DNA from: a virus | IMG/VR virus record: IMGVR_UViG_3300032299_000709 | Span: 1 to 53,927 of that record | Reading direction: 5' to 3' (one strand) | DNA: 53,927 nucleotides | The notes under the pieces: generated by a model | Seen by the model: the letters and a program-made list of their open reading frames with translations, nothing else | What the model was told of the DNA's origin: nothing | Database searches by the model: none | Shown: positions 1-53,927 of the stretch, piece after piece | How positions within the stretch are numbered: the stretch's first letter is position 1 | How the letters are laid out: the number at the start of each line of letters is the position of its first letter | Translations under genes and position numbers: made by a program

Positions 1-42
1 AGACCTGACATTGATTGGGACGCCCTCAAGGGGAGCCGGTGA
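1..42 (+). CDS. YdaS/Cro-like regulator, C-terminal fragment (5' part missing)
   Basis: The first 13 codons read RPDIDWDALKGSR and then TGA. An (L)RPDIDW tail is the characteristic C-terminus of YdaS-type Cro-like DNA-binding proteins of phages and prophages. The stop overlaps the GTG start of the next gene (GTGA, 39-42), the normal spacing for a translationally coupled operon, so this is real coding sequence and not chance. The matching N-terminal half lies at the other edge of the window (53774-53927), so the gene is probably cut by the linearisation point of a circular or permuted genome. The frames require a gap of 2 modulo 3 bases between the halves. Family assignment comes from the tail motif only. 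Confidence 0.65.
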   Translation, partial: RPDIDWDALKGSR

Positions 43-233
43 TAGAACTTAGATTGGCTTTGTCTTTGGAAGCAATGCGTGCAATTGCTGAAGGGGATGA
101 GTTGGTGTTTGACATCGAAGAAGATAGTGTGCGCGTGTTCATCTCGTGTAATGACGAAGCGGTCAACGCTTTTTACACACAGGTGCAACGCGCTCTCTTG
201 CACATGTTGCCTATCAGCGAGTTGCCAAATTAA
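39..233 (+). CDS. Small hypothetical protein, 64 aa
   Basis: GTG start at 39 chosen because it overlaps the preceding stop in a GTGA junction and follows an AAGGGGAG ribosome-binding site (28-35). A TTG at 15 in the same frame would run into the regulator gene. The product is mildly acidic, without membrane segments or recognisable motifs. It lies between the Cro-like regulator and the replication genes, so it is likely an early gene of the rightward operon. Function unknown. Confidence 0.6.
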   Translation: MIELRLALSLEAMRAIAEGDELVFDIEEDSVRVFISCNDEAVNAFYTQVQRALLHMLPISELPN

Positions 234-274
234 ACCGAGCCGGCCGGATGCCGGTGTTGCATTCAGGAGATATC

Positions 275-472
275 GTGAACTCTCGATTAGAGTATTTTAA
301 AGATCTTATTGCCGACTGCGCTCAAGCAGTTGACGAGCTTGGCATTGAAGAAGAACACCAAGGCGTTGTCATTGCAGCACTGATCCAATCCGACAGCTAC
401 AACGGTTTGCGCAAAGCAATGCTGCAAGCGATGAGCCCCACGTTCGTGATGCAGAGGGGTGACAAGGCATGA
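275..472 (+). CDS. Small hypothetical protein, 65 aa
   Basis: GTG start at 275 is preceded by AGGAGA at 265-270; an ATG at 248 lacks such a site. The protein begins VNSRLEYFKDLI and is predicted helical and acidic. Its stop overlaps the ATG of the primase-helicase gene (ATGA, 469-472), so the two are probably co-translated. It may be an accessory factor of the replication module, but no family is recognised. Confidence 0.65.
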   Translation: MNSRLEYFKDLIADCAQAVDELGIEEEHQGVVIAALIQSDSYNGLRKAMLQAMSPTFVMQRGDKA

Positions 473-2784
473 CCCGACCTGAAGTATTGGCGCTCAGCCT
501 AAACAACATACCCCAAGACCTGCAAGCAATGGACCGCTGGGTCCTGTGGAAAAACGTGCAGCGCAGCAAGCCCAACGGCGAGAAGGTCTGGGCCAAGATG
601 CCGCTCTCAGCCAAAGGCGGCGCGGGCAGCTCGACCGACTCAACTACGTGGGTGTCGTTCGGTGCAGCCGTAGACGAATACCTGCTTGGCGATTACGACG
701 GCATCGGCATTGTGCTCGGTGGCGCTCTGCATGGCATCGACCTTGACGACTGCCGTGACCCAGTCACAGGCTCACTGAGTGAGCTTGCCAAAGAAACTCT
801 TGACCGGGTCGAAGGCTACGCCGAGGTGTCGCCGTCTGGCACTGGCTTGAAGATCTTCACGACCACCAACCTCGATGGCAGTCGCACCAAAAAAGAGGCT
901 GGCGTTGAGCTGTACAAAGACGGCCGGTATTTCACAGTGACTGGCCACTCGATCAACGGACACTCGTCGATGCCCATGCTGCCGCAGGACCTAGGCTGGA
1001 TGGTCGAGAAGGTGTGGGGCGACGTGCTCAGCGCTGGCGCTGACGCCGGCGAGGATGCCTTTGCCAACCTGAAATCCACGCTTGACGGGTGGGATCTCGA
1101 ACGCGTGGTCGATGAGGTGCTCGTGCACCTTGACCCCGACACGGGCTACGGTGACTGGCTCAAGATCGGTGCTGCGCTGCACCACCAGAGCGGCGGCGAC
1201 CCTGAGTGGCTCGACGCATGGGACAACTGGAGCGCTGCCTCTGGCAAGTGGGTCGAGGGCTACTGCGCCGAGAAGTGGGAGAGTTTTAGTACGGCGCGCG
1301 CGACTGGCCGCGGTGCAATCACATTGGCGTCTCTGCTGCACATCACCAAAGACAAACGCGAAGTGGCCAAGCTCGACAAGAGAGACGAGGCCATGAGGCT
1401 GGTGATGGACATGGTCGAGAACTGCGCAGACGTACGTCAGCTGCAAGAGAAGATCGCTGCCGGCATCGCACACACTGCCGAAGTGTCGGACGTGGAACGC
1501 GAACAGCTCGCTGTTGCGATCCAGTCAAAGGCCAAGGACCTAGGCACGAAGCTGCCTTTGTCAACTGTCCGGGGGTGGGTTCGGGCGAGGGTCAAAGTCT
1601 CGGGCGGCTTCGTCAACTTGAACGATGAGGGTTATCCCTTATGCACGCTGCCCAACTTTTATGTGCTGATGGACAAGCTGGGTTACTCGGTCAGGTACAA
1701 CGTGATTAAGAAGGCGATCGAGCTGCTCATTCCTAACACAGCATTCACACGCGACAACCGAGACAACGCTGCCATATCGCACGTCTTGTCTGAGTGCGAG
1801 ACCGTTCGCATGCCGACCAAGCACGTATCACAATTCCTGATCACGCTTGCAGACAAGAACCAATACAACCCTGTTGTGATGTGGATCGAGTCAAAGGAAT
1901 GGGACGGCGTGTCGCGACTCGATGACTTCTACGCCACCGTGCGGGTGCCGGCCGGCGGCGAGAAGATGAAGCGCAAGCTCATGCGTAAATGGCTCATCCA
2001 AGCGGTAGCCGCTGCTTTTAGCCCTGATGGCATTGCTGGCCAAGGCATCTTGACCTTTGTCGGACCGCAGAACATCGGTAAGACAACTTGGTTCCAAAGG
2101 CTGGCGCCGGCCTCACTTGACGCGGTGCTGACAGGCCACACTCTGGACATGAGGTCCAAGGACTCGATCTTCATTGCCCTGTCCTACTGGATCGTGGAGC
2201 TGGGTGAGCTTGACGCGACCTTTTCCAAGTCTGAAATCAGTGCGCTGAAGTCATTCACCACACAGGCCATGGACAAGCTGCGCCGGCCATACGCTGCAAC
2301 CGAATCGAACTTTGGCCGTCGCACCGTGTTTGGCGGGACGGTCAACGAATCCCAATACCTGAACGACCCGACCGGCAACAGGCGGTTCTGGTCGATCGAG
2401 GTCGACGGGTTTGATTTGGATAGCGGGATTGACATGCAGCAGCTCTGGGCCGAAGTGAAGGGGTTGTGGGCAAGCGGCGAAAACTGGGCCCTGAACATGC
2501 AAGAGATGGGCGAACTGAACATACACAACGAGGAGTTCACCGTGGTTGATCCGATTGAAGAACGCTTGGCGGCCGCATTTAACTGGTCGGAGTTGGGGCT
2601 TGGAAACGATTTGTGGGTGACGGCAACCGATGCGCTGATGAAGATTGGTGTGCGAGATCCGTCAAAAGGGCAGACGATCACGGCGGGCAGGGCATTAAAA
2701 AAATTGAACGGCGGTCAGCGCAAAAAGACAAACGGGCGCGTGGTTTTCTTGGTTCCTGCCGATGAGCCTGAATTTACAGGGTAA
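469..2784 (+). CDS. Replicative primase-helicase: prim-pol N-terminus plus VapE/D5-type helicase
   Basis: A 771-residue protein joining primer synthesis to DNA unwinding at the phage fork. Residues about 15-170 resemble the bifunctional primase-polymerase fold, with the metal-binding pair D91/D93 in GIDLDD and a downstream SPSGTGLKIF segment. Residues about 205-290 match the PriCT_2 linker (GYGDWLKIGAALHHQ). Residues about 470-740 are a virulence-associated E type superfamily 3 helicase, with Walker A GPQNIGKTT (532-540), a Walker B-like WIVELGEL (574-581) and the NESQYLNDPTGNRRFW segment (626-641). It is full length and intact. Upstream coupling is by ATGA overlap; immediately downstream lies a repeat-rich AT-rich gap that could be the origin it acts on. 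Assignment from motifs. Confidence 0.9.
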   Translation: MTRPEVLALSLNNIPQDLQAMDRWVLWKNVQRSKPNGEKVWAKMPLSAKGGAGSSTDSTTWVSFGAAVDEYLLGDYDGIGIVLGGALHGIDLDDCRDPVTGSLSELAKETLDRVEGYAEVSPSGTGLKIFTTTNLDGSRTKKEAGVELYKDGRYFTVTGHSINGHSSMPMLPQDLGWMVEKVWGDVLSAGADAGEDAFANLKSTLDGWDLERVVDEVLVHLDPDTGYGDWLKIGAALHHQSGGDPEWLDAWDNWSAASGKWVEGYCAEKWESFSTARATGRGAITLASLLHITKDKREVAKLDKRDEAMRLVMDMVENCADVRQLQEKIAAGIAHTAEVSDVEREQLAVAIQSKAKDLGTKLPLSTVRGWVRARVKVSGGFVNLNDEGYPLCTLPNFYVLMDKLGYSVRYNVIKKAIELLIPNTAFTRDNRDNAAISHVLSECETVRMPTKHVSQFLITLADKNQYNPVVMWIESKEWDGVSRLDDFYATVRVPAGGEKMKRKLMRKWLIQAVAAAFSPDGIAGQGILTFVGPQNIGKTTWFQRLAPASLDAVLTGHTLDMRSKDSIFIALSYWIVELGELDATFSKSEISALKSFTTQAMDKLRRPYAATESNFGRRTVFGGTVNESQYLNDPTGNRRFWSIEVDGFDLDSGIDMQQLWAEVKGLWASGENWALNMQEMGELNIHNEEFTVVDPIEERLAAAFNWSELGLGNDLWVTATDALMKIGVRDPSKGQTITAGRALKKLNGGQRKKTNGRVVFLVPADEPEFTG

Positions 2785-2790
2785 AGAAGG

Positions 2791-2994
2791 CCTATTACCC
2801 TGCCTATTACCCTGACCTATTACCCTGACCTAAGTCTTTGAAATGATTGAAGAATATAGTAGTTAGGGTAATAAGGGTAATAGAAAAAGATATACATATT
2901 TTAGGAAGATGATAGTTGACAGTTGTGGCAAATGTTAGTGTTTCCCAAAGGTATATATAGGAAAATCATTGCCCTGTAATGCCCTATTACCCTG
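2791..2994 (+). repeat. Iteron-like repeats CCTATTACCCTG in an AT-rich gap; candidate origin
   Basis: CCTATTACCCTG occurs at 2791-2802, 2803-2814 and 2816-2827 and again at 2983-2994. The opposite orientation is present at 2865-2883 as two joined AGGGTAATAA/AGGGTAATAG units. Between the blocks the DNA is strongly AT-rich (about 2838-2970). The gap has no convincing gene. Clustered direct and inverted short repeats next to an AT-rich stretch directly after the replicative helicase gene resemble phage and plasmid replication origins. They could instead be operators for a regulator of the downstream nuclease and helicase genes. What is seen is the repeats; the origin role is inferred. Confidence 0.7.
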
Positions 2995-3008
2995 AGACTG
3001 GAAAAGAC

Positions 3009-3275
3009 ATGCTGGAAAAGAAAATTGAGGAGCGGCTGAAGACAAGGGCCAAAGAGGCAGGTGGTCTGGCGATCAAGTGGGTGTCGCCGTCCATGAGCGG
3101 GGTTCCTGACCGGATTGTTTTTCTGCCGGGGGGCAAGATTATTTTTGTGGAACTGAAGCGGCCGGGCGAAAAGCCAACACCGCTTCAGGACCGGATCATT
3201 GGAATGCTGAGGGGGCTGGGCGCCGATGTGCGTGTGGCCGATTCAATGGAGAAGGTAGATGAAATTTTCAGCTAG
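3009..3275 (+). CDS. VRR-NUC domain nuclease, 88 aa
   Basis: Small stand-alone VRR-NUC nuclease of the PD-(D/E)XK superfamily. The expected core is present: SGVPDRIVF with the catalytic Asp, then KIIFVELKRPG with the E-x-K pair, and a later conserved Gln (TPLQDRI). ATG 3009 is preferred over an in-frame ATG at 2979, because the latter would place coding inside the CCTATTACCCTG repeat. The upstream ribosome-binding site is weak (GGAAAAG). It overlaps the following SNF2-type helicase by 17 bases, an order (VapE, VRR-NUC, SNF2) common in phages. Likely acts on branched DNA in replication or recombination. Confidence 0.88.
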   Translation: MLEKKIEERLKTRAKEAGGLAIKWVSPSMSGVPDRIVFLPGGKIIFVELKRPGEKPTPLQDRIIGMLRGLGADVRVADSMEKVDEIFS

Positions 3276-4572
3276 ACCGGCGCAGGCCGTGACGATTCAA
3301 AGGATGGTGGACGAGACCTACCAGCTGATTGCGCTTCGCATGGGTGCAGGAAAAACGGTGGCAACCCTGACCGCGGTTGAGCAGCTGGGGATAAAGACTT
3401 TGGTGGTGGCGCCTAAGCGGGTCGCAGAGCTCGTGTGGCACACGGAAGCGGCTAAGTGGGACCACCTATCCAACTTGCGGGTTTCAAAGGTGCTGGGGCC
3501 CGTTAAGCAGCGAATGGAGGGGTTGTTGAGTGAGGCCGACGTTTACGTGATCAACCGGGAAAACTTTACTTGGCTGGTGGCCTTGGTCAAAGAGAGCAAG
3601 CAGCCTTGGCCTTTTCAATGCGTGGTGATAGACGAGAACAGGGGTTTCAAGGACCGGGCCAGCAAGGCGTGGCAGGCATTGAAGTCGGTCCGCGGTCAGA
3701 TTCAGAAGCTGTACATCCTTACAGGCACGCCAGATCCCAACGGCGACTTGTTGGACCTGTGGGCCCAAATCAGCATCATGGACGGCGGCAAGAGACTGGG
3801 CACCGGGATCACCAAATACCGAGACAAGTGGTACGTGCCAGACAAGCGCAACGGCCAAACGATTTACAGCTGGAAGCTCAGGAAGGGTGCAAGGCAAGAG
3901 ATCCAAGAGGCGGTGAGGGACGTGATGGTCAGCGTGGACAGCGGCGTTGAGATGCCAGAGCGCATCGACAACGTGGTCCAAGTGACGTTTGACATGAAGC
4001 GATACCGGGACATGGAAGCAACCATGGTGAGCGGCAACGTGATGGCGGTTAACGCAGCGGTGCTGGCCGGCAAGCTGGGGCAGATGGCCAACGGTGCGGT
4101 GTACGACGACAACCGGTTGGTGCATCCGATACATGATGCCAAGCTGGATGCACTCGAAGAAATCTTGGATCAGGGCGAACCGGTTCTTTGCTTTACTGCT
4201 TACGTGCACGACATGGATCGGATCAAGGCAAGGTTCCCGGACGCGGTGCAGTTCGATGGCGAGGCCTCATTGGCCCGCTGGCAGGCCGGAGAGATCAAGT
4301 TGATGGTGATGCACCCAGCTAGTGGCGGACACGGCGTAGACGGCCTTCAGGTGGGCGGCAATGTGGCTGTTTGGTTTGGCCTGCCTTTTAGCTTGGACCT
4401 GTACGAGCAGGCCAATGCAAGGCTTCACAGGTCTGGACAAAAGAACGAGGTTGTTGTGCACCACCTTGTGTCCGTGGGCACGATCGACGAAAGAATCATG
4501 GCGGTGCTTGCAAGCAAGGGCAACATGCAGCAAGCATTAATCGACGCGGTCAACGAAGCAAAGGGGAAATGA
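3259..4572 (+). CDS. SNF2/DEAD-like superfamily 2 helicase, 437 aa
   Basis: ATP-dependent DNA translocase. Motifs in order: Walker A RMGAGKTVA (27-35), the DExx box as VIDENRGFK (123-131, an unusual DENR rather than DEAH), motif III LTGTPDPNG (154-162) and motif VI QANARLHRSGQ (384-394) with the arginine finger residues. This minimal SNF2 form is typical of phage replication modules next to VRR-NUC. The start lies inside the nuclease gene with GGAGAAGG upstream; the stop overlaps the next start (ATGATG, 4569-4574). It probably helps origin unwinding or replication-linked recombination. Confidence 0.88.
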   Translation: MKFSARPAQAVTIQRMVDETYQLIALRMGAGKTVATLTAVEQLGIKTLVVAPKRVAELVWHTEAAKWDHLSNLRVSKVLGPVKQRMEGLLSEADVYVINRENFTWLVALVKESKQPWPFQCVVIDENRGFKDRASKAWQALKSVRGQIQKLYILTGTPDPNGDLLDLWAQISIMDGGKRLGTGITKYRDKWYVPDKRNGQTIYSWKLRKGARQEIQEAVRDVMVSVDSGVEMPERIDNVVQVTFDMKRYRDMEATMVSGNVMAVNAAVLAGKLGQMANGAVYDDNRLVHPIHDAKLDALEEILDQGEPVLCFTAYVHDMDRIKARFPDAVQFDGEASLARWQAGEIKLMVMHPASGGHGVDGLQVGGNVAVWFGLPFSLDLYEQANARLHRSGQKNEVVVHHLVSVGTIDERIMAVLASKGNMQQALIDAVNEAKGK

Positions 4573-5030
4573 TGTTTAAAGAGCGAATCACAAAAGCGCA
4601 AGTGTCAAAGAATCTGGGCGAGGTTCCGACCAATGAGATTGGCGACATCGACTTGGTGAGAGCTTGTGGGATGGCCGGCGTAGGCAACCCGCTGGGGCTG
4701 GCTATTTGGCGGTGGCGATATGCGGGTGACACACGAGAAGTGTTTCGCATTGCAGAGGCTTTGATTGCGATGGGATATGAGGCACAGGTGGTCTACAACG
4801 TAATGCACCACTTGTCCAAGGACGTGTGTAGCGTGTGTCAAGGCAGGGGCTACAGCATTATCAAAGGCACGCCGGTTTTAAGCGATGAGATTTGTTTGGA
4901 TTGCAAGGGCGCAGGTCGCAAAGAACTAAAAGGCGAAGCAGAAACAAAATTGGCCGCTGAAATCACCCGCTTGGAGCAGGAGATCGCAGCGGCCATCATG
5001 AGGAAGTTAGCTAGGCAGATTGACTTCTGA
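4569..5030 (+). CDS. Protein with DnaJ-type CxxCxGxG zinc motifs; possible Q-like antiterminator
   Basis: A 153-residue protein. The first half is helical (LGLAIWRWRYAGD around 42-54). It then has two CxxCxGxG-like elements, C87SVC90QGRG and C109LDC112KGAG, which should bind one zinc ion, followed by a charged coiled tail. Some lambdoid Q-type antitermination proteins carry this zinc layout, so a late-gene regulator is possible. The link is structural analogy, not shown homology. It is the last gene of the rightward early operon and overlaps the convergent leftward HTH gene by 20 bases. Translation is coupled to the helicase gene by the ATGATG junction; ATG 4572 is an equally possible start. 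Confidence 0.6.
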   Translation: MMFKERITKAQVSKNLGEVPTNEIGDIDLVRACGMAGVGNPLGLAIWRWRYAGDTREVFRIAEALIAMGYEAQVVYNVMHHLSKDVCSVCQGRGYSIIKGTPVLSDEICLDCKGAGRKELKGEAETKLAAEITRLEQEIAAAIMRKLARQIDF

Positions 5031-5406
5031 TTACTTGGTTGCAGTGGGGGCAGACGTCCTTGTCTTCACGACGTTTGATGGCGCGGTGAACAGCGGACTG
5101 GTTGATGCCAAGAGCCTTGGCAGCAGCGTAGACCGTCATGCCGTCCTTCTCAACCCGGTCAACAGCCAACATGGTTCGTGACTTGGTGGCAGGGTCAAGG
5201 TCTTTGTCCTTGGACCAGATGGCCACCGCAGTCTCGGGCCATTCATCAGGCTTAGCCGTGAAAGCCGAAGCCGACAGCTGACCAGCGTTGTCCCAAGCAA
5301 CGAGGTATTTGAGATCTGGATTTTCTGATGTTTCTCGAAGTTTCTTTTTAAGATTTTCTGACCAACCGTTGGTCTGTAAAAAGTCGTCGAGGGTTTGATG
5401 TTTCAT
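5011..5406 (-). CDS. Helix-turn-helix protein with C-terminal CxxC, 131 aa
   Basis: Start ATG at 5406 (MKHQTLDDFL) has GGAGACC just upstream; a second in-frame ATG at 5418 lacks a good site. The middle is featureless; residues about 90-117 read GMTVYAAAKALGINQSAVHRAI, a Hin/homeodomain-like helix-turn-helix. The tail has CPHC, a half zinc knuckle. It could bind DNA as a small regulator or a terminase-like adaptor. It is the last gene of the leftward operon and its start overlaps the stop of the tiny gene before it (ATGA). Confidence 0.7.
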   Translation of the reverse strand: MKHQTLDDFLQTNGWSENLKKKLRETSENPDLKYLVAWDNAGQLSASAFTAKPDEWPETAVAIWSKDKDLDPATKSRTMLAVDRVEKDGMTVYAAAKALGINQSAVHRAIKRREDKDVCPHCNQVIRSQSA

Positions 5407-5483
5407 AAAGGTCTCCATACCATGAGGTCCATAACAAGGACGAAAAGCCCGAAGGCGTAGACGGCTGCGTATGCGTAGTTCAA
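5403..5483 (-). CDS. Tiny single-pass membrane peptide, 26 aa
   Basis: TTG start at 5483, with AGGAGA seven bases upstream (5491-5496). The start overlaps the preceding stop (TTGA) and the stop overlaps the next start (ATGA, 5403-5406). This double coupling is strong evidence that it is translated. The product, beginning LNYAYAAVYAFGLFVLVMD, is one hydrophobic helix with a short charged tail. It could be a membrane-active modulator of the host, but no family is recognised. It is below the size cut-off of most gene callers. Confidence 0.65.
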   Translation of the reverse strand: MNYAYAAVYAFGLFVLVMDLMVWRPL

Positions 5484-5752
5484 TCTAAGGTCTCCTGAAT
5501 GTCGTCTGCAATTTGGTTGAAGTCATCCATGATGCTGTCGAGCATGCCCAGAGCGGATTCAAGGGTGTTAAGGCCTTCGCTTGTGGCTTCCCCTTTTTCT
5601 GACTGCTGCAAACCTTCGGGCATGTTTTCAAAGGCCTCACGTTCTTCGTCAACCGTGATGCTGAAATCAGTGTAAAGATTTGAAGCCTCATCGGCCGCAG
5701 CACGTAGCCGGTCGATGAGGGCGTGTAATTCTTTGCGTCTTTTGTCGTTCAT
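5480..5752 (-). CDS. Small acidic coiled-coil protein, 90 aa
   Basis: ATG 5752 (MNDKRRKELHAL) is chosen for the AGGAGA ribosome-binding site upstream; longer in-frame versions would cross the hairpins at 5773-5807. The product is helical and acidic, with heptad-like patterns (LDSIMDDFNQIADDI), so probably oligomeric. It lies between the DUF932 gene and the 26-residue membrane peptide, with a TTGA overlap at its end. Function unknown. Confidence 0.7.
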   Translation of the reverse strand: MNDKRRKELHALIDRLRAAADEASNLYTDFSITVDEEREAFENMPEGLQQSEKGEATSEGLNTLESALGMLDSIMDDFNQIADDIQETLD

Positions 5753-5772
5753 ACAATAAATTCTCCTGAGTC

Positions 5773-5807
5773 CTGACATCCGGTCAGATCGGTAGTGCGA
5801 TCGCACT
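5773..5807 (-). promoter_or_regulatory. Two-hairpin spacer element, copy 1
   Basis: Read leftward: a perfect 14-bp palindrome AGTGCGATCGCACT (5794-5807), then a short hairpin CTGAC-N5-GTCAG (5773-5787), then the ribosome-binding site of the 90-residue gene. The same pair, in the same order, sits before the DUF932 gene (6832-6860), and both are preceded leftward by GGGTGC and TGCAGTGCGA. Probably an RNA processing, stability or weak attenuation signal, or a protein-binding palindrome. There is no T-run. Confidence 0.55.
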
Positions 5808-5844
5808 GCATAGAGCACCCTTGCGGATGCCCTACACGCTACGA

Positions 5845-6801
5845 TCAAGCAGGCAGCAAAGCAGCCAAGGCGCGCTGCTTGAGGTCAGCACCGGCGCCCC
5901 ACTGAGAAGCCACGAAGCGGTTCTCATCAGAGCGGGCACGGGCGTGGTGGTCGGCGTACTCTGTGAACGCGTTGAGCAAGCCCCAACGTGTACCCATCAC
6001 ACCGTCCATCTGAGCACCCATGCCTGCGCCGTTGAACAACGACAGGACCTTCTTGAAGCCCGCGGCTTCGCGGACCTTCTCGCCGTTGCCAAAGATGCTG
6101 GCGGTGATGTCGCCGGCTTCTTCTTCGAGCAACTCGATGTTGGCCAACTTGACAACGTTGTGACGGAAGGCGTCCCAAGCAGCAGTGTTCAGGCCCATGA
6201 ATTCCTTGACGGACTCGGGATCAAACACAGAGCGGTGAGTAACCTTGATCGTTGACTTGTCAGCCAACGCCATAGCCAGTGTGTTTTTGCACACAGTGCG
6301 CACAGTGGTGCGACGCACCTCAGTGGCCAGCGAACCGTCAGCGCTTGTGCTGATCAGGATGTAGCCACCGATCGTGTCTGCCACCGAAGTGGGAGCAGCT
6401 TCGCCGATCTTGGCTGTTGCCCAGAAGCGTTTGCCACCGTAGATGGTGCCAGCTGCTGAGAGCTCCAAGCCACCAGCGCGGGCAATGTCGCGGAAGAATT
6501 CCACAACGTCGCCGGGCTGAACGACTTGGTAACGACTGGACACAACACCGAGAGGCTTCTTTGTGTCAGAGCGGAACAGAACGTGCTGTTCTGGCAACTC
6601 CAACTGTGAGCCGTCGAAGTCAGTGTTGTAGCGAACGATACCGCGTTTGATTTTCCAATCCATGCCAGCGGCTACGCGCCAAGCATCGAGGCTAGTGCCA
6701 TCTTCGAGTGCTTGACCCAGACCGTGCCATGGGGTTCCGTCCGAAGCAAGGTATGCAAATTCGACGCGGCCGTCAGCGTGTGTGGTGAGTTCGTGAGACA
6801 T
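5845..6801 (-). CDS. DUF932 family phage/plasmid-like protein, 318 aa
   Basis: Matches the phage/plasmid-like DUF932 (TIGR03299-type) family: the N-terminus MSHELTTHADGRVEFAYLAS with GTPWHGLG, a middle segment KPLGVVSSRYQVVQPGDVV, then RTVCKNTLAMAL and TRWGLLNAFTEYADH near the end. The role is not settled; members occur in early or accessory regions of phages and plasmids. ATG 6801 follows AAAGGA inside an 18-bp leader also found before the gene at 53651. It is the largest gene of the leftward operon and has a two-hairpin element on each side. Confidence 0.85.
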   Translation of the reverse strand: MSHELTTHADGRVEFAYLASDGTPWHGLGQALEDGTSLDAWRVAAGMDWKIKRGIVRYNTDFDGSQLELPEQHVLFRSDTKKPLGVVSSRYQVVQPGDVVEFFRDIARAGGLELSAAGTIYGGKRFWATAKIGEAAPTSVADTIGGYILISTSADGSLATEVRRTTVRTVCKNTLAMALADKSTIKVTHRSVFDPESVKEFMGLNTAAWDAFRHNVVKLANIELLEEEAGDITASIFGNGEKVREAAGFKKVLSLFNGAGMGAQMDGVMGTRWGLLNAFTEYADHHARARSDENRFVASQWGAGADLKQRALAALLPA

Positions 6802-6810
6802 GATTAAATT

Positions 6811-6828
6811 TCCTTTAGGTTGGTTTAG
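6811..6828 (-). promoter_or_regulatory. Repeated translation leader CTAAACCAACCTAAAGGA, copy 1
   Basis: An 18-bp block identical to 53658-53675 and matching 16 of 18 positions at 50399-50416. Each copy lies directly before a leftward gene and its AAAGGA end serves as the Shine-Dalgarno sequence. It is more than is needed for ribosome binding, so it may be a common translational operator or the residue of gene-cassette exchange. Confidence 0.6.
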
Positions 6829-6831
6829 ATA

Positions 6832-6884
6832 CTGGCGTGAGCCAGAGTGCGAATCGCACTGCACTGCACCCTGTCACGGTGCAG
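6832..6884 (-). promoter_or_regulatory. Three consecutive hairpins before DUF932, including element copy 2
   Basis: From right to left: CTGCACC-N7-GGTGCAG (6864-6884), AGTGCGA-A-TCGCACT (6846-6860) and CTGGC-GTGA-GCCAG (6832-6845). The last two repeat the layout of the element at 5773-5807. They fill the spacer between the 58-residue gene and DUF932. No T-run follows, so they look like RNA stability, processing or binding structures rather than intrinsic terminators. Confidence 0.55.
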
Positions 6885-6894
6885 CACGCTGAGA

Positions 6895-7071
6895 TCAGGC
6901 AAGAGCGGGAACTACGGGCACCGGTTTGTAACCGGCTTGCCGAATCAATTTAATTGCCTGACTGGTCAGGGTCTTTGTGCCTGCCAAAGCTGCAAAGAAC
7001 TTGGCTTGGTCACACACTGGGTACACGGTTTGAACGCCGTACACGTTTTTGATTTCAACAAAAATGTCCAT
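6895..7071 (-). CDS. Small hypothetical protein, 58 aa
   Basis: ATG 7071 with AGGAAACC upstream. The product MDIFVEIKNVYGVQTVYPVC continues to ...PVVPALA and a TGA at 6895-6897. It has a compact mixed alpha/beta look (a beta start, then the helical AGTKTLTSQAIKLIRQAG). It is first in the leftward operon, after a 5' leader of about 210 bases from the promoter at 7288-7315. Function unknown. Confidence 0.7.
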   Translation of the reverse strand: MDIFVEIKNVYGVQTVYPVCDQAKFFAALAGTKTLTSQAIKLIRQAGYKPVPVVPALA

Positions 7072-7287
7072 GATGGTTTCCTAAAAAATATCAAGCTGTT
7101 GTCGGCCGCCTGAATACACCGCCAAAGAACAGCACGCTGCTCTTTGGTTTCCTTCGCACTCGTCAGTCTGGGGGACTGGTTCTTAGCGGTCTGGCCTTTT
7201 GGTTCCCTGTCGGTACTTCGTAATCGGCTGGTTCCCTTTTTGTATTCCGCTGGTCCTTTGCGGTGGGTCGTTAATGACCACAACTGA

Positions 7288-7315
7288 AATGTAGCACAGT
7301 GACAGTGCATGGCAA
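7288..7315 (-). promoter_or_regulatory. Leftward sigma70-like promoter for the DUF932 operon
   Basis: On the minus strand, -35 TTGCCA (7315-7310) and -10 TACATT (7293-7288) with a 16-base spacer. It points to the 58-residue gene and the genes behind it. The operator-like pair begins 14 bases upstream. Confidence 0.5.
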
Positions 7316-7328
7316 CTACTTTTTAAAA

Positions 7329-7379
7329 AGTTGCGCAAATACAACTAAAATAATTTAAAAGCGTTGTTTTTACGCAACT
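7329..7379. promoter_or_regulatory. Inverted operator-like pair AGTTGCGnAAAnACAAC
   Basis: AGTTGCGCAAATACAAC at 7329-7345 and, on the other strand, AGTTGCGTAAAAACAAC at 7379-7363: 15 of 17 positions agree. The centre is AT-only (AAAATAATTTAAAA). The pair lies exactly between the divergent promoters, the normal place for a repressor or activator that controls both directions. The binding protein is unknown; the YdaS-like or HTH product are candidates. Confidence 0.6.
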
Positions 7380-7401
7380 AAAAATAGTTGGCTTTTGCCA
7401 C

Positions 7402-7430
7402 TTGACCTCGAAATCTTGTTGGTTTATCCT
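7402..7430 (+). promoter_or_regulatory. Late promoter A
   Basis: -35 TTGACC (7402-7407), a 17-base spacer and -10 TATCCT (7425-7430). Transcription would begin near 7437, inside a hairpin. First of three like-built rightward promoters (others at 15378 and 32736). Drives the packaging and portal genes. Confidence 0.7.
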
Positions 7431-7432
7431 CT

Positions 7433-7502
7433 GCGTGCGCAGGTGCGCCCGCTTAAAGGCGAACAAACCCCTAAGAAGAGCCGTCAATTTGCACGGCTCT
7501 TT
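7433..7502 (+). promoter_or_regulatory. Leader A: GTGCGCCC hairpin followed by terminator-like hairpin
   Basis: Hairpin 1 is GCGTGCGC-AGGT-GCGCCCGC (7433-7452, one mismatch) and contains the shared GTGCGCCC (7443-7450). Hairpin 2 is AAGAGCCGT-N8-ACGGCTCTT (7476-7501), ending in a short T-run like a weak intrinsic terminator. The Shine-Dalgarno TTGGAG of the first late gene follows. The same order is found in leaders B and C. Confidence 0.65.
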
Positions 7503-7519
7503 GCCTATTTGGAGCCTTC

Positions 7520-7762
7520 ATGGCCAAGACAATTACTATCGAAATGGCTGACGACGGCACGGTCATGGTTTCAACCAGTGAGGGCGGCGAGCCTTACATG
7601 TGCGAAAGCATCGCTGAGTGTCGTCAATACGTGGACAATATGCTGGCTGAAGAAGCCGGAGAAGGTCCGCAAGAGCAATCCATGGAAGGCCCCGAGGAGT
7701 ACGGCCAGATGTGGAACGAAGAAGCGGCCAGCCGCAAACCCCAACCGGGCCTGATGGCCTAA
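7520..7762 (+). CDS. Small acidic hypothetical protein, 80 aa
   Basis: First gene of the late operon, with TTGGAGCC before ATG 7520. It opens with a beta-like MAKTITIEMADDGTVMVSTS and ends in an acidic, Glu/Gly/Pro-rich tail. No membrane segment or known motif. Small proteins of this type often precede the terminase genes in related phages; function unknown. Confidence 0.75.
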   Translation: MAKTITIEMADDGTVMVSTSEGGEPYMCESIAECRQYVDNMLAEEAGEGPQEQSMEGPEEYGQMWNEEAASRKPQPGLMA

Positions 7763-7778
7763 CCTCAAGGAGCTACAC

Positions 7779-8033
7779 ATGCAAGACTACTCAAACCCAG
7801 AATCACGTAACAAGATGCGCGCAGCAGGCGGCATGACAGGCAACGCGGCCAAGATGCCCGGCGCTGCTATTGGCGGCGGCGGCAACCAGACGCAAGGCGC
7901 TGGCGAGATCCCCGGCAAAGTGTCCGTGCCCCTGCCCGGCACAAACGCTACGCAGCCCGCGTTCAAAAAAGAAGGCGGCGCGGTCAAGGCACCTGTTGGC
8001 TTCAACAACGGCATCATCAACGGAATGATCTAA
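7779..8033 (+). CDS. Small Gly/Ala-rich hypothetical protein, 84 aa
   Basis: ATG 7779 after AAGGAGCTACAC. A disordered Gly/Ala/Pro-rich sequence (GAAIGGGGNQTQGAGEIPG). Its stop overlaps the next start by one base (TAATG, 8031-8035). Possibly a minor structural or assembly protein; nothing more can be said. Confidence 0.7.
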   Translation: MQDYSNPESRNKMRAAGGMTGNAAKMPGAAIGGGGNQTQGAGEIPGKVSVPLPGTNATQPAFKKEGGAVKAPVGFNNGIINGMI

Positions 8034-8212
8034 TGGCCAAGCCCGGCTTGTACGCCAACATCCAAGCCAAGAGGGCACGCATAGCCTCTGGCTCGGGTGA
8101 ACGCATGCGCCAGCCCGGCGAAAAGGGTGCACCTACCAAGGCTGACTTTGTCGAGTCGGCCAAGACGGCCAAGCCGGCCAAGGCTGGCATCATTCGAGGG
8201 GCGATGAAATGA
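8033..8212 (+). CDS. Small basic hypothetical protein, 59 aa
   Basis: ATG 8033 overlaps the preceding TAA, and the stop overlaps the next ATG (ATGA, 8209-8212). The sequence starts MAKPGLYANIQAKRARIASG and includes GERMRQPGEKGAPT, a layout I recognise from many phage genomes just before terminase. Very basic, probably nucleic-acid associated or disordered. Function unknown. Confidence 0.75.
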   Translation: MAKPGLYANIQAKRARIASGSGERMRQPGEKGAPTKADFVESAKTAKPAKAGIIRGAMK

Positions 8213-8529
8213 AGAGCCCCGCTTGGCAACGCAAAGAAGGCAAGGCGCCATCAGGCGGCCTCAATGCCAAAGGCCGCGCCAGCGCAAAGGCTGAGGGGAT
8301 GAACCTCAAAGCCCCAGTCAAAGCCGGCGACAATCCTCGCCGCGCTTCCTTTTTGGCGCGCATGGGCAACATGCCCGGCCCTGAACGCAAGGACGGCGAG
8401 CCCACGCGATTGCTGCTAAGTCTCAATGCTTGGGGTGCCAGCAGCAAAGCTGACGCCAAGGCAAAGGCCAAAGCGATCAGCGCGCGCAACGAAGGCCTTG
8501 TGCGGGGAGCAATGAAAAATGGCAAGTAG
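8209..8529 (+). CDS. DUF6321-like basic protein, 106 aa
   Basis: Begins MKSPAWQRKEGKAPSGGLN and contains RASAKAEGMNLKAPV and NPRRASFLARMGNMPGPE, a well-conserved phage family resembling DUF6321. It is strongly basic. The coupled position between small late genes and the terminase suggests a role at packaging, but the biochemical function is unknown. It overlaps the next gene by 11 bases. Confidence 0.8.
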   Translation: MKSPAWQRKEGKAPSGGLNAKGRASAKAEGMNLKAPVKAGDNPRRASFLARMGNMPGPERKDGEPTRLLLSLNAWGASSKADAKAKAKAISARNEGLVRGAMKNGK

Positions 8530-8983
8530 AAGACTTCCAAGTCGCAACGCCGACTTAGCCGGGGCGCCACCAAAGCTGGCGACCATGGACGATTTGGCGA
8601 TACCGACCGCGGCCAAGACAGGCCGCGCACACCCAGTGAGCAAGAGCGCCAGCACGAGCAAGGCACCGCATCGAATCAACCTCCGAGCTGTTGCAGAGGC
8701 CTGCATCGAAGAGGGACTCGATCCCGCCGTTGAGATCGCCAAGGCCTTGAAGGCCACGATCCCGATGATGCGCAGTGGCCAGCCAGTGCTTGACTCTGAC
8801 GGCAAGAACATCATGGTTCCGCTGCTTGACGTTGACACGCGCATGCGAACGCTCAATGAGTTTCTGCAATACACGCAACCAAAGCTGAAAAGCGTTGAGG
8901 TCAAGATGTCCGGCACGCTGGACCTGACCAGTGAGCAGCTGGACAATCGGTTGAGCATGCTGCTTGCAAAGGCTACTAGATGA
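8519..8983 (+). CDS. Putative terminase small subunit, 154 aa
   Basis: Called by position directly before the large terminase (ATGA overlap, 8980-8983) and by size. The N-terminus is basic and disordered; a helical region LRAVAEACIEEGLDPAVEIA (about 60-79) precedes a segment on RMRTLNEFLQYTQPKLKSVE and an oligomerisation-like tail. No clear HTH signature, so family membership is inferred. It would bind pac/cos DNA and load TerL. Confidence 0.55.
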   Translation: MASRRLPSRNADLAGAPPKLATMDDLAIPTAAKTGRAHPVSKSASTSKAPHRINLRAVAEACIEEGLDPAVEIAKALKATIPMMRSGQPVLDSDGKNIMVPLLDVDTRMRTLNEFLQYTQPKLKSVEVKMSGTLDLTSEQLDNRLSMLLAKATR

Positions 8984-10449
8984 CCCAACTTGGCCGCATA
9001 GACACTACGCTGCTAAACGACGACGAGAAGCGAGAGCTGTACGAGCTGTTGCGCCTGAAAGACATTCGGGCCAAACGCAATCGACTGGCGACCTATGCGC
9101 CGTACAAGAAGCAGATTGAGTTTCACAATGCCGGCGCTAACTTCCGTGAGCGCTTGTTCATGGCAGGCAACCAGCTTGGCAAGACGTGGGCCGGGGCCTT
9201 TGAGGTCGCGATGCACGCGACAGGCCGCTACCCATCGTGGTGGAAGGGCAAGCGGTACAACTACGCTATCCGGTGCATGGTTGGATCCGAATCGGCCGAG
9301 CTGACTCGCAAGGGTATTCAGCGCTTGCTGCTCGGACCCCCAGAGATGCGCGAGGAGTGGGGCACAGGCGCCATTCCGTTTGCCTGTGTGCGCGACACCA
9401 GCATGAAGCAGGGCGTGCCCGATGCAGTCTCAAGCATTGTCGTGCGGCACGAATGCGGTGAAGACAGCGTGATCCAGTTCAACAGCTACGACCAAGGCCG
9501 CACCAAGTGGCAGGCCGACACTGTGGATCTAGTGTGGTTTGACGAAGAGCCACCGCTGCCGATTTACTCTGAAGGCTTGACGCGTACGCAGGCAACAGCC
9601 GGTCAGGTCTTTGTGACTTTTACGCCACTGCTCGGTATGTCCGAAGTGGTCAAGCGATTCTTGCTGGAGAAGCCGGCGTCATCGACCGTCACCAACATGA
9701 CGATCAGCGACGCCGAGCATTACACGCCCGAGCAAACTGAGGCGATCATTGCCAGCTATCCTGAGCACGAGCGCGAAGCCCGTGCCAAGGGCATTCCCAT
9801 TTTGGGATCTGGCCGTGTGTTTCCTGTGGTCGAGGAGGCGATCAAGATCCGGGCCTTCCCAATCCCGCCACACTGGGCGCGCATTGCGGCGATTGACTTC
9901 GGTGTCGATCACCCTACCGCCGTCGTATGGATGGCTTGGGACAAGGACAGCGATACGCTCTACGTGACTGACTGCTACAGACGCAGTGAGCCCGGCATTG
10001 CTGGCCACTCGATGGCCGTGCGTGCACGGGGCGAGTGGGTGCCGATGGCTTGGCCGCATGACGGCTTGCAGCGCGACAAGGGCGGCAGCGGTGAGCAGCT
10101 GGCCAAGCAGTACAAGGACCAAGGCTTAAACATGTTGGCCAACCGGGCCACGTTTGAGGATGGCAGCAACGGTGTCGAGGCCGGCTTGTCCGAGATGCTG
10201 ACACGCATGCAGACCATGCGCTTGCGTGTGTTCTCACATCTGGAAGACTGGTTTGAAGAATTTAGGCTGTACCACCGCAAAGACGGTATGGTCGTTAAAA
10301 TCAGCGATGACTTGATGTCGGCAACGCGATACGCCATGATGATGCGGCGCTTTGCCAAGACACAAGAAGAGGCCGAGGGCCGCATGCGTTCTAGCCGCAT
10401 GGCCCCGACGCTTGAGTTCAACGTATTTGACCCGGTCACCGGGTATTGA
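8980..10449 (+). CDS. terL: Terminase large subunit
   Basis: Packaging motor, 489 residues. ATPase: Walker A AGNQLGKT (62-69), Walker B VDLVWFDEE (182-190) and coupling motif FVTFTPLLG (211-219). The RNase H-like nuclease begins at RIAAIDFGVDHPTA (301-314) with catalytic D306, followed by acidic residues in YVTDCYR and WPHDG (D361). This is the Terminase_6 style. Complete, coupled to the preceding gene. It cuts concatemers and pumps DNA through the portal encoded downstream. Confidence 0.95.
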   Translation: MTQLGRIDTTLLNDDEKRELYELLRLKDIRAKRNRLATYAPYKKQIEFHNAGANFRERLFMAGNQLGKTWAGAFEVAMHATGRYPSWWKGKRYNYAIRCMVGSESAELTRKGIQRLLLGPPEMREEWGTGAIPFACVRDTSMKQGVPDAVSSIVVRHECGEDSVIQFNSYDQGRTKWQADTVDLVWFDEEPPLPIYSEGLTRTQATAGQVFVTFTPLLGMSEVVKRFLLEKPASSTVTNMTISDAEHYTPEQTEAIIASYPEHEREARAKGIPILGSGRVFPVVEEAIKIRAFPIPPHWARIAAIDFGVDHPTAVVWMAWDKDSDTLYVTDCYRRSEPGIAGHSMAVRARGEWVPMAWPHDGLQRDKGGSGEQLAKQYKDQGLNMLANRATFEDGSNGVEAGLSEMLTRMQTMRLRVFSHLEDWFEEFRLYHRKDGMVVKISDDLMSATRYAMMMRRFAKTQEEAEGRMRSSRMAPTLEFNVFDPVTGY

Positions 10450-10473
10450 TTAACCTTAACTGAGGAAATTCTC

Positions 10474-10839
10474 ATGGCTACTATTGCAGCAACAATCGAT
10501 CGCGACACAATCCCCGGCGCCGTACTGGCCACGTGGGCCGCTATGGCTACCGGCGACGTCGGCGCTGGCGTGCCTATCGCTTACTCAGCCGATTTGACCG
10601 GCCAAGCTACCGGCACCTTTGGCGGCGCTACGATTACGTGGCAAGGCTCCAATGACAACACAAACTGGCATCCTTTGACTCGACGCTCTGTCGGGACCGA
10701 TATGGCTTTCACTTCGGCCGCTGTGCACACCATGAATGAGAACCCAGCGTGGATTCGCCCCGCAGTGACCGGCGGCACAAGCGTTGCAATCAAAGCCATT
10801 GCGGCTATCCACGCACGCTACGCCAAAGCACCTTACTGA
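10474..10839 (+). CDS. Small structural-type protein, 121 aa
   Basis: ATG 10474 after TGAGGAAATTCTC. The sequence is beta-rich with Thr/Gly/Ala and a phrase ATITWQGSNDNTNWHPLTRR, resembling small jelly-roll or Ig-like virion surface proteins. It lies between terminase and portal, so a head decoration or accessory protein is a reasonable guess; no firm family. Confidence 0.65.
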   Translation: MATIAATIDRDTIPGAVLATWAAMATGDVGAGVPIAYSADLTGQATGTFGGATITWQGSNDNTNWHPLTRRSVGTDMAFTSAAVHTMNENPAWIRPAVTGGTSVAIKAIAAIHARYAKAPY

Positions 10840-10856
10840 GCTGAGGACTGAACCCC

Positions 10857-13085
10857 ATGCAAATCCAACCACAACAAATCGACGTCGAGGTCGAGTACGA
10901 AGATCCAGAAGAGCGGATGCGCAAGAAGGCGGAGAAGCTGCAAGCCTTTGGCTCTTCGCTGGGTGGCCAACGCGACGAATGGATTCGTTCGCGCGGCTCT
11001 TACGGCGTCGACAAACGTTGGATTGAAGACGAGGACCAGTACAACGGCAAGGACAACATTGCCAAAGCGGCCAGTCAGATGATGACCAGCGTGGAGCAGG
11101 GCTACCCTGTGACCACGCAGATGGCCAAGCCCCACCGCTCGACGGTGTTTATCGGCATGACGCGTCAAAAGACCAATGCCGCCGAGGCCCGCCTTGCAGA
11201 CATTTTGCTGCCGACCGACGACCGCAACTGGGGCATACAGCCCACGCCAAGCCCTGAGTTGATGGGCATGAGCAAAGACAACAAGATGGCCATGGACCAA
11301 CAGGGCCAGCCAGTCATGGGTGAGGACGGGCAACCAGTCCGCGTTCGTGACGTTGTCAAAGCTGTGCTTGAGATGGCCAACAAGAAGGCCTTGGCCATGC
11401 AGACCGAGATTGAAGATCAGCTGGTCGAATGCAACTACAACGGCGAGTTGCGCAAAATGATTCACGACGCCGCCGTGCTTGGCACTGGCGTGGTCAAGGG
11501 TCCAATCGTTACCAACCGCACACGCAAGGCGTGGCAGCCCATGACAGACAACATGGGCCAGACGGTCCATCAGATCGAGATCGTGCAAGAGATTAGCCCT
11601 GCTTCGTTCCGCGTTGACCCGCGCAACGTCTGGCCAGATCCCGGCTGCGGCGAAAACATTCACAACGGCAAAGGCATTTACGAGCGCGAACAGGTCACGG
11701 CCAAACAGATTCGCGACCTTGCCAAGCAGCCCGGCTTCATGAAAGACCAGCTGCGCAAAGTGCTGGAAGAAGGACCCAAGCAGTCCGCCACACTGCGCGA
11801 AATGACCGACGAAGACCAGCGCGACATGGCTCGTTTGACCTACGAGATGTGGACCTATTGGGGCGAAGTGGACCACGACGACCTTGAGTCTGCGGGCGTA
11901 TCCGTGGGTGAGAAGGACGAGCTGCGCAGCATCAGCGCGTGCGTCGTCATGATCAACAACACTGTGGTCAAGGCGTTCCTGAACCCACTGGAAGGCGGCG
12001 ACATACCCTACGACTTCTATGTCTGGGAAAAGGTTGCGGGCTCAATGTGGGGCTACGGCATCCCGTACCTCATGCGTTCACAACAGAAGGTCTTGAACGC
12101 TGCATGGCGCCAGATGATGGACAACGCCGGCGTATCCAGCGGGCCACAGATCGTCATCAAGCCCGGCGCTATCCAGCCAGCGGACAAGCAGTGGCAGCTA
12201 TCTGCCCGCAAGATTTGGTATGCAACCGACGACATTGACGACGTGCGCAAGGCGTTCTCGACTTTTGAGTTCAATTCACACCAAGCCGAGCTGGCAGGCA
12301 TCATCAAGATGGCCACCGAGCTGGCAGACGCTGAGACCGGCGTGCCTACTATCATGCAAGGCGAAAAGGGAGCAGCGCCAGACACTGTCGGTGGCATGCA
12401 AATGTTGATGAACAGCGCCAACGTGGTTTTGCGCAGGCTCGTTAAACAGTTTGATGACATGGTCACCAAGTCGCACATCCGTCGTTACTACGACTACAAC
12501 ATGATGTACAACGACGACGAAGAGATCAAGGGCGACTTCACAATCGACGCCCGTGGCTCAAGCGCGTTGGTGGTCCGTGACATCCAGAACCAATCGTTCT
12601 TAAACCTGCTTGCCGCTGGGGCCAACCCGGTCTACGGCATGTACCTCGACACACAGAAGCTATTCGAGAAGGCTTTGCAAGCCCAGCACATCGACCCAGC
12701 CGAAGTGTTCAAGCCAGAGGAAGAGATTGAGCAGATCAAAGAAATGCAGAAGCAAGCGGCTGCCGCAGGTCCACCACCCGACCCAGCAATGGCTGTGGCC
12801 CAAGTCCGCGCGCAGGCTGAAATGCAGAAAGTCCAATTGCAAAACCAAGGCGACTTGCAAGAGCTGCAAGTGCGGCAGCAGATCGCTGCGCAAGATGCCG
12901 ACCTGCACATTATGCAGCTGGAGATGACGCGCGAGATCGAGATGCTAAAGCTGTCCAACTCGCAAAACATCAGCCTTGAGAAGATCAAGGCTCAACTGGC
13001 CGACACCGCCATGAAGGAGCGCAGCCGTAAAGAGCTGTTTGCTGCTGAGCGCGATCTGGCTTTGAAGACTGGCTCAGGAATCTAA
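10857..13085 (+). CDS. Portal protein, P22-like
   Basis: 742 residues, close to the roughly 725 of P22 portal. It has the portal core with GYPVTTQMAKPHRSTVFIG, SPASFRVDPRNVWPDPGC and a region around MWGYGIPYLMRSQQK. The C-terminus, from about residue 620, is a long Gln/Ala-rich coiled coil like the P22 portal barrel. It forms the dodecameric channel for DNA at the head vertex. Position directly behind TerL supports the call. Intact. Confidence 0.88.
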   Translation: MQIQPQQIDVEVEYEDPEERMRKKAEKLQAFGSSLGGQRDEWIRSRGSYGVDKRWIEDEDQYNGKDNIAKAASQMMTSVEQGYPVTTQMAKPHRSTVFIGMTRQKTNAAEARLADILLPTDDRNWGIQPTPSPELMGMSKDNKMAMDQQGQPVMGEDGQPVRVRDVVKAVLEMANKKALAMQTEIEDQLVECNYNGELRKMIHDAAVLGTGVVKGPIVTNRTRKAWQPMTDNMGQTVHQIEIVQEISPASFRVDPRNVWPDPGCGENIHNGKGIYEREQVTAKQIRDLAKQPGFMKDQLRKVLEEGPKQSATLREMTDEDQRDMARLTYEMWTYWGEVDHDDLESAGVSVGEKDELRSISACVVMINNTVVKAFLNPLEGGDIPYDFYVWEKVAGSMWGYGIPYLMRSQQKVLNAAWRQMMDNAGVSSGPQIVIKPGAIQPADKQWQLSARKIWYATDDIDDVRKAFSTFEFNSHQAELAGIIKMATELADAETGVPTIMQGEKGAAPDTVGGMQMLMNSANVVLRRLVKQFDDMVTKSHIRRYYDYNMMYNDDEEIKGDFTIDARGSSALVVRDIQNQSFLNLLAAGANPVYGMYLDTQKLFEKALQAQHIDPAEVFKPEEEIEQIKEMQKQAAAAGPPPDPAMAVAQVRAQAEMQKVQLQNQGDLQELQVRQQIAAQDADLHIMQLEMTREIEMLKLSNSQNISLEKIKAQLADTAMKERSRKELFAAERDLALKTGSGI

Positions 13086-13097
13086 GGAGAACAAAAC

Positions 13098-14600
13098 ATG
13101 ACACCAAATGAAGCAGCCGAACTAATGCGGCGGTCTCAGGTCGGCGGTGTAAATACGTCAGAGTTTGCTGCTGGCGGTGGATACGATGCTGTAAAAAAAC
13201 TGGCTGAGTCAAACACTACAGGTTATCAGGCCGGCGTGCGAACCGTGGCGGACATGGCGAAGTACGCCCCTAACGATGCCGTCACAAGGTTTGAACCCGG
13301 CGGGCAAGGGGGGCTGGGCGAAACGTTTTATGCCAGCGGCAACTCTGCAACTGGCGGAACTGGAGCAGCAGCGGCAGCCGATTCGGCAGTGGGTTATACA
13401 GGCTTGACAGGTGCTAAGGCTAAAGAAGGCGTGGATCTAAAAACATTGGTAGAAAAGTCAACCGGACAGAAAATTGACAACTACTTTTACGACAAAAGCA
13501 ATCCAAATTACGCAACTAATCAAGCAGCGCTTTCCCGCGCCAGCAACGCCATGTATGGAGACGTTGGTGCCAACATAGACGCCCGCAATTGGACTGCCAT
13601 CATGGCAGCCAAGGATCCGCTTAAAGCTGCGGAGGATGCGCTTAAAGCCATGTACAACGACAAGGCGTATTTGGCTGCAAACACTGATCACGTACTAGCC
13701 CAAGGTTATTTGCCGGAACAAGCTGACCACACGTACAAGCAAATGGCCAGTCGTGTCGGTTCAACTTACGACGCCAACTGGTCTAAAGGTACAAAGTACG
13801 AGGGCAAGTACGATACAGCTGCCTATCTTAACAACGTAAAGAATTTAACTGGCGACGCCCTTGCAACCTACGAAAACAACCTTTGGTCCAAGTGGGGCGG
13901 CAATCCAAGGCTCAACACGTCCAAGGGCGTGGTCAATACGGGCACCAGCACGAATTCAGTCTTTACGCCGCCTACAACTCCCGGCCAAGTCACCGGAACA
14001 AGCAACACAACACCCGGCCAAGTCACCGGAACAAGCAACACAACACCCGGCAGCACGACCACCACGGGCAGCACGGCGGTTACTGGGGGCAGCACAGGCA
14101 GCACAGGCAGCACAGGCAGCACAGGCAACACAGGCAGCACAGGCATAATTGCCGGCGCCACAATGGGCAGCTTGCCTACAACAGCCACTTCGGTTGCTAA
14201 AGCCGACACGCAAACTTTGCCAACGCAACTTAATGCTCCAACGGCAACGGGCGGCGCGGGCCTATTGACAGGCGCCAACACACTTACCCCCGGGACGTTT
14301 AACATACCCAACACATCGACAGGCAATGTCAATAGCGGTGGTTTGATTTCGGGCGTGGCGCAACAACTGTCCACGCAGAACGCACAAGCTGGTTTGCCTA
14401 CAGGCGTGACGCCAAAGATTGGGGTAATGGGCTACAACACTGGCGGCGAGAGCATTGCAGCTTACAACCCTTACGGCTTTACCGGCGCAAACACCGCAAC
14501 GGGCAATTCACAAAACTGGTACAACTCTAAAACCGGCCAGCGCTACACGGCTCCCGCCGGTACGTGGGCTCCACCTAGTGCAGATTGGGCTAAAGTGTGA
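13098..14600 (+). CDS. Virion-associated protein with Gly/Ser/Thr repeat region, 500 aa
   Basis: Ribosome-binding site TAAGGAGAACAAAAC before ATG 13098, identical to that of the gene at 26728. Residues 1-270 look globular (helical, with a Tyr-rich segment); residues about 290-350 are low complexity, with two TPGQVTGTSNT units and a GST run; the tail is Gly/Thr/Asn-rich. Comparable proteins sit behind portal genes in related phages and are likely ejected or neck-associated. No enzymatic motif. Confidence 0.65.
   Translation: MTPNEAAELMRRSQVGGVNTSEFAAGGGYDAVKKLAESNTTGYQAGVRTVADMAKYAPNDAVTRFEPGGQGGLGETFYASGNSATGGTGAAAAADSAVGYTGLTGAKAKEGVDLKTLVEKSTGQKIDNYFYDKSNPNYATNQAALSRASNAMYGDVGANIDARNWTAIMAAKDPLKAAEDALKAMYNDKAYLAANTDHVLAQGYLPEQADHTYKQMASRVGSTYDANWSKGTKYEGKYDTAAYLNNVKNLTGDALATYENNLWSKWGGNPRLNTSKGVVNTGTSTNSVFTPPTTPGQVTGTSNTTPGQVTGTSNTTPGSTTTTGSTAVTGGSTGSTGSTGSTGNTGSTGIIAGATMGSLPTTATSVAKADTQTLPTQLNAPTATGGAGLLTGANTLTPGTFNIPNTSTGNVNSGGLISGVAQQLSTQNAQAGLPTGVTPKIGVMGYNTGGESIAAYNPYGFTGANTATGNSQNWYNSKTGQRYTAPAGTWAPPSADWAKV
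13981..14145 (+). repeat. In-frame 33-bp and 9-bp coding repeats
   Basis: Two nearly identical 33-bp units (13981-14013 and 14014-14046), then a run of 9-bp GGCAGCACA units (14088-14145) encoding Gly-Ser-Thr triplets. They are in frame within the 500-residue protein and mark a flexible linker. Such arrays change length easily. Confidence 0.85.
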
Positions 14601-15364
14601 GCGTTCTTGCCCGTGATCTTGACGCGTACAACCGCGCTTTGCAAGCCTACCAGCGAAAAGCGGGCGGCTATAACAAAAGCGTGGATCGGTACAACACGAG
14701 CTTTGTAAGGGACCCTAGTGGAAACCCTTATGTTTATAGCGGCGAGTACGACCCTGCGGGAGCTAACACCGGGCAGTTTTACACGGCAGATAAAGCATCT
14801 GGCCAGCTAACTGACGCTCAGGCGCCAGCGGAATATGCTGGGATGACGGCTAACACTGATAGCCCCGGGTACTCAATGCTTAGGCAAAATCCAATTGGCA
14901 AGGAAACAAAAATCTTTACCGGTGCTACCAAAGGCGGTGGCGGGACTGACAGGTGGGGTAGGCCAATTCCTGAGTATTTCTACCTGCCGGGAGTACCGGA
15001 CCCGGGAAACCCAAGGAACCCACCAAAAGCAAGGCAACTTGACGCCAGCAAGGTTCGCGTAGTTGAGAAGACGGAGGGCGCAAGAAGCGGAATGGCCGGC
15101 AGCGGCATTCCAACGTACACAATTGAGTACGACGTAAACAGCTTTCAAGACAGGCCGGCTGAGTGGACTGAAACCTTTGACAAGAAAGCACCAGATCCAA
15201 CCAAGGCTCAGTTAAACCAAGCCGGGCAAGCGTCGCTGGCCCAACAAGAAATGGGCCTCATTGGCGAGGTGCTTCAAAGTAGAGGGTTGAAAACCGGCAT
15301 AACTCGTAAACCCGGCAACGTGCGCGAAGAGGAAGTTACTGACGCCCAACGAAGAGATAAATGA
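14597..15364 (+). CDS. Hypothetical virion protein, 255 aa
   Basis: GTG start at 14597 overlaps the preceding stop (GTGA). The N-terminus is helical and Tyr/Arg-rich (AYNRALQAYQRKAGGYN), then a soluble region with several Gly/Pro turns and a charged tail. Coupling to the 500-residue gene suggests joint assembly into the particle. No known motif. Promoter B follows its stop. Confidence 0.6.
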   Translation: MSVLARDLDAYNRALQAYQRKAGGYNKSVDRYNTSFVRDPSGNPYVYSGEYDPAGANTGQFYTADKASGQLTDAQAPAEYAGMTANTDSPGYSMLRQNPIGKETKIFTGATKGGGGTDRWGRPIPEYFYLPGVPDPGNPRNPPKARQLDASKVRVVEKTEGARSGMAGSGIPTYTIEYDVNSFQDRPAEWTETFDKKAPDPTKAQLNQAGQASLAQQEMGLIGEVLQSRGLKTGITRKPGNVREEEVTDAQRRDK

Positions 15365-15377
15365 TAAAAAATAACTG

Positions 15378-15405
15378 TTGCATAAGAACCACGTTGTGTT
15401 ATAAA
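15378..15405 (+). promoter_or_regulatory. Late promoter B
   Basis: -35 TTGCAT (15378-15383), a 16-base spacer and -10 TATAAA (15400-15405). It lies in the gap after the 255-residue gene and before the scaffold and capsid genes, so capsid protein can be made at high level independently of promoter A. Confidence 0.7.
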
Positions 15406-15410
15406 ATTTC

Positions 15411-15465
15411 TTTGGGCGAAGTGCGCCCAAAATTTACCGAAGCCAGCCCTCTAGCTGGCTTTTTC
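15411..15465 (+). promoter_or_regulatory. Leader B: GTGCGCCC hairpin followed by terminator-like hairpin
   Basis: Hairpin 1 is an 8-bp perfect stem TTTGGGCG-AAGTG-CGCCCAAA (15411-15431) holding GTGCGCCC (15421-15428). Hairpin 2 is AGCCAGC-CCTCTA-GCTGGCT (15441-15460) with TTTTC behind it, a credible intrinsic terminator. The next ATG is only six bases after the stem, so structure and translation start are tightly linked. Confidence 0.7.
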
Positions 15466-15466
15466 T

Positions 15467-15667
15467 ATGACTGATTACTCATCAAGCACATGGCATGTTT
15501 TGCGCAAGTGGGCGGAAGCCCAGCTTGAGCAGGCCAGAACAAAGAACGACGCTGTCGCGCTCTCCGACAACGAGACAGCTGCGTTGCGCGGTGAGATACG
15601 CATGCTAAAAAGATTTCTCGACTTGCCAAATGCGGCAACTCGGGGTGTGGTGGTCGAGCCGGATTAA
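15467..15667 (+). CDS. Small hypothetical protein, 66 aa
   Basis: ATG 15467 lies directly after the terminator-like hairpin of leader B, with no usual Shine-Dalgarno sequence. The product MTDYSSSTWHVLRKWAEAQL... is helical and charged and looks like a genuine phage protein that precedes scaffold genes. The start context suggests either very weak translation or RNA-structure-dependent initiation. Confidence 0.65.
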   Translation: MTDYSSSTWHVLRKWAEAQLEQARTKNDAVALSDNETAALRGEIRMLKRFLDLPNAATRGVVVEPD

Positions 15668-15690
15668 CGTCCCGCTTGGCCTTTTTAGTG

Positions 15691-15708
15691 GGCCGCCAAA
15701 AGACGGCC
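15691..15708 (+). promoter_or_regulatory. Short hairpin before the scaffold gene
   Basis: GGCCG-N8-CGGCC followed by TTTATTT and then the TTGGAGAG ribosome-binding site. It resembles hairpin 2 of leaders A to C but has no promoter and no GTGCGCCC hairpin. Possibly a weak attenuator or RNA stabiliser for the capsid message. Confidence 0.4.
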
Positions 15709-15727
15709 TTTATTTGGAGAGCAAAAA

Positions 15728-16618
15728 GTGGAAGAAAACCAACTGTCTTCGGAAGAAGTGCAAAACTTGTGGGATGAAGAGGCGTCAAAACTGGGTGCCG
15801 ACGGTGATACGTTCGCATCTGAGTCTTTAGCCGCTGCGCCGGAAACGCCGCAGGACTTTGATCTTGAGCAAGCACAAATCGAATCGGAACAGCCGGAAGA
15901 TCCCTTAGCCGGGCTATCTTTAACGGTCCGTGCCAAATTGGCGCAGATCGATGATTTAGCACAGGCAAATGCTCAACTGCTGCACCATGTCAAAACGACC
16001 GAAGGTCGCGTGGCAGCGATGCAACGAGAAGCTCAGCAGGCACGTCAAGCAGCAATGCAAGAAGCGCCTACGCAGACAGCTATCACCAGCGCCGTCAAGA
16101 ACCCAGAGAAGTGGGAGCAGCTCAAGCAAGATTTTCCCGAGTGGGCAGGAGCGATGGAGGAATACGTCGCATCAAAGGTGGGAGGCCAGCAGCAGCAGCA
16201 AGTTTTGACACCCGAACAGGTGGCAGGCTATGTGCAGCAGCAGGTCGCACAAACCCGCGCTGAGATGGGGCGCCTCATGGAAGAAGCACGAATTGAAGGT
16301 AAGTACGAGAACTGGCGCGATACGGTCAACACGACTGAATTTGCGCAATGGTTTGCCGTGCAGTCACCTGACACTCGGGCCCTCGCTGACAGCTCGGCAG
16401 CTAGAGACGCGATTAAGATGCTTGACTTGTTCAATACATCTAAATCGGTTTCGGCTACGGACATCAAGCAAGAGCGCGGAGCACGTCTCGCTGCCGCCGC
16501 GACAACTCGAACTGGCCAGACACCGCCGCCTAAAACACTTGGCGACATGTCACCAGCGGAACTGTGGAACTATGAAGCCAAGAAACGTGAGCGAGAGCTC
16601 AAAGAACGCGGTTATTAA
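15728..16618 (+). CDS. Putative scaffold protein, 296 aa
   Basis: GTG start 15728 with TTGGAGAG upstream. Very acidic N-terminus (MEENQLSSEEVQNLWDEEAS), central Gln-rich coiled coil (QREAQQARQAAMQEAPTQ and QQQQQ near 160), and a basic C-terminal tail ending KKRERELKERGY, the usual capsid-binding end of scaffolds. It lies immediately before the major capsid gene. Assigned by composition and position, as scaffolds diverge strongly. Confidence 0.75.
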   Translation: MEENQLSSEEVQNLWDEEASKLGADGDTFASESLAAAPETPQDFDLEQAQIESEQPEDPLAGLSLTVRAKLAQIDDLAQANAQLLHHVKTTEGRVAAMQREAQQARQAAMQEAPTQTAITSAVKNPEKWEQLKQDFPEWAGAMEEYVASKVGGQQQQQVLTPEQVAGYVQQQVAQTRAEMGRLMEEARIEGKYENWRDTVNTTEFAQWFAVQSPDTRALADSSAARDAIKMLDLFNTSKSVSATDIKQERGARLAAAATTRTGQTPPPKTLGDMSPAELWNYEAKKRERELKERGY

Positions 16619-16646
16619 CTCAATTTTCAAAAAAGGAAACTAGACC

Positions 16647-17705
16647 ATGTCTATTCAAAATTACGGCACCGTAGCATCGCGAAATCTAATCCGCGCTGCC
16701 CAAGGTATGCTTGAACACGCACAGCCCATCACTGTTTTGGGCGACTTCGGTACTCAACGTGAGATGCCACAGAATTCGACAGACACTTTGGTGTTCCGTC
16801 GTACTCTGCCTTTTGGCGCATCTACTGTTGGTACAACAATCGAGAACTCTTCTCGCTACGTTGGTACTCCTGACATCACCGCTTCCAACTTCGTGTTGGC
16901 TGAAGGTGTGACACCCAACGCAAACACAATCTCTTTCCAAGACGTGTCTGTTCAGTTGCAACAATATGGCGTGCTGTTCAAGTACTCCAGCAAAGTTGAG
17001 CAGCTGTATGAAGATGACATTCCCGGCGAAATGGTCAAGCTCACAGGCGAGACACTGGCTGAGGTGATGGAAATGGTTCGTTACGGTGTGTTGAAAGCCG
17101 GTTCTACTGTGATCTATGCAAACGGTTCTAGCCGCTCTGCAATCAACACAGCAATCAGCTTGAACGCAATCCGTAAAGCAGCTCGTACACTTGAGTCCAA
17201 CCGTTCACGCCGTGTGACCAGCCGTCTGGCTCCCGGTGTCAACTTCGGCACTCGCGCTGTGCAGCCTGCATACGTTATCTTCTGCCACACTGACGCTGTC
17301 AGCGACATCCGTAACTTGCCCGGTTTCACCCGCGTGGAAGAGTACGGTTCATTCAAGCCAATCCATGACCGCGAAATCGGCGCTTGCGAAGACTTCCGTT
17401 TCATCAGCTCACCCCTGTTGAAATCTTTCTTGGCTGCTGGTTCTGCAACCTTGAATGGCATGTTGTCTGTTGGCGCTGCTAACGTTGACGTGTATCCCTT
17501 CATCATCATTGGTGAAGACTGCTGGGGCCAAGTTGCTCTTAAGGGCATGTCTGCCATCAAGCCTGTGGTCCTCAAAGCCTCACAGACCAACCACGCCAAC
17601 CCATTGGGCCAATTTGGCTACGTGGGTGCTTCTACATGGTTCGCGACTGTGCGTTTGAACGACGCCTTCATGGCCCGTATCGAAGCCGGTGTGACCGCTC
17701 TGTAA
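16647..17705 (+). CDS. Major capsid protein, N4-gp56 family
   Basis: 352 residues. The sequence matches the N4-gp56 type HK97-fold capsid pattern: an N-terminal MSIQNYGTVASRNLIRAAQ, an E-loop region with FRRTLPFG and LAEGVTPNANTISFQDV, the A-domain phrase YVIFCHTDAVSDIRNLPGF, and the late VYPFIIIGEDCWGQV. Strong ribosome-binding site AAAAGGAAAC. Codon use is noticeably more biased than in neighbours (CGT, CTG, GGT), as expected for a highly expressed gene. A stable hairpin follows at 17713. Confidence 0.92.
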   Translation: MSIQNYGTVASRNLIRAAQGMLEHAQPITVLGDFGTQREMPQNSTDTLVFRRTLPFGASTVGTTIENSSRYVGTPDITASNFVLAEGVTPNANTISFQDVSVQLQQYGVLFKYSSKVEQLYEDDIPGEMVKLTGETLAEVMEMVRYGVLKAGSTVIYANGSSRSAINTAISLNAIRKAARTLESNRSRRVTSRLAPGVNFGTRAVQPAYVIFCHTDAVSDIRNLPGFTRVEEYGSFKPIHDREIGACEDFRFISSPLLKSFLAAGSATLNGMLSVGAANVDVYPFIIIGEDCWGQVALKGMSAIKPVVLKASQTNHANPLGQFGYVGASTWFATVRLNDAFMARIEAGVTAL

Positions 17706-17712
17706 TGGATTA

Positions 17713-17732
17713 GCTGGGACGCAAGTCCCAGC
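17713..17732 (+). terminator. Hairpin after the capsid gene
   Basis: A perfect 8-bp stem GCTGGGAC-GCAA-GTCCCAGC with a GNRA tetraloop, 7 bases after the capsid stop. Only GTCTTAACTT follows, so it is either a weak terminator or a 3' end protector that keeps the capsid part of the message abundant. Confidence 0.55.
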
Positions 17733-17755
17733 GTCTTAACTTAAAGGACATCACC

Positions 17756-18226
17756 ATGCAATCAAACTACTGGAAACTTCTAAACGAAGACCGTTTGAAC
17801 GATGTATCCGCACTGTCTGTCACGGCTCCTATCTTGGGTCCCGTTGCAAACATGACGCTTACTGCTACGACATCACTGACGGCAGCAGAAAGCGGTGAGA
17901 CATATTTCTTGTCTTCGGCTACTGAATTCGTAACTACTCTGCCCTTGCCTGCTGCGGGTTTGACATACACCTTCATTGTGACTGCGGCACCTTCTGGCGC
18001 CAGTTACACGATCGTGACCAACGGCAGTGCCAACATCATTAAAGGCCAAGCGTATCCCGCTTCTGGCGCTGCTGGTGATACAGGCACAGCCGATGACACC
18101 ATCTCTTTTGTAGATGGTTCGTCAGTTGCAGGCGATCGCGTAACGGTCATTAGTGACGGTACAAGCTGGTTTGCTTATGCGCATTGCGCAGTGGCAGCTG
18201 GCGTGACTTTCACCACAGCTTCTTAA
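17756..18226 (+). CDS. Putative head decoration protein, 156 aa
   Basis: Ribosome-binding site AAAGGACATCACC. After a short N-terminal arm the protein is beta-rich with Thr/Ser/Ala/Gly (TAAESGETYFLSSATEF, DRVTVISDGTSWFAYAHC), similar to small structural proteins behind capsid genes. Bias in codon choice resembles the capsid gene, which suggests high expression. No firm family; a decoration or fibre-like capsid protein is inferred. Confidence 0.6.
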   Translation: MQSNYWKLLNEDRLNDVSALSVTAPILGPVANMTLTATTSLTAAESGETYFLSSATEFVTTLPLPAAGLTYTFIVTAAPSGASYTIVTNGSANIIKGQAYPASGAAGDTGTADDTISFVDGSSVAGDRVTVISDGTSWFAYAHCAVAAGVTFTTAS

Positions 18227-18252
18227 TCAATCTTTTCCTAAAGGAATAAATC

Positions 18253-18690
18253 ATGTCATACAATATTGAACAAGCCAATAGTGGCTATCTCTCGCTAACC
18301 GCTGCCGGCTTGGCTGAAGGCACAAACGCCAACACCTTCAAGACTACAAACACCTTGACTTACACAAGCAATGGTATTTTTAAGTCTAAGGCTGCTACTG
18401 ACAACTTGACATTTACTGCCGGCACTGCTTTGGGTAATTCTCAGGCTTGCTTGTTTGGCGTGTGGATCACTTCTGGCGGCACCATATCGACCACACAAGG
18501 TCCTATCGTTGCTGCTGACGATCCATGTCCAGTGCCTTCACAGGTTACGGCTAACACAACTTTGGTCGGTTTGATCAAAGTAGTTACCAGCTCGTCTGCT
18601 ACGTTTACGCCCGGTAGTACCGACCTCAGCGCTACCGGTATCACTGATACCTTTAGCGACTGCATGGACATGCCCGGCTCAGCCCAGTAA
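18253..18690 (+). CDS. Structural-type protein, 145 aa
   Basis: ATG 18253 after AAAGGAATAAATC. Thr/Ser/Gly-rich beta sequence (NTFKTTNTLTYTSNGIFKSK, GVWITSGGTISTTQGP), few charged residues, compatible with a virion surface protein. It lies between the decoration-like gene and a strong intrinsic terminator, so it closes the capsid expression unit. Function inferred from context only. Confidence 0.6.
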   Translation: MSYNIEQANSGYLSLTAAGLAEGTNANTFKTTNTLTYTSNGIFKSKAATDNLTFTAGTALGNSQACLFGVWITSGGTISTTQGPIVAADDPCPVPSQVTANTTLVGLIKVVTSSSATFTPGSTDLSATGITDTFSDCMDMPGSAQ

Positions 18691-18718
18691 GTTGCCATCT
18701 CTCTTAACAGAGGGTTTT

Positions 18719-18747
18719 GCAGGTTGCCTTCGGGCAGCCTGCTTTTT
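18719..18747 (+). terminator. Intrinsic terminator after the capsid unit
   Basis: A 10-bp stem GCAGGTTGCC/GGCAGCCTGC (one G-U pair) around a TTCG tetraloop, followed by TTTTT. Best-formed rightward terminator in the window. It ends the block that starts at promoter B and would lower expression of the neck and tail genes relative to capsid. Confidence 0.85.
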
Positions 18748-18783
18748 GGCAAACCAGTTTTTTAAACCTAACGGAGAATGAAG

Positions 18784-19206
18784 ATGGCAAAAAAAGAAGT
18801 AGTCGCAGGCATTGAGATCCTAGACGACACACCAACAATTGATCCTGTTTCCCAAGTTGCAGACCTTCGCGAGCTTGCTGCAAGCGAAGCCTTTATGAAC
18901 GAGCTGGTTGAAGTTATGGTGCATTCCAGCACCGACGAAAACCAAGCCCCTCACGTAATTCTTAATTGCAACGGGACCAACCAGCCTATCCTGCGCGGCG
19001 TGCCAACACGCGTTCGTCGCAAGTATGTTGAGATCTTGGCACGTATGAAGGAAACCAAATACAGCCAAGTAACTCGCAACCCAGCAGCGCCTGATCAAAT
19101 CGACATGATTGCGCGCCACGGCTTGGCCTATCCTTTTGAAATGCTGGCCGACGAAAATCCTCGTGGCCGCGCATGGCTTCAAAACGTATTGGCTGAACCT
19201 GCTTAA
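18784..19206 (+). CDS. Hypothetical protein between capsid and neck genes, 140 aa
   Basis: ATG 18784 is favoured (GGAG seven bases upstream); an in-frame ATG at 18778 is too close to that site. It is acidic at the N-terminus, with a central basic segment (RGVPTRVRRKYVEILARMKE) and a tail NPRGRAWLQNVLAEPA. Conserved-looking, but no family is recognised. Position suggests a head completion or assembly role. Confidence 0.65.
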   Translation: MAKKEVVAGIEILDDTPTIDPVSQVADLRELAASEAFMNELVEVMVHSSTDENQAPHVILNCNGTNQPILRGVPTRVRRKYVEILARMKETKYSQVTRNPAAPDQIDMIARHGLAYPFEMLADENPRGRAWLQNVLAEPA

Positions 19207-19221
19207 ACACAGGGCGACCCA

Positions 19222-19914
19222 GTGAACTATCTCCAGCTTATCAACCGACTGCGCGTGGAGTGCGGCGTCTCTGGCGCCAGCACGCCGCTGATCACCGTTA
19301 CTGGTTTGACCGGCGAGTCTTACCGGATGGCAAGCTGGATCAATACTGCTTGGGTCGATGTGCAAACGGCCAAGGAAGATTGGCAGTGGATGCGTAATCC
19401 GGTGGAATTTAACACGGTTACGCAACAGCAAATTTACACCCCCACCCAAGCCGGTGTGGGGTCTACTTTTGGAAACTGGAAACGTGATAGTTGGCGCGCT
19501 TCGTCTGTAGGACAAAACTACAAAGACGAGCAGCTGATGAACTACATGGACTACACGACGTTCCGCAACCTGTACATGTACGGGAATATGCGCACAACGT
19601 ACGCGCGCCCTGTGGTTGTCACGGTTGACCCAGATAAGAACTTGGGTTTTGGCTCAATACCGGACCAGCCTTACGTCATTGTGGGTGAGTACTATGTTCA
19701 GCCAACAGAGTTTGCATTGGCCACTGATGCGCCGCCTACTGTGTTTCCTGACCGCTTTCAGATGATGATCGTCTACAGAGCGATGATGTTTTACGGCGGC
19801 TATGAATCAGCGCCAGAAGTCTATCAACGTGGTGAATTTGAATTTAAAAGGTTGATGAACCGATTGGACATCGACCAACTGCCAACAGTCGTCAGCGGCC
19901 CGCCGCTTGCATAA
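19222..19914 (+). CDS. Head-tail adaptor protein, 230 aa
   Basis: GTG start 19222 (MNYLQLINRLRVECGVSG). Helical N-terminus followed by SWINTAWVDVQTAKEDWQWM, a pattern I associate with phage adaptor/neck proteins that attach under the portal (P22 gp4-like role). Size and location after capsid and before the large neck/tail protein agree. Enzymatic motifs absent. Confidence 0.7.
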   Translation: MNYLQLINRLRVECGVSGASTPLITVTGLTGESYRMASWINTAWVDVQTAKEDWQWMRNPVEFNTVTQQQIYTPTQAGVGSTFGNWKRDSWRASSVGQNYKDEQLMNYMDYTTFRNLYMYGNMRTTYARPVVVTVDPDKNLGFGSIPDQPYVIVGEYYVQPTEFALATDAPPTVFPDRFQMMIVYRAMMFYGGYESAPEVYQRGEFEFKRLMNRLDIDQLPTVVSGPPLA

Positions 19915-19923
19915 GGCGCATAA

Positions 19924-21969
19924 ATGCAGCTGACCACGCCCAAAGTTAACTACGATCTAATTCGCCTTGGTGGCGGTTTGGATCAGGTAACTCCCACGCT
20001 TTCTTTGCCACCGGGTGTTGTTCGCCGCGCGGCAAACTTTGAGTGTTCAATTACCGGCGGCTACACCCGCATTGCTGGCTATGAGCGTTTTGATGGCAGG
20101 CCCAGTCCGTCTGCTGCCAATTACAATATTTTGGTTTGCACGTTTACGGCCACGGTTACCGTTGGCCAAACGGTTACCGGCAGCGTGTCAGGGGCAACAG
20201 GTCGCGTCATTGTGGTAAATACGACTTCTTTGGTTGTTACCCGAGAAACCGGGGCCTTTGTTGCCGGAGATGTTTTAAACAATGGCTCCGGTTTTGTGGG
20301 CACCATCACGGCGGTGCAAGGCGTGTCAGCCGATGGGTTGACTGACGCACAATACCAAAATCTTGCAGCCGACAACTACCGCGCTGACATCACTGCCGTG
20401 CCCGGATCAGGATCTGTTCTTGGAGTAGCGTATTACAACGGCACGGTATACGCATGGCGCAATAACGCTGGCGGCACTGCCGCCGTGATGCACCGGTCAA
20501 GCAGCTCTGGCTGGACTGCGATCACGCTTGGCAAAACCATGTCGTTTGATAATGGCGTGCTGCTGATACCAGACGGCGTTACCTTAACCGGTCAAAGCAG
20601 TGGGGCTACCGGCGTGGTTGCTCGTACGGTTCTTGAAGACGGCACTTATGGTTCAAGCGACGCGGCCGGACAATTGATTTTGTCTAGCGTTACTGGAACG
20701 TTTACGGTTGGCGAGAATTTGCGTATAGGTGCTACTACTTACGCGCGCGTTTTGACCGCGCCCGTACAAATCACTTTAACGGCTGGCGGTCGTTACGAAA
20801 CCACCGTTGCAAACTTTGGCGGTGGCACGGCAAATTACAAATTGTATGGAGTAAGCGGTACAAACAATGCTTTTGAGTTTGATGGCACGACCTATGTGCC
20901 AATCAGAACCGGCATGGCCGTTGACACGCCTTCACACATTTGCTTTCACAAACAGCATTTGTTTTTGAGCTTTAACGCTTCTGTGCAATTTTCAGCCCTT
21001 GGTTTTCCTTACCAGTGGACACCTTTGCTAGGCGCCGGCGAAATTGCAATGAACGCGGAAGTTACCAACTTGCTGGTGTTGCCGGGCGACCAATCAAGTG
21101 GCGCTCTAGGCGTTTACACCCGCAACGATACATCTGTGCTGTACGGCACAAGTTCAGCCAACTTTAGCCTATCGACATTTAACTCCGGCACCGGAGCATT
21201 TCCTTACACCGCACAAAACATGGATCAAGCCTATGTGCTTGACGACCGAGGCATCATGAGTTTAGGAACGTCTCTAAACTTTGGTAACTTCGTGCCAGCG
21301 GCGTTGACCATGAACATTCCTAAATTTATTGAGCAACACCGTGGGCTGTCTGTTGGCAGTACGGTCAACCGGGACAAGGGCCAGTACCGAGTGTTCTTTT
21401 CAGACGGATCAGCTCTTTACTTGACAATCCTAAACGGCCGAGTCTTAGGCAGCATGCCAATGCAGTTTCAACACAATATTAACTGTGCAATTGACAGCGA
21501 AAAGCCCAACGGCGGCACGGTCCAATTCTTTGGTTCAACCAACGGCTACGTGTACCAAATGGATCTGGGCACGAGTTTTGACGGCGAGCAAATTCCGGCC
21601 AACATAAACTTGGTCTACAACTCCATAAAATCGCCACGAATTTTGAAACGGTATCGCAAAGCTACCGTAGAATTGTCAGGGGATTCCTACGCCGAAATTC
21701 AATTTGGCTATGACCTTGGCTACCGTACAACAGCATTGACTCAAGCCGAAAACGCTTCATACCAAAACGATTTGCGTTCTAGTTATTGGGATGAAATGGT
21801 TTGGGACAATTTTGTGTGGGATGGATCTGACATATCTCCGTCTGAGATTGAGATTTCGGGAACTGCTGAAAACATAGCTATCCGCATTTCTTCAAACTCT
21901 GACCTTCTTCAGTCTTTCACGGTGAATAACATCATTGTGCATTACACCTTACGTCGAGGACTCCGATGA
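19924..21969 (+). CDS. Large neck/tail hub protein (P22 gp10-like role), 681 aa
   Basis: Begins with the LGGGLDQVTPTLSLPPG type signature of phage DNA-stabilisation/tail hub proteins, then repeated beta motifs (GQTVTGSVSGATG, GVTLTGQSSGATGVV) and a YNSIKSPRILKRYRKATVE segment, consistent with a beta-propeller-like plug. It would close the portal and anchor tail fibres. The stop overlaps the fibre gene start (ATGA, 21966-21969). Family by resemblance to PF11134-like proteins; not certain. Confidence 0.65.
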   Translation: MQLTTPKVNYDLIRLGGGLDQVTPTLSLPPGVVRRAANFECSITGGYTRIAGYERFDGRPSPSAANYNILVCTFTATVTVGQTVTGSVSGATGRVIVVNTTSLVVTRETGAFVAGDVLNNGSGFVGTITAVQGVSADGLTDAQYQNLAADNYRADITAVPGSGSVLGVAYYNGTVYAWRNNAGGTAAVMHRSSSSGWTAITLGKTMSFDNGVLLIPDGVTLTGQSSGATGVVARTVLEDGTYGSSDAAGQLILSSVTGTFTVGENLRIGATTYARVLTAPVQITLTAGGRYETTVANFGGGTANYKLYGVSGTNNAFEFDGTTYVPIRTGMAVDTPSHICFHKQHLFLSFNASVQFSALGFPYQWTPLLGAGEIAMNAEVTNLLVLPGDQSSGALGVYTRNDTSVLYGTSSANFSLSTFNSGTGAFPYTAQNMDQAYVLDDRGIMSLGTSLNFGNFVPAALTMNIPKFIEQHRGLSVGSTVNRDKGQYRVFFSDGSALYLTILNGRVLGSMPMQFQHNINCAIDSEKPNGGTVQFFGSTNGYVYQMDLGTSFDGEQIPANINLVYNSIKSPRILKRYRKATVELSGDSYAEIQFGYDLGYRTTALTQAENASYQNDLRSSYWDEMVWDNFVWDGSDISPSEIEISGTAENIAIRISSNSDLLQSFTVNNIIVHYTLRRGLR

Positions 21970-24551
21970 GCAATCCGTACTATACCCACACCACCTACCC
22001 AACGCCCAACTCGCCCGGCTCATCGGCAACGATGCGCAATGAGTTGGAAAACGTTACCCTTGGTTTTGATCTGTTGCCAACTTTGGCTGGCAACGGTTAC
22101 AAGGTGGCAATGGTTAATTCTGCGGGTACAGCTTTAATTGCTTCAGCGGCTTTGCAGTCTTTGGCCATTACGGCTTCGACAATCAATAGCACAGCGATTG
22201 GCGCAACTACAGCATCGACTGGCGCGTTTACTACCGTTTCAGCAAGCGGCGGTTTTACCGGCAACATTACCGGCAACATCACCGGCAACGTGACCGGTAA
22301 CGTGACCGGCAACTTGACCGGCAACGTAACTTCGTCCGGGTCCAACAGCTTTGCCAGCGTGACCATCTCTGGCGGCACAATTAACGGTACCACGATTGGC
22401 GCTTCCTCAGCTACCACGATTCAAGGCACAACAATCACAGCAACGGTTGGGTTTGTTGGTGGTTTAACCGGCGCCGTGGTTGGTAATGTGACCGGCAATT
22501 TGACGGGCAACGTTACCGCAGCAAGCGGCACGTCAACTTTTAACAACGTGACAGTTTCCGGCACTTTGGCTGGCACTTTAACCGGCAACGTTACCGCGTC
22601 TTCAGGCACGTCCACTTTTAACGACGTAACCATCAACGGTTCGTTGGACATGAACTCGGCTACGGGCAGCACGATCTCGGGATTGAGCACGCCAACAAAC
22701 GCGACAGACGCAGCCAATAAAGGCTATGTCGACACGGCAGACGCGCTTAAGTTGAACCTAACTGGCGGCACGATGTCCGGCGCCATTGCAATGGGCACCG
22801 CCAAGATCACAGGCTTAGGCGATCCAACAGCTGCGCAAGACGCGGCGACCAAAAATTACGTTGACAACACGGTCCAAGGTTTAGACGCTAAAGCATCTTG
22901 CCGTGCCGGAACAACAGCCAACATTACCTTAAGCGGCACGCAAACAATCGATGGCGTGGCCGTGATTGCAGGCGACCGGGTTCTGGTTAAGGATCAAACC
23001 ACTACGGCTAACAACGGCATTTACGTTGCGGCTGCTAGTACGTGGGCTCGGTCTACCGACGCAGACACTTGGGATGAATTGGTCCACGCTTACACGTTTG
23101 TGGAATCCGGCACTGTCAACTCCAACAACGGTTTTGTTTGCACGATAGCTGCGGGCGGCACGCTTGGCAGCACATCGGTAACTTGGGTCCAGTTCTCAGG
23201 CGCTGGCCAGATCACAGCTGGCGCGGGTTTGACAAAGACCGGCAACACGCTGGATGTCGGCACCGCATCAAGCTCACGCATTGTTGTCAACTCCGACAAC
23301 ATCGACTTGGCCACAACGGCAGTAACCGCCGGCACGTATCAGTCGATGACCGTCGACGCCTACGGCCGCGTGACTGCTGGCACAAACCCAACAACCATTG
23401 CCGGTTACAACATTACCAACGCCTACACCAAGACTGAGGTAGACACTACGGTGTCTGGCTTGTTGGCCAAGACTGGCGGCACAATGTCCGGCGCGATTGC
23501 GATGGGCACAAACAAGCTCACCGGTGTTGGCGATCCAACAAACGCACAAGACGCGGCAACCAAGAACTACATTGACGTATTGTTTGGCAGCACAGCAGCT
23601 GCGGCAGCCTCAGCGGCTGCGGCAGCTACAAGTGCATCCAATGCCTTAACCAGCGAGAACAACGCGTCTAGCAGCGCTTCTGCTGCGTCTGGCAGTGCTT
23701 CTGCGGCTTCGGCCTCAGCAACAGCTGCTGCTGCCAGCTACGACAGTTTTGACGATCGCTACCTTGGCGCTAAAAGCTCGCCCCCTTCCGTAGACAACGA
23801 CGGCAATGCTTTGCTGGTCGGCGCTTTGTACTTTGACACAACCAGCAACTTGATGAAGGTGTACACCGGCACGGCTTGGGTCAACGCCGGTTCTTCAGTC
23901 AACGGTACGTCAGAGCGTCAAGTCTATACAGCCACTGCGGCTCAGACAACCTTTGCTGCTACTTACGACGTCGGCTATGTCGATGTCTACTTGAACGGTG
24001 TAAAGCAGCAGGTCAGCGTTGACTTTGTGGCTACCAACGGCACAAGCGTGGTGTTTGGCACGGGCCTGACAGCTGGCGACATTGTTGACATTGTGGCTTA
24101 CGGCGCGTTTGACATTGCGAACGTTTACACGCAAACGCAGTCTGACGCCAGATATTTGCAAAAAGCTGGCGGCACAATGACCGGCGCAATTGCCATGGGC
24201 ACCAGCAAGGTCACGGGCATGGGCGACCCTACTAATGCCCAAGACGCGGCCACCAAGACCTACGTTGATACCGCAGACGCCCTTAAATTGGCTTTGGCTG
24301 GCGGCACTATGTCCGGCGCAATTACTTTTGCTGGCGCTCAAACATGGCCTACGTTTAATCAAAACACAACAGGCACAGCGGCAGGTTTGTCGGCAACTTT
24401 GGCTGCTGGTTCTGGTGGTACGGGATTGACATCCCCCGGTACCGCTGGCAACGTGCTTACTTCTAGCGGGTCTGCTTGGGTTTCATCTACCCCTGCCGCC
24501 CCATTCACAACAGGTAAAGCGATTGCAATGGCAATCGTATTTGGAGGATAA
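21966..24551 (+). CDS. Tail fibre protein with two kinds of repeats, 861 aa
   Basis: N-terminus MSNPYYTHTTYPTPNSPGSS may bind the tail hub. Residues about 95-240 are TGNxTGN repeats (beta-solenoid/hexapeptide style). Three copies of the fibre repeat GGTMSGAIAMGT...DAATKNYVD occur at about residues 268-302, 502-537 and 734-769; an Ala/Ser-rich stretch (about 540-595) follows the second. The C-terminus ends ...GKAIAMAIVFGG. Such trimeric fibres bind the host surface. Confidence 0.85.
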   Translation: MSNPYYTHTTYPTPNSPGSSATMRNELENVTLGFDLLPTLAGNGYKVAMVNSAGTALIASAALQSLAITASTINSTAIGATTASTGAFTTVSASGGFTGNITGNITGNVTGNVTGNLTGNVTSSGSNSFASVTISGGTINGTTIGASSATTIQGTTITATVGFVGGLTGAVVGNVTGNLTGNVTAASGTSTFNNVTVSGTLAGTLTGNVTASSGTSTFNDVTINGSLDMNSATGSTISGLSTPTNATDAANKGYVDTADALKLNLTGGTMSGAIAMGTAKITGLGDPTAAQDAATKNYVDNTVQGLDAKASCRAGTTANITLSGTQTIDGVAVIAGDRVLVKDQTTTANNGIYVAAASTWARSTDADTWDELVHAYTFVESGTVNSNNGFVCTIAAGGTLGSTSVTWVQFSGAGQITAGAGLTKTGNTLDVGTASSSRIVVNSDNIDLATTAVTAGTYQSMTVDAYGRVTAGTNPTTIAGYNITNAYTKTEVDTTVSGLLAKTGGTMSGAIAMGTNKLTGVGDPTNAQDAATKNYIDVLFGSTAAAAASAAAAATSASNALTSENNASSSASAASGSASAASASATAAAASYDSFDDRYLGAKSSPPSVDNDGNALLVGALYFDTTSNLMKVYTGTAWVNAGSSVNGTSERQVYTATAAQTTFAATYDVGYVDVYLNGVKQQVSVDFVATNGTSVVFGTGLTAGDIVDIVAYGAFDIANVYTQTQSDARYLQKAGGTMTGAIAMGTSKVTGMGDPTNAQDAATKTYVDTADALKLALAGGTMSGAITFAGAQTWPTFNQNTTGTAAGLSATLAAGSGGTGLTSPGTAGNVLTSSGSAWVSSTPAAPFTTGKAIAMAIVFGG
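22256..22328 (+). repeat. Tandem 12-bp coding repeats (TGNx) in the tail fibre
   Basis: ACCGGCAACATT/GTG-type 12-bp units follow each other, encoding Thr-Gly-Asn-(Ile/Val/Leu). More scattered copies continue to about 22630. They form the repetitive shaft of the fibre and are prone to copy-number change. Confidence 0.8.
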
Positions 24552-24554
24552 ATC

Positions 24555-24929
24555 ATGGCAGCACCTAATATCGTCAACGTCACAACCATTATTGGCAAGA
24601 CGGCAAACGCAACCCCATCAGACACTTCGGCTAACGTGCTGTTAGCCAACGCCGCAAGCAGCGGCAAAGTGTTTAAAGTCGACATGGTTGTTGCAGCCAA
24701 CATTGATGGCGCGGCTACCTATGCGGCAACGGTTGCGATCAACACGGCTGCTGATGGCTCCGGCACATCTTATGCCCTTGCGTCAACTGTTGATGTGCCC
24801 AATGACGCCGCGCTAATCGTTATCGACAAAAGCACCAGTTTTTACCTTGAAGAAAACCGATCCATTGTTGTCACTAGCAGCTCGGCAAGCAAAATTGCCT
24901 ACACCGTTAGCTACGAGGAAATCTCCTAA
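24555..24929 (+). CDS. Small virion protein, 124 aa
   Basis: ATG 24555 three bases after the fibre stop. Beta-rich, Ala/Thr/Ser-rich sequence (ITTIIGKTA-like start, GAATYAATVAINTAADGSG, YLEENRSIVVTSSSASKIAY). I recognise similar small proteins in other environmental phages among the tail genes. Probably a structural accessory of the fibre region; function not known. Confidence 0.65.
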   Translation: MAAPNIVNVTTIIGKTANATPSDTSANVLLANAASSGKVFKVDMVVAANIDGAATYAATVAINTAADGSGTSYALASTVDVPNDAALIVIDKSTSFYLEENRSIVVTSSSASKIAYTVSYEEIS

Positions 24930-24940
24930 AGGAGCGGTTT

Positions 24941-25813
24941 ATGTCAAATAGATATTTAGGCGGTTACATTACCGCAACGTTTAATCCTTTGACTGGAACT
25001 CCGCCGACAGAGGTAGAGTACCTTGTCGTCGCAGGTGGCGGGGGCGGTGGATCATATCGTGCCGGTGGCGGCGGCGCCGGTGGTTATAGAACAGCAGCTA
25101 GCTTTGCAGTTACTGCGGGCTCTGCAATAACAGTAACTGTCGGCGCTGGAGGTGCTGGCGGTACAGCTACTAACAGTGGCGCTCAAGGATCAAATTCAGT
25201 ATTTTCAACTATTACCTCGGCTGGAGGCGGTGGTGGTGCGGGGGCGGGTTCGGGTGTTGGAGGTTCTGGTGGTTCTGGCGGTGGTGGTACTTCTAACAGT
25301 CAGGCTGGTGGCGCTGGTAATACACCATCAACAAGCCCATCACAAGGTAACGCTGGTGGCACAGGCGCTAGTTTTAGTGGTAAATATGGTGCTGGTGGTG
25401 GCGGCGGTGCGTCTGCTGTTGGTGCTAATGGAACAACGTCAGTGGGCGGCAATGGTGGAGCAGGAACTGCATCAAGCATTTCTGGAACATCGACTATTTA
25501 TGCTGGCGGTGGTGGTGGTGGTGCAATCTTTACTGCACCCTCTTCATCCGGTGGCGCTGGCGGTGGTGGTGGAAGTCCGACAAACTCAAATGGAACTGCT
25601 GGCACAGCAAACACTGGCGGGGGTGGTGGGGGTGCAAACTCTACCGATGACACTACAGTCCACAATGGCGGCGCGGGGGGTTCTGGCATTGTGATTATTC
25701 GTTATGCGGACACTTTTGGCGCTGCTGTATCTACAACAGGATCCCCAACAATCACAGTTGCCGGTGGTTATCGCGTTTACACATTTACAGCCTCTGGCTC
25801 AATTACATTCTGA
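24941..25813 (+). CDS. Glycine-rich adhesin-like protein 1, 290 aa
   Basis: Begins with a short attachment segment, then EVEYLVVAGGGGGGSYRAGG and a long region of Gly-rich stretches separated by short variable turns. It closes with a conserved GSGIVIIRYADTF and the C-terminal GSPTITVAGGYRVYTFTASG. Poly-glycine arrays form compact polyglycine-II bundles in the receptor-binding gp38-type adhesins of T-even-like phages, so a receptor-contact role is likely by analogy. The next gene is a paralogue. Confidence 0.75.
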   Translation: MSNRYLGGYITATFNPLTGTPPTEVEYLVVAGGGGGGSYRAGGGGAGGYRTAASFAVTAGSAITVTVGAGGAGGTATNSGAQGSNSVFSTITSAGGGGGAGAGSGVGGSGGSGGGGTSNSQAGGAGNTPSTSPSQGNAGGTGASFSGKYGAGGGGGASAVGANGTTSVGGNGGAGTASSISGTSTIYAGGGGGGAIFTAPSSSGGAGGGGGSPTNSNGTAGTANTGGGGGGANSTDDTTVHNGGAGGSGIVIIRYADTFGAAVSTTGSPTITVAGGYRVYTFTASGSITF

Positions 25814-25821
25814 GGTAAACC

Positions 25822-26715
25822 ATGGGACAGTATTCTGGAATTTACACATTGAGCCAGCAGTCGCAAGCTAAGGGGGCTGATAATTGGCCGCTTCCTGCTG
25901 GCTTGGTAACAGCAGTTGAATATCTCGTTATTGCTGGTGGAGGTGGCGGGGGTGGTGGTTCAGCGGGTGGTGGTGGCGCAGGTGGTTACAGAACGGCATC
26001 GGGATTTGCAGTTAGTGCAGGCTCTGCCATTACAGTAACCGTAGGTGCTGGCGGTGCTGGTGGAGTAAGTGAAGGCAACGGTGTCAACGGCGGAAATTCT
26101 GTTTTTTCAACTATTACCTCTAGCGGTGGCGGTGGCGGCGGCGGGACAGGTGCGACTGGAAGCGCGGGTGGCTCTGGCGGCGGCGGTGGATACCAATCAA
26201 ATGGTGGCGCAGGAAATACTCCATCAACTTCACCATCACAAGGCAACAGTGGTGGCAATGGTATTGCAAATGGCGTTCATGGAGGCGGAGGTGGCGCTGG
26301 CGCGGCGGGTGATAACGGCACAGTTGGACAAGCTGGCGCTGGCGGAAGTGGTTTATCATCTTCTATTACGGGTAGTGCGGTTATTCGCGCTGGTGGCGGT
26401 GGTGGCGGATTCAACGACGCGGGCTCAACCCCAGATACGCAAGCAGGAGCTGGCGGTGCTGGAGGCGGTGGCGCTGGCGGCACTGGTAATAATGTTGGAA
26501 CTGCTGGAACTGCTAATACTGGTGGCGGTGGTGGTGGAGGTTCGTACCCCAGCGGCCCCGGTTTTAACGGCGGTGCGGGTGGCTCTGGTATTGTGATTAT
26601 TCGCTATCTCAGCACGTTCGACCCTGCTAGCTCTACAACGGGATCCCCCACAATTACAGTTGCCAATGGCTACCGTATTTATCAGTGGACTGCTTCCGGT
26701 TCAATCACTTTCTAA
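25822..26715 (+). CDS. Glycine-rich adhesin-like protein 2, 297 aa
   Basis: Paralogue of the preceding gene. The same YLVIAGGGGGGGGSAGG opening, GGYRTASGFAVSAGSAITVT core and GIVIIRYLSTF...SPTITVANGYRIYQWTASG end are present, but the N-terminal anchor (MGQYSGIYTLSQQSQAKG) and the variable Gly loops differ. This pattern fits duplication followed by diversification of the exposed loops, giving two alternative or joint receptor-binding tips. Confidence 0.75.
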   Translation: MGQYSGIYTLSQQSQAKGADNWPLPAGLVTAVEYLVIAGGGGGGGGSAGGGGAGGYRTASGFAVSAGSAITVTVGAGGAGGVSEGNGVNGGNSVFSTITSSGGGGGGGTGATGSAGGSGGGGGYQSNGGAGNTPSTSPSQGNSGGNGIANGVHGGGGGAGAAGDNGTVGQAGAGGSGLSSSITGSAVIRAGGGGGGFNDAGSTPDTQAGAGGAGGGGAGGTGNNVGTAGTANTGGGGGGGSYPSGPGFNGGAGGSGIVIIRYLSTFDPASSTTGSPTITVANGYRIYQWTASGSITF

Positions 26716-26727
26716 GGAGAACAAAAC

Positions 26728-27093
26728 ATGGCACATTTTGCAGAAATCGGTTTGAACAACATTGTCTTGCGTGTAATCGTTGTGCACAACAACGACTGTT
26801 TACTTAATGGTGTAGAAACAGAATCCGTTGGCGCTGAGTTTTGCCGCAACCTTCTTGGCGGCACTTGGGTGCAGACCAGCTACAACGGCACAATTCGTAA
26901 AAACTACGCTGGCGCAGGTTTTACTTACGACTCACAACGCAACGCGTTTATCCCACCTAAGCCATACGCAAGCTGGGTGCTGAATGAAACAACTTGCAAT
27001 TGGGACGCGCCTGTTGCATATCCAACGGATGGCAAAATGTATCGTTGGGACGAAACAACAACAGCATGGGTTGAGGTAACTCCAAATGTCTAA
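26728..27093 (+). CDS. Conserved phage protein of the MAHFAEI type, 121 aa
   Basis: Starts MAHFAEIGLNNIVLRVIVVHN and contains GGTWVQTSYNGTIRKNYAG and AGFTYDSQRNAFIPPKPY, the hallmark of a small family that occurs in many marine and freshwater phages, including cyanophages, near tail fibre genes. Biochemical role unknown; probably a virion component. The ribosome-binding site TAAGGAGAACAAAAC equals that at 13086. It overlaps the next gene by 8 bases. Confidence 0.8.
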   Translation: MAHFAEIGLNNIVLRVIVVHNNDCLLNGVETESVGAEFCRNLLGGTWVQTSYNGTIRKNYAGAGFTYDSQRNAFIPPKPYASWVLNETTCNWDAPVAYPTDGKMYRWDETTTAWVEVTPNV

Positions 27094-28345
27094 AGCAAAA
27101 ACACTAGCGGGAACTGTCAGTACTGGCGGCGCGCTTGAAAACCCATCGGCCATCCCAGCAGCAAACATTAGCGGCGCCGTGGGCAGCGCAACAAACTTGG
27201 CCGGCGGTTCTAACGGCACAATCCCTTACCAGTCAGCAAGCGGCACAACGCAGATGCTGGCTGTTGGTACGGCTGGTCAAGTGCTTACTTCGGCAGGGGC
27301 TGCTGCGCCTACGTGGTCGGCTCCTGCGGCTACTGGTGTTACATCAGTCGCGGCAACAGTGCCGAGTATTTTCAGTATTGCCGGTAGCCCAATTACAAGC
27401 ACCGGCACTCTGGCTATGACTTATAGCGGAACGGCTCTACCGATTGCCAACGGCGGTACGGGAACAACCTCTACTACGTTTGCTAACTTGACTACAAACG
27501 TCACCGGCACTCTACCAACAGCTATTGGCGGTACGGGAACAACCTCTACTACGTTTGCTAACTTGACTACAAACGTCACCGGCACTTTACCAATTGCCAA
27601 CGGCGGTACGGGAACAACCTCAACCACGTTTGCTAACCTGACTACAAACGTCACCGGCACTCTACCAATTGCCAACGGCGGCACAAACTCTACAGCAACA
27701 GCTACTGCGGGTGGTGCTGGTTATGGTACGGGTACAGCCCTCGCTTACACAGCGGCTGGAACATCAGGTCAATTGTTACAAAGCAACGGAGCAAGCGCAC
27801 CTACTTGGGTAACGCCAAGCGCTGGCGCAATGGTAGCTATTGGTGAAACAACTTTGTCAGGATCGTCAACTACTATTTCACTCGACAATTCGACTTATTC
27901 TTCTTATTTCTTTTTAGGTTATGGTATTTCAACAACAGCAGCGGCAGCTAATATAGATTTTTATATTAGATTAAACAGTGTCTCATCGGCCTCTTATAGC
28001 TCAGGTGGTTACGCAACTGGAAATGGTACTCCGCTTGGGTATTTAAGCGGAACAAATACAAGCGAGACATATTATTCACCGCATAAATCAGGCTATAACT
28101 ATTGTGGTGTTTATACTACTATTACATATGGTTCTACTATGATGTTGCGAGTTTTTAACATTAAAAGCATAAGTCAAACCGCAAATTCTCAAACAGCTTT
28201 TATGTCAACGTGGCAGTCATCTGGTGGTAATTCACCATCTGTTGGTGCTGGTGGTTTTTCTGGCGCTGGCGTGACCTCAATAACTTTTTCATGGTCTAGC
28301 GGTTCTACAATGACAGGCAAAATTCGTGTCTACGGAATTGTTTAA
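27086..28345 (+). CDS. Second tail fibre/receptor-binding protein, 419 aa
   Basis: Starts within the previous gene. The shaft carries three exact-length 25-residue repeats (IANGGTGTTSTTFANLTTNV...) at about residues 120-194 and the fibre-like GQLLQSNGASAPTW. The C-terminal 150 residues (from GETTLSGSSTTISLDNSTYS) form a beta-rich, Ser/Thr/Tyr-rich domain with lower G+C, typical of exchangeable receptor-binding tips. Probably a side fibre. Confidence 0.8.
   Translation: MSKAKTLAGTVSTGGALENPSAIPAANISGAVGSATNLAGGSNGTIPYQSASGTTQMLAVGTAGQVLTSAGAAAPTWSAPAATGVTSVAATVPSIFSIAGSPITSTGTLAMTYSGTALPIANGGTGTTSTTFANLTTNVTGTLPTAIGGTGTTSTTFANLTTNVTGTLPIANGGTGTTSTTFANLTTNVTGTLPIANGGTNSTATATAGGAGYGTGTALAYTAAGTSGQLLQSNGASAPTWVTPSAGAMVAIGETTLSGSSTTISLDNSTYSSYFFLGYGISTTAAAANIDFYIRLNSVSSASYSSGGYATGNGTPLGYLSGTNTSETYYSPHKSGYNYCGVYTTITYGSTMMLRVFNIKSISQTANSQTAFMSTWQSSGGNSPSVGAGGFSGAGVTSITFSWSSGSTMTGKIRVYGIV
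27443..27682 (+). repeat. 75-bp tandem coding repeats, three units plus a partial
   Basis: Units begin at 27443, 27518 and 27593 and a partial one at 27668. Identity at the DNA level is very high, including synonymous sites, so the array is recent or kept uniform by recombination. Confidence 0.9.
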
Positions 28346-28362
28346 TACTAAAGGAAAAACAA

Positions 28363-28611
28363 ATGTCTTACATAATAAATGATAACGGGGTTGAGCGTCC
28401 AGCCACGCCAGAAGAAACTGCCGTACTTGACTCAGACAAACTAAGGGCAGAACAAGCAAAGCAACAAAACGGCTACAAAATAAGCAGGGCGGCTGAGTAC
28501 CCATCAATCAATGACTACATTGATGGCATTGTCAAAGGCAACACAGCACAGGTGCAGACCTACATCGACGCTTGTCTGGCTGTCAAAGCAAAGTACCCAA
28601 AGCCGGAGTGA
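28363..28611 (+). CDS. Small hypothetical protein after the fibre gene, 82 aa
   Basis: AAAGGAAAAACAA before ATG 28363. Beta hairpin start (MSYIINDNGVERPATPEE) and a helical end (SINDYIDGIVKGNTAQ). Small proteins with this layout follow fibre genes in many phages and may help fibre folding. The role is inferred from position only. Confidence 0.65.
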   Translation: MSYIINDNGVERPATPEETAVLDSDKLRAEQAKQQNGYKISRAAEYPSINDYIDGIVKGNTAQVQTYIDACLAVKAKYPKPE

Positions 28612-28614
28612 TAA

Positions 28615-28812
28615 ATGGACGCCGAAATCGATAAAAGATTAGCCGTGCACGAAGCCATTTGCGCAGAACGATATAATGCCATATCGATGTCCCTGAAAAA
28701 AGGGGACCATCGTATGACCAAGATCGAGTACCTTCTGTACGCAGTGATACTGGCTGTCTTGCTTGGCCCCGGCGTTGCAGCCGAAGTCATCAAAAAACTT
28801 TTGGGATTGTAA
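28615..28812 (+). CDS. Small membrane protein, XhlA/holin-like, 65 aa
   Basis: N-terminal amphipathic helix with RLAVHEAICAERYNAI, then one C-terminal transmembrane helix (YLLYAVILAVLLGPGVAAEV, about 39-58). This arrangement is like XhlA-type lysis accessory proteins. It lies at the beginning of a run of membrane proteins leading to the spanins, so a lysis role is plausible. Confidence 0.65.
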   Translation: MDAEIDKRLAVHEAICAERYNAISMSLKKGDHRMTKIEYLLYAVILAVLLGPGVAAEVIKKLLGL

Positions 28813-28816
28813 CAAT

Positions 28817-29488
28817 GTGGATCCGCTCAGCATCCTTCTGGCAGCCAACACATGCGTTGCCGCAATCAAGCAAGGATGCAAGCTGTATAAAGACGCCAAA
28901 ACGTCTTTTATGGAAATTAAGAAAACTGTCGATGAAGTTGCATCAGATGTCAAAGCAGTCAGAGGGTTCTGGTCAAAGCTCTTCGGAACAGCGCCCACCG
29001 CAAGCCCCAAGTCTGTGGCGAAAAAGAAAGAGGCTTACGTTGCCGTCGACGAAACGCAAGTCCTATCAGACATCGTCACTCAACTTTCCCAATTCTTCAA
29101 ATTGCAAGAGCAACTTGCTGAACACATAAGAGCTGAAGAAGAGAAGAGCAAAACCGTTTACGACCCGGATGCCAACTTGATGGAGGCCGCTTTAAAGCGA
29201 CTCATGGCTCAAGATCAAATGGCAACACTGGAAACTGAAATACGAGAGGCAATGGTATACGGCGCTCCGAAGGAGATGGGGGCCCTGTACAGCCGAACGT
29301 TCGAAATGCGTGACATCATCAAGGCCGAGCAAGACAAAGCAAGAAAGAAGCGAGATGATAAATCATGGCAACGCAAAGAAGAGGAGAGGCTCCTAAACGA
29401 ACGTCAGGCATACCTATTGGTGACTATCCTCGGCCTCCTGTATATGTGGATGCTTCTCGGCCTCTTAAGCAGGACTGGTGGGCAGTGA
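28817..29488 (+). CDS. Coiled-coil protein with C-terminal membrane anchor, 223 aa
   Basis: GTG start at 28817 (VDPLSILLAANTCVAAIKQG); a longer in-frame version would overlap the previous gene without a ribosome-binding site. Long charged helices (KLQEQLAEHIRAEEEKSK-like) end in a single transmembrane helix AYLLVTILGLLYMWMLLGLL (about 199-218). The last 124 bases overlap the next gene in another frame. Possibly lysis- or membrane-associated; family unknown. Confidence 0.65.
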   Translation: MDPLSILLAANTCVAAIKQGCKLYKDAKTSFMEIKKTVDEVASDVKAVRGFWSKLFGTAPTASPKSVAKKKEAYVAVDETQVLSDIVTQLSQFFKLQEQLAEHIRAEEEKSKTVYDPDANLMEAALKRLMAQDQMATLETEIREAMVYGAPKEMGALYSRTFEMRDIIKAEQDKARKKRDDKSWQRKEEERLLNERQAYLLVTILGLLYMWMLLGLLSRTGGQ

Positions 29489-29664
29489 TGGGTTGGATCG
29501 CCGCTTGTGTGCTTGTGGGTATGCTTCTACCCTTATTGGGTATGTTGTACATGGACGTGCTGCAAACAAAGCACGAGTCCAAGATACAAATTGAAAAGAT
29601 GGAAAAATTACGCAGAGAATTTGAAAAGGAAAAACGCAATGCAAACACCGATAGACCCCAATGA
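29365..29664 (+). CDS. Small membrane protein overlapping its neighbour, 99 aa
   Basis: ATG 29365 lies inside the preceding gene in the +1 direction. The first 38 residues (GIPIGDYPRPPVYVDASRPL) are encoded over the neighbour's transmembrane helix; then a transmembrane segment WWAVMGWIAACVLVGMLLPL and a basic coiled tail. The sequence looks natural in both frames, so true overlap is likely. Part of the membrane/lysis cluster. Confidence 0.6.
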   Translation: MATQRRGEAPKRTSGIPIGDYPRPPVYVDASRPLKQDWWAVMGWIAACVLVGMLLPLLGMLYMDVLQTKHESKIQIEKMEKLRREFEKEKRNANTDRPQ

Positions 29665-29908
29665 TAAAACTGTTAAACATTTCATTTACTACTATGCGTG
29701 GTTTTGGGCATCAACTTCAGTTTTGTACTTTTTTTGCGTAACCTTTATTTTGTTGCCTGACGGCGGCAGAGACTTTGCCAACATCATTTTGGGCTTCTTG
29801 CTGGGTACGGCAGTTGCTAACATTATTTCGTTTTTCTATGGGTCAAGCAAATCGAGCAAAGACAAGACTGAGGCCATGATGAAAGCAGTCGATGCTAAGT
29901 CTATTTAA
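29639..29908 (+). CDS. Holin-like protein with two membrane helices, 89 aa
   Basis: ATG 29639 behind GAAAAGGAAAAAC, overlapping the previous gene by 26 bases. Two hydrophobic helices (AWFWASTSVLYFFCVTFILL and ANIILGFLLGTAVANIISFF) and a charged C-terminus, the layout of class II holins. It lies directly before the spanin gene. The holin call is inferred from topology and context. Confidence 0.7.
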   Translation: MQTPIDPNDKTVKHFIYYYAWFWASTSVLYFFCVTFILLPDGGRDFANIILGFLLGTAVANIISFFYGSSKSSKDKTEAMMKAVDAKSI

Positions 29909-30365
29909 TCCATACGTCCTGCTTGGCCTTGTCTTGGCAGTGCTGGGTAGTTTTGGTGCTGGGTATTACAACGGTGAGCAGAATGAGCATGATCGCCAGC
30001 AACTTAAAATTGCCGAGCTTAATGATGCGGCAAGGGTAAAGGAACAAGCCCTTATAAACGTTGTTCAAACTCAATCCACCAAACTTCAAAAGGCAAATCA
30101 AGATGCAAAAGCTGCTCAACAAAAGCGCAATGCTGACATTGACTCTGGTACTTTCAGGTTGCGAGTCCCTATCAAAACCCCCATCTGCCCCCTATACACC
30201 ACCACAGATACCCCCGTTGCCAGCGGAGATAGCGTCCAAGCAACAACCGAACTTGACCGAGAGACTGCTAAAGCTCTTATCGCCATTACAGAAGATGGAG
30301 ACGCCGCCATTAGAAAGCTCAACTCCTGTATTGACTCCTACGAAACCTTAAGAAGCCTGAGATGA
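29892..30365 (+). CDS. Rz-like inner-membrane spanin, 157 aa
   Basis: N-terminal signal anchor (LLGLVLAVLGSFGAGYYNG), a periplasmic coiled coil (QQLKIAELNDAARVKEQAL...) and a C-terminal part with two Cys, ending LNSCIDSYETLRSLR as in lambda-type Rz. A proline-rich lipoprotein frame is fully embedded in the +1 frame. Together they would fuse inner and outer membranes at the last step of lysis, which indicates a Gram-negative host. Confidence 0.85.
   Translation: MLSLFNPYVLLGLVLAVLGSFGAGYYNGEQNEHDRQQLKIAELNDAARVKEQALINVVQTQSTKLQKANQDAKAAQQKRNADIDSGTFRLRVPIKTPICPLYTTTDTPVASGDSVQATTELDRETAKALIAITEDGDAAIRKLNSCIDSYETLRSLR
30103..30351 (+). CDS. Rz1-like outer-membrane spanin lipoprotein, embedded in Rz, 82 aa
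   Basis: Starts MQKLLNKSAMLTLTLVLSGC: two Lys, a hydrophobic core and a lipobox (LSGC) with the lipidated Cys at residue 20. It is followed by a proline-rich segment (KPPSAPYTPPQIPPLP), the defining feature of Rz1. The gene lies wholly inside Rz in the +1 frame, as in lambda. The ribosome-binding site AAAGGCAAATCAAG is acceptable; an internal ATG at 30130 would remove the Lys residues. Confidence 0.85.
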   Translation: MQKLLNKSAMLTLTLVLSGCESLSKPPSAPYTPPQIPPLPAEIASKQQPNLTERLLKLLSPLQKMETPPLESSTPVLTPTKP

Positions 30366-30565
30366 CCATCTACATTCCACTGCTTTATATTTGCATAGCA
30401 ATGGAATGTAAGTTTTTTCAGTCAGAAATTTACACCTTGGATAAGCAAAAGTGTGAACAAGAAATTGCTCAACAGAAAATTCAAATTACCAAACAAGGCA
30501 ATACCGTTGCGGCAATTTGTGTTGACATGGAAATTAAAGTAGATAAATACAACACTGTTTATTAA
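30362..30565 (+). CDS. Small secreted Cys-containing protein, 67 aa
   Basis: Starts in an ATGA overlap with the Rz stop (30362-30365). Hydrophobic N-terminus (MTIYIPLLYICIAMECKF) like a signal sequence or signal anchor, then a short helical domain with Cys at about 31 and 53 that could form a disulphide. Similar small proteins occur in environmental phages next to spanins. Function unknown. Confidence 0.6.
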   Translation: MTIYIPLLYICIAMECKFFQSEIYTLDKQKCEQEIAQQKIQITKQGNTVAAICVDMEIKVDKYNTVY

Positions 30566-30596
30566 ACTTTGAACAAATCACATTAAGTTTCACGCG

Positions 30597-30643
30597 GTTG
30601 TCATTGATTTAGTTTAATTTCAGACAACTTAATTGGAGTTGTC
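30597..30643 (+). promoter_or_regulatory. Competing hairpins at the start of the phosphoesterase gene
   Basis: GACAACT (30623-30629) can pair with AGTTGTC (30637-30643), which directly touches the ATG and holds the GGAG of the ribosome-binding site. GACAAC can instead pair with an earlier GTTGTC (30597-30602), which would free the ribosome-binding site. The two pairings exclude each other. This could be a translational switch or a protein-binding operator; no ligand is known. Confidence 0.45.
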
Positions 30644-31603
30644 ATGGGCAAAACTGTTTACAACGATCAAGAGTTTATTGAACTTTGGAAAACTCATGAA
30701 TCTGCCAGTGCCTTTGCCAAAGCTGTTGGCATGGACATGCGCAATATCATCAGACGCAAAAACAATTTAGAAGCTAGGTACGGCGAACCACTAAAGTCAA
30801 AGAATAGTAAACAGCAAACCATCAAAGAAAACTCAGTTCGTAAATTATTGGGGATTGAAAATGGGACTGTTGTCGTTTTTAGTGACGCTCATTTTTGGCC
30901 CGGCATCCATACAACAGCGTATAGGGGACTTCTTTGGGCAATTAAAGAATTTCAGCCAAAGGCTGTTATTGCTAATGGAGACATATTCGATGGAGCTAGT
31001 ATTTCTCGCTATGACCCTCATGGCTTTAGTTCAGTACCGTCCGTAGTTCAAGAACTAAAAGCCTGTGAATTGGCAATGGGTGAGATTGAAGAAGCGGCAA
31101 AAAAAGCAAGACACAATGTAAATCTTGTCTGGACGTTGGGTAACCATGACGCAAGGTTTGAGAACCGCTTAGCTGCCAATGCACCTCAGTACGAATTTGT
31201 CAAAGGCTTTTCTTTAAAAGATCATTTTCCTGCGTGGCATTCTTGTTGGTCTTGTTGGCCCACTGAACAAGTAGTGGTCAAGCACCGTTGGAAGGGGGGC
31301 CTGCATGCCACTCACAATAACGCCGTCCAATCGGGCGTCTCAATTTGTACGGGTCATTTGCACAGCTTAAAGGTAACGCCATTTGCAGATTACCAAGGCA
31401 ATAGGTTTGGCGTCGATACTGGCACGTTAGCGGACACAAACGGCCCTCAGTTTATAAATTATCTTGAGGACTCGCCAACCAATTGGCGCAGCGGCTTTGC
31501 TATCCTGACGTTTTATGAGGGCAGGTTGCTGTGGCCTGAGTTAGTTTATAGTTGGGGCGCTGAAAACAAAATAGAGTTTAGGGGTAAAGTGTATGACGTC
31601 TGA
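30644..31603 (+). CDS. Calcineurin-like metallophosphoesterase, 319 aa
   Basis: Residues 1-70 are a small helical, HTH-like domain (SASAFAKAVGMDMRNIIRRK). Residues 75-300 carry the metallophosphoesterase signature: D81-x-H83 in FSDAHFWPG, NGDIFDG with D113, LGNHDARFE with N167/H168 and TGHLHSLKV with GHLH (237-240). All metal ligands appear intact, so it should hydrolyse a phosphoester, perhaps of nucleic acids or a nucleotide signal. It is separated from the lysis genes by an AT-rich gap with a possible RNA switch. Confidence 0.85.
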   Translation: MGKTVYNDQEFIELWKTHESASAFAKAVGMDMRNIIRRKNNLEARYGEPLKSKNSKQQTIKENSVRKLLGIENGTVVVFSDAHFWPGIHTTAYRGLLWAIKEFQPKAVIANGDIFDGASISRYDPHGFSSVPSVVQELKACELAMGEIEEAAKKARHNVNLVWTLGNHDARFENRLAANAPQYEFVKGFSLKDHFPAWHSCWSCWPTEQVVVKHRWKGGLHATHNNAVQSGVSICTGHLHSLKVTPFADYQGNRFGVDTGTLADTNGPQFINYLEDSPTNWRSGFAILTFYEGRLLWPELVYSWGAENKIEFRGKVYDV

Positions 31604-31805
31604 CCTAGTGTCTTATCTTAGATCTGAAATCAAAGAACTGCATAACATTTTGCATGAAACGCAACTTGCTTTGGCGCAAGCAAACGACAGACTTAACAGG
31701 CGGTCTGAACCTTTAACTGAAGAGCGTATATACAGCTTGTATAGGCGTAGCTTGGATTGGCGGCAGTTAGCTAAAGACGTAGAAGCAGAGCACGGCATTG
31801 AATAA
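31593..31805 (+). CDS. Small coiled-coil protein, 70 aa
   Basis: Overlaps the end of the phosphoesterase gene by 11 bases and is probably co-translated. Amphipathic helix LRSEIKELHNILHETQLALA followed by RRSLDWRQLAKDVEAEHGIE. Many phages place such small helical proteins at this point, but no function is recognised. It faces the leftward acidic gene across a terminator. Confidence 0.65.
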   Translation: MTSDLVSYLRSEIKELHNILHETQLALAQANDRLNRRSEPLTEERIYSLYRRSLDWRQLAKDVEAEHGIE

Positions 31806-31808
31806 AAA

Positions 31809-31830
31809 AGGGGAGTCCGAAGACTCCCCT
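31809..31830 (-). terminator. Intrinsic terminator of the leftward acidic gene
   Basis: Read leftward: AGGGGAGTC-TTCG-GACTCCCCT, a perfect 9-bp stem with a UUCG loop, then a run of six T. On the plus strand the same stem lacks a T-run. It therefore mainly stops leftward transcription from entering the late genes. Confidence 0.85.
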
Positions 31831-31849
31831 AAAGACAACTGCATAAATA

Positions 31850-32134
31850 TTATGCCACACGTTTCCAGACTAATCCATCTTCGTCTTCTACGGTCTCTCC
31901 AATTTCGTATTCGTCGAATTCTTCGTCTTCGTCGGTTTCGTCTTCGTCAACTTCTTCTTCATCGCACTGATATTCGTAGTCTTCGGTAACGTCATAGTCA
32001 ACGCACCAGCCATGGTCTTTTTGGAATTGGATGAATTCCTGAATGATTGCGATCTTGTCAAAATCTTCTGTCTCAACAGTTACCATGTCTGAACTAAAAT
32101 CCCAATCTGCAATGTCAATCTCAATCTTGTACAT
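31850..32134 (-). CDS. Very acidic protein, lone leftward gene, 94 aa
   Basis: ATG 32134 with GGGGAACATT upstream. The first 55 residues are a mixed domain (MYKIEIDIADWDFSSDMVTV...); residues about 57-88 are almost entirely Asp/Glu (CDEEEVDEDETDEDEEFDEY). It is the only leftward gene in the late block and has its own terminator, as in a moron. The charge would suit a DNA mimic such as an anti-restriction or anti-regulator protein, but this is speculation. Confidence 0.7.
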   Translation of the reverse strand: MYKIEIDIADWDFSSDMVTVETEDFDKIAIIQEFIQFQKDHGWCVDYDVTEDYEYQCDEEEVDEDETDEDEEFDEYEIGETVEDEDGLVWKRVA

Positions 32135-32144
32135 AATGTTCCCC

Positions 32145-32173
32145 TTGGTTATGGCGTGATTGCCAATTAAAAT
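32145..32173 (+). promoter_or_regulatory. Candidate promoter for the endolysin gene
   Basis: -35 TTGGTT (32145-32150), a 17-base spacer and -10 TAAAAT (32168-32173). It lies 66 bases before the endolysin start, where transcription must restart after the leftward gene. No GTGCGCCC hairpin follows, so it is not of the A/B/C type. Confidence 0.5.
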
Positions 32174-32239
32174 CCTATCTTTAATTTGTGACAGCTTCCA
32201 CCAGCAACCCATTGATTTTTACAACGAAAGGTTAAAGAA

Positions 32240-32704
32240 ATGAACTTATCAGCCAATTTTTCTTTGAAAGAAATGACAAGATCAGATGCAGCCACTAGAT
32301 TGGGCCTGAATAACACGCCTGACGAGAAAACCATTGACAACCTAAAGACTTTGTGTGAAAAGGTGCTCCAGCCCATCCGCGACCACTTTGGCAAAACTGT
32401 CACCGTGACATCGGGTTTTCGCTCTTCAGAGACTAATCAAGCGATTGGAGGCTCTAAGTCCTCAGACCACGTGAAGGGCCAAGCAGCCGATATTGAGATT
32501 GCTGGCGTCCCCAACGCTGAGCTGGCTCAGTGGATTATGGACAACCTTGACTATACACAATTAATCTTGGAATTCTACACACAGGGTATACCCGACTCTG
32601 GGTGGGTTCACGTCAGCTTTGACCCCAATAACCTCAAGAAGCAAGAACTGACAGCTGTCAAAGTTGCTGGTAAAACCCAATACCTTGCCGGTCTTGTAGC
32701 CTAA
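32240..32704 (+). CDS. Endolysin, M15-type L,D/D-Ala peptidase, 154 aa
   Basis: Peptidase_M15_3-like domain over the whole protein. Zinc ligands H77 (SSDHVKGQAADIE), D84 and H124 (GWVHVSF) are in the usual order, with the SGFRSSETN stretch before them. No signal peptide, so it would need the holin upstream to reach the peptidoglycan peptide cross-links. AAAGGTTAAAGAA serves as the ribosome-binding site. Confidence 0.9.
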   Translation: MNLSANFSLKEMTRSDAATRLGLNNTPDEKTIDNLKTLCEKVLQPIRDHFGKTVTVTSGFRSSETNQAIGGSKSSDHVKGQAADIEIAGVPNAELAQWIMDNLDYTQLILEFYTQGIPDSGWVHVSFDPNNLKKQELTAVKVAGKTQYLAGLVA

Positions 32705-32735
32705 TTATGCAACTTTAAGAAATGTTATTTTTATC

Positions 32736-32763
32736 TTGACTGCTTTGGTTATTAAAGTAAAAT
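32736..32763 (+). promoter_or_regulatory. Late promoter C
   Basis: -35 TTGACT (32736-32741), a 16-base spacer and -10 TAAAAT (32758-32763). Third promoter of the repeated series, placed before the virion/ejection protein genes. Confidence 0.72.
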
Positions 32764-32766
32764 CTA

Positions 32767-32810
32767 TGCGGGGCTCGTGCGCCCGCAAGAAGCCGCGTAT
32801 TGCGGCTTTC
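32767..32810 (+). promoter_or_regulatory. Leader C: GTGCGCCC hairpin followed by terminator-like hairpin
   Basis: Hairpin 1 has a TGCGGG/CCCGCA stem (32767-32787) enclosing GTGCGCCC (32777-32784). Hairpin 2 is AAGCCGC-GTATT-GCGGCTT (32790-32808) followed by TCTCATTT. The Shine-Dalgarno TGGAGC of the next gene follows. The order of parts is the same as in leaders A and B. Confidence 0.65.
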
Positions 32811-32827
32811 TCATTTGTGGAGCAAAT

Positions 32828-34243
32828 ATGGCAACAGCAAACAATCCGTTTGATCTAAATAAAACGACAGGCAAGGACCTGCTTAGCGCAGCCACGACTG
32901 CCATTGCTGCGCCGCAAGCCACCGGCTACAACGCTGCAACAGCTGGGGCAACCGGCTTTACGGCTAAGGACGCTAACCCGTTTGGGTACAACGCCAGCAC
33001 CATGACCGGCCAAGGCTATGACGCTGCCTCGCGTACATCTGAGGGTTACAACGCGGGTACGCGTACATCTGAGGGTTACAACGCGGGTACGCGTACGGCA
33101 ACCGGCTACAACGCTTCTGGAGCTCTTGGCACAAACTGGAACGTCAACAACGACCAAACGGTTCAAGGGCAAATTGGCGGCCTCATTGCCGCTAACTCTC
33201 CTTTGCTTCAACAAGCCCGAGCCAACTCTTTAGCTCAAATGAACCAACGCGGTTTGACCAATTCAAGCATGGCTTTGGGCGAAGGTCAAAAGGCGGTTTT
33301 TTCAGCAGCACTTCCCATTGCTACGCAAGACGCCAGCACCTTTGCCAACGCCGCGCAAGTCAACGCCAATGCAGCAAATCAGCTGGCTCAATTCAATGCC
33401 GGCCAAACCAATCAAGCACTTGGCTTTACCGCCAACGCACAAAACCAAGCCGGCTCAGAAAACTTGGCCGCTCAGAATCAAGCTCTTGGATTCACCGCTT
33501 CTGCCAAAAACCAAGCCGGCTCAGAAAACTTGGCCGCTCAGAATCAAGCTCTTGGATTCACCGCTTCTGCCAAAAACCAAGCTGGCTCAGAAAACTTGGC
33601 CGCTAAGAATCAAGCTCTTGGCTTTACGTCTACTGCGGCCAATCAAGCCGCTGCTCAAAATCAAGCCGCGGCAAATCAAGCCATGCAGTTTGGCGCAAAC
33701 ACAGCTAGCCAAGCGTCATTGGCTAATGCTGCTGCGGCTAACCAAGCGGCTCAATTTACGGCTGGCGCAACAAACCAAGCTGCTGCTCAAAATGCGGCTA
33801 ATCAAAACCAAGCTGCTCAATTCACTGCCGCTAACCAGACCGATGTGTCTAAGCAGTACGCCACTTCTTTGAACAACACTGTTCAAGCCATGATGGACCA
33901 GTCAATGAAGTACGCGTTGACCAATGCTGATGCGCAGACTAAGATTGAATTGCAAAACATTGATTCATCGACCCGCCAATCTTTGGCGGCTACAGAGGCT
34001 ACTTACAAAAACCAGATGCAGGCATCGGCCAGCGCCAATGAGGTTTTTCAGCAAGTGTCCAAGAACATTGCTGACATCATGGCCAACCCCGATCTAAGCG
34101 CAGACGCTAAGGACGCCGTCAACGGCGTCACGCCAAAACAGGCTGCGGTCAACATGCAAAAAACTTACTTGCAGAATTCGCTTGAAATTCTTAGCGCAAC
34201 TTCTGGCATTGCTGGCCTTAAAACTTTGCTTAACTTTACATGA
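32828..34243 (+). CDS. Repeat-rich virion protein, 471 aa
   Basis: ATG 32828 with TGGAGCAAAT upstream; an earlier in-frame start would lie inside leader C. Residues 30-100 hold GYNAGTRTSE-type repeats; residues about 195-285 hold four 22-residue NQALGFTASAKNQ repeats rich in Asn, Gln and Ala; the rest is helical Ala/Gln-rich. Probably an internal or ejected virion protein, since it opens the block of large ejection proteins. No enzyme motif. Confidence 0.65.
   Translation: MATANNPFDLNKTTGKDLLSAATTAIAAPQATGYNAATAGATGFTAKDANPFGYNASTMTGQGYDAASRTSEGYNAGTRTSEGYNAGTRTATGYNASGALGTNWNVNNDQTVQGQIGGLIAANSPLLQQARANSLAQMNQRGLTNSSMALGEGQKAVFSAALPIATQDASTFANAAQVNANAANQLAQFNAGQTNQALGFTANAQNQAGSENLAAQNQALGFTASAKNQAGSENLAAQNQALGFTASAKNQAGSENLAAKNQALGFTSTAANQAAAQNQAAANQAMQFGANTASQASLANAAAANQAAQFTAGATNQAAAQNAANQNQAAQFTAANQTDVSKQYATSLNNTVQAMMDQSMKYALTNADAQTKIELQNIDSSTRQSLAATEATYKNQMQASASANEVFQQVSKNIADIMANPDLSADAKDAVNGVTPKQAAVNMQKTYLQNSLEILSATSGIAGLKTLLNFT
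33031..33090 (+). repeat. Two identical 30-bp tandem coding repeats
   Basis: 33031-33060 and 33061-33090 are identical, encoding the decapeptide RTSEGYNAGT twice, with degenerate copies on both sides. Confidence 0.95.
33409..33672 (+). repeat. 66-bp tandem coding repeats, about four units
   Basis: Units with period 66 (for example beginning 33475, 33541 and 33607) encode 22-residue Asn/Gln/Ala-rich repeats. The two central units are almost identical at the DNA level. Confidence 0.9.
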
Positions 34244-34629
34244 CGAGTGAAGCTCTTCTTGAACCGATCGTCTCTTCAATTCGTAAGGGCACCGCACTAT
34301 CGCGGTATCAGATTCTTGAGTACTTTGCTGATTGGGAAATCATCCCGTTTGATTTTGAAGGACACCATGTCTGTACGATGGTGGCTAAGGGGACAGAGGT
34401 GCACTTTGCGCTTGTTCCTGAGTGGCGGCCCAAGGGCAGCATGCGCGGGGCAATCAGGTCTTTTCTCCAGCCAGTGTTTGAAAGACATGGCTTTTTGACT
34501 ACGCGCGTAGCGCACGGGCGCGCAAATGAAAAAATGTTTGTAAAACGAATCGGGTTCAAACCCACTTGGAAAGACGGGAACGTTGAGTACTACCTGCTTG
34601 GCAGCCTACCATTTGAGAGGAAAATATGA
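34240..34629 (+). CDS. GNAT/DUF2824-like small protein, 129 aa
   Basis: ATGA overlap with the gene before it (34240-34243). Its architecture, with DWEIIPFDFEGHHVCTMVAK, then GSMRGAIRSFLQPVFERHGF and FVKRIGFKPTWKDGNVEYY, resembles the acetyltransferase-like fold of P22-type DUF2824 proteins that sit among ejection genes. The acetyl-CoA loop is not obvious, so it may be structural. Its stop overlaps the next start. Confidence 0.6.
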   Translation: MTSEALLEPIVSSIRKGTALSRYQILEYFADWEIIPFDFEGHHVCTMVAKGTEVHFALVPEWRPKGSMRGAIRSFLQPVFERHGFLTTRVAHGRANEKMFVKRIGFKPTWKDGNVEYYLLGSLPFERKI

Positions 34630-35717
34630 TTAAGAAAAATTATCTGTCTCGGGCGCAAACCCGGACAATGGCGTTTGAACATCCTATTGGCGATCCGACC
34701 GGCGGTCCAGCCTATGGTGAAAAGAACGATCCGATCACCGCAATCCTTTCAATTGCAACAATGGCGGGTACTTACGCGGCTGCCGGCACGTTTGCTGCAA
34801 TGACTTTGATGCAAGGTATCACTTTTGCTGGCGCGGCCCTGAGTCTAGTTGGCAACGTGACGGGCAATAAGACCTTATCAAAAATTGGCATGATCGCGGG
34901 TATCGCCGGCGGTGTAGGCATGGCTTACGACTCTTTAATGGGTACAACAACGGGCGGCACCCTTGGCGAGGCTTTTGGAAAATCCTCAGTCACCGACGCA
35001 ATGTTAACCGATCCAAATACTTTGGTCCAAACAGCAACTCCTGTTGTTGATGGCAAGGCTGTTGTGCCCGATGCGTCGGTCGTCGACGTTAACGCCGCAC
35101 CAAATGCAATAGATGGGTCTTACCAAGCTAGAAGTCTTAGCGCGCCTGACGTCAACACCGCTCCTGCCAACGCGGTGACCAGCCCCGCTGCCGATCTCAA
35201 CGCGATGACCACCGCGCCCGGCACCAACCCCCTTAATGCCGGTAATGTTCCCGGTAAAGACATTCTGGGTCGAAACTTGCCTCAGATGTCTTACGTTCCC
35301 GGCATGGGGCCCAATGTGTCTGTAGGAACTGCTCCCACCCCTAGTTTTATGGATTCCGTTAAAGCCGGCAACTACGGCCAAGCCTTGAGCACCGCTGGCG
35401 GCAACGCCATGGACTTGTTGAAGAACAATCCAACAGGCGCCTATGTTGCTGCACAAGCCATCGGTTCTGCGGCTGATTATCTAAGCGGCAAAACCGACGC
35501 CGAACTTGACGCGTTGAAAGCCAACACAGGCTACGCCGACGCAAAAGCTCTTGAAGTCCAAGCTGCTTTGGACCGAGAGAAATTACGCCGTGCCAATTTA
35601 AACGCGGGCTACACTAACGTCAACGCTGGCTTTAAAGTAAATCCCAACGCGGCTGTTGTCCAACCTTTTCAACAGCCCGGCCTTGTAGCCGGTGCTATGC
35701 AACCTCGTCAAGGATAA
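34626..35717 (+). CDS. Putative internal virion/ejection protein with hydrophobic segments, 363 aa
   Basis: Coupled by an ATGA overlap. Residues about 35-105 contain consecutive hydrophobic, Gly/Ala-rich helices (TAILSIATMAGTYAAAGTF, GMIAGIAGGVGMAYDSLMG), typical of ejected proteins that insert into the inner membrane during DNA entry. The rest is Asn/Pro/Ala-rich, with a helical tail. No homologue recognised with confidence. Confidence 0.6.
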   Translation: MIKKNYLSRAQTRTMAFEHPIGDPTGGPAYGEKNDPITAILSIATMAGTYAAAGTFAAMTLMQGITFAGAALSLVGNVTGNKTLSKIGMIAGIAGGVGMAYDSLMGTTTGGTLGEAFGKSSVTDAMLTDPNTLVQTATPVVDGKAVVPDASVVDVNAAPNAIDGSYQARSLSAPDVNTAPANAVTSPAADLNAMTTAPGTNPLNAGNVPGKDILGRNLPQMSYVPGMGPNVSVGTAPTPSFMDSVKAGNYGQALSTAGGNAMDLLKNNPTGAYVAAQAIGSAADYLSGKTDAELDALKANTGYADAKALEVQAALDREKLRRANLNAGYTNVNAGFKVNPNAAVVQPFQQPGLVAGAMQPRQG

Positions 35718-35727
35718 GGAGAACACC

Positions 35728-36216
35728 ATGGCAACAGGAATTATTCAAGACAAAATGGGCCGCCCTGATGGCGACGACCTGACAACCAAAGCGGTCACCA
35801 AAGACATCAAGATGCCGCCCGAATTGCAAGAGGCCTATGAACGCGTAGTCATCGCTGGCATGAAAGTGATGTTTGCCAAAGAAAGCCACCGCGCCATGCT
35901 GCAAGAAATTCAGAAACCCGGTCCTATGGGCGAGCGCCTTGGAAAAGGTATCGCCGGCTTGATGTTGATGCTTTTCAAGGAATCAAATGACACAATGCCT
36001 CCGGCCGTAATTATTCCAGCGGGCATCAACCTGTTGATGGAAGCTGTAGATTTTATGCGCAAAAGCGGCTTGGCAAAACCAACCAACGCTGAGATTGGCA
36101 ACGGTATTGAAATCATGATGTCTATCATATTGGAAAAGTTTGGCGTTGCTCCTGACAAGATGGCGCAAATGCTGAACCAATACAGCAACGAAAACATTCC
36201 TGAGATGGGAGCTTGA
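35728..36216 (+). CDS. Helical virion-region protein, 162 aa
   Basis: ATG 35728 has a strong AAGGAGAACACC; an upstream in-frame ATG (35692) would overlap the previous gene. Met-rich amphipathic helices (VVIAGMKVMFAKESHRAML, GKGIAGLMLMLFKESND) suggest a membrane-interacting or assembly protein of the ejection set. Function unknown. Confidence 0.65.
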   Translation: MATGIIQDKMGRPDGDDLTTKAVTKDIKMPPELQEAYERVVIAGMKVMFAKESHRAMLQEIQKPGPMGERLGKGIAGLMLMLFKESNDTMPPAVIIPAGINLLMEAVDFMRKSGLAKPTNAEIGNGIEIMMSIILEKFGVAPDKMAQMLNQYSNENIPEMGA

Positions 36217-36217
36217 C

Positions 36218-37078
36218 ATGGCTAGTTTTGGAGGCCTGATCTCGGGCGTTTTGGGCGGAGCCGCCAAAGCCTATGGCGAAGGCGCCCAGATAGAAATGAA
36301 AAAGCAAAGCGAGCTGGATTTACGCAAGCAGCTTTTAGAAGCCGAGTCTGACAAGCGTTTGCGTGAAGACGAGATTAAACGCGAACGTGACATTGCTGAA
36401 GAAAACCGCAAGATGTCGCCTGAGTATCTTACAAAAGTTAAAGATACTGATTTAATAAAATCTCAAGGTGCTATTGAAAACCGCGTAACGTTGGCGCCGC
36501 TTGCAGCTGGAGCCGATATAGCTGAAGGCGGAGCCAAATTAGGAACTCAAATAGCTTTGGCCCCTGCGCAGGCCGCAGCTGCAAAAGTCACGTACGACGC
36601 CGGCAAACCTTTGGATATGGACAAAGCAGCGGATGCCGTTATTGCCAAAATCAAAGAAACAAAAACGCTTTCAGAGAGCCCCGACTTTATCAAGGGCACG
36701 GCTAAGTTGTCAGAAGCTACTAAGGCGGCTGAAATTAAAATGACCCAAATTCGAGCTGACGCTGTTAAAGACAAGCCCTCCGGCGGCAGCGGTAGCAGCA
36801 CGGTCAAAGTGCGCAGCACCTACACCAACAGCGACGGTAACAAAATTGCCGTGATGTCTGACGGTACTGAAAAGACGCTCGGTAAAGCAGCCGACTACGA
36901 CAAAACTATATCTAACTTGGTTACCAAAATGGCCAAGGATGATTACAAATTTGCCAAATTGCCGGAAACTGAAAAGCGCAAGCAAGCAGAACTACGTTTG
37001 CGCGGCCAGCTTGTTGTGCCTAGCAGCGGTCCCAAAGACCTGTCGAAATACGAACGCGACAAAGCAGTAAACGACTAA
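36218..37078 (+). CDS. Putative internal virion protein with coiled coil, 286 aa
   Basis: A short hydrophobic N-terminus (MASFGGLISGVLGGAAKAYG) followed by a highly charged coiled coil (KRLREDEIKRERDIAEENRK), Ala-rich helices and a small C-terminal domain. It starts two bases after the previous stop. The composition and neighbourhood fit a protein carried inside the head and ejected with the DNA. Confidence 0.6.
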   Translation: MASFGGLISGVLGGAAKAYGEGAQIEMKKQSELDLRKQLLEAESDKRLREDEIKRERDIAEENRKMSPEYLTKVKDTDLIKSQGAIENRVTLAPLAAGADIAEGGAKLGTQIALAPAQAAAAKVTYDAGKPLDMDKAADAVIAKIKETKTLSESPDFIKGTAKLSEATKAAEIKMTQIRADAVKDKPSGGSGSSTVKVRSTYTNSDGNKIAVMSDGTEKTLGKAADYDKTISNLVTKMAKDDYKFAKLPETEKRKQAELRLRGQLVVPSSGPKDLSKYERDKAVND

Positions 37079-37086
37079 GGACCCCC

Positions 37087-40000
37087 ATGGCATTTGACGT
37101 TCAAGGTGCTTTAAAGGACGGATACAGCCCGGCCGAGATTGCTGACTACCTTGCCAGCAAAAGAAACTTCGACGTTGATAGCGCACGTAAGGACGGCGTC
37201 AGCGACGACGAAATCATAAGCCACCTGACGAGCCGGGTCGAGGCCCCCAAAGTTGCGCCAGTGGAAGAAGCTCCTGCGCCTACGCCTGTTAAACCAAAAG
37301 AGCCACCGGGCGTGCTGTCGCGCACGGCAGACGCCATCAAAGGCACGGTCAGTGGAATCGTTCCGGCCTTGGTTGAAAAGGTCACACCCTACAAGAGTGT
37401 GCTGGAAACAGCACCTGCGCCAACCGCGCAACAGCAACAGGCCGAAATCGACAAACGCTTGGGCTATGGCGCAGGACCTATCAGTCGCGAGACCGTGGCT
37501 AAAGCCGACCAAATGCGCATGGGTCGCGTGCCGGTTGAGCCGGGCCCCGCGCTTACAGTTGCCAAAGCTCGCGAAGCCGAAGGCGCTGAAACTTTTGACC
37601 AATTAGCCCAGCGGTTAAAGCGCGACGATGTGCTACAACAAGATGTTGAGACCGCGCGCCGCAAACGATTTGCTGAAGAAAACCCTTTGCTTGCCAGCGC
37701 TGCTGCTGGTTCAGCGGGTTTGATCAGCGGCACCTTAAACATTCCAAGCGTAGCCGCCGACGCCTTTAACCAAACGTTTGTCAATCCGGCTTTGCAACTT
37801 GCTGGTTTGAAACCTTTGGACAAAGTACCTACCGCGTTTGGTACTGAGTATCTTGGCAAAAGCGCTCAAGATTTCATGCCTAAGATTGGCACGCGCAGCA
37901 TGGAAGGCGCGTGGAAAAACGAAGAGTTTTCTCCGTGGCTTATGTCCAAGCTGGCGGCCAACTCCCCTCAAATGGCGCAGCAATTGGCCGCAGCTTTTGT
38001 GCCCCCGCTTCGCGTAGCTTTGTTGGGCGGCATGGGCGGCACAGCGGCTGGCCAAAGCTACGCGCAGGGCGATGACTCTCGGGTAGCCGTAGCCAAGGGC
38101 GCAATTGAAATTGGCACAGAAATGTTGCCGTTAAAAGTCTTTGATAAATTGGGCGACACGCTTAAAGGCATGTCGGTTGCAAAGCAAAATGCCGTCATGG
38201 CAATTGCTGGACAAAGATTGGCACAGTCAGGTGTTGCAATCACAGCCAACGGCATCACCAACGCCATTGAAGAAACGGCCGCGCAATTTGGCGGCAACGT
38301 GCTTGACAAGTTTTTTCAAGGCAAAGACCTTGAGTTGAGCAAGGGCCTTGGTGAAGCCGCTGTAATTGGTGCGGCCACTGGCACAGCTATGTCAGTGCCG
38401 CAAGTTGCCGGTATTGCTACTGGCGCTTACGACCCCAACGTGCAGATTGCCCGGGCTATTGAACAGAACGTTGCCGGCACACAGTTCACAGGCCTTGACG
38501 AAACTGCTCGCTACCTGCTTAACCCCCAGACATACGACGCCCGGTTGATCAGCCCTCTGGAAACGTCGGACCCATCACGCATTTTGCAATCGACTTCGGT
38601 CGACGACGCGGTTACCTCGGCAAATGAATTGGCCGGATCGCTGGAGATTACACCCAAGCCAATTGCACCTGTTGCAATTCAACCCCCACCGTTGCCGGTC
38701 ATAGATACCCTTGGTCGGATCGAGCCAACGTTTGATCTTAACGAGCCGCTGCCTGCCCTCGACACAACGCAGGCCCTAACGTTACCCGAACCAAGTGTTG
38801 CTACAGAACAACAATTTGGTTTGGACAAGTTGCGTTTGACTGCGCCTCGCCCACAAAAGATCCAAGGTGTTGCGGTTTCGCAACTGTCTGACGACCAGCT
38901 TCAGGCCATTACTATTGACGAGACCGTTCCCGCAATTACCCGCAGAGGCGCGTCAGTTGAGCTCACAGCGCGTCAAACAGAAGCGGCTGGTACTACCCCA
39001 GCTACCTTACCTGTAAGCGGTCCTATCACGCCAATGGCTGGACCTCCAAGCATTCCCAGCGTACCATTAGCCAATGCAGCAACCAGCCAAACCATTACCG
39101 CCGACAAAACCCTTACCCTTCCAGAACCGGAAATGTCTGGTGCCGCAATTGCGCCAGTGGGAGGAGAGTCTGCCGCAGCTGGAGCGAGAGCAACTGCACA
39201 AAATGCTATCGACAGGTGGGCTACTTCCAACGGTGTAGAAAGCCCAGCAGTTTTCAATGCGTCTCCAGCAAATCTGGACAGCGCAGTCAACGAAATTGCT
39301 CAGGCGCTGAACAGCCAGTTTGGTGCTAGGGTTTACGCTTATAACGACGACCGAGCAAACGCCATAAACGGCGTGGCCATTGGCGGCACAGCTTTTATCA
39401 ATACCGCCAACGTTGACATCAACGTTGCGCGCACAGGCCTACACGAATTCCATCACACGGTTGAACAGCTTGCCTCCCTTGAAGCCAAGCAAGGCCAAAC
39501 CAACACAGCCGCTCAGCAATACGTGGCCAGCATGGACGGCATCTTTGACGGGATGACCGATGCGGGTAAACGCGCATACCTTGAAAACTTCCTGATGAAG
39601 GAAGAGTTGGACGCAATTGCCGATCCTGTTGCGCGGGAACAACGTTTGCAAGAAGCAATGGTTGGCAAAACCCTGCGGTCCGAAATGGTTGCCGATTTCC
39701 TAGGCAACCGGGCTACAGACAAAAAGTTTTGGCAAAGCGTGGCGGCTGCTGACCCACAAGGTTTTAAAGGTTTTGTCGACAAATGGATTAAGATCATTGA
39801 CAATTTGATCGACACGCTTAAAGGCACGTCAACTCAAGGCAAAAAAGAATCTGCTAAAGTTGATACCTATTTGCGTGACTTGAAAAAGGCAAAGGCAATA
39901 GCTCGCGACGCACTCGTTGCGTATAACAAAGGAATCCAAGATGGAAGCATTAGCACCACAGGCAGTGAAGGCGTATCAGGGCCTACAGCGTCTGCTCGAC

Positions 40001-42981
40001 AATTCGCTGGTGGAGATGGGCGCGGTGAAATCCCAGAGTATGGAACAGCCCGCGAAGGCGCCATCTCAGTCCTCGCCCGCCACTACTCAACCGAAGCCCG
40101 CACTTCGTTAAATGGAGCTTATTATGGGACTGGTCTCAAAGGTGCAGAACGCGATCGACTGGACAGTAGCCCAGATCCTCGCCTCAAAAACCGCGTTTAC
40201 TTCTATGTTGATCAAGGCTCCGGAGTCCGCCCCGAAGCCGGAGTCGGAGGCATTGCCCACGAAGTCCGACTCAACAACATCTACGACCCCAAAACGCAAA
40301 TACTCCCGGTCAAAGGGAACTTCAACGCCTTTGAATCCGCGGTAATTAACGGGGGCTTTGACGGCTACATTGCTCCCTTTGGGAACAATCAAGCAGCCGT
40401 TGTCCTGTTGGGCCCGCGCCATTCGGCCGTACCTGTCAAGTCTATCGGCCGCGTGGCTGGCGCCCCAGCCCCTGTTACAGCAGAACCAACAACGCTAAAG
40501 AAGAGTCTCCTTTCCAAGGAGCTGGCCACCATCGAGGCATCCCGTGTACCGGGTGCCCGTGTTGCTGCTGGCAATTTGGAGATACCTACCACTTCACGCG
40601 ACGCGGCCAACACAGAGCTGGAGCGTATTGGCAGTAACGTCAGGTTCAGCAAAAAAGCTGTGCCTGAAACGGTCGATGACTTCGCCAAGCTGGAGACTGT
40701 GATTCCTCGCGCCCGCGAAGGATCGTTCAACACCAACCGCCAGCTCAAGGTTGATTTGCAAACAGCCATCTTGGCCGCAGCCAAAGAAGCAAAAGTCGAC
40801 CTGTCTTCTCAGACCGACGAGACTACAAACTACCTTACTCGGGTGGGTGTGGCCGACGCGTTGTACGCTATCCAGTCAAACGCCAACGCGGTGGGCTGGT
40901 ACGACAAGACGGTCAGCAAAGCGCTTCGTATTTTGGGTGAGATCCACCCAGAAATAAACACCGACCCAGACGCAAAGTTTGCTTTTACTTGGGCACTGGC
41001 TGTTACGTCCAACGGTTTGAAGGTCGACAAAAACTTTGAGTTGGCCGAAAGCGCTTACAAAGAATACAAGCGCACGGGCAAGATGCCGACCAACCTTACC
41101 GCCGGTCAAGCGCAAGGTGCTATCAACGACAGCCTTGGTTTGTTTAACGAGATGGTTGCCCAGTACGGCATTGACAACGTCCGAGAATTCATGGACAGCA
41201 AGTTCCGCGTATCTCAAATTGAGCGGGCCACCGGGCTAGAAGTAGGCGGCGAATTTAAAGAGACTGAAGTTCGCGGCGCGGCCGTGCTGGGTCCAAAGAT
41301 TGGCAACGGCTTCTACTCAAACTTAAACGGATTCTTTGACCAGCTTACTATGGACCGCTGGCTCATGCGCACATGGGGCCGTTGGACTGGCACGTTGATT
41401 GAAGCCCGGCCTGACATGGTCAAGGCCAAACGAGCAGAACTCAAAGATCTTGTTGTAAAAATGAAACAGGATGCGCCTGCTGCGCTTGCGTTTCAAAAGG
41501 CGCTTAACGCAAAGCTGCAAACCGGAGATCTTGACGCGCTGGCCTTGGCCATCCAAAAGGCTTCGATGCTTCCGGCCACTCGGGAATCCTTTAACAAAAC
41601 GGTTACTGGCCAAGAGATCCGCAAGACCGGCAACGCTTTGGCTAAGTATCTTGATGGCCAAAAAGAAGCACCCGCTGGGCCCGATGAACGCAATTACATT
41701 CGCAAGGTTTTTAACAAAATCCTGACAGATGTTCGCGGCAAAGGATACCCTGCTCTTACAATGTCCGATTTGCAAGCGCTTCTTTGGTATCCTGAAAAAC
41801 GTTTGTATGACATTGCCAAATCAGACGAGATTGCCAGCGAAGGTTACTCAGACGACGAAGCCCCGGACTATGCAAACGCGGCAGCTAAGCTGGCGCGTAG
41901 CCTTGGCATCTCTGACGCAAAAATTCAGAGTGCAATAACTAAAGCGGAGAATGAATATGAGAATCGAGTCAGCGCAAGACCAGCAAAACCAAGTGCTGGA
42001 GGACAGCAAGCCCAAGCTACTGTCCCGGCCGCAGTTCGAGGCTTTGGTGAACGAGAGAAACGGTCGTTCCTTACCACCGGCGTCGTCCGCCGCATACGAT
42101 CCGCTGGCACAAATCCTACAAGCCAACCCAACTCTTACAAAAGAAAAGGCGGTGGCGATGATAGAAGCAGCCGGGTTCTAGGAATTCCTACGGTTGCCGT
42201 ATTTACGCCGGCAACCACTTTCAAAAATGCACTGAGCGAAGTCCCAGCTGCTGCGCCTAAATTCTTTGAGATGGGTCCTGAAGGGGCCAAGACTTTCCGT
42301 GATTCAATTCAGGCGTCCAAAGAGAGCTCGCCTTTTGGGGCGTCGGTCTTTGTGTACGATGAGGCTGATTACGCTGACATGCGCACGTTCTTGTCAGACG
42401 ACGGCAAAGCTGGCTTTGCCCTGAAGGGTGACGACATTGTGTCCGTGTTTGCTGGACCAGAGCAGCGCGGCGCTGTCAACAGTATCTTGCAATTGGCCAC
42501 CCAAGAAGGCGGCCGCAGGCTTGATGCCTTTGATACCGTGCTGCCCGTCCTCTACGCCACCCATGGATTTAAACCCGTGGCCCGGGTCAAGTGGAGCGAC
42601 GACGCCGCGCCTGATGATTGGAACAAAGAGACCTTTAAAGAATTCAACAACGGCAAACCCGATGTGGTGTTCATGGTCCATGACCCTGAGTCTTTTGCAA
42701 AGTACACCGAGGGCGACGGCAAAATTATTCAGGACTACGACCAAGGCGCGGTCGAGCAAGCCAAGGCTTTAAAGGACATCAAACAAGTTCGCCAAACGGA
42801 CCTTGAAAGTCTAGAATCTCTTTTTAAACGTTTAGAGAAACGCGGCCTTGCCAAGGCCAACGCTGAGAATGATGTGGCTAAGCGGGTTGACGCCCCGCAG
42901 ATTCAATACATGCAGGACAATTTTCTTGACATCCTTGACGAGTTGGACACCGCCGGCTTAGTCGAAATCAATTGCAAATAA
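37087..42981 (+). CDS. Giant polyvalent ejection protein: zincin, ART-like and GNAT-like domains, 1964 aa
   Basis: N-terminal repeat-like segments (DGYSPAEIADYLA, DGVSDDEIISHLT) and Gly/Ala-rich hydrophobic helices (about 205-450). An HExxH zincin motif HEFHH is at 786-790. An ADP-ribosyltransferase-like domain occupies about 994-1120 (ARHYST...GAYYGTGLKGAE...GFDGYIAPFG). A large helical domain covers about 1200-1620, and a GNAT-like domain about 1699-1860 (SVFAGPEQRGAVNSILQLAT). The family is the phage polyvalent proteins that are injected with DNA to counter host defences. Three small +1-frame genes may be nested inside. Domain identity is from pattern only. Confidence 0.8.
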   Translation: MAFDVQGALKDGYSPAEIADYLASKRNFDVDSARKDGVSDDEIISHLTSRVEAPKVAPVEEAPAPTPVKPKEPPGVLSRTADAIKGTVSGIVPALVEKVTPYKSVLETAPAPTAQQQQAEIDKRLGYGAGPISRETVAKADQMRMGRVPVEPGPALTVAKAREAEGAETFDQLAQRLKRDDVLQQDVETARRKRFAEENPLLASAAAGSAGLISGTLNIPSVAADAFNQTFVNPALQLAGLKPLDKVPTAFGTEYLGKSAQDFMPKIGTRSMEGAWKNEEFSPWLMSKLAANSPQMAQQLAAAFVPPLRVALLGGMGGTAAGQSYAQGDDSRVAVAKGAIEIGTEMLPLKVFDKLGDTLKGMSVAKQNAVMAIAGQRLAQSGVAITANGITNAIEETAAQFGGNVLDKFFQGKDLELSKGLGEAAVIGAATGTAMSVPQVAGIATGAYDPNVQIARAIEQNVAGTQFTGLDETARYLLNPQTYDARLISPLETSDPSRILQSTSVDDAVTSANELAGSLEITPKPIAPVAIQPPPLPVIDTLGRIEPTFDLNEPLPALDTTQALTLPEPSVATEQQFGLDKLRLTAPRPQKIQGVAVSQLSDDQLQAITIDETVPAITRRGASVELTARQTEAAGTTPATLPVSGPITPMAGPPSIPSVPLANAATSQTITADKTLTLPEPEMSGAAIAPVGGESAAAGARATAQNAIDRWATSNGVESPAVFNASPANLDSAVNEIAQALNSQFGARVYAYNDDRANAINGVAIGGTAFINTANVDINVARTGLHEFHHTVEQLASLEAKQGQTNTAAQQYVASMDGIFDGMTDAGKRAYLENFLMKEELDAIADPVAREQRLQEAMVGKTLRSEMVADFLGNRATDKKFWQSVAAADPQGFKGFVDKWIKIIDNLIDTLKGTSTQGKKESAKVDTYLRDLKKAKAIARDALVAYNKGIQDGSISTTGSEGVSGPTASARQFAGGDGRGEIPEYGTAREGAISVLARHYSTEARTSLNGAYYGTGLKGAERDRLDSSPDPRLKNRVYFYVDQGSGVRPEAGVGGIAHEVRLNNIYDPKTQILPVKGNFNAFESAVINGGFDGYIAPFGNNQAAVVLLGPRHSAVPVKSIGRVAGAPAPVTAEPTTLKKSLLSKELATIEASRVPGARVAAGNLEIPTTSRDAANTELERIGSNVRFSKKAVPETVDDFAKLETVIPRAREGSFNTNRQLKVDLQTAILAAAKEAKVDLSSQTDETTNYLTRVGVADALYAIQSNANAVGWYDKTVSKALRILGEIHPEINTDPDAKFAFTWALAVTSNGLKVDKNFELAESAYKEYKRTGKMPTNLTAGQAQGAINDSLGLFNEMVAQYGIDNVREFMDSKFRVSQIERATGLEVGGEFKETEVRGAAVLGPKIGNGFYSNLNGFFDQLTMDRWLMRTWGRWTGTLIEARPDMVKAKRAELKDLVVKMKQDAPAALAFQKALNAKLQTGDLDALALAIQKASMLPATRESFNKTVTGQEIRKTGNALAKYLDGQKEAPAGPDERNYIRKVFNKILTDVRGKGYPALTMSDLQALLWYPEKRLYDIAKSDEIASEGYSDDEAPDYANAAAKLARSLGISDAKIQSAITKAENEYENRVSARPAKPSAGGQQAQATVPAAVRGFGEREKRSFLTTGVVRRIRSAGTNPTSQPNSYKRKGGGDDRSSRVLGIPTVAVFTPATTFKNALSEVPAAAPKFFEMGPEGAKTFRDSIQASKESSPFGASVFVYDEADYADMRTFLSDDGKAGFALKGDDIVSVFAGPEQRGAVNSILQLATQEGGRRLDAFDTVLPVLYATHGFKPVARVKWSDDAAPDDWNKETFKEFNNGKPDVVFMVHDPESFAKYTEGDGKIIQDYDQGAVEQAKALKDIKQVRQTDLESLESLFKRLEKRGLAKANAENDVAKRVDAPQIQYMQDNFLDILDELDTAGLVEINCK
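39941..40111 (+). CDS. Possible overprinted small gene 1 inside the polyvalent ORF, 56 aa
   Basis: In the +1 frame relative to the 1964-residue ORF, ATG 39941 follows AAAGGAATCCAAG, a good ribosome-binding site. The product starts MEALAPQAVKAYQGLQRLLD and is helical at first, then Pro/Gln/Ser-rich. Its TAA is followed at once by GGAG and the next nested ATG, an operon-like arrangement. In the main frame the same bases encode a Gly/Ser-rich linker, so dual coding is possible. Confidence 0.4.
   Translation: MEALAPQAVKAYQGLQRLLDNSLVEMGAVKSQSMEQPAKAPSQSSPATTQPKPALR
40124..40345 (+). CDS. Possible overprinted small gene 2 inside the polyvalent ORF, 73 aa
   Basis: Same +1 frame as the previous nested gene. 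GGAG lies in ATGGAGCTTATT directly before ATG 40124. N-terminal helix MGLVSKVQNAIDWTVAQILA, then a Pro/Ser/Thr/Lys-rich tail that may simply be the shadow of the ART-like domain in the main frame. Weaker than the nested gene at 41957. Confidence 0.3.
   Translation: MGLVSKVQNAIDWTVAQILASKTAFTSMLIKAPESAPKPESEALPTKSDSTTSTTPKRKYSRSKGTSTPLNPR
41957..42181 (+). CDS. Overprinted gene inside the polyvalent ORF, 74 aa
   Basis: +1 frame; GGAG at 41946-41949 is seven bases before ATG 41957. The product has normal protein character: a charged start, RPQFEALVNERNGRSLPPAS, and an ending TLTKEKAVAMIEAAGF that looks like a small UBA/CUE-like helix. The main frame over the same bases is an Arg/Ser/Gly-rich stretch without domain character, so here the nested frame seems the older one. 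It marks a point where two once-separate genes may have been joined. Confidence 0.6.
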   Translation: MRIESAQDQQNQVLEDSKPKLLSRPQFEALVNERNGRSLPPASSAAYDPLAQILQANPTLTKEKAVAMIEAAGF

Positions 42982-42990
42982 GGGGCTACC

Positions 42991-43482
42991 ATGACACCAA
43001 CAATGATCATCTCTGCTGACATCAAGCGCCTGCTTGACGACGCAATCCACTCTGAGCTTTACGCAGCAAACCTGTACAAGCACATTGCCAATCAGGTGCA
43101 GCGCCTTGGCTACCTTGGCGCAATGAAATTCTTTTTGAAAGAAAGCAAAGCCGAGTTGGATCACTACCAACTGCACGCACAATTTCAAAACGATGTAGGC
43201 ACCGTAGCCAAAGTCCCAATGATTGAAGCTATGGATGATTCAATCAAATCGTTTTCTGATGCCATGGAATTGGCCTACGAAACTGAGCTTGAGTTGTACA
43301 ACAATTACAAAAGTATGTACTCCCAAGCCAGTAGCGACCCCGTGGTCCAGCAGTTCTTGCTTCAGTTTCTGGAGCTCCAACGCACCAGCGTTGGCGAGTA
43401 CGGCGACTTGCTTGCCCGCATCCAGTTAGTGGATGGCGACAAAGCAGGCATGCTCTTGATCGATCAGGAGCTGGGAGCCTGA
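42991..43482 (+). CDS. Ferritin-like four-helix protein, 163 aa
   Basis: Four long helices with a ferritin-type spacing of possible ligands: E22 in HSELYAANLY, E55 and H58 (E-x-x-H in ESKAELDHYQ), E97/E99/E101 in YETELELYNNY, and E128/Q130 in FLELQRTS. The length matches ferritins and bacterioferritins (about 160). If active it would oxidise and store iron or protect DNA from oxidants; it may instead be a structural relative. It lies between two ejection-protein genes, so it could be packaged in the virion. Confidence 0.65.
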   Translation: MTPTMIISADIKRLLDDAIHSELYAANLYKHIANQVQRLGYLGAMKFFLKESKAELDHYQLHAQFQNDVGTVAKVPMIEAMDDSIKSFSDAMELAYETELELYNNYKSMYSQASSDPVVQQFLLQFLELQRTSVGEYGDLLARIQLVDGDKAGMLLIDQELGA

Positions 43483-43486
43483 TCAC

Positions 43487-46400
43487 ATGGCAACATGTAC
43501 ATACACGTTCACCGGTGCTGACGGCAAGAGCATCGACATAAAGGGTATACCCGCCCTTAAAGAATTCCTGCTTGAAGGTGGGCTGGCTCAATACTTGCCT
43601 GCTCGGGCAACCGCGCTTGCTGAGATAGGGGCCGAAGCGCCAGCACTTAGCCGACGCGAACAAACTGAAAGCATTGGAATTAATGTCAATCAAGACGGTG
43701 AAAATCAATACGCAGATAAAATTGTTGATGGCCAAAAAACTTTAGAAACTAGAGCTTCGGATTCGCTTCGCCCCTACGTAGGAAAACGAGTTGCCATTGT
43801 TAGAACTGGCGACGGCCCAGCTAAAGCAATTGGCGCAGTAACGATTGGCGAGCCTATAAAAGTAACTACCCAAAAACAATTTGATCAATACCGGGATCAA
43901 ACTTTGGTGCCTAAAGATTCTAAGTTTGATCTTACCCCGGGCGGCGTTAAATATTTATACCCTGTAGAAAACCCGGTTCGATACGCAACCGAACTTGATG
44001 TTGGTCTTGGCATCGTAGCTCGTAAAGTAATTGCACCTAGCCTTAGCCGACGCGAGCAAAAAAATGCGGCGGCAAGCCGCGTATCCAATGTCAGCTCTGA
44101 TCGCTTCAAACGCACCGACGAATTGCAGCAAGCCGTCACCGACTTGCAAGAAGGCAAGATTACCCAAGACGAATACAACGCTATGGTCGACGACCTTCGT
44201 CCGGTCTATCCGTACGAAAAAGTCCCAGCGCTTACAACGCCGTCCGATGCTAAATATGCTTTGGCCAATGGTCGTGGCCAAAGCCCGGAGAAGGCGGCCA
44301 AGTACGGCTTGCCATCAGACACCTTGGCCAAAGGCGACTTTGCCCAGTTGCGTTTGGACATCCCCTCGTATCAAGAGCATGACTCGTGGGTGGTCAGCGT
44401 GCACACACCTAAGTCCACCAACCGTGAAGTGCAAGCAGCGTATGACGCAGGCACTGTCATTGGCTATGAATCCGTGGCATCAATGACCGACGTAACTTTT
44501 GGCATGAATCAAAAGGCGGCAACCAAGATTGCACAAGGTACAAGCAAGGGCACGATTGCCACCATGCTTGGCAAATGGAAACCCATCAGCAACCAAGCCG
44601 CAAAAGTTCGGGCCGATGCCGCTATTAAAGACTCAGCTTGGACACAGGTGGGCATGGACCCATTCCGTCACAGTTATTTTTACGATCGCGACACAATGCG
44701 CCCAGTGCTAAGCGCTGACGAAGTAATTCAAATTGGCCCTTTGGTGTTGGCCAAGAACGCCACATTTAGCGAAGACGGCACAGACATCACCGGTGCACCG
44801 ATTGCTTTTAGTGCCAAGCAGCGCGAGCTTTCAGAAGATGCCAAGCAACAACAAGTCTTTTTGCAAAAGAAGGCCGAAGAAGCTGGCTACAAAACAATAG
44901 TTGAGTTTGGCGACAAAGACTTTGATAACTTTGTCTTAGCTGCCTCGCAGTGGCGCCAAGAAAACCCAGCTGACATGATGTTCAGCAATCGCCAGACTGA
45001 AGGTTGGATTCTTAGCCGCGATGCCACCGGCCGCTTCCGTTTTGGTGCAGGCGCCAAGGCCTACCGTCTGGTGGCCGATGTGGCCAACAATGTTCTTGAC
45101 AAAATTGGCATGAAGCCAGTCAGCCCTGAGCTAAGCCGCGCGCTGCGCAAGATGAAGACCGAAGTTGAGAAGGCCCAGAACCTTACGGTCGACGTGGCCA
45201 AGAACCTCAAAGACTTGCCAGAGCAAGAGCGCCAGATGATCAGCGATGTGATCGAGGGCGAACTCAAGCGCGGCGTCAAGCCACCTAAGCGGGTGTTAGA
45301 ACTGGCCGCTTCAATGCAGTCAATCATGTCTGAACAAACGCAAGAGCTGGTGCGCTTGGGCATGCTGACACCGGAAGCAGCTGGCCGTTGGGACGGCAAA
45401 TACTTGCCGCGTTTCTATGAGTCCAAGATTGGCGACGAAACAAAAGCATGGATGAAAGCAGCCAAGAGTTTGATGGGTCGCACCCGCACAATGCAGGGCA
45501 TCACCGGCAACAGCCTCAAGGCTCGCGGTATGTTTGAGAACGTGCCCGTTGCTGACGTGCAAGACTGGCTTGACGAAGGCTGGGAGGTGCGCGATCCTAC
45601 GTTTGACCCGCTGACCAGCGACGTTGTAACAATGTGGCGCGACTACACGCGCCGCGAACGGGACGACATGGGCGAAATCCGCGATGCCATGTTCCGCTTT
45701 GTCATGGGCTACAACAAATCCCAACGTGACATGGCGCTTGGCCGTCTGTACGAAAACCTTGCAACGTCCTACGCAAGTCGCGTAGAGAAACCCGGCTACG
45801 TCAAAGTCCCAGCAACCACAATTGAAGACACCGCAAACGTTCGCCGATACGGCAAGCTCGGCGGTAAGTGGGTGCCCAAAGAAGTGATGGACCAGCTCAG
45901 TACCTTTGATACATCAATGCAAAACGATTTGCTCAAGATGTATCTCAAAGGTTTGTCGATGTGGAAAGAAGGCAAGACCGTTCTTAATCCTGTATCGCAC
46001 GCCAACAACATTATCTCCAACTTGACGATGGCTCACTTTGCTGGCGTGTCTTACTGGGATGCCGGTAAGTACGCTGGCGCAGTGCGCGATCTGGTCAAGG
46101 GCGACCCCATGGTTGACGAAGCCAAAGAGGCCGGCCTGTTTGGCGGAACCTTTAATCGTTCGGAGTTAATGGACCAGCTGCCAGAACAGCTCAAGGCGAT
46201 GGCTCAGATGACCGAGTCCAAAGCAGGCATGGCTGTTGACCGTGTGTGGAACGCGCTGTCGTTTTTCCTGCGCAAGCCCGCTGGCAAAGCGTACGAAGCA
46301 GAAGACTTGTTCTTCCGCTACTTGATTTACCGTGATGCGCGCAAACGTGGGGTGGACGTTGAAGACGCGGTCGATTGGTCACAGAACTTTATCTTTACCT

Positions 46401-47377
46401 ACGACGACTTGCCCAAGGGCGCGCGTCTGGCTCGTGACTTTGCGCTGCCGTTCTTTAGTTACACATACAAGGTCGTGCCAGTGTTGGCACGTACAGCGCT
46501 TGAGCACCCAGAACGATACGCTGCCCCGGCCGTTGCGCTGTACACAATCAACGCGTTCATGTACGCAATGGCTGCCAGCCTTGGTGGTGGTGAGGACGAA
46601 GATTGGTGGACAGTCATTCGCCGATACGCAACCGATCCTGACTTTAGGGAAAAGGCGCGCGAGATGGAGAAGCAAGAACGGGCTAACCTGCCGCCTTGGA
46701 TGAAGGGCGCCAGCGCCACGTTGGCCACGCCAAAGGCTATCCGTCTTGGCATGGACGACGTGACCAACTTGCCCGTGTTCTTGGACGTAAGCCGGATCTT
46801 CCCGGGCGGCGACTTGCTAGATGCAAACGCCAACGCTGGCGGCATTCCTCTCTTGCAACCAATCACGCCAAGCAACCCAGTGCTCAACACTGTCGGCGCA
46901 ATGATCTGGAACAAGGACCCGTTCTTTGGCAAAGACATTGTTGACAAGAACGATACCAGCGCAGAGGCCGCAGCCAAACGCGGCAAGTGGTTGTGGCAGC
47001 AATTCTCGCCGGCCGTTGCCATCGGCAACTACCACTGGGACCGCGCGCTAAATGTAATTGCCAACGTGACTGGCCAAGACATTCTCGGTTACACCGGCAC
47101 AGGCAAAGACGGCCTGCCAGTACAACCCGGCTTTGCGGCAATGCAAACCGTAGGCATCAAGGCAAGGCCAATCGATTTGGAATTATCAGAACAGATCAAT
47201 AAATCGCAACAGGAAAAACTGATACGCGATCTTGAAGCTGAGATGCGCCAAATCAATAGGCTTGCTGGCAAAGGCGCCATCACTGAGAAGAACGCCGAAG
47301 CACAAATTGAACTTCAGCAGATCAAGAAGCAGCGTCTAAAGGAAGGTCTAACTGTTGAGGGTACGGAGCGGAAATAG
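43487..47377 (+). CDS. Second polyvalent ejection protein with ASCH-like insert and LPD38-like region, 1296 aa
   Basis: Residues 60-185 resemble an ASCH/PUA-like RNA-binding domain (DKIVDGQKTLETR, GKRVAIVRTGDGPAKAIGAV), flanked by two LSRREQ motifs. A middle region about 190-460 is of unknown fold. The C-terminal half is helical, with TRRERDDMGEIRDAMFRFVMG, then VLNPVSHANNIISNLTMAHF (about 832-851) and FALPFFSYTYKVVPVLAR, features of the large polyvalent protein associated domain 38. A hydrophobic helix is near 1011-1033. Probably ejected; the last 56 bases overlap the convergent leftward gene. Confidence 0.78.
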   Translation: MATCTYTFTGADGKSIDIKGIPALKEFLLEGGLAQYLPARATALAEIGAEAPALSRREQTESIGINVNQDGENQYADKIVDGQKTLETRASDSLRPYVGKRVAIVRTGDGPAKAIGAVTIGEPIKVTTQKQFDQYRDQTLVPKDSKFDLTPGGVKYLYPVENPVRYATELDVGLGIVARKVIAPSLSRREQKNAAASRVSNVSSDRFKRTDELQQAVTDLQEGKITQDEYNAMVDDLRPVYPYEKVPALTTPSDAKYALANGRGQSPEKAAKYGLPSDTLAKGDFAQLRLDIPSYQEHDSWVVSVHTPKSTNREVQAAYDAGTVIGYESVASMTDVTFGMNQKAATKIAQGTSKGTIATMLGKWKPISNQAAKVRADAAIKDSAWTQVGMDPFRHSYFYDRDTMRPVLSADEVIQIGPLVLAKNATFSEDGTDITGAPIAFSAKQRELSEDAKQQQVFLQKKAEEAGYKTIVEFGDKDFDNFVLAASQWRQENPADMMFSNRQTEGWILSRDATGRFRFGAGAKAYRLVADVANNVLDKIGMKPVSPELSRALRKMKTEVEKAQNLTVDVAKNLKDLPEQERQMISDVIEGELKRGVKPPKRVLELAASMQSIMSEQTQELVRLGMLTPEAAGRWDGKYLPRFYESKIGDETKAWMKAAKSLMGRTRTMQGITGNSLKARGMFENVPVADVQDWLDEGWEVRDPTFDPLTSDVVTMWRDYTRRERDDMGEIRDAMFRFVMGYNKSQRDMALGRLYENLATSYASRVEKPGYVKVPATTIEDTANVRRYGKLGGKWVPKEVMDQLSTFDTSMQNDLLKMYLKGLSMWKEGKTVLNPVSHANNIISNLTMAHFAGVSYWDAGKYAGAVRDLVKGDPMVDEAKEAGLFGGTFNRSELMDQLPEQLKAMAQMTESKAGMAVDRVWNALSFFLRKPAGKAYEAEDLFFRYLIYRDARKRGVDVEDAVDWSQNFIFTYDDLPKGARLARDFALPFFSYTYKVVPVLARTALEHPERYAAPAVALYTINAFMYAMAASLGGGEDEDWWTVIRRYATDPDFREKAREMEKQERANLPPWMKGASATLATPKAIRLGMDDVTNLPVFLDVSRIFPGGDLLDANANAGGIPLLQPITPSNPVLNTVGAMIWNKDPFFGKDIVDKNDTSAEAAAKRGKWLWQQFSPAVAIGNYHWDRALNVIANVTGQDILGYTGTGKDGLPVQPGFAAMQTVGIKARPIDLELSEQINKSQQEKLIRDLEAEMRQINRLAGKGAITEKNAEAQIELQQIKKQRLKEGLTVEGTERK
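43646..44055 (+). repeat. 14-bp direct repeats flanking the ASCH-like insert
   Basis: CTTAGCCGACGCGA at 43646-43659 and 44042-44055, offset 396 bp (132 codons, in frame). The DNA between them is visibly more AT-rich than the flanks. This looks like a domain cassette gained by recombination at the repeat, or a domain that can be lost by it. Confidence 0.75.
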
Positions 47378-47573
47378 TTTTCTGCTCTCGAATCCAGATG
47401 GCAATACTAGCCGCCGTGTCTCCGGGCATGGCGGCTATTTTGTTTGCAATTTCATCAAGCGTATTGTCGCGTGCGTAATCGTTCAATTCGATAAGACAAC
47501 CAATGGCATCGGCTGCCAATTTGGGGTTGGCCAATACAAAGTCTTCACTCCAAATTTTTGTATCTTGTGTCAT
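47322..47573 (-). CDS. Small helical protein after the DNA polymerase, 83 aa
   Basis: ATG 47573 overlaps the polymerase stop (TGATG). Helical (NPKLAADAIGCLIELNDYAR, DEIANKIAAMPGDTAASIAI), slightly acidic, with a QLDLPL motif near the end that resembles clamp-binding peptides of the QLxLF type. A sliding-clamp contact is therefore imaginable, as this is the last gene of the polymerase operon. Converges with the 1296-residue gene. Confidence 0.65.
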   Translation of the reverse strand: MTQDTKIWSEDFVLANPKLAADAIGCLIELNDYARDNTLDEIANKIAAMPGDTAASIAIWIREQKTISAPYPQQLDLPLDAAS

Positions 47574-49588
47574 CAGTCAATCTCCTTCATGTAGTACTTG
47601 GTTTCAAAGCCGTCGCCTCGCAACGGCAAGCCGGGCGCCCATGCAATAGCTTCACCCATAATCTCTTCAGCCTCTGTTAACGAGCGGTCCTTCATCTCCA
47701 TGATGATCTCGTCGTGCACCGTGGCCAGCTGCGTGTAGCCTGCATCGTCCAGCGCCAGCATCGACTCGGCCAAACAATCACGGGCCACAGCCTGTGTGAT
47801 GTTCTCCACCAGCTTGCCGCCGTACGTAGACAAGCGCGTCCACTGCTTGGTCTTTTGGTCCTGACCTTCATACGTCAAGGACCCCGCTCTGGCCGCAATG
47901 AACTTGCCGCCGGCACTGGTCTCACGCACAAGGTCTTCGGCCTCAATGCGCGGCTTGACATAGAACAGCTTGCGCTTGCTTGGCAATTGGATCGTCAGGA
48001 ACCCTGACTCATAAGCAAACACCAACGACGCCTTCTTGCCTGCAAGCAAAAGCGTGACAGACTTCTTGCCCAGCACCGCTTCCTTGGCTGAGCGCTCGCA
48101 CGAATACCAAAGCTGAACAATCTCTGGGTTGGCTGCACGCCACGCATCTTTGATAGGCTCAAGCTCATCCTCTGTGAGCCCCATCTCCAGCGCGCCCATG
48201 GTCTTGAGTGCACCGGCTCCGCCTTGGTATCCCAAAGCCAGCTCAGATATCTTGCCCTTCTGGCGATACGGCGATTTCTTCGTGACGCTGCCAACCGGCA
48301 AGTTAAACATTTGCTCAGCCGACGCTTCGTAGATCTTGCCGTGTGTAGCGAACACATCAAGGCGCCACTGGCACCATGCCATCCAAGCAATCACACGGGC
48401 CTCAATGGCGCTAAAGTCAACGATGATGAACCTGCACCCTTCCCGCGCAACGAACGCAGTCCTGATGAGCTGTGACAGCGTGTCAGGCACATTGCCAAAC
48501 AGCATCTCAAGTGTTTCGTAATCGCGGGCCTTCAACAAGTTACGGGCCAAGTCAATGTCACGCAGTTTGTTTTGCGGTAGGTTCTGCACCTGCACCAAAC
48601 GACCAGCCCAACGGCCGGTGCGGTTTGCACCATAGAACTGGGTCAAACCTTTAACTGAGTCGTCTTTGTCGCACATGGCACGGGCCATCGCGTGGTACTT
48701 AGATACGCTTGTCTTGGCCATCTCTTGGCGCAGCTCCAGCACACGGCGCACCGTTGCGCTGTCCGTAGATTCAAGAACCTTTGGCACGCTCTTCTTGGTC
48801 AAGTCAACAATCGTGTCGTCATCCTCTTCGGTCTGCAACCAACTGAGCAATTGATCGCGTGAGTTGGGATTGTCTAAACCTGTGAGAGCAATAGCTTCCT
48901 TGGTCATCCGCTCTTTGAATATGCCGTCGCACTCGATGGCTGCGTTGACTAGCTCGCGGTCAACCATTACGCCTTTGTTCATCATGCGTTGGTCAAGATG
49001 CCACAACTTCCATTCCTGCTCGGGCACCGAAAACTTTGCGATCTTCATCGCAATCTCATCCTCTGAGTCAACGTCACGGGCACAGTACTCTTTGAACAGC
49101 GCCCACTTGTCTGGATCATGGAGAGGTAGGTTGCGCGTGCGGCCGCCGTTCTTCAATGTCGGTTTGCATGGCAGGCAGAAGTAGCGAATCAAAGCCCAGC
49201 CCGATGCCAGCTTTTGCTTGTCGTCTTCAAGGCCTAGCACTTTGCCTACATCACCAAGGCTGCCGGGCAGGCCAAGGTACAGCGCATGCACGCTGGTGCA
49301 ACGCCACTGGGTTACGTCCAGCTGGCGCCCAAAATGTTTGCTCAGGCAAGCGATCTCGAAGGCCGCGTTGTATGCGGTCTTGGTAATCGTAGGGTCGTCC
49401 AATGCTGCAACGATGTGCTCGGGCAACGCCTGCCCTTGGGCCAGATCGATGACGCACGCTTGGCCCGTGCCCCATTTAAATCCAAACAACATCACTTCAA
49501 AGTTGTCCGACTCAACGTACTTATGCACGCCGCACTTTTTCAAGTCGACATCGCTGTATGTCTCAAGGTCAATCCGTAAGGTTGTCAT
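47573..49588 (-). CDS. Family A DNA polymerase with 3'-5' exonuclease, 671 aa
   Basis: Replicative polymerase of the phage DpoI type. Exonuclease: D7/E9 (RIDLETYS), exo II near YNAAFEIAC (73-81), and exo III YCARDVDSE (168-176). Polymerase: motif A IIVDFSAIEARV (388-399), motif B RQKGKISELALGYQGG (442-457) and motif C TVHDEIIME (623-631). All catalytic acids are present. It works with the primase-helicase encoded in the rightward operon and with the DUF2815 protein upstream. Confidence 0.95.
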   Translation of the reverse strand: MTTLRIDLETYSDVDLKKCGVHKYVESDNFEVMLFGFKWGTGQACVIDLAQGQALPEHIVAALDDPTITKTAYNAAFEIACLSKHFGRQLDVTQWRCTSVHALYLGLPGSLGDVGKVLGLEDDKQKLASGWALIRYFCLPCKPTLKNGGRTRNLPLHDPDKWALFKEYCARDVDSEDEIAMKIAKFSVPEQEWKLWHLDQRMMNKGVMVDRELVNAAIECDGIFKERMTKEAIALTGLDNPNSRDQLLSWLQTEEDDDTIVDLTKKSVPKVLESTDSATVRRVLELRQEMAKTSVSKYHAMARAMCDKDDSVKGLTQFYGANRTGRWAGRLVQVQNLPQNKLRDIDLARNLLKARDYETLEMLFGNVPDTLSQLIRTAFVAREGCRFIIVDFSAIEARVIAWMAWCQWRLDVFATHGKIYEASAEQMFNLPVGSVTKKSPYRQKGKISELALGYQGGAGALKTMGALEMGLTEDELEPIKDAWRAANPEIVQLWYSCERSAKEAVLGKKSVTLLLAGKKASLVFAYESGFLTIQLPSKRKLFYVKPRIEAEDLVRETSAGGKFIAARAGSLTYEGQDQKTKQWTRLSTYGGKLVENITQAVARDCLAESMLALDDAGYTQLATVHDEIIMEMKDRSLTEAEEIMGEAIAWAPGLPLRGDGFETKYYMKEID

Positions 49589-49679
49589 CTAGTTGTTCCA
49601 GAAGTAATTGGATCAGGTGCTCGTAGCGGAGCACCAAGATCCAAAGCTCCTCGTTAGTTAGGGGCGTCTGCTGCGTCAT
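49569..49679 (-). CDS. Bridging mini-gene between two replication genes, 36 aa
   Basis: ATG 49679 lies inside the end of the 66-residue gene and the TGA (49569-49571) lies inside the start of the polymerase gene. The product MTQQTPLTNEELWILVLRYE continues as a leucine-rich acidic helix. Overlap on both sides is what one expects of a coupled small gene. The Shine-Dalgarno sequence is weak (AAGG, distant). Function unknown. Confidence 0.5.
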   Translation of the reverse strand: MTQQTPLTNEELWILVLRYEHLIQLLLEQLDDNLTD

Positions 49680-49854
49680 CTGGTTTCGTTACCTTTTGCA
49701 ACTCGTCCATTTGAAACAGTGCTTGGCCGCGAATCTCCATGAAGAGATCCGCCACCTTCTCATGCGGCAGCTTTGCCAGAGCTTCCAACACCAGCTCAAC
49801 GCCGGCGGGAACCATCTTGATTGACAGGACTGGGGGTTTAGTTTGTTCGGTCAT
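49654..49854 (-). CDS. Small helical protein, 66 aa
   Basis: Starts in an ATGA overlap with the DUF2815 gene (49851-49854). A helical core GVELVLEALAKLPHEKVADL precedes an acidic tail. Located between the ssDNA-binding protein and the polymerase; perhaps a replication accessory factor. No family recognised. Confidence 0.65.
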   Translation of the reverse strand: MTEQTKPPVLSIKMVPAGVELVLEALAKLPHEKVADLFMEIRGQALFQMDELQKVTKPDDAADAPN

Positions 49855-50393
49855 GATAGGAAGTCATCCTCAATAGCCGTGAAGTCGTCGGCTGCATTAG
49901 ATGAACCGGCACCGCCCAGTGGCTCACCTTCTGCCAGCTTCTGCACGTTGTTCAAATAGAACTTGATGCCCTTGTTGCCGTCAACGTTGTAAGCCGCAGG
50001 CATGATGGACACACGACCGTAGCAGCCACTGTACAACTCTGACTTGTCGATGATGTCATTCATCTTCGCGTCAACCACGCTGGGCTTGTTGTATGTGTTG
50101 GCATTGACAAAGTAGTGGCCCTTGTACTCAGGGTACTTCTCGGTGTCACGCTCTGTGTCGCCGTCACGCAAAGGAGTCTTGAAGCTGGCCAAGAACTTGG
50201 AACCCCAGATGGCTACTGCCTTCGGGTCGGTCTTGAACTTCTCAACAGAACCGTTGATTTTGGCCAGCGTCTCTTTGTCTTTCTTGTCGACCAAGATCAT
50301 GATCGAGTAAGAATTCTTTTCATCAGGTGTGAAAACGTTCTTGGTGAAAGAGAGGCGAACTTTGCCGGTGATAACTTTGTAGTCGGTAGTCAT
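49851..50393 (-). CDS. DUF2815 single-stranded DNA-binding protein, 180 aa
   Basis: Recognised as the DUF2815 type: KVRLSFTKNVFTPDEKNSYS at the start, SYSIMILVDKKDKE, GHYFVNANTYNKPSVVD and a C-terminal FYLNNVQKLAEGEPLGG. It has the OB-fold character of a phage SSB and ends with a strongly acidic tail DDFTAIEDDFLS, as SSBs do to recruit partners. It lies next to DUF2800 nuclease and polymerase, the standard trio in many phages. Confidence 0.9.
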   Translation of the reverse strand: MTTDYKVITGKVRLSFTKNVFTPDEKNSYSIMILVDKKDKETLAKINGSVEKFKTDPKAVAIWGSKFLASFKTPLRDGDTERDTEKYPEYKGHYFVNANTYNKPSVVDAKMNDIIDKSELYSGCYGRVSIMPAAYNVDGNKGIKFYLNNVQKLAEGEPLGGAGSSNAADDFTAIEDDFLS

Positions 50394-50398
50394 GTTTG

Positions 50399-50416
50399 TC
50401 CTTTAGACTGGTTTAG
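50399..50416 (-). promoter_or_regulatory. Repeated translation leader, diverged copy
   Basis: CTAAACCAGTCTAAAGGA, 16 of 18 identical to the blocks at 6811 and 53658. It forms the end of the DUF2800 gene (last codons and stop) and supplies the ribosome-binding site of the DUF2815 gene. Confidence 0.55.
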
Positions 50417-51575
50417 AAAAATCATCAAGTGCGGTTGCACGAAATGTGATTGCTGGCCTCTTGTCCCCTTCGGGTACCAGCGTTGGTTTGCCTTCGGGCT
50501 TGGTAATTAACTCACCCAGCACGTCAACAAATTTCTTTTTGCCAAGCGCCTTCTCCATGGCAGTGATGCCAAGCAGGCTGCGCTCGTATGCAATTTCGTC
50601 AGGAACCTCGGCGTCGCGCAGTGCTTTGGCCACGGCGTCTTGGTCGCTGTACTTGCGATTGCTCCGGCCCTCGACCAGCTTGTAGCCGGGAACCGTCGTA
50701 CCCTTTTCGGCCTGCTTGAGTGCGTGGGCCTTCAGGTCTGTGAACCAATCGATCACAGCGTCTGCGCTAGGCAGCAACTCGGCAATGCGGTCCAATGTCA
50801 ATGTGTCCACCGCCGGCGGCAAGGAACTGAACTCTTGTCTGGCCACAGCAAGCGCGCCCTCTGCGCGTGCAGGGCAAACGTATCTTGCTTTGCAAAAGCT
50901 GCTTGTGCAATGAGGCCCGGGGACAAACACACCCTCGCCAGCCCAAGCCAACTTGGCTGCCGGCACAACTGCCTCGTCGGCCCACTTGAGCAAGTCAGCT
51001 ATTGAAAGATCTTCGCTGCTGTAGTTGTTAAGGCGTGGCTGCAATACAGTCATGCGCACGTTTTGTATGTCATACAAATCGGACAACTCGTTGTATGCAC
51101 CGAGGCCATACAAACGCATCTGGCTGTTGTTCTTTGCGTCAACGTATATACCCTTGCCGTATTTCAAATCAAGCACCTCAACAAGGTCGTCAGTGATGAT
51201 CACAAAGTCACCTGTGCCAAAACCTTCTGGCACCCAGCGGCTAAAGTCAAGCCTGCGCTCAACATAAAACACTGGGTCCTTGCAACGTTCACGCGCAGCT
51301 TCGATGCGCTTGATGCAGTAGTCCACTGACTCACGCACGTAGTCGCGCAAAGCCGGGCTGTCAAAGTGCAGGAGCTCTGGCGGCAACGCCTCGACGGTAC
51401 GACCAAGGTAGGTCAACAACTCTTGCTCAAACACCGCATGGGCAAACGTACCTTCGCGGGCAAACTCGCTGCCCTCGTCCGGAAACGGCTCCTCCATACG
51501 CGCGCTTGGCGTGCAGGTCATCCACTTCTCACTGCCCGATGCGGACAGTTTGGCGTGTGCTAATTCGATGGTCAT
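50403..51575 (-). CDS. DUF2800 RecB/Cas4-like nuclease, 390 aa
   Basis: PD-(D/E)XK exonuclease. Motif region GTGDFVI (D123) and EVLDLKYGKG (D136, K138), then Q152 in NSQMRLYGLG. Four Cys (21, 223, 228, 234) match the Cas4/AddB-type iron-sulphur cluster arrangement, including CTSSFCKARYVCP. Expected to resect DNA ends for recombination or annealing during replication. Complete; coupled to the gene before it by ATGA and to the SSB-like gene by a 10-base gap. Confidence 0.9.
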   Translation of the reverse strand: MTIELAHAKLSASGSEKWMTCTPSARMEEPFPDEGSEFAREGTFAHAVFEQELLTYLGRTVEALPPELLHFDSPALRDYVRESVDYCIKRIEAARERCKDPVFYVERRLDFSRWVPEGFGTGDFVIITDDLVEVLDLKYGKGIYVDAKNNSQMRLYGLGAYNELSDLYDIQNVRMTVLQPRLNNYSSEDLSIADLLKWADEAVVPAAKLAWAGEGVFVPGPHCTSSFCKARYVCPARAEGALAVARQEFSSLPPAVDTLTLDRIAELLPSADAVIDWFTDLKAHALKQAEKGTTVPGYKLVEGRSNRKYSDQDAVAKALRDAEVPDEIAYERSLLGITAMEKALGKKKFVDVLGELITKPEGKPTLVPEGDKRPAITFRATALDDFSKPV

Positions 51576-51808
51576 AGCTGGGCGCCCGGCAACAAGATGC
51601 GGCTTGGCTCTTTGACCGACTCCTCATCCGGCGTCTGTGCCCACTTGACCGATGCGGCCATGATGTTGGCCATGTTCTGCTGCAAGTACAAGCCGATGAT
51701 TTCAGCTGTGCTGAATATTTCTTTGTCCGCAGTGATCTCAGGCTCAACAGTGCCTTGCAGTTTGACTTCGTCGCCGTCGTCTTCAATGATGAGTGTTACT
51801 TTTGCCAT
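51572..51808 (-). CDS. Small acidic protein, 78 aa
   Basis: ATG 51808 overlaps the preceding stop by one base (TAATG), and its stop overlaps the nuclease start (ATGA). Beta-like start MAKVTLIIEDDGDEVKLQG and a helix FSTAEIIGLYLQQNMANIMA. A likely partner of the nuclease by strict coupling; family unknown. Confidence 0.7.
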   Translation of the reverse strand: MAKVTLIIEDDGDEVKLQGTVEPEITADKEIFSTAEIIGLYLQQNMANIMAASVKWAQTPDEESVKEPSRILLPGAQL

Positions 51809-52446
51809 TACGTTTTCTCCTCTATGTCATAAAACCAATCGTCTCCGGCTGCCCACTTGCGCGTGCCGTCAACAGTCCACAGTCTTTGCGCTGCTTGGAA
51901 ATCCGGAAACTTCGTCTCAGCAGGAATCAATGACTGGTCGTACCACAGGCAACGGTTGTTTGGCTGTGCAGCAAACTGGCCGTTGTCTAGTTGGATAAAG
52001 TTAAAGCTCTTGTGCTCTTCAGCAGTCTCGGTGAAACCGGTGTCAAGTGACATCTCGTCAGCGCAGAAGTCGACAGTAAACATGTATCGACCGAAATGCC
52101 AATGCTTGTCTTTGCCCAAGAACTTTACGCCCAAGTTACGCAGTCCAATCTTCTCGACGATTGTGAAGCGGTAACCCATGCAGTCCCACAGTTGCAAAGC
52201 ATCGATGGGCAAGGTGGGCAGCGTCGATGTCTCGTCGTGCCAGACATACGCATGTATCGGGAGCTTGTCGTACAGCGCGCCGTACGCAGGCAACAAAGAC
52301 TCGATGCGAAACACTTGGCCACGCAAGGCTTTCAAGCTGACCCAAACGGCCGGCTCTAATTCACCGTGACCTTTGTGGTCGTTGTACAAAAACTCGCGCT
52401 TTACAAAGCATTTAATCGGTGGCAGTGATGCAATTATGTAGCTCAT
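51808..52446 (-). CDS. Conserved hypothetical protein, 212 aa
   Basis: ATG 52446 follows AAAGGAAGAAG; a longer frame upstream overlaps the zinc-ribbon gene. Mixed alpha/beta, rich in aromatic residues (CFVKREFLYNDHKGHGELEP, GKDKHWHFGRYMFTVDF). I have the impression of a phage-specific conserved protein in DUF2800 operons, but no catalytic motif is visible. Function unknown. Confidence 0.7.
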   Translation of the reverse strand: MSYIIASLPPIKCFVKREFLYNDHKGHGELEPAVWVSLKALRGQVFRIESLLPAYGALYDKLPIHAYVWHDETSTLPTLPIDALQLWDCMGYRFTIVEKIGLRNLGVKFLGKDKHWHFGRYMFTVDFCADEMSLDTGFTETAEEHKSFNFIQLDNGQFAAQPNNRCLWYDQSLIPAETKFPDFQAAQRLWTVDGTRKWAAGDDWFYDIEEKT

Positions 52447-52591
52447 CTTCTTCCTTTGTTTTGGGCGATGTGACTCGCTCCTCGGTTTTAAATACGTGTT
52501 CGTTTGCACACTTGCGGCGGCGTACGGTGACGTCTTTTCTATTCCGCGTGTCAAGCACGCTGGTCCAAGCATTGCAAATAGGGCACTTCAA
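52412..52591 (-). CDS. NrdR-like zinc-ribbon protein, 59 aa, TTG start
   Basis: TTG 52591 overlaps the preceding stop (TTGA, 52588-52591), with GAGGAG eight bases upstream. Sequence begins (M)KCPICNAWTSVLDTRNRKD and goes on VRRRKCANEHVFKTEE: a CxxC ... CxxxH/zinc ribbon with the arginine-rich loop of NrdR repressors but without the ATP-cone. Probably a small DNA-binding regulator. Its end overlaps the 212-residue gene by 35 bases. Confidence 0.75.
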   Translation of the reverse strand: MKCPICNAWTSVLDTRNRKDVTVRRRKCANEHVFKTEERVTSPKTKEEDELHNCITATD

Positions 52592-52794
52592 AAACTACTC
52601 TCCTCATCTTTTCTAATCTTTACTATTGCATCTTGAAAACGATATTCACAACTGTGTTGGTCGGCAGCATGTTCGGTTAAGAACACCAGCCTACAGTCTG
52701 TGCAATACCACGCCGACCCTTGAGCAACAATCGTTGACTTGTTTTGATGGATCCCTTTGGTTCTTCCAAAGAAAGTTCTTATGCGTTTAAGCAT
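52588..52794 (-). CDS. C2H2-like zinc-finger protein, 68 aa
   Basis: N-terminus basic (MLKRIRTFFGRTKGIHQNKS), then WYCTDCRLVFLTEHAADQHS, a Cys-x2-Cys and His pair of C2H2-like spacing, and a basic tail. ATG 52794 overlaps the end of the preceding gene. The middle of three adjacent small zinc-binding proteins. Possibly a nucleic-acid-binding modulator. Confidence 0.65.
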   Translation of the reverse strand: MLKRIRTFFGRTKGIHQNKSTIVAQGSAWYCTDCRLVFLTEHAADQHSCEYRFQDAIVKIRKDEESSF

Positions 52795-52987
52795 TGTGTT
52801 TCCTCCAACGTCTGCACAACTCTTTTGCTTCCTTGCTCTTTGGCTTTCGGTCGCACATGCCGCTAATGGATTTTTCTTTTGCTTGCGCTTGCAGTTGTGC
52901 CGGTGTCAGCGGCAGTGGCGTGTCAGGAAAGAGGCCGTTAAAACCCACCGTGCCCAACACTGCGCTGAGAATGATTTTGTCAATCAT
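52787..52987 (-). CDS. Small protein with hydrophobic N-terminus, 66 aa
   Basis: ATG 52987 with GGAGAAGAGCGC upstream, in an ATGA overlap with the preceding gene (52984-52987). Starts MIDKIILSAVLGTVGFNGLF, perhaps a signal or membrane anchor, followed by a basic, Lys/Arg-rich half (CDRKPKSKEAKELCRRWRKH). Function unknown. Confidence 0.65.
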   Translation of the reverse strand: MIDKIILSAVLGTVGFNGLFPDTPLPLTPAQLQAQAKEKSISGMCDRKPKSKEAKELCRRWRKHNA

Positions 52988-53289
52988 GCGCTCTTCTCCA
53001 TCGGAGGCGTGCAAGTGTGAATGCCTTTCGTGCGCTTGCCGCAACGTGCGCAAAAGTTTCGCTCCATGCGCTCAGGATTGTTTTCCTCCGCGTGTTGCGC
53101 AAGCCGCTTCTCCAACCGGGCAATGCGCTCGTCGTTGTACTGGATGGCAGCGTGCGCAAATTCAGCCGCGGTCTCAGCCTCCAACTTGCGCAGGTATGCC
53201 TGTTGTAGCTCTACTTGAATCACCTCTGCGATAGTCTTTGACCTAAGAATATCTTTGATGTATTTGATTGTGGTTTCTCGAAAGCCCAT
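52984..53289 (-). CDS. Coiled-coil protein with C-terminal zinc ribbon, 101 aa
   Basis: Helical first 75 residues (VELQQAYLRKLEAETAAEF, then ERIARLEKRLAQHAEENN) and a terminal CARCGKRTKGIHTC zinc ribbon. I recognise this combination from other phage early operons. The coiled coil suggests dimers; the ribbon may bind nucleic acid. It follows the 116-residue gene with an 11-base gap. Confidence 0.75.
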   Translation of the reverse strand: MGFRETTIKYIKDILRSKTIAEVIQVELQQAYLRKLEAETAAEFAHAAIQYNDERIARLEKRLAQHAEENNPERMERNFCARCGKRTKGIHTCTPPMEKSA

Positions 53290-53300
53290 AACCCCTCCGC

Positions 53301-53651
53301 TTAAGACTTGTCTATGTTGGCCAGCAACTCAGAGTAACGCTCGGGCGGCACAGCGCTCAGGTTAGCGCAGCCGACAGTCTCGAACAAGTCCTTGAGTGAC
53401 TTGCCCTTTTCTTTGTAGTCCACCAGCTTGGCGCGCACTTCCTCAAGCGTAATGGCCGAGGCAGCAGCGGGCGCTTCTGGCTCAACAACGGGGGCTGGCG
53501 CAGCTTTGGCTGCCTTGGGTTTCTTTGCTGGGGCTTCTTCTTTAATCGCTGGCTCATCGACCGCTGGCTCATTTTCTAAGAGCTTAGTCATAGCCCAAGC
53601 CAAGATCTTAACTTGGTCTGCGTTCTGGGGGTTGAATGTGATAGTAATCAT
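53301..53651 (-). CDS. First gene of the polymerase operon, 116 aa, linker plus small C-terminal domain
   Basis: ATG 53651 (MITITFNPQNADQVKILAWA) after the repeated leader with AAAGGA. Short N-terminal helix, an Ala/Pro/Lys/Glu-rich linker (about 35-70), and a C-terminal segment EEVRAKLVDYKEKGKSLKDL...SAVPPERYSELLA that is common in phage proteins and rII/recombination accessory regions. Precise role unknown. Confidence 0.75.
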   Translation of the reverse strand: MITITFNPQNADQVKILAWAMTKLLENEPAVDEPAIKEEAPAKKPKAAKAAPAPVVEPEAPAAASAITLEEVRAKLVDYKEKGKSLKDLFETVGCANLSAVPPERYSELLANIDKS

Positions 53652-53657
53652 GCTTAG

Positions 53658-53675
53658 TCCTTTAGGTTGGTTTAG
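53658..53675 (-). promoter_or_regulatory. Repeated translation leader, copy identical to 6811-6828
   Basis: CTAAACCAACCTAAAGGA directly after the predicted transcription start of the leftward operon, ending in the ribosome-binding site of the 116-residue gene. Confidence 0.6.
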
Positions 53676-53682
53676 GGCAATC

Positions 53683-53712
53683 ATGATAGCACCGCTTTCA
53701 TTTTATTTGCAA
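53683..53712 (-). promoter_or_regulatory. Leftward promoter of the polymerase operon
   Basis: On the minus strand, -35 TTGCAA (53712-53707), an 18-base spacer and -10 TATCAT (53688-53683). It has the same -10 and spacer length as the divergent rightward promoter, so both may be recognised or regulated together. Confidence 0.6.
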
Positions 53713-53735
53713 TGCACCCGCTAAAAATAAATCTG

Positions 53736-53765
53736 TTGCATGTTACATGTAAACAACGCTATCAT
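53736..53765 (+). promoter_or_regulatory. Rightward promoter of the YdaS gene with internal operator-like palindrome
   Basis: -35 TTGCAT (53736-53741), an 18-base spacer and -10 TATCAT (53760-53765). The spacer contains the imperfect palindrome GTTACATGTAAAC (53742-53754), a likely binding site for the Cro-like product itself. The ATG at 53774 is so close that the message would have almost no leader. Confidence 0.55.
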
Positions 53766-53773
53766 GGCAGCCC

Positions 53774-53927
53774 ATGACCACAAGTGAAATCATCAGCCGC
53801 TTCGGCGGCCCTGTCAACCTAGCTCACTACCTTGGCATTCGCTCTCAAGCTGTGTCATTGTGGGGCAGCAAAAATCGCATACCCATGGCACGCGTGCCTG
53901 AATTGGTACGTATCTCACGTCTACTGC
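53774..53927 (+). CDS. YdaS/Cro-like regulator, N-terminal part (runs off the window)
   Basis: 51 codons, MTTSEIISRFGGPVNLAHYL then GIRSQAVSLWGSKNRIPMAR: a compact helix-turn-helix of the YdaS/Cro type (GGPVNLAHYLGI as helices 1-2, SQAVSLWG as recognition helix, IPMARVPEL as the usual follow-on). No clear Shine-Dalgarno sequence, so possibly leaderless. The missing tail fits the RPDIDW fragment at position 1. It likely switches between the two operons that diverge here. Confidence 0.85.
   Translation, partial: MTTSEIISRFGGPVNLAHYLGIRSQAVSLWGSKNRIPMARVPELVRISRLL

What the first reader, a model, noticed from the sequence alone, without database searches (positions are those of the whole stretch)
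7402..7502. Three late promoters share a two-hairpin leader with a GTGCGCCC core
At 7402-7502, 15378-15465 and 32736-32810 the same order occurs: sigma70-like promoter (TTGACC/TATCCT, TTGCAT/TATAAA, TTGACT/TAAAAT), then 13-16 bases later the 8-mer GTGCGCCC within a G+C-rich hairpin at the very 5' end of the RNA, then a terminator-like hairpin (T-rich behind it), then the first gene. The hairpin 1 sequence differs but its pairing is kept, for example TTTGGGCG/CGCCCAAA versus TGCGGG/CCCGCA, which suggests selection on RNA structure. This could be a put-like RNA antitermination element, an attenuator pair or a 5' stabiliser shared by all late transcripts. I know no described family with this build.
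Basis: partly seen in the sequence, partly recalled or inferred. Interest (0 to 1): 0.78.

Follow-up and report, generated by a model that had tools for sequence, protein, structure and literature searches.

The report
Three Q-type late antitermination leaders
This phage starts each of its three blocks of late (particle-building) genes with the same short switch, a promoter, a built-in pause site and a stop signal just before the first gene, and it carries a protein related to phage lambda's Q that probably lets the host's RNA polymerase ignore the stop; using one such switch for three separate late operons, with no obvious DNA docking site for the protein, is unusual.

Summary
At 7402, 15378 and 32736 a sigma70-like promoter is followed, 13-14 nt behind the -10, by a conserved core ending in TGCG(C/T)CC inside a 5' hairpin, then by an intrinsic terminator whose tail lies just before the first gene. 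Related viral contigs carry the same three modules before the same three late operons. In 50 unique cores the constant letters are G-10, T-3 G-2 Y-1 G+1, the E. coli consensus pause, at a fixed distance from the -10. All 74 unique leaders tested carry the terminator; three loci lacking the core lack the terminator too. The phage encodes, at 4569-5030, a divergent relative of phage lambda antiterminator Q: lambda Q is the top PDB hit by profile and by fold, and the gene lies upstream of leader 1 in all 19 loci that reach far enough. Best explanation: three lambda-Q-type late modules (pause plus tR'-like terminator), read through by Q-modified RNA polymerase; protein-dependent, not put-like. Unusual: three modules instead of one, very short leaders, no shared Q-binding element between -35 and -10, and a Q lacking lambda Q's C-terminal DNA-binding helix-turn-helix, so loading may depend on the start-site pause/hairpin core. 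Transcription and Q activity are untested.

The parts
7402..7430 (+). late promoter P1: -35 TTGACC (7402-7407), 17-nt spacer, -10 TATCCT (7425-7430)
   Evidence: read directly; CACTTGAC(C) conserved in the P1 leaders of relatives
7431..7452 (+). P1 start-site core and hairpin 1: G-10 = 7437 (also the expected +1), pause C7446|G7447, helix 7437-7440/7445-7448
7477..7508 (+). P1 terminator-like hairpin AGAGCCGT..ACGGCTCT + TTTGCC (TTTTT in close relatives)
15378..15407 (+). late promoter P2: -35 TTGCAT (15378-15383), -10 TAAAAT (15402-15407)
15411..15431 (+). P2 core and hairpin 1: G-10 = 15415, pause C15424|G15425, stem GGGC 15414-15417 / GCCC 15425-15428
15440..15464 (+). P2 intrinsic terminator AAGCCAGC..GCTGGCTT + TTT, ending 2 nt before ATG 15467
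32736..32763 (+). late promoter P3: -35 TTGACT (32736-32741), -10 TAAAAT (32758-32763)
32767..32787 (+). P3 core and hairpin 1: G-10 = 32771, pause C32780|G32781
32790..32818 (+). P3 terminator-like hairpin AAGCCGC..GCGGCTT + T-rich tail, before SD GGAG and ATG 32828
4569..5030 (+). lambda-Q-like antiterminator (153 aa): N-terminal motif GDIDLVRACGMAG, CxxCxGxG...CxxCxGxG zinc finger, single C-terminal helix, no C-terminal HTH
7520..15364 (+). late operon 1 (small genes, terminase large subunit, portal)
15467..32704 (+). late operon 2 (putative scaffold, major capsid protein, tail genes, endolysin)
32828..47377 (+). late operon 3 (probable internal virion proteins, incl. 1964- and 1296-aa ORFs), followed by terminator 47408-47441

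Best explanation
Each of the three late operons begins with a compact Q-type antitermination module. Host sigma70 RNA polymerase starts at the promoter, is held about 10-11 nt into the transcript by a consensus pause (G-10, T-3 G-2 Y-1 G+1) set at a fixed distance from the -10, and without help would stop at the intrinsic terminator that ends just before the first gene, so early transcripts are short dead ends. The early gene 4569-5030 makes a lambda-Q-like protein that joins the paused polymerase and turns it into a form that ignores the leader terminator and terminators further down. One protein thereby switches on all three late operons. The terminator also stops stray transcription from the operon upstream. 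Shown: conserved anatomy, the pause consensus and its fixed position, the terminator, coupled presence and loss of core and terminator, Q homology and gene position. Inferred: pausing, termination, Q loading, read-through and timing.
For: (1) Anchored on the -10, 50/50 unique cores have G-10, a pyrimidine at -1 and G+1, 49/50 G-2, 46/50 T-3, while neighbouring positions vary. G-10Y-1G+1 is the E. coli pause signal, and sigma70 pauses in the 10-15-nt register need only the -10 and start region (PMC7876045). (2) 74/74 unique leaders have a G+C-rich hairpin followed in most by a T tract, 8-33 nt behind the pause, just before the first gene. (3) Core and terminator occur together in every anchored leader; the three loci lacking the core (L027 P2, L084 and L087 P3) show no terminator either. 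(4) The same three modules before the same operons in at least nine related contigs. (5) Profile of the 153-aa family: top PDB hit is lambda Q, E = 0.0017; all 14 members hit PHROG 'anti-termination protein Q-like', best E = 2e-6; hhalign to lambda Q alone E = 3e-5; Foldseek top hit is lambda Q in the Q-loading complex 7ubn, probability 1.00. (6) The Q-like gene is present in 19/19 loci reaching at least 5 kb upstream of leader 1; the six without it have under 4.6 kb upstream, too little to tell. (7) More distant cultured phages with Q-like genes, Vibrio phage douglas 12A4 and Pseudoalteromonas phage Y3, also have a promoter, a short leader and a terminator before their late genes.
Against: No shared Q-binding element between -35 and -10 of the three promoters, and the Q-like protein lacks lambda Q's C-terminal HTH. 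The pause would be about 10-11 nt into the RNA, earlier than lambda's 16-17, and no -10-like element is seen behind the start site. The Foldseek match is moderate in TM-score (0.47; E = 0.012) and none of the scores alone is overwhelming. P3 of some relatives lacks a recognisable -35. No transcript data.
Confidence: 0.72

Rival explanations
1. put-like antitermination: the nascent 5' RNA with its hairpins binds RNA polymerase directly and makes it terminator-resistant without any phage protein.
For: Hairpin 1 at the predicted 5' end is conserved in pairing (more stable than shuffles 0/200); position just behind the promoter as for HK022 putL (PMC9378689).
Against: put is about 70 nt with two stem-loops, not known to be terminators; here the second hairpin has a T tract in most leaders. 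A few leaders (L035, L090) keep the pause letters with little or no hairpin 1. A Q-like gene is present. No Rfam match of note; no direct comparison with the put sequence was made.
Confidence: 0.06
2. Attenuator or RNA-binding-protein switch: hairpin 1 is a binding site for a phage or host protein (boxB-like or repressor-like) that controls termination at hairpin 2 or translation of the first gene.
For: Hairpin with a constant 3' loop side (TGC) and a changing stem.
Against: Hairpins 1 and 2 do not overlap, so no exclusive refolding is evident; stem sequence and register vary within one genome; the fixed distance to the -10 suggests action at the start of transcription.
Confidence: 0.1
3. Insulator plus stabiliser: the terminator stops transcription from the operon upstream and is a leaky terminator for the late promoter; hairpin 1 merely protects the 5' end.
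For: P2 and P3 follow directly on an upstream gene; the terminator lies behind, not before, the promoter.
Against: A pure insulator would be placed before the promoter; P1 faces divergent genes; does not explain invariant G-10/T-3/G-2/Y-1/G+1 or the joint loss of core and terminator.
Confidence: 0.1

Closest known systems
Lambdoid Q-dependent late antitermination (lambda pR'/tR', phage 21, phage 82)
   Same: Sigma70-type promoter before late genes, promoter-proximal pause signal, intrinsic terminator in the leader, Q-family gene in the early region upstream (PMC6606751, PMC7171158).
   Different: Three modules per genome instead of one pR' (single pR' is own knowledge); pause about 16-17 nt behind the -10 end (22 in lambda) without a -10-like element; short leaders; hairpin around the pause; no shared QBE found; Q without the C-terminal HTH.
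AlpA antiterminator of Pseudomonas aeruginosa
   Same: One antiterminator serves more than one promoter (alpB and PA0807), with intrinsic terminators starting 26-54 nt behind the start site (PMC7969949).
   Different: No homology of AlpA to Q is reported; the AlpA element lies between -10 and -35; chromosomal programmed-death genes, not a late regulon.
GafYZ of the Caulobacter gene transfer agent
   Same: Anti-terminator needed to express a phage-like structural gene cluster (PMC11150451).
   Different: Single cluster promoter for GafZ, no similarity of GafZ to Q.
HK022 put RNA
   Same: Promoter-proximal RNA hairpins in a phage leader (PMC9378689).
   Different: Early genes, no protein needed, hairpin 2 is not a terminator.

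Membership tests
lambda Q protein family | Sequence/profile similarity to lambda Q including N-terminal GMA motif and paired CxxCxGxG zinc finger | tested here: met
lambda Q protein family | Predicted fold matches lambda Q | tested here: met
   Foldseek top hit 7ubn_Q, probability 1.00, E = 0.012, TM 0.47; model pLDDT 77
lambda Q protein family | C-terminal helix-turn-helix (helices 5-6) thought to bind the QBE | tested here: not met
   protein ends about 36 residues after the zinc finger with a single helix; location of the HTH in lambda Q inferred from PMC7171158
lambda Q protein family | Curated Pfam lambda-Q model (PF03589) above cut-off | tested here: not met
   no PF03589 match for any of 14 members
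Q-type late promoter module (qut + tR') | Sigma70 promoter before late genes | tested here: met
Q-type late promoter module (qut + tR') | Promoter-proximal pause sequence | tested here: met
   sequence consensus only, 50/50 G-10 Y-1 G+1; pausing itself not tested
Q-type late promoter module (qut + tR') | -10-like element in the transcribed region | tested here: not met
   no -10-like hexamer at the required distance on inspection; 10-15-nt register pauses do not need one
Q-type late promoter module (qut + tR') | Q-binding element between -35 and -10 | tested here: inconclusive
   no sequence shared by the three promoters beyond the -35 region; element unknown for this Q
Q-type late promoter module (qut + tR') | Intrinsic terminator in the leader before the first late gene | tested here: met
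Q-type late promoter module (qut + tR') | Q-dependent read-through | not testable with these tools
   needs in vitro transcription or RNA-seq
HK022 put | About 70-nt RNA of two stem-loops that are not terminators | tested here: not met
   second hairpin terminator-like with T tract in most leaders
HK022 put | Acts without any phage protein | not testable with these tools
   a Q-like gene is present, but protein independence needs an assay

The most novel reading that the evidence does not exclude
A lambda-Q-type antiterminator that has lost the DNA-binding helix-turn-helix and is loaded not through a DNA element between -35 and -10 but through the start-site core itself: an early pause plus a 5'-terminal nascent RNA (or DNA) hairpin, which lets one protein serve three separate late promoters. 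That would be a mixed mode between Q (pause-dependent) and N/put (RNA-dependent) antitermination.
Probability: 0.3. Interest if true: 0.78.

Novelty: new variant of a known kind. Interest (0 to 1): 0.62.

Why it matters
It extends Q control from a single late promoter to a three-operon late regulon in a podophage-like group known from environmental contigs, with leaders of minimal size. It makes an open question testable: which parts of a Q late promoter are really needed, since here only the pause, a small hairpin and the terminator are constant and the DNA-binding half of Q is missing. A Q relative with two CxxCxGxG motifs, annotated as DnaJ in a related cultured phage, suggests such regulators are overlooked.

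Tried and rejected
Count of the 8-mer alone: not above chance. Rfam, gathering and permissive: nothing of note. N4-type virion RNA polymerase with hairpin promoters: considered; no polymerase domain found in the 1964- and 1296-aa proteins and clear -35/-10 elements are present. DNA operator for a dimeric repressor: disfavoured because the three sites in one genome differ in the stem and the loop is asymmetric. boxA/boxB (N-type) site: no boxA-like sequence seen in all three leaders (reading). Infernal model of the whole leader: not built, because MAFFT put terminators and hairpin 1 in different registers; a fixed pattern was used instead. Shared QBE by same-genome versus cross-genome identity: no signal. 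Hairpin 1 covariation within a promoter class is weak (P1 2/200, P2 10/200, P3 200/200 swaps at least as stable), so pairing is not the main argument. Prophage-like relatives in Ensifer, Azospirillum, Marinobacter and Nitrosomonas: no module in the loci held, and no Q of this family in the Azospirillum, Marinobacter and Nitrosomonas genomes searched.

Full report
What is there. The window is a 53.9-kb IMG/VR virus record with P22-like terminase, a podovirus-type portal/head-tail adaptor and capsid genes. Late genes lie on the + strand in three blocks, 7520-15364, 15467-32704 and 32828-47377. Each has a sigma70-like promoter, then a G+C-rich 5' hairpin with GTGCGCCC, then a terminator-like hairpin and the start codon of the first gene. 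The 8-mer count is not above chance, but the composite pattern hits only these three places in the window.

Relatives. A terminase search returned 80 related contigs and a search with the first gene behind leader 3 gave more. Reading the DNA upstream of the homologous first genes gave 85 anchored leaders (seven were anchored by hand). A strict pattern scan of 14 longer contigs found two to three modules in most, at the spacing seen here, for example 7416, 13861 and 32453 in a distant 62.9-kb contig; two of the 32 hits (L199, L201) look like chance and the reversed control pattern gave 8. Together with modules whose letters differ from the strict pattern, at least nine contigs carry all three.

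What is constant. With cores anchored at the pause position, 50 unique sequences show G-10 50/50, G+1 50/50, pyrimidine at -1 50/50, G-2 49/50 and T-3 46/50, while -11, -7, -6, -5 and -4 vary freely. The anchoring score did not use G-10, so its invariance is independent of the anchoring; T-3 to G+1 were part of the score. This is the E. coli pause consensus G-10Y-1G+1 (PMC7876045). The distance from the -10 to T-3 is 13 nt in P1 and 14 in P2/P3 with few exceptions (13 in L077 and L090, 15 in L045 P2), which places the pause about 10-11 nt into the RNA. Sigma70-dependent pauses in the 10-15-nt register are known to depend on the -10 element and start region without a second -10-like element (PMC7876045). 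G-10 coincides with the expected start nucleotide, so part of its invariance could reflect start-site choice.

Hairpins. The 22-nt start segment folds better than shuffles that keep the pause letters (mean -6.95 against -3.65 kcal/mol, 0/200) and better than recombined halves over all leaders (0/200), but within a promoter class the effect is weak. Clade comparison shows compensated stems, GGGC/GCCC against GGAC/GTCC and GGGAC/GTCTC. A few leaders keep the pause letters with little or no hairpin (L035, L090). All 74 unique leaders have a terminator-like hairpin; 65 of them have at least five T in the 8-nt tail window. On the P2 alignment the structure is paired in 89% of cells, with nine double changes and covariation above all 500 shuffles.

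Core and terminator go together. All anchored leaders have both. L027 P2 has the promoter but neither core nor terminator, with the start codon right behind it; L084 and L087 lack core and terminator at P3. Joint loss argues that the core serves the terminator. The cases are few, two are related, and contig errors cannot be excluded.

The antiterminator gene. The last gene of the early + operon, 4569-5030, encodes 153 aa with an N-terminal GDIDLVRACGMAG motif and paired CxxCxGxG motifs. It hits Q-like PHROGs weakly alone but in all 14 members of its family (best 2e-6). A family profile finds lambda Q as top hit of the PDB (E = 0.0017); hhalign with lambda Q alone gives E = 3e-5; the AlphaFold model (pLDDT 77) has lambda Q in the Q-loading complex 7ubn as its best Foldseek match, probability 1.00, E = 0.012, all other hits at E of 1 or more. 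The gene is present in 19/19 loci reaching at least 5 kb upstream of leader 1. Curated Pfam models do not reach it.

Mechanism. The layout is that of a Q-type late module: promoter, proximal pause, close terminator, Q gene in the early region. The proposed sequence is initiation by host polymerase, pause, Q loading, read-through of the leader terminator and of downstream terminators such as the conserved hairpin at 18719-18742. The anatomy and homologies are shown; pausing, termination, loading and read-through are inferred.

Where it departs from the known. There are three modules rather than one. No element is shared between -35 and -10. The protein ends after the zinc finger with a single helix, so it lacks the C-terminal HTH that is thought to recognise the QBE in lambda Q (PMC7171158). 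Therefore the start-site core, the only feature shared by all three promoters apart from the -35/-10 hexamers, may itself direct loading. This is the most novel reading and is not established; the N-terminal helices could also hold an unrecognised DNA-binding motif.

Precedents. AlpA serves two promoters with terminators 26-54 nt behind the start (PMC7969949); GafZ acts at a single promoter (PMC11150451); put acts without protein (PMC9378689). Vibrio phage douglas 12A4 and Pseudoalteromonas phage Y3 carry Q-like proteins and a promoter, short leader and terminator before their late genes, without this exact core, and offer cultured systems for tests. Literature searches returned no paper describing a multi-promoter Q regulon, but subscription journals are mostly not covered.

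Noticed in passing
window 18691-18775: Conserved structured intergenic element in the capsid operon, present in 22 relatives besides the window: outer TTGCCA/TGGCAA pairing around two hairpins (second with UUCG loop and T tract), stems changing compensatorily. No Rfam match.
   Followed up: partly
L206 552-1136 (Pseudoalteromonas phage vB_Pun_Y3): Protein annotated 'molecular chaperone DnaJ' looks like a lambda-Q-type antiterminator with zinc finger and C-terminal HTH-like region, lying upstream of the late genes.
   Followed up: partly
L228 7857-8396 (Vibrio phage douglas 12A4): Hypothetical protein VPAG_00015 resembles the Q-like family; directly behind it lie TTGACT-17-TATGAT and a terminator abutting the next ATG.
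   Followed up: partly
window 15454-15467: In the P2 class the terminator ends immediately before the start codon and no Shine-Dalgarno sequence is visible, unlike P1 and P3 (GGAG).
   Followed up: no
window 31809-31830: Strong terminator on the minus strand (AGGGGAGTCTTCGGACTCCCCTTTTTT) inside the + strand late region near the end of operon 2.
   Followed up: no
window 5011-5418 (-): 135-aa minus-strand protein with an HTH_23-like domain convergent to the Q gene; possible early regulator.
   Followed up: no
window 51808-52572 (-): Ferredoxin-type auxiliary gene (phrog_3704, E = 6e-74).
   Followed up: no
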